From Tubiluchus corallicola (lineage: Eukaryota; Priapulida; Priapulimorpha; Priapulimorphida; Tubiluchidae): a stretch of 64,000 bases of DNA. Both the position numbers and the translations under genes were made by a program. The DNA lies in assembly GCA_030141605.1 (NCBI GenBank), contig JAQGDQ010000002.1:974501-1038500 (forward strand). The letters are read 5' to 3'. The notes under the pieces were generated by a model. That model was given only the letters and a program-made list of their open reading frames with translations. It was not told the origin of the DNA and searched no databases. Shown in pieces: positions 1-64,000 of the stretch (position 1 is its first letter; each line of letters starts with the position of its first letter).

Positions 1-1367
1 ATGGACCTGCCTGCCAGATTCAAAAATGGTAGAAGGTTTTGGAAAAGTAAACGTTAACTACCTAGGAGGTTGTTAACATTTGGAAACCCTGTCAGCAGCA
101 GCAGAGAGTGCCAATAATCAAAAATGGTTTTTGAAAGTCGTTGACACATGTGACAAACAGATCCCTGTTGTGTGGATAAGAAAATTTTATTTGAGAACAC
201 AAGTGTTAGTACATTATACAGAATTAAGATGCATTTGAAGGAAGCAGAGGTCGTCTTCCTCCCTTGTCACATTGCATGTTTTGGATTTTTATGCATTTTT
301 CATATTTGCTACACCATTGATGTTTTGTTAATTTCTCTAGAAGTGGTCTTCATAATTATAAAAGCAAAGAACTAAAAATATTATTGAACATTATTGCTGC
401 TCTATCTTAGTCTCAGTTTGCCTTTTAACATTGACCTTGTGCTTGTTTTCCCTCGAACGCCGTCTAGCCCTTTGAAAATGTAATAAGACTGCTTGTGAAC
501 TGGTATAATTACAGCGACAGCTTTTAATAATTACCATGCTCAGTCTCCTCTCTGATTGAATTAAGGGTTAAGACAACATCAACATGTGTTTATCTGCTCC
601 AAGAATACAGTTCATAGCGTTTAAACCCTTGCGCTTCTTCCGTATTCTATTGTTTGGCCAAGACGGCGACACCTTCTATCCTACACGCATTACTAGCATA
701 CTTTGCAGACTGACCCACATATCAGCTATGGTCTGTTTGAACCATTCAAGAAACACACCTAACTGTACGAATTCTAGAAAATTCGTGTTCTGGAGAAATC
801 GTATTTACGCGAAACGAAGAGTCACAAAACTAATAGCAAAACGTCTGTATCACAAATAAAGCAGGAACCTGGTAACTAGTATAAAACAATACTTTTACCT
901 AAGCACTACGGAGCATATACGTACATGTATATATGTATAAACTAATAAACTGCTATTACGTAATTTAGAAATCTAATTTACCACAAAAAGTTACTAAAAT
1001 AATCAATACTAATCACCACGAAAATCATTTTGGAAGCTTTTTAATCGCAGTGCGAGTAAATATCTTGATTGCAGTCACTTTCTAGACTATAGCACAACTT
1101 GCAAAACGAGTGACAAATTTGGTCTAAAAAATGTCACCAAAAGCTTATGCATGCACAAGGATTATGTAAACTATGTACTCTGTTTTGCTGTAATTTAGCC
1201 GAAGCACACACACTGCGTTTTTCATCAGTTTCATACTTTTATATGGTCACTGTTAAACAACTTTCAGTTTTAAAAATTCTAAAATACACACAATGAAACT
1301 TTTTTAAATTTTAATAAGTTACAATAAGCATGTTATTTCGTAGGAACCAATTCTGCCTTTACGCACA

Positions 1368-1368
<1 letters not shown>

Positions 1369-1411
<43 letters not shown>

Positions 1412-1570
1412 TAATGTAGAATCAAAATACTGTTATACAGTACCGAATTCTAAATTAACGCTATATAAATTAATAAATTAGCTATATTATATATTAATGT
1501 AGAATCAAAATACTGTTATACAGTACCGAATTCTAAATTAACGCTATATAAATTAATAAATTAGCTATAT
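1369..1570. repeat. (AT)n tract followed by an 83-bp perfect tandem duplication
   Basis: An AT dinucleotide run (about 1370-1406) leads into two copies of an 83-bp unit. They start near 1411 and 1494, contain AATCAAAATACTGTTATACA, and appear identical, so the duplication is probably recent. Confidence 0.85.
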
Positions 1571-2642
1571 GTAGCAGGTACTGTATTATAAATTGGGGTC
1601 ACAAAATAATACCAAGGCGAAAATTCAAGTTTAAAATTACTGCATGTTTAAAACCTCAACGAAAATTTCAAAAACCGCTGGGTGCAAAACCACATGATTA
1701 TAATTGCAAATCATTGCAAAATATCTAATACCAGTATTTTGCTATTTTTGACATACTCAAAATGATTTTAATAAAAATGAAACCGGCAAGAACAAAAAGA
1801 ATGCTTCCTAACTGAAATAAGAATAATATAAATAGTTGTGTTTCAGTTTGGTGCTGGGGTTAATAACATTAATAATAGAGGGAGTCCACGGCAATTACTG
1901 ACCACAACCCGTTCAATACAGAAGCCGACATAATTGGAATTACAACACTAAACCTGTGTACTGATTATAACTTCCTATTTGACAATTGACAACAAAATAG
2001 TGCAGTAAACAATAATTTCCACTACGATCCTTGTATATATGATTATATTTGTGACACAGCTCTATCGTTTGAGTTCTCACTCACTGTCCCAAAGCCCGGT
2101 ATTTGACTGCATAGTCAGCTAATGTTAAAATGAATAGTTTTGCACAATTATATACAGGGCCTCCTTAAGAGCAATACAAAGACAACGCTGATATCAATAG
2201 AAGCAATTTGCAAACTTTCACTATCAAAATAGCGGTACAGATTTCAGTAGTTGTGTTGTGACTAAAAACAAAATTTCAACCAATCACTAAATTGATTTTT
2301 TTCCTTTCCATCCAAAAAATTTTTTATTGTTCAATACCTGGTAAGTTTTGTTAGTCATTAGTTGAATATTTACAGGATTTTCTTGTGTATGAGGTGAGTC
2401 AGAATTTCAGATCAATACAGCGTGTGGTGAGCTAGACAATTTATGCAAACGTTCTACACATGTATTTGCTTGTGGCGTGTTAATCAAAATTCAATAGCTT
2501 TACCAGTTCTTTTACGTTGCAAGTATAAATTAGTTTAATTAACCTCGCAGAAAAAAATTATGAAAATGTGTTTCGTTGAAAGAGGAAAGATTAATGGTAG
2601 AAACACATTATATTCACAGAGCGAATATGAGTGAATAATTGC

Positions 2643-2712
2643 CTAAAAAGATATTTTTCGTTTTAGCAGTTCAGCTACTAAAAAGATATTTTTCGTTTTA
2701 GCAGTTTAGCTA
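2643..2712. repeat. 35-bp tandem duplication
   Basis: Two copies (2643-2677 and 2678-2712) of CTAAAAAGATATTTTTCG plus GTTTTAGCAGTTYAGCTA, with one mismatch. Confidence 0.8.
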
Positions 2713-3516
2713 CTACCGAAATCCTGAAAACAATAATTTTAGATAATGCAAATTGTTCTCATTAAGCCACATGTGAATATATCTAAAAGCTGACCGAACG
2801 ATGTCCCGGATTAACCTTTTCATATGAATAATCATGACAATCATGACGCATTATTATAACTGGTTTAAGTAATGTCTTACAGCAGGTTAACTGTAATTTA
2901 TTGCACAGAATGCAACGGGACAGCTAGGCAGGGAATTTTCATAAAATTGTCATTTCAGAGCACTGCTTAAACAGTGTCGGCACAAGGCTCACTCGGTGGT
3001 CAGTGGTCAAATGAACCGTCAAAGCCAAAACCCAATGAACCCTCGACAAAATCCGCAAAACCTCTTTCTCTCAATTCAATGGAAGTTCAATTCAATTAGC
3101 TTTCAAGCCACTTCTCAATTCAATACTTAATAGCTCATCGGTTCTACAATTCTTTCACTTAGTAAGAAGTTTTATGGTTAAGATTTTGCTACCAAGGAGT
3201 CTTCATTATTCACCGTATTTTAAAATGACTTATTTCATTCCATATTGAACCTTATGACTTATATGGTTCAATAAGGATTCAAGAGCAAATAAAGACCAGT
3301 AAGTCACAGGACGTTAGGCTAAAACTAAGAAGCAATGGTGCAAAAAACCATTGAGCTGAAGGGCAAGCATCATGCAATAGTCCTTTTATTTCATTAACAA
3401 TCGTTCAATTCTTAACTTGCAAATTCAGTCAGATAGCATTAAGTTTATTATTACTGATATCACCAATTACAGGGAAAATACGTGCGTGTTGAAACGTTAG
3501 CAATGTACAAGTTTCT

Positions 3517-3550
3517 CACCTGGCCGAGCGCCAGGGCCAGTGGCCAGGTG
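3517..3550. repeat. GC-rich palindrome
   Basis: CACCTGGCC and GGCCAGGTG form a perfect 9-bp stem, with a nested GCCAG/CTGGC-type inner repeat. It could form a hairpin. No gene adjoins it. Confidence 0.6.
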
Positions 3551-4133
3551 ACCACTAGATTCAATACTCACTCTGGGCCGTTTCAAATCACTATATTGAT
3601 TCAGGCTGTTTTACGAAGTACAGGAAAGATTAGTTCGCACTCGAACACGGACAAAGACACCGCTGCCCGTTTAGTGTCTCATCTTAGTAACACATAAATG
3701 AAGAGAATGTGACCCCTGTAAGTAGTTTTGTAAAACAAATCTACAACTATTTTAGTATTTTGATCATCTGGAAAGATGCATACAAGTACTTTACTTTCAG
3801 GACGCCTTCAGGTTACCAAAATGACAGGTAATGATTATAGCCGACAGTAGTGTGTTCCATATATCGAAATTGTCCAATAATTTCGCAATGATTGAGCAAT
3901 CAGTTGCACAATGATGCTTATTGTAGCTGATAAGATAATAAACACCTTCGCATTTACAGTAAACAATGAGTTAAGCACAGGCCGCAATTACTGTAAAAGC
4001 TACCTATAACAGGATACTACGCGGCCTGCTCCGTGAAATAATTATATATGCCCAACGTCCAAATTAATATGTATTACTTCCATTTATTATTCATCTAAGG
4101 CAATTCAATTATTTTAAATAATACATTTAAACC

Positions 4134-4272
4134 GCACAAGAAATGTAGATTGTATATTTAAAAAGGAGTTATCATCAGATAAAAAAGATCTTGCTACCAA
4201 CGGCTAATGACGAATCCCGTAATGAAAGTCGAAATATTACGTTTTTAAATGTACAATCTACACCTCTTGCGC
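4134..4272. mobile_element. 139-bp hairpin MITE-like element
   Basis: Arms 4134-4164 and 4242-4272 are inverted repeats of about 31 bp with few mismatches: GCACAAGAAATGTAGATTGT against GCGCAAGAGGTGTAGATTGT (reverse complement of the right arm). The 77-bp interior has no ORF. The target duplication is not clear. Confidence 0.6.
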
Positions 4273-5837
4273 TGATTATATGTATTGTTAATTAGCGTAA
4301 TTAATGAGATGTAAAGCATATGTGAATTAAAACGTTAATTTGATTCTAAACCAACTGCTCATGAGTGTCAAGGATTCAAAATTAACATGGCAAAATTCAC
4401 AATCAGATCTACATTAATTAATCACGTGCCAAACTTTTTTACGGCAGTCGCTGGGTTTCATTTCGCGACAATACACTCCACCCCCACAAATTTTTGCTCT
4501 CACTTTTCAACAGAAAAAATTCTCCAGTCGAAATCACTTCCGCACCAAGCCAGTATAAGTGTTGACGCTCTGTTGTTTTTTATTTAAGCTCCGCATGGAG
4601 CAATTCTCGATAATCTGCTAAATTGTACATCATAGCTCTCACTATCATAACTCCAGCTTTAATCTATCAACTTTTGCTAATGTGTCATTATTATTTTAGA
4701 TAATCCGCGCTAATCGTTTCTAATTGTTACAACTATATAGTGTACAACAATTTCAATGCGGATATAAAATATGACTCTAGTAAAAATTAATGCAGCTAAA
4801 TTGTTGTGTAACTCTGTACAATACAGAAATCCTGTATAGTAATTGCAGAATGGCTGCCTTGTTTACACTGAGCGTTTTTGCAAAATAACTTCTCCTCTAA
4901 GGCTACATGGGTATGCTGTAACTAACAACTGACTAGTACTCTCGCTTATTAAGCACAATGAGTCAATTGTTAATATAATAACTCAACAAAACAAGGAAAA
5001 TGTTATTTTAGAAAGTCAACGTTGTGTTGCAAGATTTTTGAAGGTGATCGATTGTAATACATAAAATGGAACTTCCGCAATAGAATGGCATAGTTCCGAA
5101 GGGGCTGAAGTTACACCTGTGGGTCAAGAGTAGGCTGAGTTATCCTGAATAACTCACAAAGAATAACTCACGCGCAGTTTTTATTATAATAGGCCTATAC
5201 GTATTTTTCATTAGCTTTTTTCTTTACGCTGAACTTCCGCGTATTGTAAAGAAACCTCATGCAGCGAAAATAAGTGTTCATCGCGTTCAACAGCGTTAGG
5301 CAGTTCATATATATTGTAGCCTACATTATATGTCTGTTAAGAACACAAGAACTTTCACACTGTTTGGAACAACGCTTATTTCTATACATGTATAATAAAT
5401 CGGTTACATTCCTGAATGCGAAATTGCTGCCTTAAAGCACAAATAGGAAAAGGATTCACAAAAAGTTTATATGCAAAAAAGATAACACAAAGTAGTGTAC
5501 AGAGAAAGTGCTCGCAATAGAGAAACCGTGAACAAATTTTAATAAATTCAATACTCATTGAAGTACTGTGTTGAGAAAAGCAATCATATTCAAACTTGTA
5601 TTGTGTAATTTTTAACAAAAATCTCTGTAATTGACCGCTAACACAAAACAACGCCACGTGATTTTTCTTTATACTTTCGAATCATTACAGCAATAATAAC
5701 AGCAGGCGAACTAAAAACTTGTTCTAACGCTTTGTTTAAATTCGGGATCCTTTTGCCGAAGAACAGACACACAAAACAAACGTTTTTAGCGGCTATATAG
5801 AGCTTTGATTGGTCTAACTCTATAGTAACACTACTTT

Positions 5838-7043
5838 TAGCTTACTATATACTGTAACTAAGCACTATTGCTAGAACTCTGGTCTATTAGATTAACTACT
5901 AATCCAACTAAAGCTGAAAGTCGTGCAGTTAATTATTCCTTGTTTACACTTACAATACGAAAAAGCGTGTCAGTGGGATGTAATTAATGCCTATGATACA
6001 CCAAAGCGTCCAGCGTCTGGTGTTCGCGTCCAGGTCCAGCGTCTGGTGTTCGCGTCCAGATCCAGCGTCTGGTGTTCGCGTCCAGGTCCAGCGTCTGGTG
6101 TTCGCGTCCAGGTCCAGCGTCTGGTGTTCGCGTCCAGATCCAGCGTCTGGTGTTCGCGTCCAGGTCCAGCGTCTGGTGTTCGCGTTCAGGTCCAGCGTCT
6201 GGTGTTCGGGTCCAGGTCCAGCGTCTGGTGTTCGCGTTCAGGTCCAGCGTCTGGTGTTCGCGTCCAGGTCCAGCGTCTGGTGTTCGCGTCCAGGTCCAGC
6301 GTCTGGTGTTCGCGTCCAGGTCCAGCGTCTGGTGTTCGCGTTCAGGTCCAGCGTCTGGTGTTCGCGTCCAGGTCCAGCGTCTGGTGTTCGCGTCCAGGTC
6401 CAGCGTGTGGTGTTCGCGTTCAGGTCCAGCGTGTGGTGTTCGCGTCCAGGTCCAGCATCTGGTGTTCGCGTCCAGGTCCAGCGTCTGGTGTTCGCGTTCA
6501 GGTCCAGCGTCTGGTGTTCGCGTCCAGCGAACACTACACGACATTGGGTAATGAAACCAAAGATTTTATTAGCGAACGCCGGAGCTATTCCTATGTCCAG
6601 CGTCTCGGTAACCATTGACGACTGGGCCCGTGATCACGTTGTCTGCTCTGGTGAATTATTATGCTAATAAACGAAGAAAAGAAAAATGAAATCATTACAA
6701 AAATGAATTTGATTACCATCCTTTTTGTTATCCATGCCAGGCACTTTATTCTAACTTAGTTGGACGTTGGACATTTAGGTGTATCATATGCTTAATAGTA
6801 ATTGCACCACAGAAAACAGTGCACATCTGCACACCTGTTTCACAGTTGCTTGAAAGAAGAAGCCAGATTAATGTATCATAGGCATTAATTAAGGCAATTA
6901 GGTCATCCCACTGATATGGTTTTTGGTAATGTAAGACTGTAAGTAACAAGGAATATTTAGCTGCTCGACTTTCAGCTTTAGTTGGATTAATAGTGAATCT
7001 GATTATTTAGTTTTATTTAGTAAGCAAAAGTAACATTTGTGAA
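5838..7043. mobile_element. Foldback-like element: long inverted arms around a minisatellite
   Basis: The left arm (about 5838-6010) and right arm (about 6757-7043) are diverged inverted repeats. Both read AATCCAACTAAAGCTGAAAG, then TATTCCTTG, CAGTGGGATG, AATTAATGCCTATGATACA and, further in, ATGATACACC...GTCCA. The right arm carries about 95 bp absent from the left. Between the arms lie the 26-bp minisatellite and about 220 bp of other sequence. The minus strand of the right arm stays open for 67 codons (6949-6746), with QWDDLIALINAYDTLIWLLL, but is not recognised. Terminal duplications were not identified. Confidence 0.6.
6011..6530. repeat. 26-bp minisatellite, 20 copies without indels
   Basis: The unit is CAGCGTCTGGTGTTCGCG followed by TCCAGGTC. 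Copies start every 26 bp from 6011 to 6505. Variants are few: CCAGATC in copies 2 and 5; TTCAGG in copies 7, 9, 13, 16 and 19; GTGTGG in 16 and 17. The array is GC- and CpG-rich within AT-rich DNA. The unit has no stop codon in several frames, so long artificial ORFs appear on both strands. Confidence 0.95.
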
Positions 7044-7074
7044 AAATAAAAAAGAGACTAGTTCGTTTGCGAAA

Positions 7075-7480
7075 TGCCATGTTCTGTTCTTCCTCAACTA
7101 CTTTCCTTCCATCAGTAACTCTCTTCCTGATTTCTTTCTCTTTTTCCCTTTCCCTTTCCATTTTTTCAATTTTTATTCTTTTTCTGATTGCATGCTCACT
7201 CTTTTTCTTCGATTTCACGCATTCCTCTTTTATTTGTTTAATTTATACTTTCTTCGCTCTTTCTTTTGTTCATACTTCCTTCTTTATTGCTTATACATGT
7301 TTCTTCCTTCTTTATTTTTTTTCTTTTTCGCTCTTTTTACCATGTTCCTTCTTCCTTTGCGCGGCTCTTTAACTGGCAGTATTTCCTTCCTTACCTTTTC
7401 TAGGTTTCTTCCATGCTTTCACTTCTCCAAAACGCCACTTTTCTTCTCATTTTCTTTGTACCTCAATGCTGCAATATTAC
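7075..7480. repeat. Polypyrimidine-rich tract
   Basis: About 400 bp of mostly C and T with TTTC/TTCC repeats on the plus strand. ORFs here encode only Phe/Leu/Ser-rich peptides and are compositional artefacts. It follows directly after the foldback element. Confidence 0.75.
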
Positions 7481-9307
7481 TAGTTTTCCTTATGTAATTG
7501 TCTTCCAGCGGTAAAACCGTTTTTCCTCTAAACCAGGAAAAACTAGCTGACTGAATCCAGCTGTGAAAATGCTGCTGCAAGATCAAGCTGGCTATGCAAG
7601 AGGTACTCTTGTTATTGACAGTTACCATCTACAGGTTCAATGACACTGACACAAGCCTGCGCAAAACCGTTACTTTCTTTTTTCAAACAGGATTTTTGTT
7701 ATCCACCAATCTTCTGGATCGCTCCAATTCGCATGGATAGGACCTACCACTCCGAGACGGCACAAAAACATAGATTAAAGGTAGATTTAATACTGTATTC
7801 CTAAATCCTAAGTTCACTTTTATTCACTTTGTACCAACAGCTTGTAAAAAATAATCAGAATGAACTCTGTAAATATAAATATGTAAACTTTTCATAATTT
7901 CAATGTAAAAAGTAACACAAATTATGCGGATCAAGTGTAGTAATTTCCCATAGTTAGGTAAAGTATTATACTACAACAAAGTAAAAGTAGATAAAGTCAG
8001 ATAAATGACAGAGTGCAATCGGTTTAAGTATAAGTCAAAAATTGCGACCTTATTACTACAAACCAAAAGCTTATTGATAACTTGGCCTGCAGAAGTATTA
8101 TTGAACTCCAGAGTAATTTTCCTTACACATTAGATCCAAAGTCGACAAATTTTCAACAAACGATTCATTTTTCCATAAGGTACTCCAAACACGACCACAG
8201 ACCACTCGATATGGAAAAGGTCACAAGACAAGCAGAAGAGAAAAATCAAACGGGAAAATTCTGAGATGAACACCACTTGTAGAATGCCAAGAAATTTTGA
8301 AAATGTGCATTTACTGACGCTAAACATTAAATAAATACATACAATGACATTCCTCTTAAATTGTCATAGTTACAATCAGGGGAAATTCGGTATGATCGGT
8401 GCAGAAACAGTTTTGGAAAATGGAAGAGTACACAACAAGGTACAAAAAAGTAGTTTGTTATGGCACGAAGTGGAAAAAAATGAGAAATGATTGAATTCCA
8501 TAGCCGTCTTGGAAGCAAACCATAGCTATTAGTTCATATTTTTTAGAAGTGCATTGGTCCTTCTGTTGAGTTTTAGGACTGATTATGTTCTATTAAAATC
8601 GCACATAAATAAATTTTGCCCAAAAATCGGTCAAGAAGATGTAATTTTTTTATCTGAATTTTTGTGGTTCACCCAAAAACCTTATCTACCAATCTGCATC
8701 TATTCAATCCATTCTCTATAGGTGTTTTCACAACTCATTTTGTCCTGAATCTGTTGCGCGTGACTGACGTATCACAGCAAATCAAATTGTGAATACTAAA
8801 CAATTATTACAACAGCAATCAAGCTTGTTCATCTATTTAGCTTATGTTAACGAAAGTTATAGGTTGTTCGATGAAATTAACGTTTAAATAAATTTTTAGG
8901 TTGACCAAGTTAGAAGAAAAGCACAGAGCGAGATGTGCTGTAAAAGCCCATGTTAACATGCGTGCTATACAAGTTTTTGCCCTATAGACCTAAATCTGAC
9001 CTGAGCTCAGTATGACCACTCACTATGTACAAAGCATTGTTAATTAGACTGTACCGGCACTTTCCTTTCGACATCTGCTCTGAAAGAACTGCTATGTACA
9101 CAAACTATTTACAGAATAACAATAAACAACAGCAACACCTTGAACATTACCTGCTTAAATGATGGGGCTAAAATAACAAAAGCTATAGAGCTTGGTACTA
9201 TGGTAAATAAATCACAATTGTATAATTGTATCCTGTTACTTCATTGTCGGCTGGGTCACGTTCAACTCAATTAGGCCTTAATTAGCAAAAATTGGATAAA
9301 GATTAAT

Positions 9308-9319
9308 GGGGGGGGGGGG
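9308..9319. repeat. Poly(G) run
   Basis: Twelve consecutive G in AT-rich DNA, possibly polymorphic. Confidence 0.8.
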
Positions 9320-10439
9320 TCACAGTCAACAACGACCCATTGCTTACTGATAGCGAAATTACTATGTGCGTACAGTCTGGTCATCTGTCCAGTAATTATC
9401 GTTTCAAATACACATTAATTTAGCCGACATTCGATAAAAGATTGCATAATGAATATGAAACTATTGCTAAAACACTGTATGACATTTTATAGGGTAAAAG
9501 AGGTAGAAGTACTAAGACTGCACTCTAAACACACAGACACAAAAACGCCCAGCCGATTGATCTGTTTCTTTTTCACATTCTTATGCTTTCCACTTTCATC
9601 ATCACCATCATCATTATTATCATTATCGTCGTCGTCGGCGCATTCTCATCTTCTCCTTGTCACAGCATTACGTTTATCAACACTCTGGTATTTCGTTCTC
9701 TTTGTTTGTTTTTATTTTTGCACCTTCCGTTTTTTCTTCCACTAATTCTTGCCTTTCTATTCCGACGTCTAGCAAATTCATTAGAACATTTTGGAAAGAA
9801 ATAAAGTAAAACTAAACTACAGTGTACCAGTAAACAGAATACACTAGTCTGTATGATTTAAGAATGAAAGAGCAGACTGCAGATCTAATTTATCTACGAC
9901 AACAAAAATGTATAACTGTCCTTTACGGAAAGAACACTAAATATGCTTTACGCAATATTCAATAGACAATATGCAACAAAGGAGTCGGCATAGGTGGTGC
10001 ATTAAAAATGTAAATGAGATTTACATAGAAAAGGAAAAGTTAAAAGAATTAAACACTGAGGCATATAAATGCGCTACATGGCAATGGAGATGATGACTAA
10101 AATACTAATAAATTTGGTTTACGTAACAACGGAAGCGGGAAAGGGTTGCACGTAAAAATAGAATAATTCTAAAGCATTTTAAATTTACATGGCAACGGAA
10201 AAAGCTTTAAACACCGCAAACTATCCAATGGACCCCTACAGATTAATCTATAGGTAATCTATAAGGAATTTTTGAATCGATGGTATGTGTATGCTAAGTG
10301 ACAACGGAGGTAGCAAAGAGCTGAAGACTGAAAGAAATGAAAATGCAAATATTACTAAAAGCATAAAATGGTAAATTCATAGCACCACAGAGGTGCATTT
10401 TGAAAAATAGACGCGAATGCGCCTCATAAAAATTATTCT

Positions 10440-10748
10440 TTACACAGGAAAGACGCCATCGATGATCGGTGTGCAGCCTACATCAACCATTCGGTAACCT
10501 TTGTGTACATTATAAGCTTGATACTGCCCGGTACTAACAGCTTTCATTGTTATTATTTTGCTAAGTTTTTGCTTAGGGCTTACAGACAAGATTGGGACAA
10601 GCAAACCCATTTTATCTTCGTCACAAAAACAATTATTTTCAAAAACTTTAATTGAATATGAAATGTACAATACACTGATTCCACTATACATCGCCTGAAC
10701 TAATCGGGGGTTCATTAGCTTTTTTCGTGGTAATGCCGATTTCTTCAA
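10440..10748 (-). other. Unrecognised 102-aa ORF, doubtful
   Basis: The longest non-repetitive ORF of the left 15 kb. It starts MKKSALPRKKLMNPRLVQ and has no motif I know. With no splice-linked neighbours it is most likely chance. Confidence 0.15.
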
Positions 10749-11977
10749 AATAAGTCGCTAGTTGAATGGCAGAAATGCTAAGAAAGCGAACGTATAGCAT
10801 AAATGCGGAGCATAGAAAGCAAATAAGCGTTAATTCGTGTGTTTAAAGGCAAGTAATGATAACCCAGACAAACGGTGCTTTATGAAACACAGAGCTTATG
10901 TTTGAGTCATTGACCAAGAGGCAGAACGTCAGACAATATTGCTATTCACTTTTACTATGCTGCAGTGGAATGAGGAATACATGCATAGATGCTAATATAT
11001 AATGTATATACAAGTTTAGTAATTATACATACGAAAACACATTAATAACTAACTATAGACATACATAACCTACGATACGTATATAACAAGTACACTACAT
11101 AACTACTACATGAATTAGAAAACACATACAAAAATAACTCACGAGTCTTTCAAAACATAGATATTTCAAAATAGTAGACTCACTGCCGGTTTCTAATGAA
11201 CATATCAAACAATTATATGAAAGCACATAAATTTCAGGACGTATCACACACGAATAAATGCTAGATTTTATAAAGCATAAAAATAAAGATCGTGTTTAAA
11301 CTTTTCCCTTCTTTAAAGCAAATATTTTATTATTTTGGCTGGTTTTCTTTCAGCTACTTTTATATTATATTTTCTACATTTTCGGTGCCCTGGTGAAGAA
11401 TTTTTAAAACCCGAATGCTTGGTATTAAGAATTTTTATTGGGTTTTGCTGTTAGAACACTTTTTTACACGTTTATATTATAATCTACTATAAGTTTCCAT
11501 AAAAAGGAATTAGAATAATGATAACGTAGTCCCACGACTTTGAGAAATATATGTGTCTTAAAATTAAATGGAGTTACTAAATGAAATTTGAATTAATAAA
11601 TAGCTAGGACTGAACAGGCACATAGAGCTAACTTAACATAATAATAGCGGCTTTGATGGAAATGTCCATTAAGTTAAAGAATGATTTAGTGCCAGTGTCA
11701 TGGTACTCATGTTTTAAGATAAAACTACTCAAATACTTCAACTACATGAGCAGTATTAATTAAACAAGAACTTCTTTGTTTATATTGCATCAAAAGCTAA
11801 TCAGGAAGCACATGCCATCTTCAGCATGTGCTGATTTAACACATTAGCTACAAAATGAAGGTAACATGCCACCGTTGCTAAAAATCTTGTTGCTTTTTTA
11901 CAACTTTTTTAGTGTAAAAGTGTCAAGAAGGAAGTTGCCGTTACTCTGCTGCCAAGTGAAGCAACTGTATGAGAAAT

Positions 11978-12061
11978 AGAGCAAACCTACTGAGAAATTC
12001 ACCCCCCAGGCAGATGTCATGTTTGTGGGCGAGCCCTTCGTGTGCTGCATGCTGCAATCAG
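11978..12061 (+). other. Unexplained GC-rich, coding-like patch
   Basis: One plus-strand frame reads KPTEKFTPQADVMFVGEPFV then CCMLQS, with third positions strongly G/C. It is bounded by AG (11977) and a GT at 12062. The minus strand is also open (HEGLAHKHDICLGGEFLSRF). I do not recognise either peptide. It could be an isolated exon, an old insertion or chance. No partner exons were found. Confidence 0.25.
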
Positions 12062-15000
12062 GTCAGTTCGGTCATTGTGTTTTTTAACAATTCAACATCA
12101 GCAATGCACAGCAACTGCAAGACACCCACATCAACTAACTTTTCATTTTACTGTCAGATAGATAATATACGTTTAACAGATACAAAACATTTCTTAGCAA
12201 TCATAAATGTGAGTAGGACTAGTACCACAGACTTCAAATTTCTTAGGAGCAAAGTAAAAGTGAGAAGATGAATGAATTGTAAATGGCTGCTGTCGTTAGA
12301 TGGTAAAAGTGATTAGACAGTAAATGGGGTAACTCTCTTTAGGATGGTTCACATTCAAAACTCATTTGCTTTGTTTTCAATTACTGATGGCATTTGACAG
12401 CTGTAACAGTTTCTCTACCTATGACACAAAAATGTCAACACCAGTTTATCTATAGGTACACAGTTACCACAAGAAATATACTCAATGTGAATGACACAAG
12501 GAGAATAGAAAATGATAGAGTTACAGACTCGACAAATAAAAAAAATGCGCACACACGTATTGGCATTTCAATATGATGACTACATTAATCTCTTAAGACT
12601 GATTAATTCATTTAGCTGGCAGAGAAAAAGCCAAAATTTCTTATCCTAGGAATTACCCTAGGTGCTACAAATTGGTAGCCATTTAACAAAAAAGGTATGA
12701 GAAGAACATTAACCACTTACTATTACTGTTAGTTTCAATATCCATTTAATTTTGTACATTTTATAATTCAAATAGTCTTGTTTCAAATAAGAGCTTATTT
12801 GACACCTAATCTGAACAATTACAAATTATAGGGACCTCTTTGATGTTTTGATGGTGAATTTGCAATAATAAAATGAGAGATATTGCACCGATCTTTAAAC
12901 TAGGGCACAATACACAGTATCAAGTTTCTAGCATAGAAATTCAAAAACTAGCACACCAGTGTAATTAAATTGAAGTAAGAATTTTGCCAAAGTATGCAAT
13001 ATTGTCTATGACTGTCATCAAAAGGTTTTTCATGTGTACGGTTTGGCACAGCTAATATGTCTAAGTAACTTAATGATAATCATTACTGAAACTGCTGGCT
13101 AGAACCAGACGCAGGTACAAAAAAGACACCAGAAAGTCCTAAGTGCAGTACCTGGCAATTATTTACACCTGGACTGTGCATTGTATGATATGGCATTATA
13201 TTACTACCAGTGCAGTAGCAAAAGCCAAAATGAGGTTATTTTATGATTTTCCTTCATTTACAATTTTAGTGTAGATCTGTTGTTGCAGTGAGTTAAATGT
13301 ACGGGTGAAACAGTTAATAGTTATTGCAATATATACTTAACAGAACACACTTAAAAAAGAGGAATCCTTTATCATAATAATTCAAAGCAGAATTCACTTT
13401 AAGTTTACACAAACACGTTTCACTAAATTTAGCTAATTTTTCTGCACCAACATTTACAGTAACATTTTGGTTTAATCCTGTGTCCTTCATCACTAGCAAT
13501 TATAGATTAAATGAAATAAGTTAGCATGATGAGTGTGTAATGGCCCAATTTTAAGCACAGTATCAACAACAGAAGTTTGCAATTAAAATTTGATATCCAT
13601 ATGTAACTCATTATTTTCACTGTTCATACAGACTAGCACAGCAAGTTACCCAAAGGAAGTCATAATTCATAGTCATAAATTAATAAATGCCCATTATGAT
13701 GTGACGGCAATATTAACACTTAGTCAAGTACAATAATAAGCCCACTGACCTTTAGATGTCAAAGTTTTGTGAAGACAGCAGCTACACATAATAATCAGAT
13801 AAAGAAAACAATTTCGTCTACTTAGCATATTTAAATTTAACAGGTTTAAAGTGTGCACAACTATAACGTTTTATCCAGCCAGTTAACACACATGCAATTT
13901 ACAAGCTTCAGTAACGGATATGTCATACTTACCAAGTTTACTGACATTTTCATGCTTGCCTGCATCTGCCCTTGTCTGCTCTCATCTAGGTTAGCAGCTG
14001 GAAGTCAGTGGCGTCACCTATCAACGGAAAACGAACACTATTAATGGTACAACTAAGTAAACTTTTTATAAATGTAGTACATTTTTTCACAGGTCCAGAA
14101 TTTCAGTTTAAAACATTATATTATAACTGGCAATAAATAAGTCTCAGTTAGCCAATGAACATTGTTTTATTTCTAACGTATAGAGTTCTAACGAGAAAAG
14201 AAATTTAACGTCCATAAATAATAAACAACATCAAGTACAACATAAACATTCTACAATTGCCGTATTTCTAGTTAAAGAACATAGGAATTCAATTTACCTC
14301 CAGTCTAAGACCTCATCACACTGACTAAAGATGGTTTCTCTCATCAGTCAATCTCTGAGTTGATTGTCAACAAAACTTAGTGTCAAAGTGAATGTTAGAA
14401 CTTAAAAGTAATACACAAAGTTACAGAATCTACTTTTACATTTCGAAAACACCAGCAAACATTTTTTCGATTAAGCAAGCAACAATAACAGTTCAGTGGT
14501 GCAAATACAGAAGCAAGGAAAACAACTTCAACCATTATTATCTGTCAAACTGTATCATACCAAGCAGCCTTTAGCACCAGTTATAGAAAAACAAGGAATA
14601 CACATTTAATCAATAAATTATACACACATATGAACAGTAACAGTTCAATGGGTGACTTTCAATAAAAACATAAGCAAAAAAAATAGTTTCAACCATTATT
14701 ATCTGCCAGGCATGTGGTAGACAAAGCAGTCATTTAAAACCAGTTATACAATTACAAGTACCACACATTTAATCAATAAATTATATGACCACACATTTAA
14801 TCAATAAATTATACGCATATAAACAATAAGATTCTTTATTAACAAATAATACCAAAACGTGATAAGTTAATCACATTACTCGTTATACATGCTAGATCAA
14901 TATCATACTAAATTCTGCAAACTACCAAGCTTTTTTAAGTACCTAGGTACGAAAATTTTACACGTTACGATAAACTTTTCTTCAATTCAGGAAAGACACT

Positions 15001-15211
15001 GTGGTGGCACATACTTACATAAAAGCATTTGTGCAGTGACAACTTTACATATTCCAGCATTTACACTACTTCAAATTAGGTGTGTACGTTAGAATGAACA
15101 AAAGCATTCAACACAGAATCTATAAAACATGAACCTTTCTCTAGTTCAGCTTTTGATTGCTACAGAACTGAATATCACAAAAAAGTGGAGCTAAACATTG
15201 GAAGAGCTTTG

Positions 15212-17527
15212 TCAGCTTAAAGCTGATGCTCCTTCTGAGGGATCATTTACAAGAACTTCACGATTCTCATACATCCAGAAACCGTTCAGATCAGTAAGTA
15301 TGGTGATAATTGTATCTCCCTGCCCACTGAAACAAATAGCCTACGTAAATGCGTCAATAACAAACAGGCATCGAACATTACAAAATGTTGCTAAAAATAT
15401 AAAACAGTAGTGATTTCTATTAAAGTTCTGCAGAAAACAAGAAGCACAAAAAGGCAAAAATGAAATATTTTCAACGCCTTCAAGAGTATGAATTGTGCAG
15501 TTAAAAATAGAAAACAGTTTAAACTGCAAATATTTTGTTAATCTAGCATTTTTGTAGGGTAATAGATAATATAGCAGTCAGCAAATGGGTGGAAAAACAA
15601 ATATTTTCTATCAGCACAGTTGCAATGAGCCTTCAGTTTGCTAAATGAATGCTAACATCTGTTAAAAAATTTAGAAATTCGGTACACCAAATAATGATTT
15701 GATGAAGGTAATTATACAAGCATACCACGTTATTAAATCTTGGAGTGTTATTTTTAGAGGATCAGTTGGTTTGACCATGTCAAATACTTCATCCTTTACA
15801 TCATGAAATGAGATTGGTTCTTGGCCGTGATCTGTCATCTGCTTTTGTATTGCCTGAAGAGACACTTAAATACTTCAGTAAGGCAAGCAAATATTGGCAA
15901 ACATAAAATTTTGAGACAATGCCAACAAAAATCAAATAATGGGAAATTGCACCAAAAAAATTTCACATTGAAATAAACAAAAAGTTTTGCAGCTACTATA
16001 CTAATTAACTTCTCAGATCACTTGTCAGCAAGAGACGTGACGCATCGTGCACAAAAAATAACACTGTTGTACTAGCGCAACATGTACACCTAAATAGGAG
16101 TTTTACTTTAGCAGTATGATCATTGCTAACAATTTAGGCCTTTCACTTTGTGTAAGTCACGCATCTCAACGTTTTTCTTTTAAATTTTACAAAGTACATC
16201 AGTACAAATAAATACTATGTTTTATTACAGGCAATCAATTGGGCATATCACAACAAATTTAAAAACACTACTTTGCACAGAATTATCAGGAAATGTGCAT
16301 CAATTGCATACTATGGCACACATACTATGCAGTACATATTTAAGTAATGACACATGCAATAATATATTCAATAAATATTATATTCAATCAGTAGCTCATC
16401 TCAGTTATTTCCATTTTATACACTTATAAAACAGTCACTTAAAAACTGACACTGAGCAAAAGAAGAGACAAAAAGAGATACAAACTGCTACAGCATCATT
16501 AAGTGGCTTAACTATAGTAAACCAATATACTGCACTGTCATACCAAATGCATATAACAAAACCTGTGCTTTACTTTCTCTTTGATATTAATATAAGCACA
16601 TCTTTAATGTAATAGCTTTTTAATTTCATATTGCAATCTACTTGCTACTAGTTCTGTAATAAAACTGAGATAAGTGCCCTGTGTGAAAACCTAGTTTGAT
16701 TCTAAGTAGATATTTCTGAGCTCAAACAAAAACATGCTGACAGCTAGAGACATATGCCAATATATTGTCACCAATTAAAAAAGCTGGAATGATCAACTAA
16801 TTACCCGGAAGAAAAAATTGAGTGCAAAAACATCCAAGTAACCCTTCTGACGAACGTCAAGAATGCGGAAGAGGTACTGTAGAGATTGTGCTTCTCTTTT
16901 GTTCTCCAGAGCCAAGACAAAATCAAGATACGTCTTGTAATCCATTTCTCCATCATATGTGAGACATTCTTGGAATACTCGATCTAAGAATACATCCGTC
17001 AGCGTGCCTGTGCCGTATCTGTTGACATAAAATATTGTTTAGATAGTCTAGCAAGTGATAAAAGTACTTTGTAGTTTCTTTGATAATAATGCCCTCAGAT
17101 TTCTGTATCTAGTTCAAATGAAGGACTAAATGGGAAAGGGGGTAACATTCAAAGTTTTTAGAAGTGTTTTTCACTTTTTAAGTTTTTATAGAAATTGGCA
17201 AATTACAGGCTAGTGTGGAGCACTCAACAGCTAATTAAATTCTTAATGACAAGAATAATGACAACTAATAAAAATCCCATTATTAAAACAAAAAACATTT
17301 CAAATCACTGCTGTTACTTATCAACTGGTGAAAAAAGAAATAGGGGGAAAAATCACACAGAGTTACTAATATTAATTTTCGGAGGTTTTTTAATAACATT
17401 TACACTAAAAAATACCACAGTTCAAAACTCTACTATCTATTAAAACCACAGAGAATAGCAAATAAAAACAATAGGGAAAACACAGAATGAGAAAGCAGCA
17501 TCACTGGTGACAATCACAGTAACTGAG

Positions 17528-17564
<37 letters not shown>

Positions 17565-20500
17565 TGAAAACTTTTTTATATATCTCTCTCCCTGTAATTC
17601 CATTTTCTGCTTTTGTGGTTTTTCCCCTTGTGTTTTTATTTGCTACACTTCTGTAATTTTAACATGGTAAAAGTCATGTGATTGCATTCTTTTTTACCGT
17701 ATTGGTATTTTGCATGGTATTTTGTATGTAAATAGCATTTAAAAAACTCCAAAAGTTAGTAATAATATTAATTTTCTGATTTTCCCCCTTTCACAGTAAC
17801 TTGGAAATATCTGATGATTGCATCTTGCACCTATTTATACTGTCATATGTTTTACTGGTTGAATAAAGGTTACAATATAAAATTAGGTAATTTCTAAGTG
17901 CTTCATATTGTCTGCTGCACAAATCAAGAAAGTTGCTTTAGTGCAATAGTGCACACCTACCTAGAAAGTTCGTCTTTACTCAACATGCCATTATGATCTT
18001 TGTCCAAGTTCAAATATTGTCCATAGATACGAAGTGCTGAAGCTGCAGAAAACCAGTTCATTTCCTGCATTTCTTTCGACAATTCCTCGTCACGTAACTA
18101 TACAGAAAAAATATAAAATTTAATTGCTTAAAATGAAAAGACTCTGTGAAAAATCTTATCACACATTTATATTAGTAAACATTCGAAACCTTCAACTGGT
18201 TTAGAAAAAAAAAATTAAGATTATAATGATAATATTCAAGTTACGCTTGCTTCCATTAGTTAACTAATTATTTTTGCAAGTAGCAGTGTTAGTGTTTAAA
18301 CAATGTCGATAGAGCCATTTATTAAAGCATTATACAAGCCAGGTCCTCTTTAACTAGTTTTGAAGAAGAAATTTAAAAGTACATATCTACTGGAATTTAG
18401 TAAATTTAAAAGAACAGTTTAATGTTTATAATTCTTAAGAAACAATGTTAGTTATTTTCATGCAATTATCGTGGCAAATATTAGCAGAAGTAGTGTGCAT
18501 ATGGGTACTGCTATTGTACCTTAGCTGACAGCAAAAACTGGTCACATCTGTCTACTCTGAAATTTTATATTTTATTCTAGATAAAAACCACAAACCTCTA
18601 GCAGATCATCCAGAAAGCTGCAGGCAAGTATATCTTGTATCCTAACCTTTCCAGTGCGCATGGGGTCCAAAAAAAAGAAAAATTTTCGCACAGCCGTGCA
18701 GACATAAAACGAATGAAAAGATTTCTCTAGACCATCCAGCTGCAATGAATAATAAATAGTGTTTTCTTTTATATTAAATTAAGAAAAATTCAAAAATTAT
18801 TAGTAAATTGAATCGATAATCATATTGTCAAAATTTATTCAATTAAAAACTAATTATACAGTATTGTTTCATTATAACATACCGGAATTTGCCTATGCAG
18901 CACAATAGCTAACTTTGGTCCAGTAGTGAAAAACTCAGGTAAATTAACAGAATATAACACACATTGAAACCACTGTGTAGATAGTAGAAAAAGCTCAAAT
19001 ACGATTACAATGAAAACCAGTTATTTCTGGACGTAATGCATGTTACAGAAATTGTTGAATTCGTACCTGAGGCAACGTTGGTATTAGCTCAGTGATGTAA
19101 TTTTCCAAGTCCTGCAAAAAATGAAAAATATACCCTGAACGAAGAACAGCTTATGGTATACTCATAGTCATGACATATCCAACATGTTACAGTTTATAGC
19201 AGAATGTGTTCTCATGTAGATCGGAATTTGTACCATTATTTGAATAAGAAGACAATTTGCAAATGTAATAACTGAAATAGTTTTTCAAGATTCAGGTCAG
19301 TAAAACTACTTGATTACTCTTTCATTTTTTATAATTATTTGTTAAAAACCGATTCAACAGTCTAGCATAGGACTACCTTTAAAGTCTTTACATTTAGTAA
19401 GACAGAATTAATTACTGAATTACACAAAAGCACATTAGAGGTAGCTACTAAATGATTGGATGTGATTTGGCAGCAAGAAGTGAGGCTGAAAGCACATTTC
19501 CTCCAAAGCACACCTGGAGTAGACAAAGTACAAATTATTTAACCACCGTAAGTAACTTGGAACCTATTCCAAATACAAGAGTTGCAATACAAACAAACAA
19601 AAGAATTTTTAGCTACTTACGGTTTCTCTTAGGTATCCCTGTCCAGTGCAATCATACAGTGACAAGCCGATGCGAGTTTGATGTAACCAAACTTTTCTCA
19701 TGACATAGTTAAAGAAGCACATTACTGAAATTCGTCCATAAGGATCACCCTGTTGTAGTTTAGCAAAAACTCTTGCTTTAAAAAATGGTCTAAAAGAAAG
19801 TAAATGTAGATGAATTAATGGTTTGCAAACTTGACATACTGGCGATTGAACTTGACTTATTTTGGTTTATTGATTTTGACTTGAATTTAACATTGTGCAG
19901 TAACATAATGCAATAAGATTGGTAAGCAATCTAACACAAATTATAAAAATGTGTGTGTGTGTGTGTGTGTGTGTGTGACTTAATCTTATATCTAAAGTTC
20001 CAAGTATGCTGCTCAATTCATTCTTTTTCGTATTGTGTACTTGGCGCATGGGGTCTTACCTAATTAAATTCCTCCAGCTTGTGTTCTGCAGATTTTAATT
20101 CATTGTTGACGTGGGTACATCACATTGCATGCACACCACATAAGAAACACATGGAAGGAAATTTTGCTAGAAATATTAAGGATGTTCTGCAACACAATAG
20201 CACAGTTTCAGAAAAATTTTCTTTAGCCAAGTTTCAAAGCACATGAGATCATGTTGATCCCATTTTCAGACAGGCCACCTCATTTAACAACATTTTGGCA
20301 AATTTAATACAAAAAAGCCTATTAAATAATAATAATTACATACTTTGCTTTAATTCCTGCCTGTGATGCCACCTTTTGGAAGTCATCCCAATTAATAAGC
20401 TGATCATCACCCACCTGGGGAGGACTATGATTGCTTTCTAGAAGAAACCACAGATTTTGGAGCTCATCATTTAGCAAAAGCTCTCGACTCCTTCTTTGCA

Positions 20501-23056
20501 AAAATACAGCCCTAAAATGAACAAATCATCATTTATAGTAAAGAGAGAATCTTCTACCGAAACAAGCACTTCGATATCATGTTTTCACCTGATAAAAATA
20601 GATCAAACAACATAGTGATAATAATGCAAATAACAAACTAAATTTGCTGCTTCAGTAGTTCAAGCATACTACAAAGAGGATAGCTAGACAAATGCCTGTT
20701 TTGAAATTATAATCCTGACTTCTATAAAACATAATACATTAATTAGATCTAGCAAATATATAACTCATCAAGGTACAACCCAACTTAGCTCTTTGAACAT
20801 TTATCTTGACAACCAGCAAGCAGTTAAAGCAGTAATAGCAAAGATCTGAAAACCATTATCCAGTAAGGCAGACAAAAGCCATAGTTCACTAAAAACTCAC
20901 CTGGATTCTTCACGCAATTTCTGCAGCAACACTTCATCTTCCGAGGGTAGCTAAACACAAATAATAGAAAATAATAAAGTTCAACATCCTATAGCAATTT
21001 TTCCTTCACAAAAGGAAAACTCTCACAGAAACTACAAGCTTACAAAGATAACCAGTTAAACTAAAATTACAAACCACAAAAGTATGGTGTTGAAATATAC
21101 TCTGTTTACCTAGTTCTTTATTCAAAAAGAAATTAAAATGCATCTGTAAAACACAAATTAAGAATATAAAGTTACAACGGTTAGCAGAAGTAACATTTGC
21201 TTGAAAGACTGTTTAGTATCATGTTATTTGATCCTCTATGAGAGAAGTAAATTCTTAATAGGAATTTGCATTAACAGGCAAAAAGCTATTTCAGCTAGTT
21301 TTTATGCTTATCGTGAAACAATAAAACTTGTTTTTTACAAGCTCGTGCTTTTTTTGCCTATGTTCAGTCATTCATTAAATGTATAAAGTTTTATATCATA
21401 TAAATGCATAATTGCTTGTGGACACAGAAATGGCTGTGTTTATTAGGGGGATCAAAAAATAAGGTTTTACACAGCAATACTCACAACATGAATTTTGAAT
21501 ACAGTACAATTTATGTAGGAAAAATAAAAAGCCTAATCAGCTACAAGAGTACGTAGAAATTTACTGAGCTTGTACTTTACATTAAAAATAAATTTTCAAT
21601 GATACATTTATGTTGATGGTCTATAGTTTCATTTGTATATATACTCTTTAAATCATAATCAGCTAAAATAGGTTACATATATAACTGTCATTACTGCAAA
21701 ACATCTAGTACACTAATGTTCTAAGTGTTTTCACTACTTTGGGATGAAGTTCCTAGTTCTAACCAATATAGCACCAGACTGTTGACCACTGCTGGGACAA
21801 GGCTAAAATACCTTGAAAGATTTAATGTACAACAGAATTATGACTTAGAAGGAAGAAAAACACATTGTATATAGTTGCCACAAGTTAAGTAAATTTACCT
21901 TAAAGTAAAATCTAGGTATTTGTTTGTAGGTGACACAGGCCGATTTCTCTCCACTCCACTTATTGTAAAGTTTGTGAAACTCTTCTTCTTCTTGAGTATT
22001 TAGCTCATCTCTGCTTTTCTGTTGTTTATCTACAAGTAAGAAGTTATATATTTTACTTGTAATTATATTATTTTTCATTACATTCATACATTATTTTTCA
22101 TTACATTGTGTTATAATGCAATGAAATATAATATGTCCCACCTGCTGATACCGAGCAGTCACAGACAGCTGCTGTATTAGCCATCAACTCTAGATCTATA
22201 TTAGCAAAATATTTTTGTAATATACCTATATATTACACATCAGTAGTTGATTTACTCTTAGCTTTTTTGGTTCTTAAGAGCTTTGACTTAGGATAAAGAA
22301 GCGAGATATTGCCTGCAACCTTATTGCATGTATAATTATGCAGACTCCATAAATTTATATTAGTCTCCTTTTGCTGCAGCTGCAAAATCTACAAATGAAA
22401 TTTTATTAGACCCGTGTCTTTGATACCAAATACACACGGAATATATTTAAATTATTATATACAGCTAAAACAGGATTGTTTAGTTACTAACAGTCAGTCA
22501 TAAGATGTAATAAAACAATTAACACAGCGTAACAAATGGCTAAGAAGATTAGAAATGCTAATTATAGCAGGAAATATCTGACGGCAGTTATAAAGCCTTA
22601 TATGGATGGGATCATGAATCGTTTCCTTACAGCCTCGCTATCACACCAGATGTAACAGCATTTTCGTACATGTACACTGCAGGTATGTAGAGAGTAATGT
22701 AGCCATACAATGCCAGTATGCAGGCTTCATGATTTCGCGAAGCTATAATTCAGGGTTGTAGTGTTAAGCTAAACTTCCCATTTTCACACTGCAAATGGGA
22801 TGCCCGTTATGCATAATTTTTCCATGTCAAAAGGGAGGGGTCTGGACACACTCTGGATCTGCTTCTGTAATCTTAAAATACCATTATAAAATAACAAATA
22901 CAAACCAAAATTACGGCTAGGCTTTAATGAGTTAGCAGTTAAACAGTAAGTGTAACGCTGATAAAATGAAAATTAGAATACAAATTAATATAAACCTATT
23001 TACTTACCCTTTTTTTCAATAGCTGCTTGGAGACCAGCTTTCAATTTTGTTGCCAT
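15212..23056 (-). CDS. PPP2R3C: PP2A regulatory subunit B'' gamma (PPP2R3C/G5PR), complete, 11 exons
   Basis: Regulatory subunit of protein phosphatase 2A; family members bind the PP2A core (and PP5) and act in the cytoplasm, nucleus and centrosome region. Coding exons, 5' to 3' on the minus strand: 23056-23008, 22029-21899, 20950-20901, 20511-20344, 19789-19621, 19111-19067, 18739-18596, 18097-17961, 17018-16805, 15853-15726, 15326-15212. All introns are GT-AG and every join keeps frame: 1350 nt, 449 aa plus stop, against 453 aa in human as I recall it. Highly conserved blocks include VMRKVWLHQTRIGLSLYD, ILACSFLDDLLELRDEEL and SFHDVKDEVFDMVKP. A canonical EF-hand loop, DKDHNGMLSKDE, lies at about residues 284-295, followed by a weaker second one (DGEMDYKTYLDF). 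The ATG gives MATKLKAGLQAAIEKK; this short N-terminus differs from the human one. The gene is divergent from the TRAF gene, with 3.7 kb of transposon-rich DNA between them. Identity is very secure; exact splice points are inferred from frame and homology. Confidence 0.96.
17532..17560. repeat. (GA)n microsatellite in a PPP2R3C intron
   Basis: About 14 GA repeats. A TCTCTCTCCC stretch 25 bp later could pair with it. Confidence 0.9.
19951..19977. repeat. (GT)n microsatellite in a PPP2R3C intron
   Basis: About 13 GT repeats. Confidence 0.9.
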
Positions 23057-23819
23057 GACTGGTAAGTTTGATATCATTGGATCACATCAGTCTAGAAAAA
23101 GAGATCAAAGAAAACAATAAAGCTATCATAAGCTTACATCACAGGTAACAATATCAACATTGAAATCCTAACTAAAGCTTTTGAAATCAATTTAATACCA
23201 TTACCATACTAGCCACATACTGTCTCATTTGCCTGAAATATTCAGTAAACCTGAGACGCCGAGGAGTAAGATTGTTTGACTAGAGCTTGGAATGACTGTG
23301 ACCGTGAGTGATAATAGTCATTTTCAACTAGTCAAATTTATTTAACTGATTTTATTTGAAAAAATAAATTGCTTTTACGTATACCAAAGCGTAATCACTT
23401 TGGTGACTTTGCGCGCGCATCGCATGGAAGAAACCTTATTTTTTGTTTACGAAATTCGTTTGCAGAATTTGATTTCCCGTATGTACAAATCAAACAGTTG
23501 CTAGAAATCAGAAATCTAGTAAACGAATGGAATACAGGGTAAAGACAAATAAAGACATTAAAGTGGGAAAAGACAACTAAAAGATCTGCGTTATAGAAAA
23601 ATAGACTTTGCACCCTATAAAGGTGCCCGCCTCTGATAGGGGCGAGAGTCGAGGATCGCAATCGCAAAAACAGTTTCATTGCAATGATAAACCCCTAGCA
23701 AGTTAGTATTGTCTAGCTTTTTGTTGCTGTGTGTACGTCTTGAAGGCGCATTTTTTTATTTTAAAGTTGTGCCTGCCCAGTGTCTACAACTGATGTAATT
23801 GGTATATGATGATGATGAT

Positions 23820-25612
23820 ATTATTTGGGTACTACATTTGTACTTCTGCCTGTCATAATGCGAAGCACACAAGGGAAACACCGAACCGCATATAGAGGAA
23901 GGAACGTTACGTCTGCAAAAGTCTTAGCCGAAAAAGCTGTAACCTCAAGCTCTTATTCTATTACTGTATTACTGCTTGATATGAGTAGGGTTTTTGATGC
24001 TGTTGACAGTAGTTGAATACCATTTTCACGATTTAACATGAATTTTAGAACCAGCTGAATTACACATGATAACAATCTTATTTAAAGTAAAATTAGGCAA
24101 TACCGTAGGAAGGACTTTCAAAACTAACTGTGGTGTACATCAAGGTGACTGCCTCAACCTAAGTATAACGATTTACTTTATACCTGGCCAGTGCACTCCA
24201 AAACGAAGATGTTTCACCTATACTGCTATATATCATGATTACGATTCCATATGGTTGTTCACGCTTATCTTGCACCAGATTCCTACAAACCATTCCTATT
24301 AGACCAACAATATGCTGACGACATTAGGTGGATTAGCATTTCAAAATTCTACACAGATACTGTTAAGACAGAATGCCAAAAATTACTAAAAAAAGAAATC
24401 TCAAACTTAATAATATGAAAACTGAAGAATATAAGAAAGATATCACAAGATCGAGACCAATCCTGGAAATGTTGCAAATACATGGGATCATTACTTACAA
24501 TTGAACATGATATCAAAAATAGTAAACAACGGGCAATGTATGGTTTTGTTCAAAATAAATCAATTCTAACCAGCAAGAAACTATCCCTCAAAAGAAGGCT
24601 ACAACTCTTCTGGGTATATATAGCTACTAGCTTCACATACAACAGTGAAATTAGGGGCTTGACTGCAATGTAGGAAGCAGAAGTATAGGTTTTTCGCAGA
24701 GGTCTATTCAGAAAAACCTTAAAAATAAAAATGCCATACATCATTTCAAATGAGCACCTGTATGACGGAACCATAGAAGAACATTGGAGCACTACAATCA
24801 GAAGGCTAAGGAACATTTAAAGGAAAACCGGATGATTGTGTAAACACGAGTTCAGAATAAAGAATGCTGTAAAATATTGAAAACTACAATAGCTTATTTT
24901 AAATCAAAGCTTAGCTTAAATAATAATTACCTCGGATACTCAAATTTCGTTAAACTTTCAAAGCTATGCGTGGCTCAGTGAATCTACTAAGATTGGCAGT
25001 GGCGCCTGTTTGTCATGTGCATGTGGCCGTCAAATAGAAGGCGGTATCGTGATAAGCATGATCATGAACTGCAGTGTTAGTTTCTGACGTCATATGATGT
25101 AAAGCCCATTTTTTGTGACATCATGCATTTAAACAGTACTGTAACACTTATGCAAATGTGCTTGACGCGCAAGGGAAGACGCCTGCCATTGCACAAACTG
25201 TGGTTAGTTTCTGACATAAGCATTAGCTGTGTTCGGTTCCGTTAATTAAGTTTCTAAGCTAATTATTCAAATATAAGGAACAAATGTTAACTTTTATATG
25301 TAAGAAAATGTATATTTTGGACAGTAAATTGAAATGAGATTGAGTCTAAACAATCGTCCGGTTTTCCTTTAATGAAATTGCCATAGATAACATCAGTAGA
25401 TTGGCATTAAATGAGGCACTGAAACATACTAAACGACCACCAGGTTAACCTAAAACAACTTGGATATCAATAAATTTATGAAGATTTACAACAGCAGAAA
25501 CCAAACCTAACAATTTTAGCTTCAAACAGGAAACAGTGGGGTGCTCTAATAGCGGATAGAGGCTCTATGTTTACACAGATGTTTAGAGCAACAGAAGAAG
25601 AAGAAGAAATTT
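23820..25612 (+). pseudogene. Dead LINE reverse transcriptase between PPP2R3C and TRAF, interrupted by a DNA element
   Basis: Scattered but clear reverse transcriptase motifs lie on the plus strand: AYRGRNVTSAKVLAEKA, LLLDMSRVFDAVDS (RT motif like DMSKAFDTV), FKTNCGVHQGDCLN, QQYADDI, GSLLTIEHDI, FTYNSEIRGLT, then ISNEHLYDGTIEEHWSTTI and, beyond the inserted element, ALNEALKHTKRPPG, PKTTWI and QWGALIADRGSMF. The 3' end is a short (GAA)n tract near 25595-25610, as in LINE tails. Stops and frameshifts are frequent. This is a different LINE lineage from the one at 55-58 kb, since it keeps the tail typical of elements that end in RGRPKTTW-type sequence. Confidence 0.8.
24817..25372. mobile_element. 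548-bp inverted-repeat element with TTAA target duplications (piggyBac-like MITE)
   Basis: The element runs 24821-25368. Terminal inverted repeats are about 27 bp: AGGAAAACCGGATGATTGTG on the left, and the reverse complement of the right end reads AGGAAAACCGGACGATTGTT. Both ends are directly flanked by TTAA (24817-24820 and 25369-25372), the target duplication of piggyBac-type transposons. No coding sequence is seen inside, so it is nonautonomous. It lies inside the dead LINE, whose peptide similarity continues on both sides. Confidence 0.85.
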
Positions 25613-26233
25613 CTTTATTCAGTTTACCTCACTCTTCAATGAACACTAGAACCAGCCAGAAAAGCAGCAGGAGGACAGATGTTAGCATATTTAGATTTTG
25701 CACAAAAAGATTTAAACACTTCAGCACTGATCCTTACAGATAAATGCACTTGGGACATTGCAGCGAGTAGGGTGTCCTGGCATACAGAGCTGAACACAAT
25801 CATGTCCCTGGACTATGATTCATTGGATGATGATGTTTTATTACTTGTTTTGAGATATCAATTAATATGTATACATGTATATATATATTCAATTATGTTC
25901 AATGTCAAACATTTAGACTAGGTTGCATTTTTAAATAAAACGACAGTCAAGTAAATAAGTTAGATTCAATACCCTCAAACCTTTGTTACTTAAAATAACT
26001 AAGATAGTGAGCTATCTTATACATCCTTATTTGTCTTATCATATGATGTCTATAGTATACTAAACCCATGGAGGCTCGGCTTGGCGAGAAGACTTAGTGT
26101 AGTAGTCTTAGGAAAAACTAACACACTAAACTGCAATTATAGAATCAGATTAGTAAGAAGATGTAGTACTTGAATTCACGTGTAGTATCGTTGTGGTGTA
26201 ATACAATGTTTGTGTCTGGCTGTTTAAATAAAA

Positions 26234-26443
26234 ATGAAAATGAACAACGAGGAAGATAGCGAAGAAATAATTATAACGGCAGAAATTGAACAAACATTAG
26301 AAGAATATCACCAAATAGAAAGTATCAAAGAAATAGAAATGGATGTACCAGAGAATAGAAAAAAGTTAACAGAAACATCGAAATATAATAGCCTAGGAAA
26401 ACACGAAGACAAGAAAACCTGTACAATGGCTCGGTGGCAGTGA
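26234..26443 (+). other. Small acidic ORF (69 aa) upstream of TRAF, doubtful
   Basis: It opens MKMNNEEDSEEIIITAEIEQ, is Glu/Lys-rich, and ends 309 bp before the TRAF start codon. Codon content is protein-like, but there is no known domain. It might be an upstream ORF in a TRAF 5' exon, a truncated gene fragment or chance. Confidence 0.25.
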
Positions 26444-26751
26444 CATCTAAACAGATGAACGTTGTGAGATATGTTTAGGCTTCAAAGTAAAATAATGTTT
26501 CCTCATTTTTCTGATCCAAAATTTACTTAAATTAACACCAAATTAACACATTATTAACATTGCAAATGTTTTTTGTATATACTGTAGATTTTTGTGCTCT
26601 GTTAATTGCCTTTGAACTAATTATAGGTACTTCAGTACCTTTAGAAGTATTTTTAAAATCTTGAATTATGTGTATGTGGCATGTGTTTTTCAGCTTAATC
26701 TTCACTTTTGTCATTGCAGTATGATGTTATTAGCAGTGTGATGCATGAACA

Positions 26752-29700
26752 ATGAACATGAAATTCAATGGTCAAGAAGTGCATTTTACCGAAGCTTTGC
26801 AAGACCGTTACAGGTTTGATTTTCACTAGGTGTGATGCCAATCATATGTTGGTAATTGAAAGCAAATCACTGTCTTTGTAAATATGTTTGTAACAAAAAA
26901 TTTTCCTGCCAAGAAATTATGCACTGTATCAAATGGTAAAGTGCTAGGCAAACGGCTGTGGTCTTAAGATACATTGGTTAAAAAAGCTTGTGAAGTTTGA
27001 GGTAGTTGCGCCAAATGGCATGTGATGACTTGCTTTGAATTACAGAAACGATTTATCATGATGATAAATAATAATTACGGAAAATGAGAGCAGTACAAAC
27101 CCCAAAATAGATTAGAGCAAAAATCAGTACTTAGTAAATGCCAGTGTTTTGAGACTGCAAAAATTTTATTTACATATGTAGCCTAAGTAGTTACTAAGTA
27201 GCCTAAAATTAATTCCAACCCTAACTACTTAACTACTTGTAAAGAGTGGCAATAAAATCAACCAAAATTATTACTAGGACCTACCCTAACTAGCCTAACC
27301 TAATCTAATGTTAAACCTACTGCAGGAGAAATTTAAAGGCTTAGTAGAAAAACTAGCAATGAGCACCTAATCTGACTGAGCAAATAACATGAAGAATTAA
27401 TTAGTCTTGAGAGAGCTTGCCTGCCTCAGGACATTGTACTGGAGTTGTTAAACTTTAAGGTCTGGGTGGTTGGCTGTGACTTGTGCAGATTTAACCTATA
27501 CCATGAACTGTTTGATTACACTGTGATTAATTAATAATGTAATTAATTTATTGAAACTGCATAAAAATTATTGAACAGTCTAGGAAATACTGTTTTTTTT
27601 TGTCTTTTTAGGTGTACTTATTGTGAAAACCTCTTGCAGGAGCCAGTGCAAACGCACTGTGGACATAGATTCTGTGAAGGCTGCATTAAAATTGTGACTT
27701 CTAATAAAGGCAGTCGTTGTCCTCTGGATAACAAAATATTTACTCAGGTGATTTCATTTTGTGCACCACATGTTTTATGTATTTGGCTTTACCTATAAAA
27801 ATTAAGTCTTGATAGTAAAATAACCAGCAAACACATTGATCAGCTTCGAGTGCTGCATACCTAAACAGCATGTATCTATATGAACAAAACAATGTAAACT
27901 GAGTACTTCTAAAAAGGGAAGATGTGTAAAACTAGTCTTAAATTTATAGATTTCCTTCATATTTAAAACAATATGATTGTGGATTAAGAATAATATAATA
28001 TTATGCCTGTTTTTCTTCAAATTCACTGTGACATTAGGTTATGTGATGTTTTGTTTTAGCGATTTCCCAACCTTTTAATTCAGGCACTAGTGAGATTCAT
28101 TGTAGTTGACCAATAGTACGAGTAATATTAAAAGAAAAAACCATTTATCATCGCCATAACCATATTTGATCGTCAGTGCAATCTGAACATGGCTAATTTT
28201 TTGAGCAAGCATTTGCTTATAAACCGTGTTTTGACATCATTGTTTAGCTATTTCAGAGCATGTGTTGTTCAGTGTGCTGACCATTTATGCATGGCTGAGA
28301 CTTCTTAGCTTGTTTCTGATATTCAAAATTAATATAGTCACACATAAATGTTAAGAACCTAATAACCAAACAACAAGATGAATTTAAGCTTTGCATAATA
28401 TCCGATTGCTCAAAATGGCACTAGAAAATCAAATTTAACCTTCATTATTTTTTGAAAATGCCCATAGAGTTGCTGAGCCAAAATATTTGCTAAAATTTGT
28501 AATTTTTCTTTTTATATAAAAAAGTGAGCAGGCCTACATGCAAATCTGACTGATTACTATAATAATTTATTTGACAATTTTAGGTGTTTAAAGATAAGTG
28601 TGCATATCAAGAGATACTGCAGCTAAAAATCTATTGTCCCCAGAAATCTCGAGGATGTAGTTGCATTATTAGCTTGCAAGAGTTGTCCACCCACACTGCT
28701 TTGTGCATGTATGCCATGATAGATTGTCCACAAAACTGTGGCATGGTCATCTCAAGATCAGATCTAGAGCAGCATTTAAAGGTTGACTGTAGTCATAGAC
28801 CAACAACATGTAGCCTGTGTTTGATTAAGCTACCTAGGATACTCATGAATGTACGTAATCTTATCAACTATATTTGAGTATCTTTTGTATAGTATGAACG
28901 TTATAACCTAAGTGATGCATTGTTTAAAAAGTTAGACTTGTCTGTAGATTTAGTAGATTAAATTGTTTTCAGATTCCTTTTATGAATAGACATTTCTTTT
29001 TATGTTAGCGTTTTATACAGATTAGCACATTACAAACTAGAATACACAAATGGCTGTTGTATAGATGGTTGTGGCCGGCCGGCTGGAACTAGCTCATTAT
29101 TAGCGAAATCCTCTGCGACGAGGAAGTAAAAAAGGTGAAAAGAGATAAAAAGAGGTGAAAGCATTGCACAGTGTAATATGTCGTTATTTGTTCAAACATC
29201 CTTTTTTGGTGAATTAATTTATTTGTCAATTTCAGGATCATCTGCTGAAGTGCCCTAAAGTGACTGTGATGTGTCCGCATCAGTGCGGTACCACGATTGA
29301 GAGACAGCTTGTAAGTATTTGATCATCAGTCATCAGCACTTAAATTATGTATTAACAGTTCTACTGAGGAAGGATGTTGTTTTTATTATAACAATTTTTA
29401 TAACATTAATTTGGCTTGGACAAGTTGAACAATCACCATAGTTCATGCATTATATTATTGCTGACTTACTTCTTATATAGTTCATTCGTGTTCTTCTAAT
29501 AAACATGGACAAATGATAATTGTAACATTACTATATTATTATATGAATTGAAGCTTTTTTTAGTTACTCCAGCATGCTGACTCGTGTCCAACACGCCAGA
29601 TGCGATGTAAATTTTCAATGTTTGAATGTGACTTCATTGTAAGTATTAGTGTTGTTATGTCAGTACTTGTTAACTATTCATGATTTACAAATTAAGCCAT

Positions 29701-32700
29701 TGTTTGCAAAAGTAAATTGAGAATATGAAGAGTACAATATTGTAAATATTTACTGTTAAGCTATAAGAAGTACTTTTTATAAAATCATTAAGGCATGACA
29801 TCATTATTATTTCTGCAAAGGCTATTTCATTTTGACATTAAATTGAATCGATTGTTTGAAATGTGCTAGTAAATTATTTGAAATTTTGATATGAAATCAC
29901 AATTAGGAATTGTTATTAATTTTGCCTCTCTGTTACAAGGTTGATTTCCATCTAGAGGAATAATAATTGACTGCCTCCAAATTACTGGCAATAGCAAAAG
30001 AGAAAACATTTTAGGGTTGGCTGGGGGAGTCTATGCAGACTTGGATGGTTCTTCATGTACCTAGATTTGGGTGATGAACATTGAATAGTCGAAACAAGTG
30101 TTTTTTATTGGGACACTAAAAAACTGAAAAGCAAAAAGTTATTTCTAGCACCATGTTTACTAAAAAAAATGCTGGTTGCTTGGCAGGACTGTATATTTAG
30201 TAAGTGACATGTCATGAACAATGTTAATGGTCTTTGTTTTTACTTAAAATGTCAAGAGCTCATGTAGGTTGGTTTTATTATATTTCAGGGTACCCTTTCT
30301 GAAATCGCAGAACACGATCAGAGAATGGTTCAGAATCATATGTATCTAGTAACACTTCATTTTGCCAAGGCAGGATTAGAAGCTGCTGTACTGAATACGC
30401 AAGTTCAGGTGAGGCAATTACTTCATTTATTATGTTGTAACCTTCTATGTGATTTATGCAATTATTATTTGTGCTGAATTAATATTTCGCAGAAATATTA
30501 TATAATTTATTTGAATAGAATTCTTTCCAAAATAAATTCCTCTGGTAAAATGAGAATGTGAAATTTTTTATTACATAATATATTATTTTTATTTTTACTT
30601 CTCATATACTTCTCTAAAGCATTTTACATTTGACCATATATATAATTGATGGACTTGCTGCTAAAACAGTTGATGATTATTAGCAGTCCAATCTCATGGC
30701 TAGGGCTGAGACGGTTAACTGTTTAACCATTTAACCTACTACTAACTGATGTAACCGTTTAGAAAATCACTCACCGTTTAACCGTTACTTAGCCAAGTTT
30801 TCCACAGATCCGTATTAATGAAATCTTGTATCTTTTCTGAGTTGGCGTACGCAGTTAGCAATGTCCCACTTACATAAAATTGTACTATTTGCGACATTGT
30901 TTCAATTAATCTGGCTGCCTAAGAAGCATCTAAACAGTAAATTGCAAAAAGGTTTTTACTCGCGTATGTTACGAGGATGCTGCATGTTGGACATTCTCGC
31001 TGGCACATGCTAGATTTGAACTGCACCGCTTATTCGGGTAAGTATGATATTTTCTTATATGTGACGTCATTGGGAATGGTTTACCGACTGCAATTAATAA
31101 TGTTTAAGCTGTTAGTTAAAATCCTAATTCTCTCAACTCCACTCATGACCTTAATTTTCTGTGTCTGAATGAAGTGCTATGATCCAGCTCTACTGCTGCG
31201 TACTGCAGAAATTTATTAACCTTGGAGAATTCGCATGTTGATTTTTACTGATATTAGTTTCTTACATCCTAGTAAATCTTAAACTGAATTGTACATAAAT
31301 AATAAGGTTGTTGATTAGGAATGGCCATTCAAGTGCCTATGGTAGCATTGCTAGTATGCAGTATGCTTATAGATGTCTAGTGCAAGCCATCAATTTCATG
31401 AATTCAAATGTATTTTTAATTGTAAACGTTTAACTACCATATTACCTAGGGAATATCTAATTATCTGTTTTACTGCTTTGCAAAAATATTGGGGAAGCAG
31501 TTCCACACTCAATAGTTACCTAGTTCATTTAGTATACTTCATACATAGAGAAATTGTAGTGTCGTCATGCTACATGAATAAATTCAACTTTTCTTGTTCC
31601 ACCTATAGTGACTGTAGTTGAGCCACCTTTTCCAATTTTCTATGGCTAATAAGAATTTTCTGTATTTAAGTGATTAGTTTAAAATATGTCAGTGATTAAC
31701 CCACACATTGGCTTCATGTAACTAGAGTTAAGAGTGTGCTAAAATCATAGTTATTAGACTTATTTTGAAAATTCGAGCAAACTGAAGTTTAACACAGTAT
31801 CGGACTGGCTCATTGGCATACTGGGAAATTTCCCGGTGGGTCCCAAACTGATGAACCATCACTTTGGAAATAACTATAAAAAGCAAAAACTAAAAAAGAA
31901 AGAAAATTGCATAGATTCTGAGAAGATTTAAATAAGGCTTCTTTGATGCTACAATTTCTTTCGGTAGATAATAGGTAGATAATCTTCTAGTATTGTTTTA
32001 TGTACGCATTAACATAATTAAATACAACAATATTGAATAGATATAACATTTTGTTTGCCTAAAACCTTTGCTTTTATTTGATTCCTTTGACCACGTTTTG
32101 GGAATAAGTTGGTCCTCTTGACTGGACCCTTCTGTAAGTTTTCCCCCGTAGAAATTTTTGACCGAGTCCGCCACTGGTTGAGCATGTGCTGTCACCCTTA
32201 CATTTTCATTATGAAAAGTTCTGTACTAGACCTACAATTGATTATTTGTTAACTGTCATTTGCCAGTAATTCCTGTGCTAGACAGGTAATTTTCAAAAAA
32301 ATGGAGCCAACAGCATTTTTTCGAAAAGTAGGCAATGTCGTCAGTCTGATCAATTTGACAATGTGAATCCGAAAAAAACTGTTTGCAGTATGAAAAATTA
32401 GCTGAAAATGATAGAGAAAACAAAAAGTGCGAACCATATAAATCAAAAGAAATTCCCAGAAAAAATTTCCACATTGAGAGGCAATAACGACAGCTTTTCT
32501 AGGGTAGTTGGACTTACTGCTATCCATTTCTGTTACTTTTATTTAGAAAATGGCTGCCACACCAAACAAAATTATGCCAATCATGTAATTATATAACTAT
32601 TTACCTAAACATTTGTTATAAAAACAAAAGCCAACTTATTTTTAAATAATTTGACCTTGCTGTATCTGAAAGCTGCTAATAGACCCCAAAAAGTATGCAA

Positions 32701-35700
32701 TGTGGCTTAAGCAGTCCCATAAGCAAAAAACAAAATGACTGCTGAATCCCCGACATATGTAATCTAACAGAATGAAAAACTTGCACATTTCCCTAAAAGT
32801 TGTAAAGCTTTGCCCTCCAAAAAATTAAAGATCGTCTAACATGCTCACCATTTTCAAGGTGGCTGTTGCTAGTTTTTAAAAGCACGTTTTAGCTGTTAGA
32901 ACTGATAAGATGACAATTTTGCTGTCTAGATGTAGGTTTTCAAAGTCAAAGAATCAATATCTGATGCTTAAAAACATCTACGATATTAATAGACAGATCG
33001 CAACACATGCCAAGACCCACCTAGACCATGGCCGAGTCACACAAACTTGTGTTTATTGATAGAGGCTACAATATAAAATGTATAGGCAAACTGAAAAAAC
33101 CATGAAGGATGTGTGCACATTTGGTGGCAATTATTCTAGAAAATATATCACTGTTATGTGGTTGACAAACTGCAAGAAATTTTCAAGCAAAATAAAGCAA
33201 AAAAGACTCAGTTATTTCATTCAATGATATGTGCATTCAATATAATTATTGAGATTGAAATTATGTTTTTTATTATATTTCCATAAAATTAGTTCTCTGT
33301 GCCTTTGTAAAACTTAAACTGATATATGATCAGTCTAAAAGACTTATGTAAGCAACGTGGGTTTAAATAACATAAGTTGAAACAACACAACCAGATAAGC
33401 TTTGCGAATAATAATTAAGATGTCTGCCAGATACTGGATGTTCTACCTTAGCAGACATTAATGCAATAGCATCATTTGGTAATCTATTGTAACAGCATAA
33501 TACTTTAATTAAAAAAATAGGAAACTAATTACTTTGGGACAGACAGTATTTTTGTTAATTTGAAAGGGTTCAGGTGAGAGATTTGATCCAGTGGCAGGTT
33601 TGTTTAATTTTTTGGTTTAGAGAAAGTTATAATCTGACTTTTTCTAACCTTTTCAGGCACTATAAGTCTGTGCAACTATTACCTAAGCACAGTGTCTCAC
33701 CACTATGTCTCTGTACTGCCACTAAGCAAATTTTAGTTGCAGAAATTTCGTATGGCTGGACAAAATAATAATACACACTTGACATTAACTCTCGTAGTAC
33801 ATTTCAATACATTCTCCACATTTATTTTTGAGAAGCTTTTGTTATGCAACTCAAAAGGGAAGACAAAAGGAGAGTTGATTGGCCATCGCGAGTGTACCCC
33901 TGGTTTATTGACGTTTTGGATCTGTGTATTAGGATTTCAAGATGGCTAGGCGTTAGAAGAATTTTCTGGAGTCATTACTTTATTTGACCATGTTTTTGAA
34001 ATGAGCGTGCAATTCATTTTTCAAGGCTGACTGATTGAACCAAGAATCAAATTGCCCCAAATCTAATATAGTATATTCTTGTCACAATTCCTTTAAACTG
34101 TATCTCCTCGTGTTTTTATTTTAAACACAAAATTAAAATGTACAATTGATGCATTAGAAATTGTATGGTATGTATCACGCCACCTTTTTATGTGCTTGCT
34201 CCCCCAACCTTAGAACCTGATTACACCGCTACCTGAAGCATGTCGACAACTTATTAAATGTTGCTGTCAGTCAGCCAAATGGGTGCACTGGCGGACGTAA
34301 GTCTTGTTTGCTCAGCTCTGTGCAAATGCATTGAATGTGAGATTGCTCTAGAGATAATGGTATCTATATACTGGGATCTATAATTCTCACTTGAACTGTT
34401 TGTTTCTTGATGGCTTCTTTATCAGACCTTACAGTGAATGTGTGATGTGCATATATGATATTATTGATATTGCTGCAGCACAAGGTGAATAATAATAGTA
34501 AATAGTAATACTGCCCTAAATCCTTGATCTTTAAAACCTATATCTAGAAGTCATCGTTCTATTTCCAGTAGAAAATGCAATATATATATATATATATATA
34601 TATGTCATCTTAGCAACCATCTTGAAATCCTGAATAGGTGATGTTATATGTAATATTAAGCATCAGGTGTGGATTCCATGTCCTTGAAAAACTACATTTA
34701 CACACCAAAACCATCATCTTGTCTGATATCTAACAGTTAAGATGTCGCCTTTACATGTTACTTGTCAGCTATCCTGGAAATGGCAGCCTTACTGGATATT
34801 GTCTTAAATCCTTTACCTTTGAAAACTATGTCTAGTTACAAAAATCATTATTCATCCTATCTGCCTTAGAACATGTAATATAGTTAATATATGCACAAGT
34901 GGCTGCAGCCCTCTTGTCAGCCATTATGAAATTCTAAATAATGTGATGCCATAGGTACTTTTAGGCATCAGGTGTGGATTCTCTGACCTTGAAAACAATT
35001 ATTTAGACACTAAAATCATCATCTTGTCTCTTCTAACAATTAAGATAATGGTGGCTTTATGCTAGCAATCCTCATTTTGAAATTGTTGGTCGTACTGGGG
35101 GATTTTTAATTGATCTCGCATTCTAAATTAATCACCTTGATGTGTTCTATGGCAGCCTGGCAGCCATTGTTTTTGCTTATTGGATTATTATTTTTGCTTA
35201 TTGTTTAAATTCTTTTGGTTCATTTTGAGGGTCTACTAGAATCATTTTAGATTAGGCAAGTTGAATTAATATAAAAAGGTTTTTTTATTTTTATAACTCT
35301 TTGGCTTAAACGTTTAATATAATTGCATGTTTGGCAGAATTTTGTTTTATGTGGCAGCCATTTAGATTACAATGGCCATTTTGGAAATGAAAATAACAGT
35401 AATGGATTACCTAGGTCCAACTACCGTGGAATGGATGTCTTAGTGGCTTCTTAATATTAATTTACGGAGGATATTTTTTGATTTATCAAGTTAGTGCAAA
35501 AAATTGTGGTAGCTATTTTCTTTTTTCCCCTAATTCCTCAAGCTGGCAACAGTTTTTTTCAAATGTATTGATTTATGAAGTGGAGTGTCAGTTGGTGAAA
35601 CACTTGCCGTAAGTAAGAAGCTGAATATAGTTTTTACTAACTGTTTTACATTTTTTGAGACTTTGCGATATTAATGTGAAGGTGTCACAGGTATTTTATA

Positions 35701-38700
35701 TTTGTGCATATTTCTATTTGTCTACAAGCTTATTTCATATTATAGATACAATGACAATGTTGAGAGCTCTAATATAATATTTATACATATTCTTGCACAA
35801 AGTCCATGAGAAACTTCTTTGCATCTTGTTTACCTTCTAGCATAGAGTTCCACATGTGGAATGTGAATGCATTTTTTAGTTTTTTATGAAGTTCTTCTCG
35901 ACTAGCTTTTGACATGTCAAACATGTAATCAATTGGATAAAATATTTGCGTGCTATAAGCATATACTGTTCCATTATTTGGTAACACTTTTTCTGCTTGC
36001 TCCAAACTGTCTACACGAGCAACATGGTTTGGCCTTAACTTCCACCAGGCAATAGCACAGTCTGTGATTAACTTTGGACCTATACAGTTACTGATCTTTG
36101 GATCATAGTAGTTTGGTATCTGTTTCATGACGAATAGGAGAAATGGATGATTTCTGTCGAATATCAGTAGGGCATTGTTGATGAAGTCTTCGTCTTGAAA
36201 CCCAATGGCATTTCTGAACTTCGTCAAAGGTTGTAGCATAATCACGTCTGTATCCATGTAAATTCCACCATGTTTGTACAGTAGCGCTAGCCGTATTGAA
36301 TCTGCAAAATGATATTTCTTGGATCTTCGAGCTGGTTTGAATATATCCTGAAACGATACACATTTTATTTTTGATTATTAAGAAGTGACAAAGTTACACT
36401 ATGGCGAAATTGATAGTTTTTGCTGATCTGAATTTTTGTTGTTATACTATACTATGCTATGCTATGCTATGCTATGCTATGCTATGCTATGCTATGCTAT
36501 GCTATGCTATGCGATGCGATGCGATGCGATGCGATGCGATGCTATGCTATGCTATGCTATGCTATGCTATGCTATGCTATGCTATACTATACTATACTAT
36601 AGTATACTATACTATACTATACTATACTATACTATACTATACTATACTATACTATACTATACTATACTATACTATACTATACTATACTATACTATACTAT
36701 ACTATACTATACTATACTATACTATACTATACTATACTATACTATACTATACTATACTATACTATACTATACTATACTATAGTACTATAATTCATTCCAG
36801 CCGTGCTTAGCTTTGGATGACAGTGTGTAGTCCATCCATTTGGATTACATTTAAAGCTGACAAAATATTTGACTGGTTTCTGCATCAGAAGCACATTTAG
36901 AATACCATGCCACTTTTACTGTGCACAGTATAATAATGATCTTTTCCTAGCTAACGTATCAGATAAAATCCCTTGCAATATGTTTTTTTAATACCAGCAG
37001 TTGGAGTATCTACAGGATGCGTCCATCTGCATCTTAGTCTATGAACAATTTATTTCTAAAACAATGTCTCTGAATGATCGAAATAAAACAAGTTCAACAA
37101 AGTTGTAGTTCTTAGCAGATGCTTTAATTTTTTCTGTGATGTTCAGAGGTCAGAGGCTAAGATTGCAGAACAACTTTGTGCATCTTATAGGTATATGTAT
37201 GTGCATGGCTACATATTGAATGTGTACTGGTAAGAGAAAAGTTCAGATTTGCTACGCTTTGTTTGGCCAGTAGTTCAAATGGTGAAGCTTGCAACCTGAA
37301 ATTGTATGTTTTTGGTTCAAGTCTTGGTTAGCCCACAAATTTCAAGCATTGTATTCTTCAACTAAGTAGCCATCAGGTTAATTGTTATAAGAGTGTGAAG
37401 TCTTCCTTATTGTTACTGTCACAAGATAATTAAAAAATATACGAATAAAATTTGGTTTAAATCCTTTCTATGTATGCTAAAAGTGTTGTATTTCTGTAGT
37501 TCAAAGGTCACAAAGTGAATTAGTTAGTTTTACCTCAAAAGCAAATTATAAAATGTAGCCAATCAAATACTTTGTGCTAATACTGTCAGGTTTTGAAAGT
37601 CAAAATAGCCAAAGTTCAAGATTACACGCATTTCTGCCTATTTATCCATTTATTTACAAATATATCTCACTAATTGAAATGTAGCAAAAGTTAGCAGGAG
37701 AGTTCATTTTAACATGTGTTAAACTGCCGTATATCTGTTACACAAATTTCAAATTTCTAGGGCAAATGGATTATACACTGCTTAAAAATGTTTCAAAAAG
37801 AAGAGATTAAAATCACGTTACATATAGCTGGACAGGTTACTCATAGCATTCAGGAAAACTGCTATAAATGAGATTAAATGTTAAAGAGCAACTTAGTGAA
37901 TTTTATACACCAAGTGTTCAGTGTCTGGAAAACTGAACTTTAAGCAAATTTTGCACAAGCATTGTCTGGGACACCAACATGCAGCTGCTATTTGTTTGAC
38001 TAGAAAGGTAAAGGTCAATGTCAGTGTGAGCCTTGTTAAATGCATATGTCTTTTAAGGATGAATGGCAATTTATAAATGTACGGTTTACGTGTAACTTTA
38101 TTAACTTGATTCGCTTTTCACACAAACTAAGTTGGGTGGCTGTCAACGTGTGAGATGATGAAGAGGTTCTGCTCAAGTAACCTGTAGTTTTTTGAATGAA
38201 GTTTTAGGAAGACAAAAACCATTAATAAGCATTAGCTGGCAATTGACATCAAACACATTGGGCTATCGCTCCGCCCCCGCTGTAACGCCCCCACAAAAAA
38301 GAAAACATTTTGTTTTGTCCTTATTTAAAGTTAATCAGGTAGTTGTTTTTATCTAACTTCCAAAGGAAAAAAATTAACTAAACTGCGTATTTTCTTGATT
38401 GCGAAATGGTTTAATCAGCAACTCATAGACGTATGCGTTGTGCATTTCTTCCTATAAACGAAACTAGACTGTATATTTCCACTAATTCACTTGCAATTTC
38501 AATTGACAATAATTAATTCTAGAGCCAGGCCAATATTTCTGCCGCTAACTAATGAAAAGTTGAGCATTTTTCATAACAGTATTAGACGGAGCTGTAGCTA
38601 AATGTCCTGAAAGTACCTGCTGCAGGGGTGTGTGAAATAACTTGCATGCTGATTGGGCAGTCAACAAAAATGATTGACATTATGTTAGACGTCAATTGTT

Positions 38701-40115
38701 TATTTGTTAGTAGTTAACAAGACATTACTTAAGTGTTAATTGACATGTAATTAAGTGCATTGTTTTTTAATATAATATTTTTGTGAATCTATAGCCTTGA
38801 ACTTTAGGATAAAAAAGTGTACATCTATCTTCGTCACTATGCATTTTTTACATAGTAAAAACCTAAATCTTCCAGAATCCAGAAAGAGATAACAAGTGCA
38901 GCTTAGTGCATATACAATTTTAAATATGTACCTAAACTAACTAGTGAAACTACTAGGTAAACTAGGACAGCTGTGAAAATACTAAATTAGAAAGTTACAA
39001 ACATTTTTTTATTTAAATAAGGCTTAAAGTTACTGGCATATGGAAAGTAGAAAATAGTTAAAGATTTTGTGAACCACATAGTTGATACAGCAGTATTTGC
39101 CAACTAATTTAGCAGGTTTTATAGTTCTTTGATGGGAATGGTATTTGCGAGAAGTATTAATCACAGGTAATACTGAATGGAAAGCTAGGATAAAGAATAG
39201 TAGCATGAATAATACCTTGTTGACTGGAGTGTCTGAAAACAATTCGTCCACATCTAGCCATTGAAACTTCACGTTACACGTAAACGATGGCGGGTCTTCG
39301 TCAAACCTATCAGTCCCTATTATCCAGAACTTTATCAAAGCTTTCGGTTGCTGTTTGCACACGCTTCTTATTGACAACACTGCCGTTTCGGGCAGTTTGA
39401 TCGGTTCGGACGTCCATAACATATGAATGAGGTGTCTCCTGTCCAGCTTTTCGTCCTGATCAGAAACGACGAACAGATTGTTTACATCGTCATCACTCTC
39501 GCTGTAATTTACTAATAAATAAAGTGTGATACTTGCAACTATGACGGCGAATAGGTACTTAAATTTTACTATACGATAATTGAATTTTAAACTCATTTTT
39601 GCACATATTAGTAGAATACATTAACATGTAGTTGAGCTACAGCTTACTTTTGCCTTTATAGAAGCGCGCTCTCATGCGTTTAGTAGACTTGGCTTTTCAC
39701 ACAGGTTAGCTATAACTTATATATTTTGCGGCGGAAGTAAATCCGGTAAATTTTTAAACTTCATAGTCCGCAAAATTATAGAGAAAATATCCCTTTTTTT
39801 GTTACTCTCACTAGAAATTGTTTTTAACGATTTTTTATACTAATTAAATGCTGAAGCTTGCAAGCACCCCGTTAAGATGATGAAGCTCCGCCTGCATTGG
39901 GTCGTTATCCTTTCACTGAGCCGTAACAAGTTGACTAGCACTCCTGTCCGACGTGTGTGCTATGCTTGCTGTGCAGTGGAAACGTTTTATTGCCATCTTT
40001 GCTATTTACTATAATAATTGATAAAAGTCTTTTTTAGTTTCCTGGTGAATGACCAATAAATTTTTCTTCAATTACATTGTGTAACATACAATGAACTATT
40101 GACTATAAAGATTTC

Positions 40116-40189
<74 letters not shown>

Positions 40190-43100
40190 TTCACTCTCTC
40201 ACTCTCTCTCTGTCTCTCTCTCCCTCTCTCTCTCGTGTGTGTGTGTGTCTGTCTGTCTGTCTGTCGTAGACACCGCACAGTTTTTTCGGCAATACTACCG
40301 AACACATTGATTTTTTGGCAGTACCACATATAGAATAATAGTTTTGAAGTTGTACAAAACAGTTACATCAATAAGGCATTAATGTAGGCAGCTGAGTAAA
40401 CACATATGTACACTATATGATTGTATAATTTTTTCAGTAAACACTTATGTACACTATATGATTGTATAATTTTTTCAGTCCCAACAGATTGGTCTGTTAA
40501 ATCAATCTGGCTACATGCCACAAATACAGCAGTAGACTTGTAGCTTTCTGACGCGGTTCTTCTCTAGTAGCTTGAATTTATTATTTTTTTAAATCAGTAT
40601 GACTCTGCAATATTTTTGGCTTAATCTGTCTACTAAAATTGACCCCAGCATAATTTTATTTGCATCAGATTATAAGTGTTAGCAATGAACTGGACAGCTA
40701 TAAAACTATGTATCGGTTCTTTCTATCCGTCGTTTGCCCTACTGTCACTACTTTTTCTCGACTGCGGAGTTATCTACGAAATTGATACATTGTATGACGG
40801 TCGGCCAGTAGGGTAATATTTAAGCTCGAAACCTGCTTTTGGTTCAATCGATGCAGATTTGGACTATTTGCAAGTTTTTAAAGGTTCATGTGTAACGACT
40901 CATGCTACAATCTGCCTACACCGCCAAACGAATATCAACTGACTAGCAAGGTATCAGATAACAACAATCAGTAACATGTTTTCATTTAACCTTGCACAAT
41001 TTGAGCTGTGTTTGAACATACTCTCTGGTATTTCATTCATTGTTACCTTATCGGCATTGTTATTTGAAATTTTAAAACCATTCCACATTGTAACTCTGGC
41101 ACCTTCCTGTATCGAATTCTAACCTCAACTAACCGGATGCTCTATGTATATGATTGCAGTTTTTTTCACAGAAATTTAATGTCATTTAAGTGTCAGTCAT
41201 AATACATCATTATAGTAACCTCAGAATACATCAATCTCAGCGGGAGAACTATGCCCTTCTGCCGAGGACTCTCTAGTTGGCAAATTGGTTTTGGATTGTG
41301 TAAAGCTGATTTTAGTTTAAATGTTTGATAACAAACATGATGTAATGATGTGTGTCAAGATGCTACTGCCTTTTATAATTCCAAGGGTTACATATCCCTT
41401 CTTTACAGGAAATGGGTATTGAACAAGATAAGCTTGCCGAAGAGCTAGAGAAAAATTCCTACAAGTTGATATTGCTGGAGCAAACAACACAAGTTATTCA
41501 AAAGAGTTTCCATGAGCTGCAGGTGAAACAGTTTTCTTGAACTACCGCAGCAACTTACATAGTTACCGTATCTATGGTCTGTAGCATTTTAAGAAATCTG
41601 GCCCAGACAGTTTTTGGTATTCTAGGGATAATCCATTCTGGTAGTGGAATAAAAAAAATAAATTTCAGTAAAGGATATTAAATCTTGTTATGAGATGAGT
41701 TGAACTATGTGAGTTTAGTTGATGCCAGAGGTCATTTGAAGGTCATAGATGATAAACAACAGCCACACTTCAATGGTGAATCCCGATTTGTGTAACCTGG
41801 CAAATGGGTATTATAACTGCAATGTTATATCTTATTCTAGGCTCTTGTTGTTAATAACTCAGACCGTGTTGATGTTCTTGGAGATCAGCTGAGTCAGAAA
41901 ACTGCCTTGCAGTTTCCTGAAATTGACCAGCTGCAGAACGGATTGAGAGAGATGAAAATGTCTATGAAAGGGTTAAAGCAGAAATTGGTAGAAATGGAAC
42001 GAAGTCAGAGCAAATATGGTGAGAGTCACAATTCTTTTTTAAAATAGATTTATTGGCACCACCTTATTCATATAATTACACGCTATAGTTAAGATATTAA
42101 GATTTGTGATGTAGTGGTCTGATGTGATCACTAAATTCTTTATACTTTGAAATGCAATTCTGAGGTCTATATAAGCCCACAGTACTCGTTTTTAAAGCCG
42201 TACGTAAAACACACTTGTAGAGGTATTGGTTAGAATACTTTATATTTTTTATGGACCTGTTTTGCATTTTGCACAAAAAAGATCCACTGTTTTTTTAACA
42301 GTTCTATTTCATTTTTTAATAGAAAAAACTTATTTTTCCAGATAAATTTGTAGAGGAAGTAAAGATTGAGATGAAAACCGAGTTAGATAAAAGACTTCTC
42401 TGTATGGACACTAGTTGTAGAGGGAAACTTATTTGGAAAATAAGCGATTATAATCAGAAGAAACTTGATGCTCAAACTGGAAAATCTACATCTTTGTACA
42501 GTAAACCATTCTACACAAGCTAGTATGTCATAGCTTTGTTTTTACATTATGATTTTTGTTAGAAATTTAAAGAAGAAGGTGCAACTTATAATGCCACTTA
42601 ATTGGATACCACCCCATTAACAATATTTATGTTATCTTAGGTCTACCTTTATGGAAATTTTTATGGGGCCAAACGAACTCGTATCATTCAAGATTATTAC
42701 ATTCCACAATTAATGTTTATAAATAATGTTTATGTCAACTTGTTTATATGTTGTTTTGTTCATTGTTTTGAATGGTTGTGACGTTATGAAGTATAACAAA
42801 ATGTACAATCTTTATTTTGGAACCAATGAGGTTGAGGTGTGACGACATTAATGTGGACATGGTATTGGACTTCTGATGGATTTGCGAGCAGTGAGAAGTC
42901 TCATTGTGAAATACTGTCATCAAGAGTTAAAAATTAAAAAGCTTGTAAAAGGATTGCTTGTAATTTTATTATTATATAAAGTACTTAGAATGTTATATCA
43001 ACACTGGTATTTTTGTGTGGCAGTTTTCTAGCATTTGGCAATTTTCAACAAGAATTTTGCACGAAGAAGTACTCTCTTTACCACTTAGTTAAGCTATTCA

Positions 43101-45823
43101 GTCTAATGTGAAACTAGTATACAAATACCATTGCTAAAGTGGCTCAGTGATCTAGTATCTACAGTACACAGTTTAACAGACCTATGTAAAAACAGCTAGT
43201 AAATAAAGTCAAGGAATTTTTTTCTCCCAACTTGATTTTATATAGTTTTTTCTTTGCTAAAGCAGTAGTGGCCTTCAGTCCTCCTAATCTGCCTTTAATT
43301 AAAAAAAACATTTATTGATGATTTCAAAAAAAAATTAGTAAGAAATAAATAACACATGAATAATCCTACCTGTTCAGTTAAGTAAAGTTCTTATTCTGCT
43401 GTGAATTATCCTTTATTCAAAGTTAGTTTCATTTTGAATAAATAACGCATGCAAGCAATGATTGACAAGTATGTGTTGTTATATTTGTAGCGTGCACATT
43501 ACCAATTGAAAAATCTTAGCTCCATTTTTTTAATCTTATCGTAATAAGCCAGCTAATTGTGTGTTTGTTTTATTTTTATTTTATTTTTACTTACAGCTAT
43601 GGCTACAAAATGTGTGCCAGAATCTATTTAAATGGTGATGGAACCGGAAAAGATAGTCACGTCTCATTATTTTTTGTGCTCATGCAAGGGGAATACGACT
43701 TCTTGTTGCTATGGCCTTTCAGGCAAAAGGTTTGTCTATTGTTTTGTTTTCATTTACCCGCAGTGATGTAAACACGAGAGAAAGTATGAGAGTTTAGATT
43801 TCGCTCTCTTCACAAAAAGTGTTTCACTTTTGAAAACAAGTAGGTTCTGGTAAGTTAACCTTAAAATGAAAAACTTTTTTGACATTCTGTTAATTTAGGA
43901 GAATCCGTCAGGCCAAAAACTGATTTTATTCATTATGTTGACACCCAGTTTTCCACTTTTTAATTCATATTAGCTCGCAAATGGCAACAGGCAACACCCA
44001 CACGAAATTTGCAGCATAAACACCTGAGGTGGGGCCTTTGAAGTGTTGTATCGTAGGGTGACTAGGCTGTTAATAATAACAATACATATCGATAATTATT
44101 GATTATCATATCGAAAAATTTGTTTTTATCATTATCGTGTCGATATTATTCTAGGAATGGCATTGTTTATCGCTTCTATTTATTTACAGTAATTGTGCAA
44201 AAAAGTCGATGAAGATAATTACTTAAAATTATAAATTGAATTGAATTGAATAAGATTATCAGATGCTGAATCATTTTCTTGTGCTTTCGCCTAGCAGTAG
44301 CGGCTATCTGAATTATACTAACAAAATATTGAGATCTCTTTATACTCTTCATACTGATTCGCAGATGTCAAATACACTGTACCGTAATTTTAGTGTCACT
44401 TTCCCCGTCGTGTGCAGATCGCATAGATAATATATGATTATCGCAGTAATATCTCTGTCTGTTGCAGCTTGTGACAAGTGACAAACATTTAAACTTGTGT
44501 TTCATAACTAGCAGACATTTAAGTATACAGCACTGAATGCACTGAAGCACTTAATAATTTTAATTATTAATTATACTTCTTTTGCTGCATAAATTATCTA
44601 ACTTCAGCATTATCGTTCGAAATTATTTACTGTATTGTTGGAAAAAGTATGGTAGCGTATCACCAAATTTGTATTGTTTAGCATCCCTAACGGTGACCTC
44701 TGCCAAAAAGTTGAAAAACATTGAGCATCAGTCAGTTTTCTATTGCCATTCAACCATGCCTAGGGCTTTGAGTTAAATTCGAATTTTTGCTATAAGTACA
44801 TGCATTTAGGTAATGTGGGGTAGTTGTATACCTGAGATTTTGAAAAGCTGGGGTTCTTTAAAGGCTTGAGATATGAGCTAAAACGCAATAATTAATGCAT
44901 AGCGGCATAATTAACTCAAAGCCTCTGCGTCGAGCATTGTACACACTTGTCACACTCGCGTTATAATCTACAAGTGTTGATATTAATTAACCAGTCATGC
45001 AGATATAGTCAGTTGTAAAATACGGTCACGGCATTATGCTCGCAGGTTTGGATCTGAATTCATTCTGGTTTTGTTATGAGTCATAGTCTTGAATTGTATA
45101 GTTTCATTATTGTCGTGGTTGGAGTTTAAAATGGATCTATTTGGTGTATTGCTGATAGGCTTGTATGCGTTGACTTCAAGGTAGCTTTTAGTGGCCTTAT
45201 TTTCGATACATTTATACAGCCATATGACCATTATTTCATTGATTCCACTTTTCTTGTTTTGCCTAATAATGACCAGCACTACTACAGAAAAATAAAACTG
45301 GCCTTCTATGATTTTTTTATTGTCTCAAATCATTTTCAGGTTAAATTTACTTTTCACTTGAAGTTAAGACTTGTTGTTGGACAGTTCATTTTAGATGCAT
45401 TTTACATTATGCAAATTTTGACAACACAGTTATTTTACAATATTTAAAAAACATTAGTTTTAACGTACAGGTTGTGCTTAGCATGCCAGATTTTCTTATC
45501 GTTTCAAGTTATGCAGAATGTTTAAAAATGTGCCTACAGTCTGTGCAGATTTGAGAAAATTCTGTAGTGATCCGCCCTGTACTGATTTTTTACAGGTGAC
45601 ATTTTCGCTACTTGATCAGAGTGGAGAAGGGAAGCATTTACATGAGAGTTTCATGCCTGATTCTAAATCGTCATCCTTTCAGAAGCCAACAAGCGAGATG
45701 AACGTCGGTTCAGGCTGTCCATGTTTTGTGCCACAAAAACTGCTCGAGGGAATAAATAGTTATGTGATCAATGACGCAATATTTGTACAAGTGCAAGTAG
45801 ACACTACAAATTTAGAACCATAA
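26752..45823 (+). CDS. TRAF3: TRAF family adaptor, TRAF3/TRAF5 type (RING, TRAF zinc fingers, coiled coil, MATH), complete, 11 exons
   Basis: Cytoplasmic adaptor and probable E3 ubiquitin ligase in TNF-receptor, CD40 or TLR-type NF-kB signalling (known for the family). Coding exons: 26752-26813, 27612-27747, 28584-28850, 29236-29310, 29564-29638, 30289-30408, 41409-41522, 41841-42018, 42342-42522, 43597-43729, 45596-45823. The total is 1569 nt, 522 aa, all joins in frame. RING finger at about residues 22-60: C22, C25, C37, H39, C42, C45, C57 and D60, so the last ligand is Asp, as I recall for TRAF5 and TRAF6. TRAF zinc fingers lie at about 67-205; the two central ones are single 75-nt exons. 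A coiled-coil-like region (about 246-360) precedes the MATH/TRAF-C domain (about 370-517), which starts GKLIWKISDY and contains GYKMCARIYLNGDG and SSSFQKPTSEMN. The VFKDKC motif after the RING and the MATH sequence point to TRAF3/TRAF5 rather than TRAF2, TRAF4 or TRAF6. An in-frame TGA at 26746 precedes the ATG, and a possible splice acceptor at 26719 suggests an upstream noncoding exon. Whether it is orthologous to TRAF3 or to TRAF5 is open. Confidence 0.93.
30701..31192. mobile_element. Possible hAT-like MITE in TRAF intron 6
   Basis: The left end TAGGGCTGAGACGGTTAACT and the reverse-complemented right end TAGAGCTGGATC resemble hAT termini of the TAGGGCTG type. The left part has repeated GTTTAACC-type motifs, as in known elements. 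Flanking 8-mers match poorly (4 of 8), so the boundaries are uncertain. Confidence 0.4.
31787..32184. mobile_element. 382-bp hAT-like MITE in TRAF intron 6
   Basis: The element runs 31795-32176. The left end is CAGTATCGGACTGG; the right end, reverse complemented, is CAGTGGCGGACTCGG. Flanks GTTTAACA and GTTGAGCA match at 6 of 8 positions, consistent with an old 8-bp duplication. No coding sequence is supported inside. Confidence 0.65.
34579..34604. repeat. (TA)n microsatellite
   Basis: About 13 TA repeats in TRAF intron 6. Confidence 0.9.
34605..35100. repeat. Diverged tandem repeat, period about 305 bp
   Basis: GCATCAGGTGTGGATTC recurs at about 34660 and 34965. Similar context follows both copies (CCTTGAAAA, CATCATCTTGTCT, TAACARTTAAGAT). 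It lies in TRAF intron 6 and has no coding potential. Confidence 0.7.
35781..39596 (-). CDS. Golgi alpha-1,4-glycosyltransferase (A4GALT/A4GNT-like, GT32), complete, 2 exons, nested in TRAF intron 6
   Basis: Type II Golgi membrane glycosyltransferase that transfers galactose or GlcNAc in alpha-1,4 linkage in the known family (Gb3 synthase or A4GNT); the acceptor here is unknown. Exons: 39596-39216 (127 codons) and 36347-35781 (188 codons plus stop), joined in phase 0 across a 2868-bp intron, giving 315 aa. It has a short basic N-terminus, one membrane segment at about residues 13-30 (YLFAVIVASITLYLLV), a stem, then the sugar-binding DXD region: FADSIRLALLYKHGGIYMDT with the DTD motif at 159-161. 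A conserved Gb3_synth-type C-terminus includes IGPKLITDCAIAWW. Human A4GALT (353 aa) and A4GNT (340 aa) are slightly longer. The gene lies wholly inside the 11-kb sixth intron of the TRAF gene, on the opposite strand. A pentanucleotide satellite begins about 100 bp inside its own intron. Family is sure; substrate class is not. Confidence 0.9.
36444..36787. repeat. Pentanucleotide array (GCTAT/GCGAT/ACTAT)n in the glycosyltransferase intron
   Basis: About 68 five-base units in blocks: GCTAT to about 36510, six GCGAT at 36511-36540, GCTAT again to about 36585, then some 39 ACTAT with one AGTAT interruption. It lies about 100 bp intronward of the acceptor of the glycosyltransferase last exon. 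Long ORFs through it are artefacts. Confidence 0.95.
37250..37345 (+). mobile_element. Possible tRNA-derived SINE head in TRAF intron 6
   Basis: TAGTTCAAATGGTGAAGC resembles an RNA polymerase III A box, and GGTTCAAGTCTTGG (37314-37327) a B box, spaced as in a tRNA. GGTTAGCCC follows. No clover-leaf is intact, so this is a relic SINE rather than a tRNA gene. Confidence 0.45.
38423..38560. repeat. Dispersed repeat, copy A (related to 51980-52110)
   Basis: CATAGACGTATG, CTTCCTATAAACGAA, TAGACTGTATATTTCCAC and CTAGAGCCAGGCC match, in the same order, sequence at 51980-52110. The family is unidentified. Confidence 0.55.
40118..40264. repeat. (CT)n/(GT)n/(TCTG)n compound microsatellite
   Basis: A long CT run with sparse interruptions passes into GT and then TCTG repeats, ending near 40264. 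It lies upstream of the glycosyltransferase gene, in TRAF intron 6. Confidence 0.92.
40395..40477. repeat. 41-bp tandem duplication
   Basis: AGTAAACACWTATGTACACT plus ATATGATTGTATAATTTTTTC occurs twice, at 40395 and 40436, with one mismatch. Confidence 0.85.
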
Positions 45824-48513
45824 TGGTGGATATAAAGCAATGCAATGTGATAGTTTTCTTTTTTGATATGCTTAAGTAAAGTCATTCCTGTGCCCATCCC
45901 AATTATTCTCGAAAAGATTTGCTTTATTTTTATATGCCAGAAAATAAGTTTAATTATAATATTTCCGGGGATGCCAAATTCTGCAAATAATTCTTTAACT
46001 TTTGTCTTTGGCATAGAGTAATAACATAATATATGAGTAACTGCTTAAGTGCACAATACTAGTCAAACCTCTGTACACCACTTTCTTTGGGACTGCAAAA
46101 AAAGTTGGCATTATAGCGAGGTGCATTAATACACAGATGTCTATGCAAATATAGTTTGTTTTGCTGGCGTTAAACGAGGTTGACATTATACGGGAGGGGG
46201 GCGGGGCGCGGGTTGTTATAATGAGCTTTGACTGTAATCAAGTGAAATGAATCATACTTATGTTATATGCTTTACCTGACTTCCTAAGTCATTTCATTTA
46301 GTTATATCATTTCATGCACACACTACTGACCTTGCCTGCTCTCTGCCCACAGTTTATATTGTATGCATAGAGCAGCAGAGAAAGCAACGACTCCTCTCGT
46401 TAACAGAAGTTTCTTGTAATGGCATTTATCTAATTGCTACTTATTATCTATCTATTTATCTAAAATGATTCACTAATGAAGTATTTGTTACTGGACCAGA
46501 TAATGAAACTAGTGAAGTGGATGTGGTGATAAGGAGTCAGTATTTCAAAAAATTTTCTGATGAAAAGGCCAAGAGAAATTCTAGTTATTTTTCACCACAT
46601 ACAGATTATAATTGGATATTGTGTCAGCCCATTCAATTTCAGATAATTTTGCTGTAGTTACGTCTTTGAAAAGTGTCAGTTTCCTTTTGTTGTTTAACTT
46701 TTATTATCCAATGGAGTTAAACATGAATGCGACAAATTTTGGACATTTTTTCTCATATTCTTGCAATTTATGACAGAGCGATAATGTTTAGACATGCTGT
46801 ACTTACTTTTTATGTAAGCCACCTGCTGTCCAATGTACACTCGACCTGCCTGCTAATCAACAGTACTATGAAATAAATGTAATGGAAAAGTAAAAAAAAT
46901 GAACTTAAAATACAGAATACAGTGTAACAGAAGACATCATTGTTGCAACGCATTGTACTTTTTTTACCTGCCTGCCATTGGATGGCGCAGCATGTCACGC
47001 ATGCTGCAGGCAGAGCGAATACTACATATTTGAACTGAGGGGAGATAATCGCTTCTAACGTGCAGGTGTAGTTAAACTACACAGTAAAGAGATTTTGTGG
47101 AATTGTTGCATAAATTATGCTTTGCCAACACCATTTGTTAAAAATGTTAAATAAATAGTCTTGCTGATTATTACACCACTGCTAGCACTTCTTTGTGCAA
47201 AATTTTATTAACTAGTTGTTTAAAATATAATGCACGGATTTAGGTGTTTTTTAGTCACTTCACCATTGCGAATTCTTGTAAAATAAGGAAAATATCTGGT
47301 TTTTGAAAGTTGTGTTCTCTGTGCTTTTGATAACTTGCTGTTTTATTTACTAGTACAAGCACTCTTGATAAAACAGATAGAAGCAGATGTAGCCATGAGG
47401 AAGTGTCTCTAGCTTTAGTCTTCAAGGCGGACTCATTTTTCCAATCACCACTTATTTATATGTGACACAGTAACTGCTCAGTACCCCTTAATGTGAAATA
47501 TTTCATACTGCCTATATAGCAGTAGCTACTAGTCACAATGAAAATAATCGTGTTTTTCATAAAACTTAATCAATGTTTTTATCAGTCATCCATCATGAAA
47601 TCAAACAGCTTTACAAAATTTTATGTAAAAATTTACAGCTGGTATGCTTTCTTAGAGTGCGTTGGCTAGCTTTTTCTGTAAAAAAGGTGCTATAGCTTCA
47701 CTCAAATCAAATAATTCAGGTTTTCACATATTCAATGATTGCAAACACTTGACTGTTCATTCTACAAATGATGGTGAACTTATAATCCAGGGTTCCTGAC
47801 TTCTTTGTTAAAATATAGGATCTGCTCAGACTTTCTGAAATTGGGATTAGAAAGAATTTTATTCTGCTGTCCTGCGGTATTTTATAAGAAGGAGAAAATT
47901 CAATTTGATTTGCTTGATTTGATTTTGGATACAATTTTTAAACTAATTTATTGCTAATCAATGAATTAGGGATGATTACTTGGTTAGTCAATCTTACCTT
48001 CTTCCTTACGATGATAATAACACCCCAAAACGAACAAAATGTGACATTTTACTTTTGCACTTTTAAGTTTTCTAGCTAATTGTTAGTTAACTGTAAAACT
48101 AGCAAAACTATAGTTAATAAAATTATATCTTTGCATTTCTTATATTATATTATATCTATGTATAATGTGTGCCAATGGTTGGCTGCTGTAATGTTTCACA
48201 TTTCTTTTGACATTAACTTATAAATTTACACAAAGAAATTAACTTATTAACTTACATAAAGAAAGTGATCATAGTTTATTTACATATTTACATTAACATA
48301 AATAAGTTTTATATGTTTTGTTATATTAAAATATGAAAGAATACATGCAGTGCGTAAAAGCTAATATGTGTACATGTTGCTTTTAGTATATACAGTTTTC
48401 TCAGCAGAAGCTTCAAAAGCCAATCTTGTAATATCACTCCTTTAATGCTTATTTAGTCATCCCTGATTTTAGTATACCATGTGTTTCAACAGACAGTACT
48501 CTGCAAATGTTGA
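45824..48513. other. Intergenic DNA between convergent TRAF and TRAPPC6B
   Basis: The 3' ends of both genes face each other. It holds the mariner-like MITE and otherwise AT-rich sequence without exons. Both 3' UTRs should lie here, but I could not fix polyadenylation sites. Confidence 0.6.
46059..46236. mobile_element. Mariner-like MITE with a G-rich tract
   Basis: The left end AGTCAAACCTC (46061) and the right end GAGCTTTGACT (46223-46233) form an inverted repeat with one mismatch. Inside are GCATTATAGCGAGG and GACATTATACGGGAG, motifs of a widespread animal MITE type. A G-run (about 46190-46212) could form a quadruplex. A TA target duplication is plausible but not clean on the left. Confidence 0.5.
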
Positions 48514-51500
48514 CTATGCTCGCTGAATTTGTATCTGAAATTTACCTGAGAAAAATGAAAAAAAAACAGCCGTTTAAGATCAGAAACATCACAACTTCAA
48601 AGCAACTACAATTTCGAATATAGAAAATGGCTAAATAAGATGAGAAAAATTAAAATTTGATGAGCAAATATGACCACATGTTTCTATGTTATTAATATGA
48701 GTGAATGATACAAACCAGTAAGGTACAGAAACTGTACAACACAAAGCTAACTGAAAGTCTGGAACATGACTTGCAATTGGGAAATTAACCAAAAGACGAT
48801 ATATTTTGGTATACACATAGACTATAAGAACATGAGTGTACTATATTTGCATAAAAAATGTTAGAGAAGAAAATTTTAAATGCAATAACAGGCACGTTGC
48901 AAAATTACAGTGGTTGTTTTTTTATATACATCTTCGCAGCGATGTGGTAAATTTTTACAGCTTGTAGTCAATTTTTTTCCCTTCCTTGATTTTCACAGAA
49001 TGGCGATGTTCCAGGTGAAGACCCACATAAAGCAAACTATGTAGCTGCCTTAACTCTAAAGCATGCTTGTTGCAAAATGCACAAGTTACCCCCAAAGGGA
49101 AAAATTAATGACAATAACTTACATGCTGGCATTTGTGCTATTTCAGCTGTAACAACGCAAGTTATTCCCAGGTTAGACAGTGCTCCTCGTAATAAACCAC
49201 ATGTATATGCGAGAAACTAAAACACAACAAACAATAATTAGCTGAAGAAATTTGACTACATAAAATAATGACTGCAACTTTGAATGTTATGACTTTATTC
49301 ACTTAATCAGGAATTAGCTTCAATGCTGTATATACGTGCATACTGTTGGTCCGCAGACTGAAGTTATACAGTTATTCTGGAGCTCTGTGTAGACAACAAA
49401 AGCTGAAATTATTTGCAAATTATTCAATTATACCAAACCATACCCCACACCAAATCATGTTCAGACCATACCCATCATACAACGAAGAATGAACTAGAGG
49501 GATAATGACAAAAACTTTAGGTGTTATTTCAAATAAGAACGTAGAAGGCCACAAAAATATGATACATTGTGAACAGGGATGCATAAACACAGGTTTAAGG
49601 GCCATCATGAATGTCAAAATTTGGCATTTATAAACCTTTCTATAATTTTACAAATGTCAGTTTATAAGATTGTTTGTAATTGTGAAAAATCGTGGTTGGA
49701 GAAATTTTACTAAGATGAACATGCATATCTGTCTAATTTTTATATCATCGATTATCATTGCATTACAGGTTTGTACTATTTTTACTTTAACAATTAGGAA
49801 AACTCAAACGATCCTTTTTTCGAAACATCTGCCAAAATACAACGCGTGCACGCACGCACACACCCAGCATAATGACATGTTCCAAATATTTATTATGTGT
49901 GCTACTCTGCATTTTTGAAAAGCTTCGGAACATGACAAAAACAGGTTAATGCCCCAAAATTAGACCAAAGGCCATAATCATATCTTGCATGCTCTGGTAA
50001 GATGAACTTTTACGGCATTTGCTTTTAATAAAAATGCAGTATGTCCTTGTTAATCCGGCTCTCATTTATCAGCCAAGGCCAGATAGTGTAAAACTGTTTA
50101 AATGCCATTTCCTAATCCTTTTAAATCGTACAGCAGCTTCAATCAAGCAAATACTAAGAAGTTAGTTGTGCTAACCTATACCTTTGTTGCTACTGCAGCT
50201 GCTATCAGCCACTGCTGCAGCCTAGAGTTTGATAATTATCAGACAGATAATGAAACAATCTAATTTTGATAATCATTGTTAATGCAGTCTGTAAATCTGC
50301 AATGTGCAGATGGGAATTGTTAGTTGGGCTAAATCGAAAACAAAATGAAATGTGGTGAAGAATATCACTGCTCTGAACATAAATAAATAAAATGCAAAAT
50401 AAATTAGTAGTTAAAAGAAGAATGAAGTACCATTTTCCCTCTATGTAACAGGTAAATGCTTTAAAATCAGGATAAATGTGATGAATAGGACAAGGACAGT
50501 CTTAGCCTACAAATATAATAACTGTCTTTTGTGCTATTTAACATTCATTTAAGTTATTCCTGCTAAATCTCTGTTCCAAGATGTTCAGATAGATGAGGGT
50601 ATACTGTAATGACTGCAAAGAATACTAGCCAGTATTCATTACTGAATTTCAACAAGCTTACCCTAGGGCCAGATTCTATATACTGCTCACCAGCAGACAG
50701 TTGCAATAGAAGTCTAAATCTGTTGTCTTGTAAAACATACACACCCTGTAAATAAACTACAGTTAGAAAACAGGTTAGATTGACGATTATCCGATTGTAA
50801 CAAAATTTATTGTAGAAAAGTATCAAAATGTGTGCTTATATAAGTTTTCTTTACATTTACCACAGCAATTATCTAAATTTACACCACACGTTCTACACGG
50901 GAGCAAAATAATCACACTGGTGCTACGACTGAACCAAGTTCATTCGTTTTGTTTGTACAGTATCACAGTTTTGTATTGTTTGTACTTCAGTTGTCTTTTT
51001 TCTTATCACTGATATAAAATAATAAATCACCAGAACACAACTTGTAAATTTAATCAATATTCTTCCTCTAATCCATAATTTAACAATTTTGTAAAAATTC
51101 TTCTATAATTCCTACATTATCTTTCAATGAACTTTATGCTTAACACTGTGACAGAAATTTTGTTGACAAAAATTCTCCAATAATCTACAGCTGTTATATT
51201 ACCTGATGATTAGTACGCAAATTGTCTATTTGTTTTTTATAAATTGATGTCCAAAACTCTTTACAGATGAATTTTATCATATCCAGTTCATCTTTGAATC
51301 TTGGAAAGTCTTTGGTTAGCCTAAAAAAACATTGTAATACAAATGTTAAGATTGCAGATGCATGTACTACAATAAGATAACAAATGGAAATTTATGAAGC
51401 CAGTACAATATAGCAAAGCCTCAAAAATAAATTGAAAAATATTTGAATTAAGTTCATTTGACTCATTACACCACTGATATTTTTCCCAGGGAAAAAGAAT

Positions 51501-54500
51501 ACATACAGTTAATATTCAGCCAGATTAGTACCTAGACAAATAGTTACAGAGTGCCAAGACTGAGTTCAATTATGCCGTTAAACAATATTATTTTTCTCCT
51601 AAAATTTAGTTTTACCTAGTGCTTTAATTTGATCATACACTGTTGTTGTAGCAATGCTTAATAAAACTCATCATCACCTTTCTATAGATAACAATGCTGC
51701 AATTACTTGAAGTAAAGTCACCTTGTTCACTTAAACTTGCCATGTTTTTGGCTAATCAGAAGCATTAAATTTAACAAGCTGTGATAAAAACAGCTATAAC
51801 GTAAATGTGCCAGAACAGGTAAGTAATATTGTTTTTGTAGGCACATTTTCATCAAATACTTGTACTGTTTGTAAATGCACAAATGGTTACACTAAAAAAA
51901 ATCAACATCAAAATAGACTAAATATGTAGATTTATTTAGAAGTAAAACCGCTTCAGCTGACGAAAGCTATAGACAACAGTCATAGACGTGTGTACTTTTC
52001 CTTATAAGATACGAATTTAGACTATATATTTCTACAGATTTACATTGAAATTTAATTTGTCAATCTAGAATCAGCCAGCGACTCTTCCGTCACTTGATAA
52101 AAATTAATAAAGGATGGGTAGCAGCGCAAATTGTTTGTACTCACTAGGGATGTTAGGAACCAAATCTCATTTTATATTAATTTTTGAATCCAGATCAAAT
52201 CAGAATCTCAGTTTAAAAGAATCTTCGAAACAGAATCGAATCTGTTTTTCAGACAGTTCTTTAGACCGAATCTTATTCGAATCTATGCAGTTTACAACCA
52301 ATTTATGGCAGATTGATAAAACAGTAGTGTTTTTCATGAAGATTACAGATGACCTGTCTGAGCCTTGACAGTAATTCTGCAAAAACAAAGACTACAGATG
52401 ATCTAATCATTTTGCAACAGATGACTAACAATATAAAATGATCTGTTAGTCAAAGAATTCTTTGGGGTGCCTTTACCATGTCCATGAGTCCATTGTAACA
52501 TGGACGACAAAAAACCATGTTCATCCAAGCCACATAGTGCACTGTTAGCGAAACCACGTTCTGTCAAAGTAATACAAGAAATTTTAGAATTTTTGTTGTA
52601 ACTAGCAGTTAAAATTGTAATGCAGTGCAAACTTTCACATAGGATTTCATGAGTTGAACACATGCTCAAACTGAATATGGTGACATTGGCGTATTTCAAG
52701 TAAGTTAAAATTGTGAAAAAAGGCAGCAATTTCAGGAATTTGCCGAAAAATTTAAAGGTAAAGGAGCATGCACTGCTTGTGTAATAAACCACTACCGAAT
52801 TGTCTCTGCAGCCGAAGCTAAACCCCATTTTCTAAAAAGTCTCTGCTCAATCGGATTGGATCTCAGGTAACGCAGAAATTCAGTGGATCGAATCAAAACT
52901 CTGATTCGGATTTGGTTTCAAAGCTCTGGTTCTTTCGAAGCATCGTGACTCGTGACATCCCTAGTACTCATAATGTGCTCACTAACATTGTTTGTACATT
53001 GGCTCAGTTATGGATTACACACACTTTTCTAGATTATTACGTTTTACCTTGTACAAGAAAACTGTTTGCAGCAACATATGGCAATAAACACTACATCTTA
53101 AGTACATCTAAATTGTTTACATTTATAAACAAAACAATGCAAACACGTGATTATGTGTATGACGTTGATGTAGCTCCACTTTGATATTACCCTATCATAA
53201 AATTATGACAGCCATTGCATTGAACATGTTGCTTATATTACCAGGGGTGCTGGAGAGATGTACATTAATAGCGTGGAAATGTATAATAATGATGTAATGT
53301 TATGTTACATTTATATAAATCTGGTTACTTGATAATATATTACTGATATATAAATATCGAAAATTTCATAACCTAGATATTAGAGCCAACATCATAGTTA
53401 CTTACAATACAATAGAAATGCACCAAGGCTGTAACTTGACTGCTAGTGCTAGTATGTATCCTTATGAAGTCAGTGCTGTATAAGTAATTACTTTATCTTT
53501 GGAATCAGTGCATTTTTAGAGCTTTTTCTTTCTAAAAAAATTAAACACTAAAATGAGGTATCACTACATATTCCGTGAAAAGGCAGCTATTGAATCTTTA
53601 GTATGAGTATGCTTATAATTACAATAATATCGCTGGCCTACAGGCTACAAGTCGTAGTAGGCTTTTACACGATAAAGTTGTTTCACCAACTTAATTTAAT
53701 TTGCGATTACTATGAAAGAATGATACCACCACTTTTTTGTTTTGTATTTTACTTTTTTCGTAAATGTCAAATTCCTAGTTGAGGAGTCTCAGAATGACAG
53801 CTGACTATGTCATTAATTTGTTTGTGACCCTTAATACATATAACTCAACATTATTTACCTTTTGAGATATTAATTGCAAAATGATTGCACATTATTATTT
53901 TTTGTATTTTTTGGTAAATTTTTATTGTGTTTTTATTTTAATATATACTGTATACAGTATAATACTCCACAAAATTGCCTACAAGACTTCAAGAAAACAT
54001 TTTAGTCTTAACTAAGTTTCGTTAATTTGCAATGTGATGACTCTGGGATGTCTTAAATTTTTGTAATCATAACAATGTTAATGCTTTAGTTTAGTTTAAA
54101 TATTAAGAGATATGCATGCCTAAAGGTTACCTACTGCAAATGTATTTCGTGAAATTTTTGCTGTAGTGTACCATAATATACATGTAGGCTCGCCAGATTT
54201 TTTGAAGGTCACGTACTGCAAACGTAGTTCGTGAAATTTTTGTTCTTGTGTACAGTAGTTAGCACGTAGACTTCACCAATAATTATTCTTTTTTGCCCCC
54301 TCAAATTCGGTCTAGCTAGATTAAATGCAAATCATTCAAGATCATGATGAGAGCATTGTACAGTTACTGCACATAATACTCCATACTATTAATTCCAAGG
54401 ATAAGAAACTCGTTTGTTTTTTTAGTTAGAAATTAACATTATGTATAGTGCATAAATTATATAGCGTCCACTTGCGGCAAAGGCTGAAGTGAAATTATAG

Positions 54501-57500
54501 TAAAGACTGTGTTATGTTTGAAGGTTATATTCACCATGTTGGATGTTTATGTGCTGTACAATAGGTTTAGTCCCTTACAGTGTATGTACTAGTAGTGTAC
54601 TCTTGCAGGCTTGTAATCAGTTAAACTAAGCTGTATTGTAGATACGTCTGTGTTACAAATTTTGTTTTTCAATTTCCAAAATTTACAAAGTTAAAATAAG
54701 TCAGAAGTTAAGACTAAAATTGTTAATTTATTTTTTCCTGTTTGGAAACTTACGTATATTCATTAGATTGAAAATCTAAACCCATTATTCATTAATTTAT
54801 GCTTTAATATTTTCATTGTTTATAATCTATTCCACGGTGAGATATTAGTGTTGTAATTGCTTATATTCAAAAACAACAATTTAAAATATTAAGATTTTTT
54901 TCTCATTAAGCAGTAGCTACTTTAGTTTGAGTTTAGTTTTTGAGATTCTTCAAAGTTTGTTTGTTGATGATGTTACTAACACGGATGAGTATAATTGCTG
55001 TGGTTTATGTTACAAGTTGATGACTAATTACCGAATTATTATCCAATGTTCTTATTGCAATTCATATTACCATTACAGATGTGTATCTATACCAACCTAT
55101 ATTAATAATAATGATCCATTCATGTGCCCGTTGTGTTTCCTTTCTCTAAATTAGATGACTCTGATTTACGTAAATTATTATACCATACTAAATTTGAAGA
55201 TTCTAGCGATCTACCAGATAATTTAAATAGTCAATGTTTTACCTTAAATAACTACTATCAGCATGATCCCGACACTATAATACCGTCTACTACCTCACAA
55301 TATTTTTCTCCTGATGAGTTTCATTTATGCATTGATAGTAACTCATCTGATTTAACTATGATGCACATGATCGTTGTCAGTTTAACTGAAGAAAAAATTG
55401 AACTTATTCACGAATTACTTTCTCCTTTAAGAAACCCTATTAAAATATTAGGCATTTCTGAGACACGACTGAGCAACGTTTCTGTATCAAATTATGACCG
55501 TCCAGGTTATTTTGATCTCCTAAGACATGACTCCATTGTGAAAACACATATCGGTGGTGTGGGTTTATATATCCATTTTTTATTGACACATTTTGATAGA
55601 TCAGATCTTAAGGTTAATGTTAATAACTGTGAAAATTTATGGATAGAATTGGACTCAAAACAACATGTTGGAATGGTAGTTGGGCTAATTTACCGACATC
55701 CAGGTGGTACTTTGGATTCCTTAAAGCATTTCAAATTTGAACTTGAAAGCACAATCAAAATTGTAAATGCGGAACACAAAAAATTATATATTATGGGTGA
55801 TCTAAACTTGATCTTCTGAAATGAGATAATAGTGAGTCATAATTTTACAGCTCAATATATTGATATGTTATTTTCGCCGTTTTGCTACCCTTTAATTACA
55901 AGACCAACCAGAGTCAAATCAAAAACTTTAATTGATCACATCTATAGTAATTGTATAAACACTGAAATTAATTCTGGTATATGCCTTTATAATATTAGTG
56001 ATCATTTGCCAATTTTTGCAACAGTAAAAAATATTAGCATAACTAGAGATAAAAATTGCAAAATTCATAAACGTAATTTCAAAAACTTTAATAAACAAAA
56101 CTTTATAGATGACATAGAAACTAGTTTCTTAAATTTTGAATAATAACTTACTTGTAATAGTTCAACAGAATATTATAATTATTTTTTAAATACATTAATT
56201 TCTACTATAGATATTCATGCACCATTAACAATGCTTTCAAAAAAGGAATGCAAATTATTAGAAAAACCTTGGATTACCAGAGCAATACTTGTTAGTGTTA
56301 GCAAAAAACAAAAAATGTATGTCACATGATTTCGATCTAATGATGTGAATAAGCAAAATAAATATAAAACATACGCCAATATCCTGAATAAATTAAAAAA
56401 TAAAAGCAAAGAACAATACTATATTAAGAAATTTCAGTCAGCTAATAAAGATATTAAATCAATGTGGAGAATAGTCAATGAACTAGAAAACTAAAAGCCC
56501 AAAAGAATTGTCCTACTAAATTAGTTATTAATAATGAGCAAATAACCCAATAAGTTTTTTGTAGAAGTTGGATCAACATTGGCAAAAAATATTCCAAATA
56601 TTAATAAGCATCATCTTTCGTATTTAACTGGTAATCTCGCTAATGAATTTAGATTTGAACCTACTAATGAAGTAGAAGTGCGTTCATTATTAACAGGACT
56701 TAAGGGTAATAAAACCCCTGGTGCAGACAGTGTCAGTAATTTTTTTTGTTAAAATTGCTAGTTCCGTCATTTCCAAGCCATTAACTTTTATATATAATCA
56801 GTCATTTAATACTGGTATTTTTCCTGAACAGCTTAAACTCACTAAAGTAATTCCTGTTTATAAATCAAATAGTAAAACTAAGTTATCTAATTATAGACCA
56901 ATTTCACGATCAAGTGTTTTTTCTAAAATACTTGAAAAAATCTCATTTAATCAACTGTCCTCTTTTCTTCTACAAAATAAAATTTTATATGACTATCAAT
57001 TCGGTTTTCGAAAGTCGCATTCAACAGCATTAGCATTAATTGAAATAACTAATAAAATTGCAGAGGCGCTTGATAATGATCAGTATGTCTGTGGTCTGTT
57101 TATAGATTTATCATTGTATTCTTCTAGACAAATTGCATTATTATGGTATATGACATTCAGCTCAATCATGGTTCAAAAGTTATCTTTGTGATCGTCTTCA
57201 GTATGTCGAACTAAATGGATGTAAATCCAATACACTTCCAATTAAGTATGGTGTTCACCAAGGTTCTACTCTATGACCACTTTTATTTCTTCTATATATA
57301 AATGGTATGCCACTAAGTTGCTCAAATTTAATCTTCAGACTTTTTGCAGATGGTACAAATATTTTTTTAAGGGATTCAAATATAGATAACTTGGAGAGTG
57401 TTATGAATACCCAGTTAAATAAAGTAACAGAATAGCTGAATGTAAATAAGCTCTCATTGAATATTAATAAATCTAACTTCATGCTCCTAAAAAAAAGGAG

Positions 57501-59013
57501 AACACCATCAAGAAATATAACCATAGTTCTTAGTAATGTTATTGTTGAAAAAAGTCACATGTTAAATATTTGGGAATATTTCTTGATGAGCACTTAAACT
57601 GGAAGTACCAAATAAGTATAATAAAGCATAAATTGAGTAAAACCTTGGGAATCATCTACAAATTACGCAAGTTTGTTAACAGAGAAACATTGATGAAAAT
57701 CTATTACAGTTTAGTCTACCCATATCTAATATATGGCGTCATGTCTTGGGGTGGTGTATATAAAAGTAATCTGGAAGCTTTACAAATCACCCAGAACAAA
57801 ATTCTCAAACTAATATATCATGTAAGGTATGACCATCCCACAAATATAATTTACTTGTCTGTTAAAACTCTTAAAGTGAAAGAAATATGACATCTATTGT
57901 CTCCATTTCGTGCATCAGTATCATAATTTACTACTTCCACCAGCTTTTCAGTCATACTTTAGTCCAGTTTCAAATCAACATGATCATTACACAAGATATT
58001 CAGTCGGAAACTATGTACTCTCTCTTCCAAAAACAAATATAATGAAACAGTCATCAAAATATAATGCTATTAAAATATGGTCATCAATTCCGCGTGAAAT
58101 GAAAACTTTTAATCTTTATCAATTTAAAATAGCATCAAAGAATTACCTACTACAACGGTATAATTAACTCACAATTTTACTCATCCTGATCTTAAGTTAC
58201 TAGCAAAACTTATTTTGTCCTAATGTACGTTATAACTGATGAAAATGTAATGTTAATTGTCAATTGTTTCACTTATCTGGAGGAGGACTCGAAAGCTCAA
58301 TGCTCCTTCCTCCTCCTCACAGCAACTAGCATAGTTTATTTTTTTTTCAATGTAATATCAATTTGTATGTGTGTTTGAGTTGCTGTGGAATAAATTCATA
58401 ATTTATACCATTCTACCATGCTTTGTAAAACTCGCATAGTTTATTTATTTTTAATGTAATATCAATTTGTATGTGTGTTTGAGATGCTGTGGAATAAATT
58501 CATAATTCATACCATTCTACCATACTTTGTCCAACTTGAAAGCCTATCAATTCCAAAGACGACATGGCATTCTCCTGAAAAAAGAGGAATGCGAATTTAT
58601 ACATAAAAAACAGAATTTATAATCATCATTAATTGACGATACAAACCAATTAAAAACTGAGTATACCAAGACAAGTGTGACTCTAATTTCTGCACGGCAA
58701 ACCAGCTCTATCGCAGCAGGCTTTGCCCGTAATTATCTCTCTTGTTACACCTCTGTCAATCGTTTCATTACATTTTCTCTCTCGCGTTACATTAAATTTT
58801 TAAGTTTTCATTTTCTCTCTCGCGTTCATTAAATTTTTATGTTTTCTCAAAAAAGTCGTCTCTCAAATGGAAGGTTACAGCAAGTATACTACATAATTAG
58901 TGCAAAAGTTAGGTTACATTGACACTCACGTTCCCATCTTTTTTAGAGTCATTATCAAAAAAACTGTTTATCATTTCCATGTGTAAGAAGTCAAACAAAA
59001 CTTCGTCAGCCAT
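48514..59013 (-). CDS. TRAPPC6B: TRAPP complex subunit 6B (TRAPPC6B), complete, 6 exons
   Basis: Core subunit of the TRAPP complexes, which act as Rab1/Rab11-family exchange factors and tether vesicles in ER-Golgi and intra-Golgi traffic. Coding exons on the minus strand: 59013-58930, 58574-58513, 51320-51203, 50745-50662, 49216-49123, 48545-48514. They sum to 474 nt, 157 aa plus stop, against 158 in human as I recall. Conserved blocks: FKDELDMIKFICKEFW, KKQIDNLRTNHQGVYVLQDN, LSNLGITCVVTAE and a last tiny exon encoding KFQIQIQRA. The start MADEVLFDFLHMEM matches the family N-terminus. The splice donor of exon 2 (GAATG, then GTATGA) gives GQSMVEW, then LTKDFPRFKDEL. This exon end is part of a 105-bp tandem duplication. 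Intron 2 is 7.2 kb and contains a LINE and a hAT-like element. The gene is head to head with PNN. Confidence 0.96.
51980..52110. repeat. Dispersed repeat, copy B (related to 38423-38560)
   Basis: CATAGACGTGTG, TTCCTTATAAGATACGAA, TAGACTATATATTTCTAC and CTAGAATCAGCCAGC follow the order of the copy at 38.4 kb. It lies just left of the hAT-like element. Confidence 0.55.
52137..52971. mobile_element. 819-bp hAT-like nonautonomous element in TRAPPC6B intron 2
   Basis: The element spans 52145-52963, with ends TAGGGATGTTA on the left and the reverse complement TAGGGATGTCA on the right. Flanks GTACTCAC (52137-52144) and GTACTCAT (52964-52971) are an 8-bp target duplication with one mismatch, as made by hAT transposases. 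Subterminal parts are rich in AATC/GATT-type repeats. No transposase is visible. Confidence 0.8.
54125..54243. repeat. Short direct repeat pair
   Basis: GGTTACCTACTGCAAATGTA at about 54125 and GGTCACGTACTGCAAACGTA at about 54208 are each followed by TTCGTGAAATTTTTG, an 83-bp spacing. The element is unidentified. Confidence 0.6.
54927..55154 (+). CDS. LINE-encoded PHD-type zinc finger ORF (75 aa)
   Basis: A short intact ORF at the 5' end of the LINE. Cysteine and histidine spacing follows a PHD finger: CCGLC, then CSYCNSYYHYRC, then CPLC, about residues 24-70. In several animal LINE families a PHD-like finger precedes the endonuclease, where it is thought to help chromatin or nucleic acid binding. 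The endonuclease frame begins about 30 bases upstream of its stop, in another frame, suggesting a frameshift in what was once a continuous protein. It is probably a relic rather than a host gene. Confidence 0.65.
   Translation: MSLVFEILQSLFVDDVTNTDEYNCCGLCYKLMTNYRIIIQCSYCNSYYHYRCVSIPTYINNNDPFMCPLCFLSLN
55124..56143 (+). pseudogene. LINE endonuclease domain, broken
   Basis: An exonuclease-endonuclease-phosphatase fold as in APE-type LINEs, which nicks target DNA to prime reverse transcription. Visible motifs: ILGISETRLSNV, HIGGVGLYI, ENLWIELDSKQHVG, GLIYRHPGGT, LYIMGDLN, then after a break LITRPTRVKSKTLIDHIYSN and ISDHLPIF. A TGA at 55817-55819 interrupts the frame directly after the GDLN motif. 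The second part opens at 55832. Confidence 0.8.
56560..58167 (+). pseudogene. LINE reverse transcriptase domain and C-terminal tail, broken
   Basis: Reverse transcriptase fingers and palm can be followed across frames. KGNKTPGADSV leads in, then SNYRPISRSSVFSKILEK, QFGFRKSHSTALALIE and CGLFIDLS; the usual KAFDTV is lost. Then GVHQGSTL, PLLFLLYING, a mutated FADG catalytic box, LNVNKLSLNINKSNFML, GIFLDEHLNWK, IYYSLVYPYLIYG. Stops and frame changes near 57191, 57274, 57435, 57560 and 57887 make it non-functional. It is antisense to TRAPPC6B. Confidence 0.8.
58329..58533. repeat. 105-bp tandem duplication joining the LINE 3' tail to the TRAPPC6B exon 2 end
   Basis: Copy 1 starts at 58329 and copy 2 at 58434. 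Each has a T-rich stretch, AATGTAATATCAATTTG, a GTGTGTTTGAG segment, an AATAAATTCATAATT segment, then about 29 bp that in copy 2 are the last codons and splice donor of TRAPPC6B exon 2. In copy 1 that 29-bp part differs at about 4 positions but keeps a GAATG/GTATAA donor-like site. It could be a local duplication or a second 5'-truncated LINE insertion with a long target duplication. Confidence 0.85.
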
Positions 59014-59243
59014 GCTGCCTAGTGCTTAACGCAAACTACGGCACGTGCAGTGAATGTCGGTGACGTACCCATTTTTTTTTAGTTTCACGCTTGTTTGTGT
59101 ATTGTTTATTGTAAAATAAAAATTCATAAGAGCACAGTAATTAAAAACTGTTCTAACAAAATTAACTTGCGTTTGAATTTAAATTACAACTTATAATAAT
59201 AATTTTTGCAAACAGGTAGCGCCAGATAATACGAGAAAAGAAA
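59014..59243. promoter_or_regulatory. Probable bidirectional promoter between TRAPPC6B and PNN
   Basis: Only 230 bp separate the two divergent start codons. The TRAPPC6B side contains a CACGTG E-box (about 59042-59047) and a TGACGT CRE/ATF-like core (about 59061-59066). The PNN side has a poly-pyrimidine-poor AG (about 59214) that may end a 5' UTR intron. These are motif matches read by eye. Shared promoter function is inferred from the spacing. Confidence 0.6.
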
Positions 59244-62200
59244 ATGATGGCTGTTGCTGCCGATGTTTTATCTCTGCAATTAGAATTGGATAAAGCCAAA
59301 GAAAGTTTGGTGAATGTAGATGAAAATATCAAAAAATTGACTGGGAGAGATCCAAGTGATCAACGGTAAGTGTTGTAATTGATGATGCGTTTATGGAAGA
59401 AAGATTTAAGGCGATATAAATTCGTTATCATACACCACTCTTAAAATATTAAAGCGTAGCGGTTAATCCAGCAAGCTTATTGGAACCCCATATTTCGATA
59501 ATAAATATCTATCCTGTTCTTGTTCTTGAAATTGTTCACTGAAGAAACTTTAGTAGTATCATAAGTAGCATGCTTACCTTTCAAGTAGTAAGATGTTTAA
59601 CAAAGTGGGATGTTTAGGATTTAGTTTTGAATAGATAGATACATACATTTTTATTAAATTAAAATGCAATTGACAAGTAAGTGAATATAAAATGTACACA
59701 GTGACAAGCAATGTGGCAGCATATCAGCCAGTCATTTTATGATGATTGATAGATGAAATTGATAAATAGACTGTTAGTGTTAATTGGCAATGGCGTCATA
59801 CTTATTTAGTACAACTTATTATAATTAAATTAAATATCACTACTAAAAATACATTTATTACAATGCACATCTCACAATAGATTGGGAAAATTATAAACAC
59901 GCATATTAAAAAGTTTTAAACTGTGTCCTCTGGTTTTTGAATCAACAGCTAAATTAAAGAAATTTTCAGGCAAACTGTTTTCTTAATTCCGGTGTGGTCA
60001 AATTGCAATACTTCATTCTGTCTAAATAAGCGAGATTTTTACAATGAAATATTCTTGTAGCATACCTTTGTGTCTCTCTGATAATGGGAATTCTAAATGT
60101 GCACACAGTACTCTAGATGTGTCTAACCAAACCAATTTATAATTTCAATATAATTTCTTTATTTCTAGAAACAACTTGCCTCTTTATCGTCCCTGCTGAG
60201 AAAATTTCAAGTCTGATGCTTTTATCATACCTAGAGCATTTTTGCTATTTGTGCTATGAAGAGTTGTTCCCTTCATAACATAATCTGTTTTAAAATTCCC
60301 AAAACCACAGTGCATTACCTCACATTTATCAACTTTAAATAACATCTGCCAAACGTCTTTATCAATATTATCACTGAAAATAGTGAAAAACACCGGTCCG
60401 AGTACCAATGCTTGTTGAGCACCATTTGTCACCAACATTTAAGACGATTCTACATCATCAAGCATGATATATTGTTTTCTTCCCAACAACCACTCTTCAG
60501 TCCAACTAGTACAGGCTGATATTTTTAACTAATCTTAGATGAAGCACTTTATCAAATGCCTTGGCAAAATTATCTACAAGATTTCTTTTATCAAGCATAA
60601 AAGTAACATCATCAAAAAATCTTATCTGATCGGTCAAACACGGCCTTTAGTGAATCCATGTTGGGAGTCGAATAATAAATTATTTTTTTCTAAATGGTCA
60701 GTGATGCAAATAGATTCCATTGTAAAAAAGTAGTCTTATAATTACTAGGATCACGTTGCATACCTTTTGTAAAAATAGGTTTTACATCAACTGTGAGTAC
60801 TTGATGAGTCAACAAATTTTGATGGACAGTGCTTACACAAATAGTCTGGAAGTTTAATTAATAATTTATAACCAAAATTATGAAGACCACACATTTTATT
60901 GAATTTACATTTACAAATGTAATTAATGAGCAAAGTCTTCTGATATTTGTATATCAATATCATATACATATATCAGACATAAACCTTTTGCTTTATTCGT
61001 TCTGTCTTATTCTAGTTAAAATCCAGTGCTTTGGTTTAAAATGTGTATTGTTTTATATGTAAAGAAACTGAGCATGATGTTGTTGTTTAAATTATAGATT
61101 GGGTTTAGCTGGGCGTAGGGTACCCGCTGCAGGGACATTTGCTCGGTTGGCTGCTCGACAAAATCCTGGTGCAAGGTAGTAAACTTAAAAGTTTATAGTT
61201 TGTGTATTTTAATGGTCTGTAGTTCTGTTTTTGAAAAATATGTTACTGTAAAAGTGAGCTTATTAAAAATATGAACGTAATACAGTAATTGACATACTTA
61301 AATTTGTATATATACACAAGTCCAAATCTGTCTTGTGTGGTTGCCATAAACTGGATATATATTTGTAAGCTGGATACATTTAGGTGCTGAAGTTAGTCGC
61401 TCATGTACTTATATGAATTGTGTTGTAGTGGATTGTTACTTATTGATTAGTCCAACTTACAAGTAGGGTTGCCGTTTTGTACAATTCTGATTATCACATT
61501 GGAAGCTAGAAATTATCTTATTTCCAAATTGCTCAAACCCCAAAATTGTTACATATTGCATATTCTATAATTATGCACAAGTATAAAATCAAATTTATGA
61601 TAACTCTGTGAAATGCACATGAGTTGTGCATGTGCAGAATCAAGCCTTATCTTTGTTGTCATGAGCATTCTTTTTCGAATTTATTGCCCTTTTCAGAGGA
61701 CTGCGACCCGCACACTTCTAACTACAAGGAAATCAGAGCTTATTTACTTTCCTCTGGTTAGCAAGTAACGTCCTGAATGTTTGCAGTGCATTCTTTTTCC
61801 ACACTTTCTTTTTTTTTGTTTTTTATTACTAAATTATTGAATAAATATCAATATATCGAGCCTCAAACTATCATAAAAATGCCAACACTGCTTGAAATTG
61901 ACTGTGTGACCTTATAAATTTTGTTTTTTTAGACAGGATGTGAGCTCTGCTGGGGCCTCTCTTGTCAGACGCCGTCCAGGAATAATCTTCAGTAGGTGAG
62001 TGGAAGCTGTTCTTGCACTGGGAATGTTAATCAGTCTGGATTAAGATATATTATATTTGAATGCTCATCTTGTTATACAAATACACACTTGTTTGAGTAT
62101 ATTGATCAATCTTATTTTGACTGTGATAGTTTGTCCTGTGTTATCACATTTTCGCTTTTTTTATTTCAGTCAACAGTTTAAGTTTTTTGTTTTATTTTAT

Positions 62201-64000
62201 CTACTTCATTAGATTAGGGCCTCGAACTGGAGCAGGTCGTGAAGGACCGGACAGCGGTGATGAAGAGGATTACCCTCATAAGGTAATTTTCACTTAACTT
62301 TGTGCAACACTTTCATATCAGTGAATCATTGGTAGCAAAATGTTGTATTTCTATGTTCAAATTCAATATTCATATCTTAATAACTGATCAGATGTTTTTT
62401 GTTATGTGTTGAATCCATTCTCTACTCCAAGTTTTTGCTTGAACATTGAAAAATGCTTGTGAAAGAAGTTACTATTCAATGTATTTCAGTATATGCACTT
62501 TATTCTCAGTAAAACACCTTTATTGATTTGTCACAAATGCATAAATTTTCTGGAATGTTGGCAACTTATTTGCAGATAACAATTTATTTATTGCCATTAA
62601 TAAAAAACCTGATCATTAAACTGAGGCTGATGCCAATGTATTTTTCACATTTAACTTTAACAGCCCGCTGTTCAGTCCTCTGTCATTGCACCACCACCCG
62701 ATGTCCACAGCAAACAGGACCTGATTCAGTCTCAAAATACAACAGATTCACGTGGAAAAGACAGGTAGGCTTCTAGGGCACTGTGGGGAGATGTTTCATG
62801 CTTTCACTTGGGGAGCTATATGATGACGCCTGAGGGTTGTCTTGACAACGATAATCATAAATCTTCAAAAGCGATGGTCTGGCTGCATCTGACCAGAACA
62901 CGAAAACCACTTTTAAATAAAGGCGAAGCACTTAGCTTGGTATCCCCTTTAATGTAAAAGTCACGGAATGCATATCATGCATAGTTTAAGGAATTAATTT
63001 AGTTCATTTAATACAACACAAATATTGTAGACCATGTATTGTGCAAAAAAAAAACTGCAGGGTTATGAGAGGAAGTGCTGTAAATGTTCATTTGCTTTAT
63101 GGTACACTGGTAATGAACAGAAGGAAAATTCCAGATCAGCAGTAGCCTTGTGAGTGTAGTTAACAGAACTGTAATGTTATTGTTACACATATATGCAGAT
63201 TTTACTTACTTACTTAGTCAAAAAAAAGGAAACAGCAAGTAGAACTAATAGTATCATTCAGGTAACAAATGTTTCGTTTGACTATTTCTATTTTGAAGCA
63301 TTTGTATGATGTACGTACTTTGTGTATTTAGAACATAAACTGTATTGATCATTATTAAAATAGTTTGGTACAAGGAACAATTTTGTAGGTGGGTCATAAA
63401 CTCTTTTATTGTAAACGAATACTTTATTGTGAAATGTCACAGAACTATTGCAACATTTTGCAAAATATTGCGATATTTCTTAAGAAAATGCGATCTTTTG
63501 CAAAAGTTATTTTGCAAAAGTAATAGTTACAATCGTATAGCAACTTGTGTGCAGGAAATGAGTGTTATTACAAACTAGAAAGAAAAAGTTGAGCTATAGT
63601 CCGCCAAATATGTAAGCTGTGGCATGATTTGGATAAGTGCTAGTAAACCAAAAACTGGATGTATGCGACACTAACAAGCATGGTACCATTACACCATTTG
63701 CTATGTGAAACATTATCAAAAAAGAAATTTTGGAAAGAATGGATGAGAACATTTCTGAAAATAAATCATATGAATTTTTCAAGAATGTTAAAAAATCAAA
63801 GGTAAAAGAAATGTAAGCTCTTTATGTCAACGAGGCAAAAACTTCCAAAGAAATTGCTGACTTGCTTGTAGGTATAATAAGTTCTACGTTGTAGGTGATA
63901 ATTCTGATGAAATAAAGAATTTAAAACAATTGCTAGATCAGCATTACGGTAATAATAGTTCATTTCCTTTAATTACAGTGTATGACATAATAAACACAAA
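59244..64000 (+). CDS. PNN: Pinin (PNN), 5' part only: exons 1-5, continues past the right edge
   Basis: Nuclear-speckle splicing factor and exon-junction-associated SR-like protein, also found at desmosomes in vertebrates. Coding exons seen: 59244-59365, 61098-61175, 61933-61995, 62213-62282, 62664-62764, joined in frame with GT-AG introns. Exon 1 contains the diagnostic pinin N-terminus: ELDKAKESLVNVDENIKK followed by LTGRDPSDQR. There are two in-frame start codons, 59244 and 59247; the second gives MAVAA, close to the human MAVAV. Exons 2-3 encode an Arg/Gly/Ala-rich linker, exon 4 an acidic GPDSGDEEDYPHK stretch, and exon 5 PAVQSSVIAPPPDVHSKQDL, which matches human PALQSSVVA...RDLIQ. The conserved pinin/SDK/memA domain (RNRRIFG in human) should follow, but I do not find it before the edge. 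A possible upstream acceptor just before the start suggests a 5' UTR intron. Confidence 0.92.
59750..60790 (-). pseudogene. Decayed LINE reverse transcriptase fragment in PNN intron 1
   Basis: Read on the minus strand, degenerate RT motifs run from about 60720 down: CITDHLEKNNLLFDSQHGF, DNFAKAFDKVLH, WLLGRKQYIML, GAQQALVLGPVFFTIFSDNI, FKVDKCEVMHCGFGN, ALGMIKASDLK, then a tail resembling the usual FFSQRIVDLWNSLP end. It has many stops and frame changes. The KVDKCEVMH and LG.I..DLK pattern is typical of CR1-like LINEs, distinct from the 55-58 kb element. It is opposite in strand to PNN. Confidence 0.75.
63715..64000 (+). pseudogene. Degenerate retroelement linker fragment near the right edge
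   Basis: A plus-strand frame, broken by stops and one shift, reads ENISENKSYEFFKNVKKSKV, then NEAKTSKEIADLLVGIIS, then NSDEIKNLKQLLDQHYGNNS. The style resembles the region between the endonuclease and reverse transcriptase of LINEs. Identification is tentative because no catalytic motif lies within the window. Confidence 0.4.

Follow-up and report, generated by a model that had tools for sequence, protein, structure and literature searches.

Two divergent genes, TRAPPC6 and PNN

The window (the whole 64,000-nucleotide stretch of Tubiluchus corallicola DNA analysed here) contains two neighbouring genes, TRAPPC6 on the minus strand and PNN on the plus strand, which the gene models place in divergent, head-to-head orientation. 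Their start codons are exactly 230 bp apart. This agrees with the initial annotation, which had described a head-to-head pair about 230 bp apart, with clear N-termini on both sides and E-box and CRE-like motifs in between. Both N-termini extend into whole gene models, of six exons for TRAPPC6 and ten for PNN, and both motifs were located in the spacer. The features are as follows, in window numbering.

48514..48545, minus strand, TRAPPC6 exon 6, including the stop codon
49123..49216, minus strand, TRAPPC6 exon 5
50662..50745, minus strand, TRAPPC6 exon 4
51203..51320, minus strand, TRAPPC6 exon 3
58513..58574, minus strand, TRAPPC6 exon 2
58930..59013, minus strand, TRAPPC6 coding exon 1, start codon 59011-59013
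59014..59243, no strand, 230-bp spacer and putative bidirectional promoter, CpG observed/expected 1.52
59042..59047, no strand, E-box CACGTG, 29-34 bp upstream of the TRAPPC6 start codon
59061..59066, plus strand, CRE-like motif TGACGT
59244..59365, plus strand, PNN coding exon 1, ATGATG start, first ATG at 59244, Pfam PF04697
61098..61175, plus strand, PNN exon 2
61933..61995, plus strand, PNN exon 3, end shifted by eye from 61992 to the GT donor after 61995
62213..62282, plus strand, PNN exon 4
62664..62764, plus strand, PNN exon 5
outside the window, up to 70879 in window numbering, plus strand, PNN exons 6-10, with PF04696 at contig position 1039509

The TRAPPC6 model spans 59013 to 48514; its introns have GT-AG borders, and its product of 157 aa carries a Pfam TRAPP domain (E 8e-41). 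Its top match in PDB was a chain named TRAPPC6B (E 6e-64, 94 identities over 156 aligned residues), followed by weaker matches to TRAPPC6A (1e-53, 84/156), GEO08327p1 (5.6e-53) and subunit 33 (1.7e-16); we take the first two chains to be human, the third to be from fly and the last from yeast. A TRAPP-family search of the animal's own genome returned at least four matches at no fewer than three genes. The other two genes are TRAPPC5 (best E 1.5e-79) and TRAPPC3 (best E 4.6e-29, one exon), and the gene in the window is closest to TRAPPC6 and not to either of these. A second TRAPPC6 copy was ruled out, the genome matches falling at TRAPPC3, TRAPPC5 and TRAPPC6, with the counts being lower bounds. 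TRAPPC6B is the name of one vertebrate duplicate. Because only one TRAPPC6 was found here, TRAPPC6 is the safer label; the gene named in the initial annotation is present, and it is the suffix '6B' that should be dropped.

The PNN model runs from 59244 to 70879, and so ends 6.9 kb past the end of the window. Its first 297 residues matched Pfam Pinin_SDK_N (E 1e-15) and Pinin_SDK_memA (E 9e-30) and its C-terminus, as read from the gene model, is RS-rich, which together place it in the pinin family. There was no match to PDB at E 0.001. Searches of the genome gave at least one match to the pinin family, 1 kb beyond the window, and at least one match to PNN exon 1. One TRAPPC6 and one PNN were thus found in this genome, both as lower-bound counts. 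A single TRAPPC6, together with pinin, a TRAF gene and the size of the genome, suggests an animal other than a vertebrate.

Base composition and motifs of the spacer

The spacer contains 9 CpG in 230 bp, a CpG observed/expected ratio of 1.52 vs 0.586 for the whole window. Among 230-bp segments, 5.3% reached its CpG number and 1.6% its CpG ratio. The pattern TATA[AT]A and its complement, the sole TATA pattern tried, were absent from the spacer on either strand. By these measures the spacer is CpG-rich for its genome and TATA-less, as is looked for in a bidirectional promoter. Over 93.9 kb, comprising the window and three fetched flanks, 12 CpG-rich clusters passed both thresholds. One (59016-59255) coincides with the spacer and another (39356-39770) spans the start codon of the A4GALT-like gene, at 39596. 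A further cluster (23231-23605) starts upstream of the PPP2R3C-like gene, at a distance of 154 bp from its start codon at 23077. All three placeable gene starts had a cluster at or near them, and nine of the 12 clusters lay without a placeable gene start, including one in TRAPPC6 intron 1. A repeat-derived promoter was ruled out, since the segment 58925-59370 matched only itself in the genome.

Both motifs are on the TRAPPC6 side of the spacer, in the part that lies 29 to 53 bp ahead of the start codon of that gene. In the whole window CACGTG occurs 6 times and TGACGT, counted on either strand, 11 times. When the two were required to lie no more than 30 bp apart, two pairs were found in the 93.9 kb, one in the spacer and the other in TRAPPC6 intron 2. 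Across 60 resamples from a first-order Markov model, such pairs numbered 0.15 on average and 2 at most, the latter equal to the number observed, for a motif pair that was selected only once the sequence had been seen. The resample counts and the second pair in intron 2 therefore mark the combination as uncommon, though not confined to the putative promoter.

At the opposite end there is a cag that resembles a splice acceptor, 28 bp ahead of the PNN ATG. The PNN leader may consequently be spliced, with its start site elsewhere. PNN would then receive a cis- or trans-spliced leader at this acceptor-like site and the spacer would serve mainly as the TRAPPC6 promoter, an arrangement also suggested by the position of the E-box and CRE-like motif at the TRAPPC6 end. 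However, the GT donors in the spacer look weak (judged by eye), and a scan of the window and its three flanks brought no RNA family up to its gathering score. We regard this origin of the PNN leader as improbable. It is compatible both with a promoter shared by the two genes and with two independent promoters that happen to lie close together.

The pair in vertebrates and its wider neighbourhood

The initial annotation described the human TRAPPC6B and PNN as divergent neighbours, and this is borne out by passages of a study of HepG2 chromatin, which give the order GEMIN2, TRAPPC6B, PNN, with TRAPPC6B pointing leftward and PNN rightward (PMC8373074). Since the genes are also divergent neighbours in human, the pairing is probably old. 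The same passages describe three separate poorly compacted, DNase-hypersensitive regions over the start sites of GEMIN2, TRAPPC6B and PNN in HepG2, and a TAD boundary overlapped by the TRAPPC6B start (PMC8373074). With the HepG2 start sites in separate open regions, the adjacency has been kept in human and the promoter is seemingly unshared. The suggestion that the bidirectional promoter had itself been retained along with the gene pair is therefore not supported, given the two separate poorly compacted regions at TRAPPC6B and PNN in HepG2 (PMC8373074). SEC23A, GEMIN2, TRAPPC6B and PNN adjoin one another in two gene lists, one of turkey chromosome 5 (PMC8470100) and one of cattle chromosome 21 (PMC8299338), both of which are lists without strands or single-gene positions. 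TRAPPC6B and PNN are also named within an association region of dog and within another of human, in passages that do not give their order (PMC3737263, PMC6094450).

No paper on the pair outside vertebrates was found by titles and abstract openings. Literature searches for TRAPPC6B, PNN and bidirectional together, and for phrases with both gene names side by side, found nothing. In main texts, TRAPP and PNN terms were not found in PMC3815023; nor were pinin, PNN and TRAPP as genes in PMC2871058, PMC2670823 and PMC8851819, PNN and TRAPPC6B in PMC12672016, or pinin and TRAPP, the only terms used there, in PMC4773876 and PMC5429095.

GEMIN2 lies on contig C795 and not on the 3.1-Mb contig of the pair. 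Pfam searches placed EAPP on C418, FAM177 on C1691 and PRORP, which we take to be the KIAA0391 of the turkey gene list, on C679, all off the pair's contig. These are contigs (C1209, C795, C418, C1691 and C679), and another contig does not equal another chromosome. The placement of EAPP, FAM177 and PRORP says little, because all three are listed far from TRAPPC6B and PNN in the turkey gene list (PMC8470100). The window also contains a PP2A B'' gene, whose best PDB match was B'' beta (E 4e-21). By its sequence we take this gene to be PPP2R3C; a distance of 25.4 kb separates its start codon from the stop codon of TRAPPC6. PPP2R3C is present in the turkey region list (PMC8470100). In total, one of the five turkey-list genes sought or recognised was on the 3.1-Mb contig (four Pfam searches, on genes of our own choosing), a count that covers GEMIN2, EAPP, FAM177, PRORP and PPP2R3C.

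These neighbours bear on whether the divergent adjacency arose independently here and in vertebrates. That GEMIN2 does not adjoin the pair here is in keeping with such convergence. Against this, chance matches to human adjacent pairs would number about two per genome (a rough estimate, for about 25,000 genes and full shuffling), and the name of the PPP2R3C-like gene 25 kb from TRAPPC6 also appears in the turkey list that holds the pair (PMC8470100). We therefore consider a convergent origin very improbable.

An old adjacency could also have persisted simply because no rearrangement ever broke it, in which case the spacer would hold two independent core promoters that are just close together here. 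The two separate open regions in human are consistent with this (PMC8373074), as is the species-specific expression of TRAPPC6B, GEMIN2 and PNN in human and mouse erythroid cells, which in the passages concerned resembles that of SEC23A and so suggests that control acts on the region and not on the pair in particular (PMC4270484). However, the GEMIN2 adjacency differs here, that gene being off the 3.1-Mb contig, while the TRAPPC6/PNN pair persists, and it can be reasoned that a 230-bp spacer would be hard to break without damaging one promoter. We consider persistence by such inertia rather unlikely.

A proposed shared promoter and its cautions

Bidirectional promoters and old head-to-head pairs are a well-known class, and ancient metazoan microsyntenic pairs were reportedly described by Irimia et al. 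in 2012. The locus resembles divergently paired genes with bidirectional promoters of <1 kb in having head-to-head coding genes with 230 bp between start codons, and in a spacer that is CpG-rich for its genome and in which the TATA pattern was not found. It resembles the ancient microsyntenic pairs in that unrelated genes adjoin in the same orientation here and in human, in a comparison that covers this genome and vertebrate papers only. The spacing in human, about 4.7 kb on chromosome 14, differs from the 230 bp that separate the two start codons in this genome. In the human GEMIN2-TRAPPC6B-PNN arrangement, TRAPPC6B and PNN follow each other and point in the same directions as at this locus (PMC8373074), from which it differs in that GEMIN2 is on another contig here. 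Compared with the bidirectional-promoter class, bidirectional activity at this spacer is only predicted and the human counterpart seemingly consists of two promoters (PMC8373074). The pair is probably a further member of the well-known class, one more example of it.

Taken together, the favoured reading, which we hold to be reasonably probable, is that TRAPPC6 and PNN are a retained old divergent pair and that their 230-bp spacer acts as one short bidirectional promoter, CpG-rich for its genome and TATA-less. Both 5' leaders must fit in 230 bp unless a leader is spliced. As two leaders and two core promoters would share this space, divergent initiation from one nucleosome-free stretch is the simplest arrangement, and the spacer may accordingly be a single such stretch with two back-to-back initiation sites. 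Activation would probably come from bHLH factors at the E-box and bZIP factors at the CRE-like motif, near the TRAPPC6 end. TRAPPC6 and PNN are regarded as housekeeping genes, and for this reason the likely benefit would be that both are switched on together, and not that they are finely co-regulated. The main cautions on a shared promoter are, within the sequence, the acceptor-like cag and, outside it, the separate human open regions.

Long-lasting head-to-head pairs offer a natural way to test whether a promoter in common keeps genes together, and in this case the gene for a trafficking subunit is paired with that for a splicing factor both in human and in an invertebrate-like genome. Because the human promoters look separate, the pair could help to tell regulatory constraint from inertia. 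A more tentative reading, which we think rather unlikely, is that an ancestral shared TRAPPC6-PNN promoter split into two in vertebrates, the TRAPPC6B start lying at a TAD boundary and the divergent adjacency surviving. If true, this would make the locus a test case for a bidirectional promoter separating while its genes stay adjacent.

PPP2R3C-like gene and a possible old linkage

One further gene may bear on the head-to-head TRAPPC6-PNN pair:

~15730-23077 (3′ limit approximate), - strand: PPP2R3C-like gene, encoding a PP2A B′′ subunit

We take this subunit to be the gamma form, i.e. PPP2R3C. In the relevant part of a turkey chromosome 5 gene list, PPP2R3C is named together with TRAPPC6B and PNN (PMC8470100), and the PPP2R3C-like gene may therefore count as a second remnant of an old linkage.

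Exon 2 border and intron 2 of TRAPPC6

Two features lie at or near the end of TRAPPC6 exon 2:

55115-58167, + strand: broken reverse-transcriptase-type LINE frames within intron 2, presumably CR1-like
58340-58432 and 58444-58536: copies of a 93-nt direct repeat (spacing 104, 92% identity)

The copy at 58444-58536 includes the exon 2 donor and the final 24 exon bases, so the other copy, next to the LINE, contains a duplicate of that exon end and a candidate decoy donor.

Intron 2 also contains CACGTG and TGACGT at 53144-53165 (starts 16 bp apart), the same motifs as those paired in the spacer between the TRAPPC6 and PNN start codons.

TRAF-type and glycosyltransferase frames

Parts of a TRAF-type gene span 28584-45823 (+ strand), enclosing glycosyltransferase frames on the opposite strand:

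28584-28877, + strand: zf-TRAF
35781-36374, - strand: glycosyltransferase (Gb3 synthase-like)
39030-39620, - strand: probably also glycosyltransferase (Gb3 synthase-like)
45482-45823, + strand: MATH end

We infer that the zf-TRAF and MATH frames belong to a single gene. Nearer the window start, at ~5984-6620, long repetitive frames stay open on both strands of repetitive DNA.
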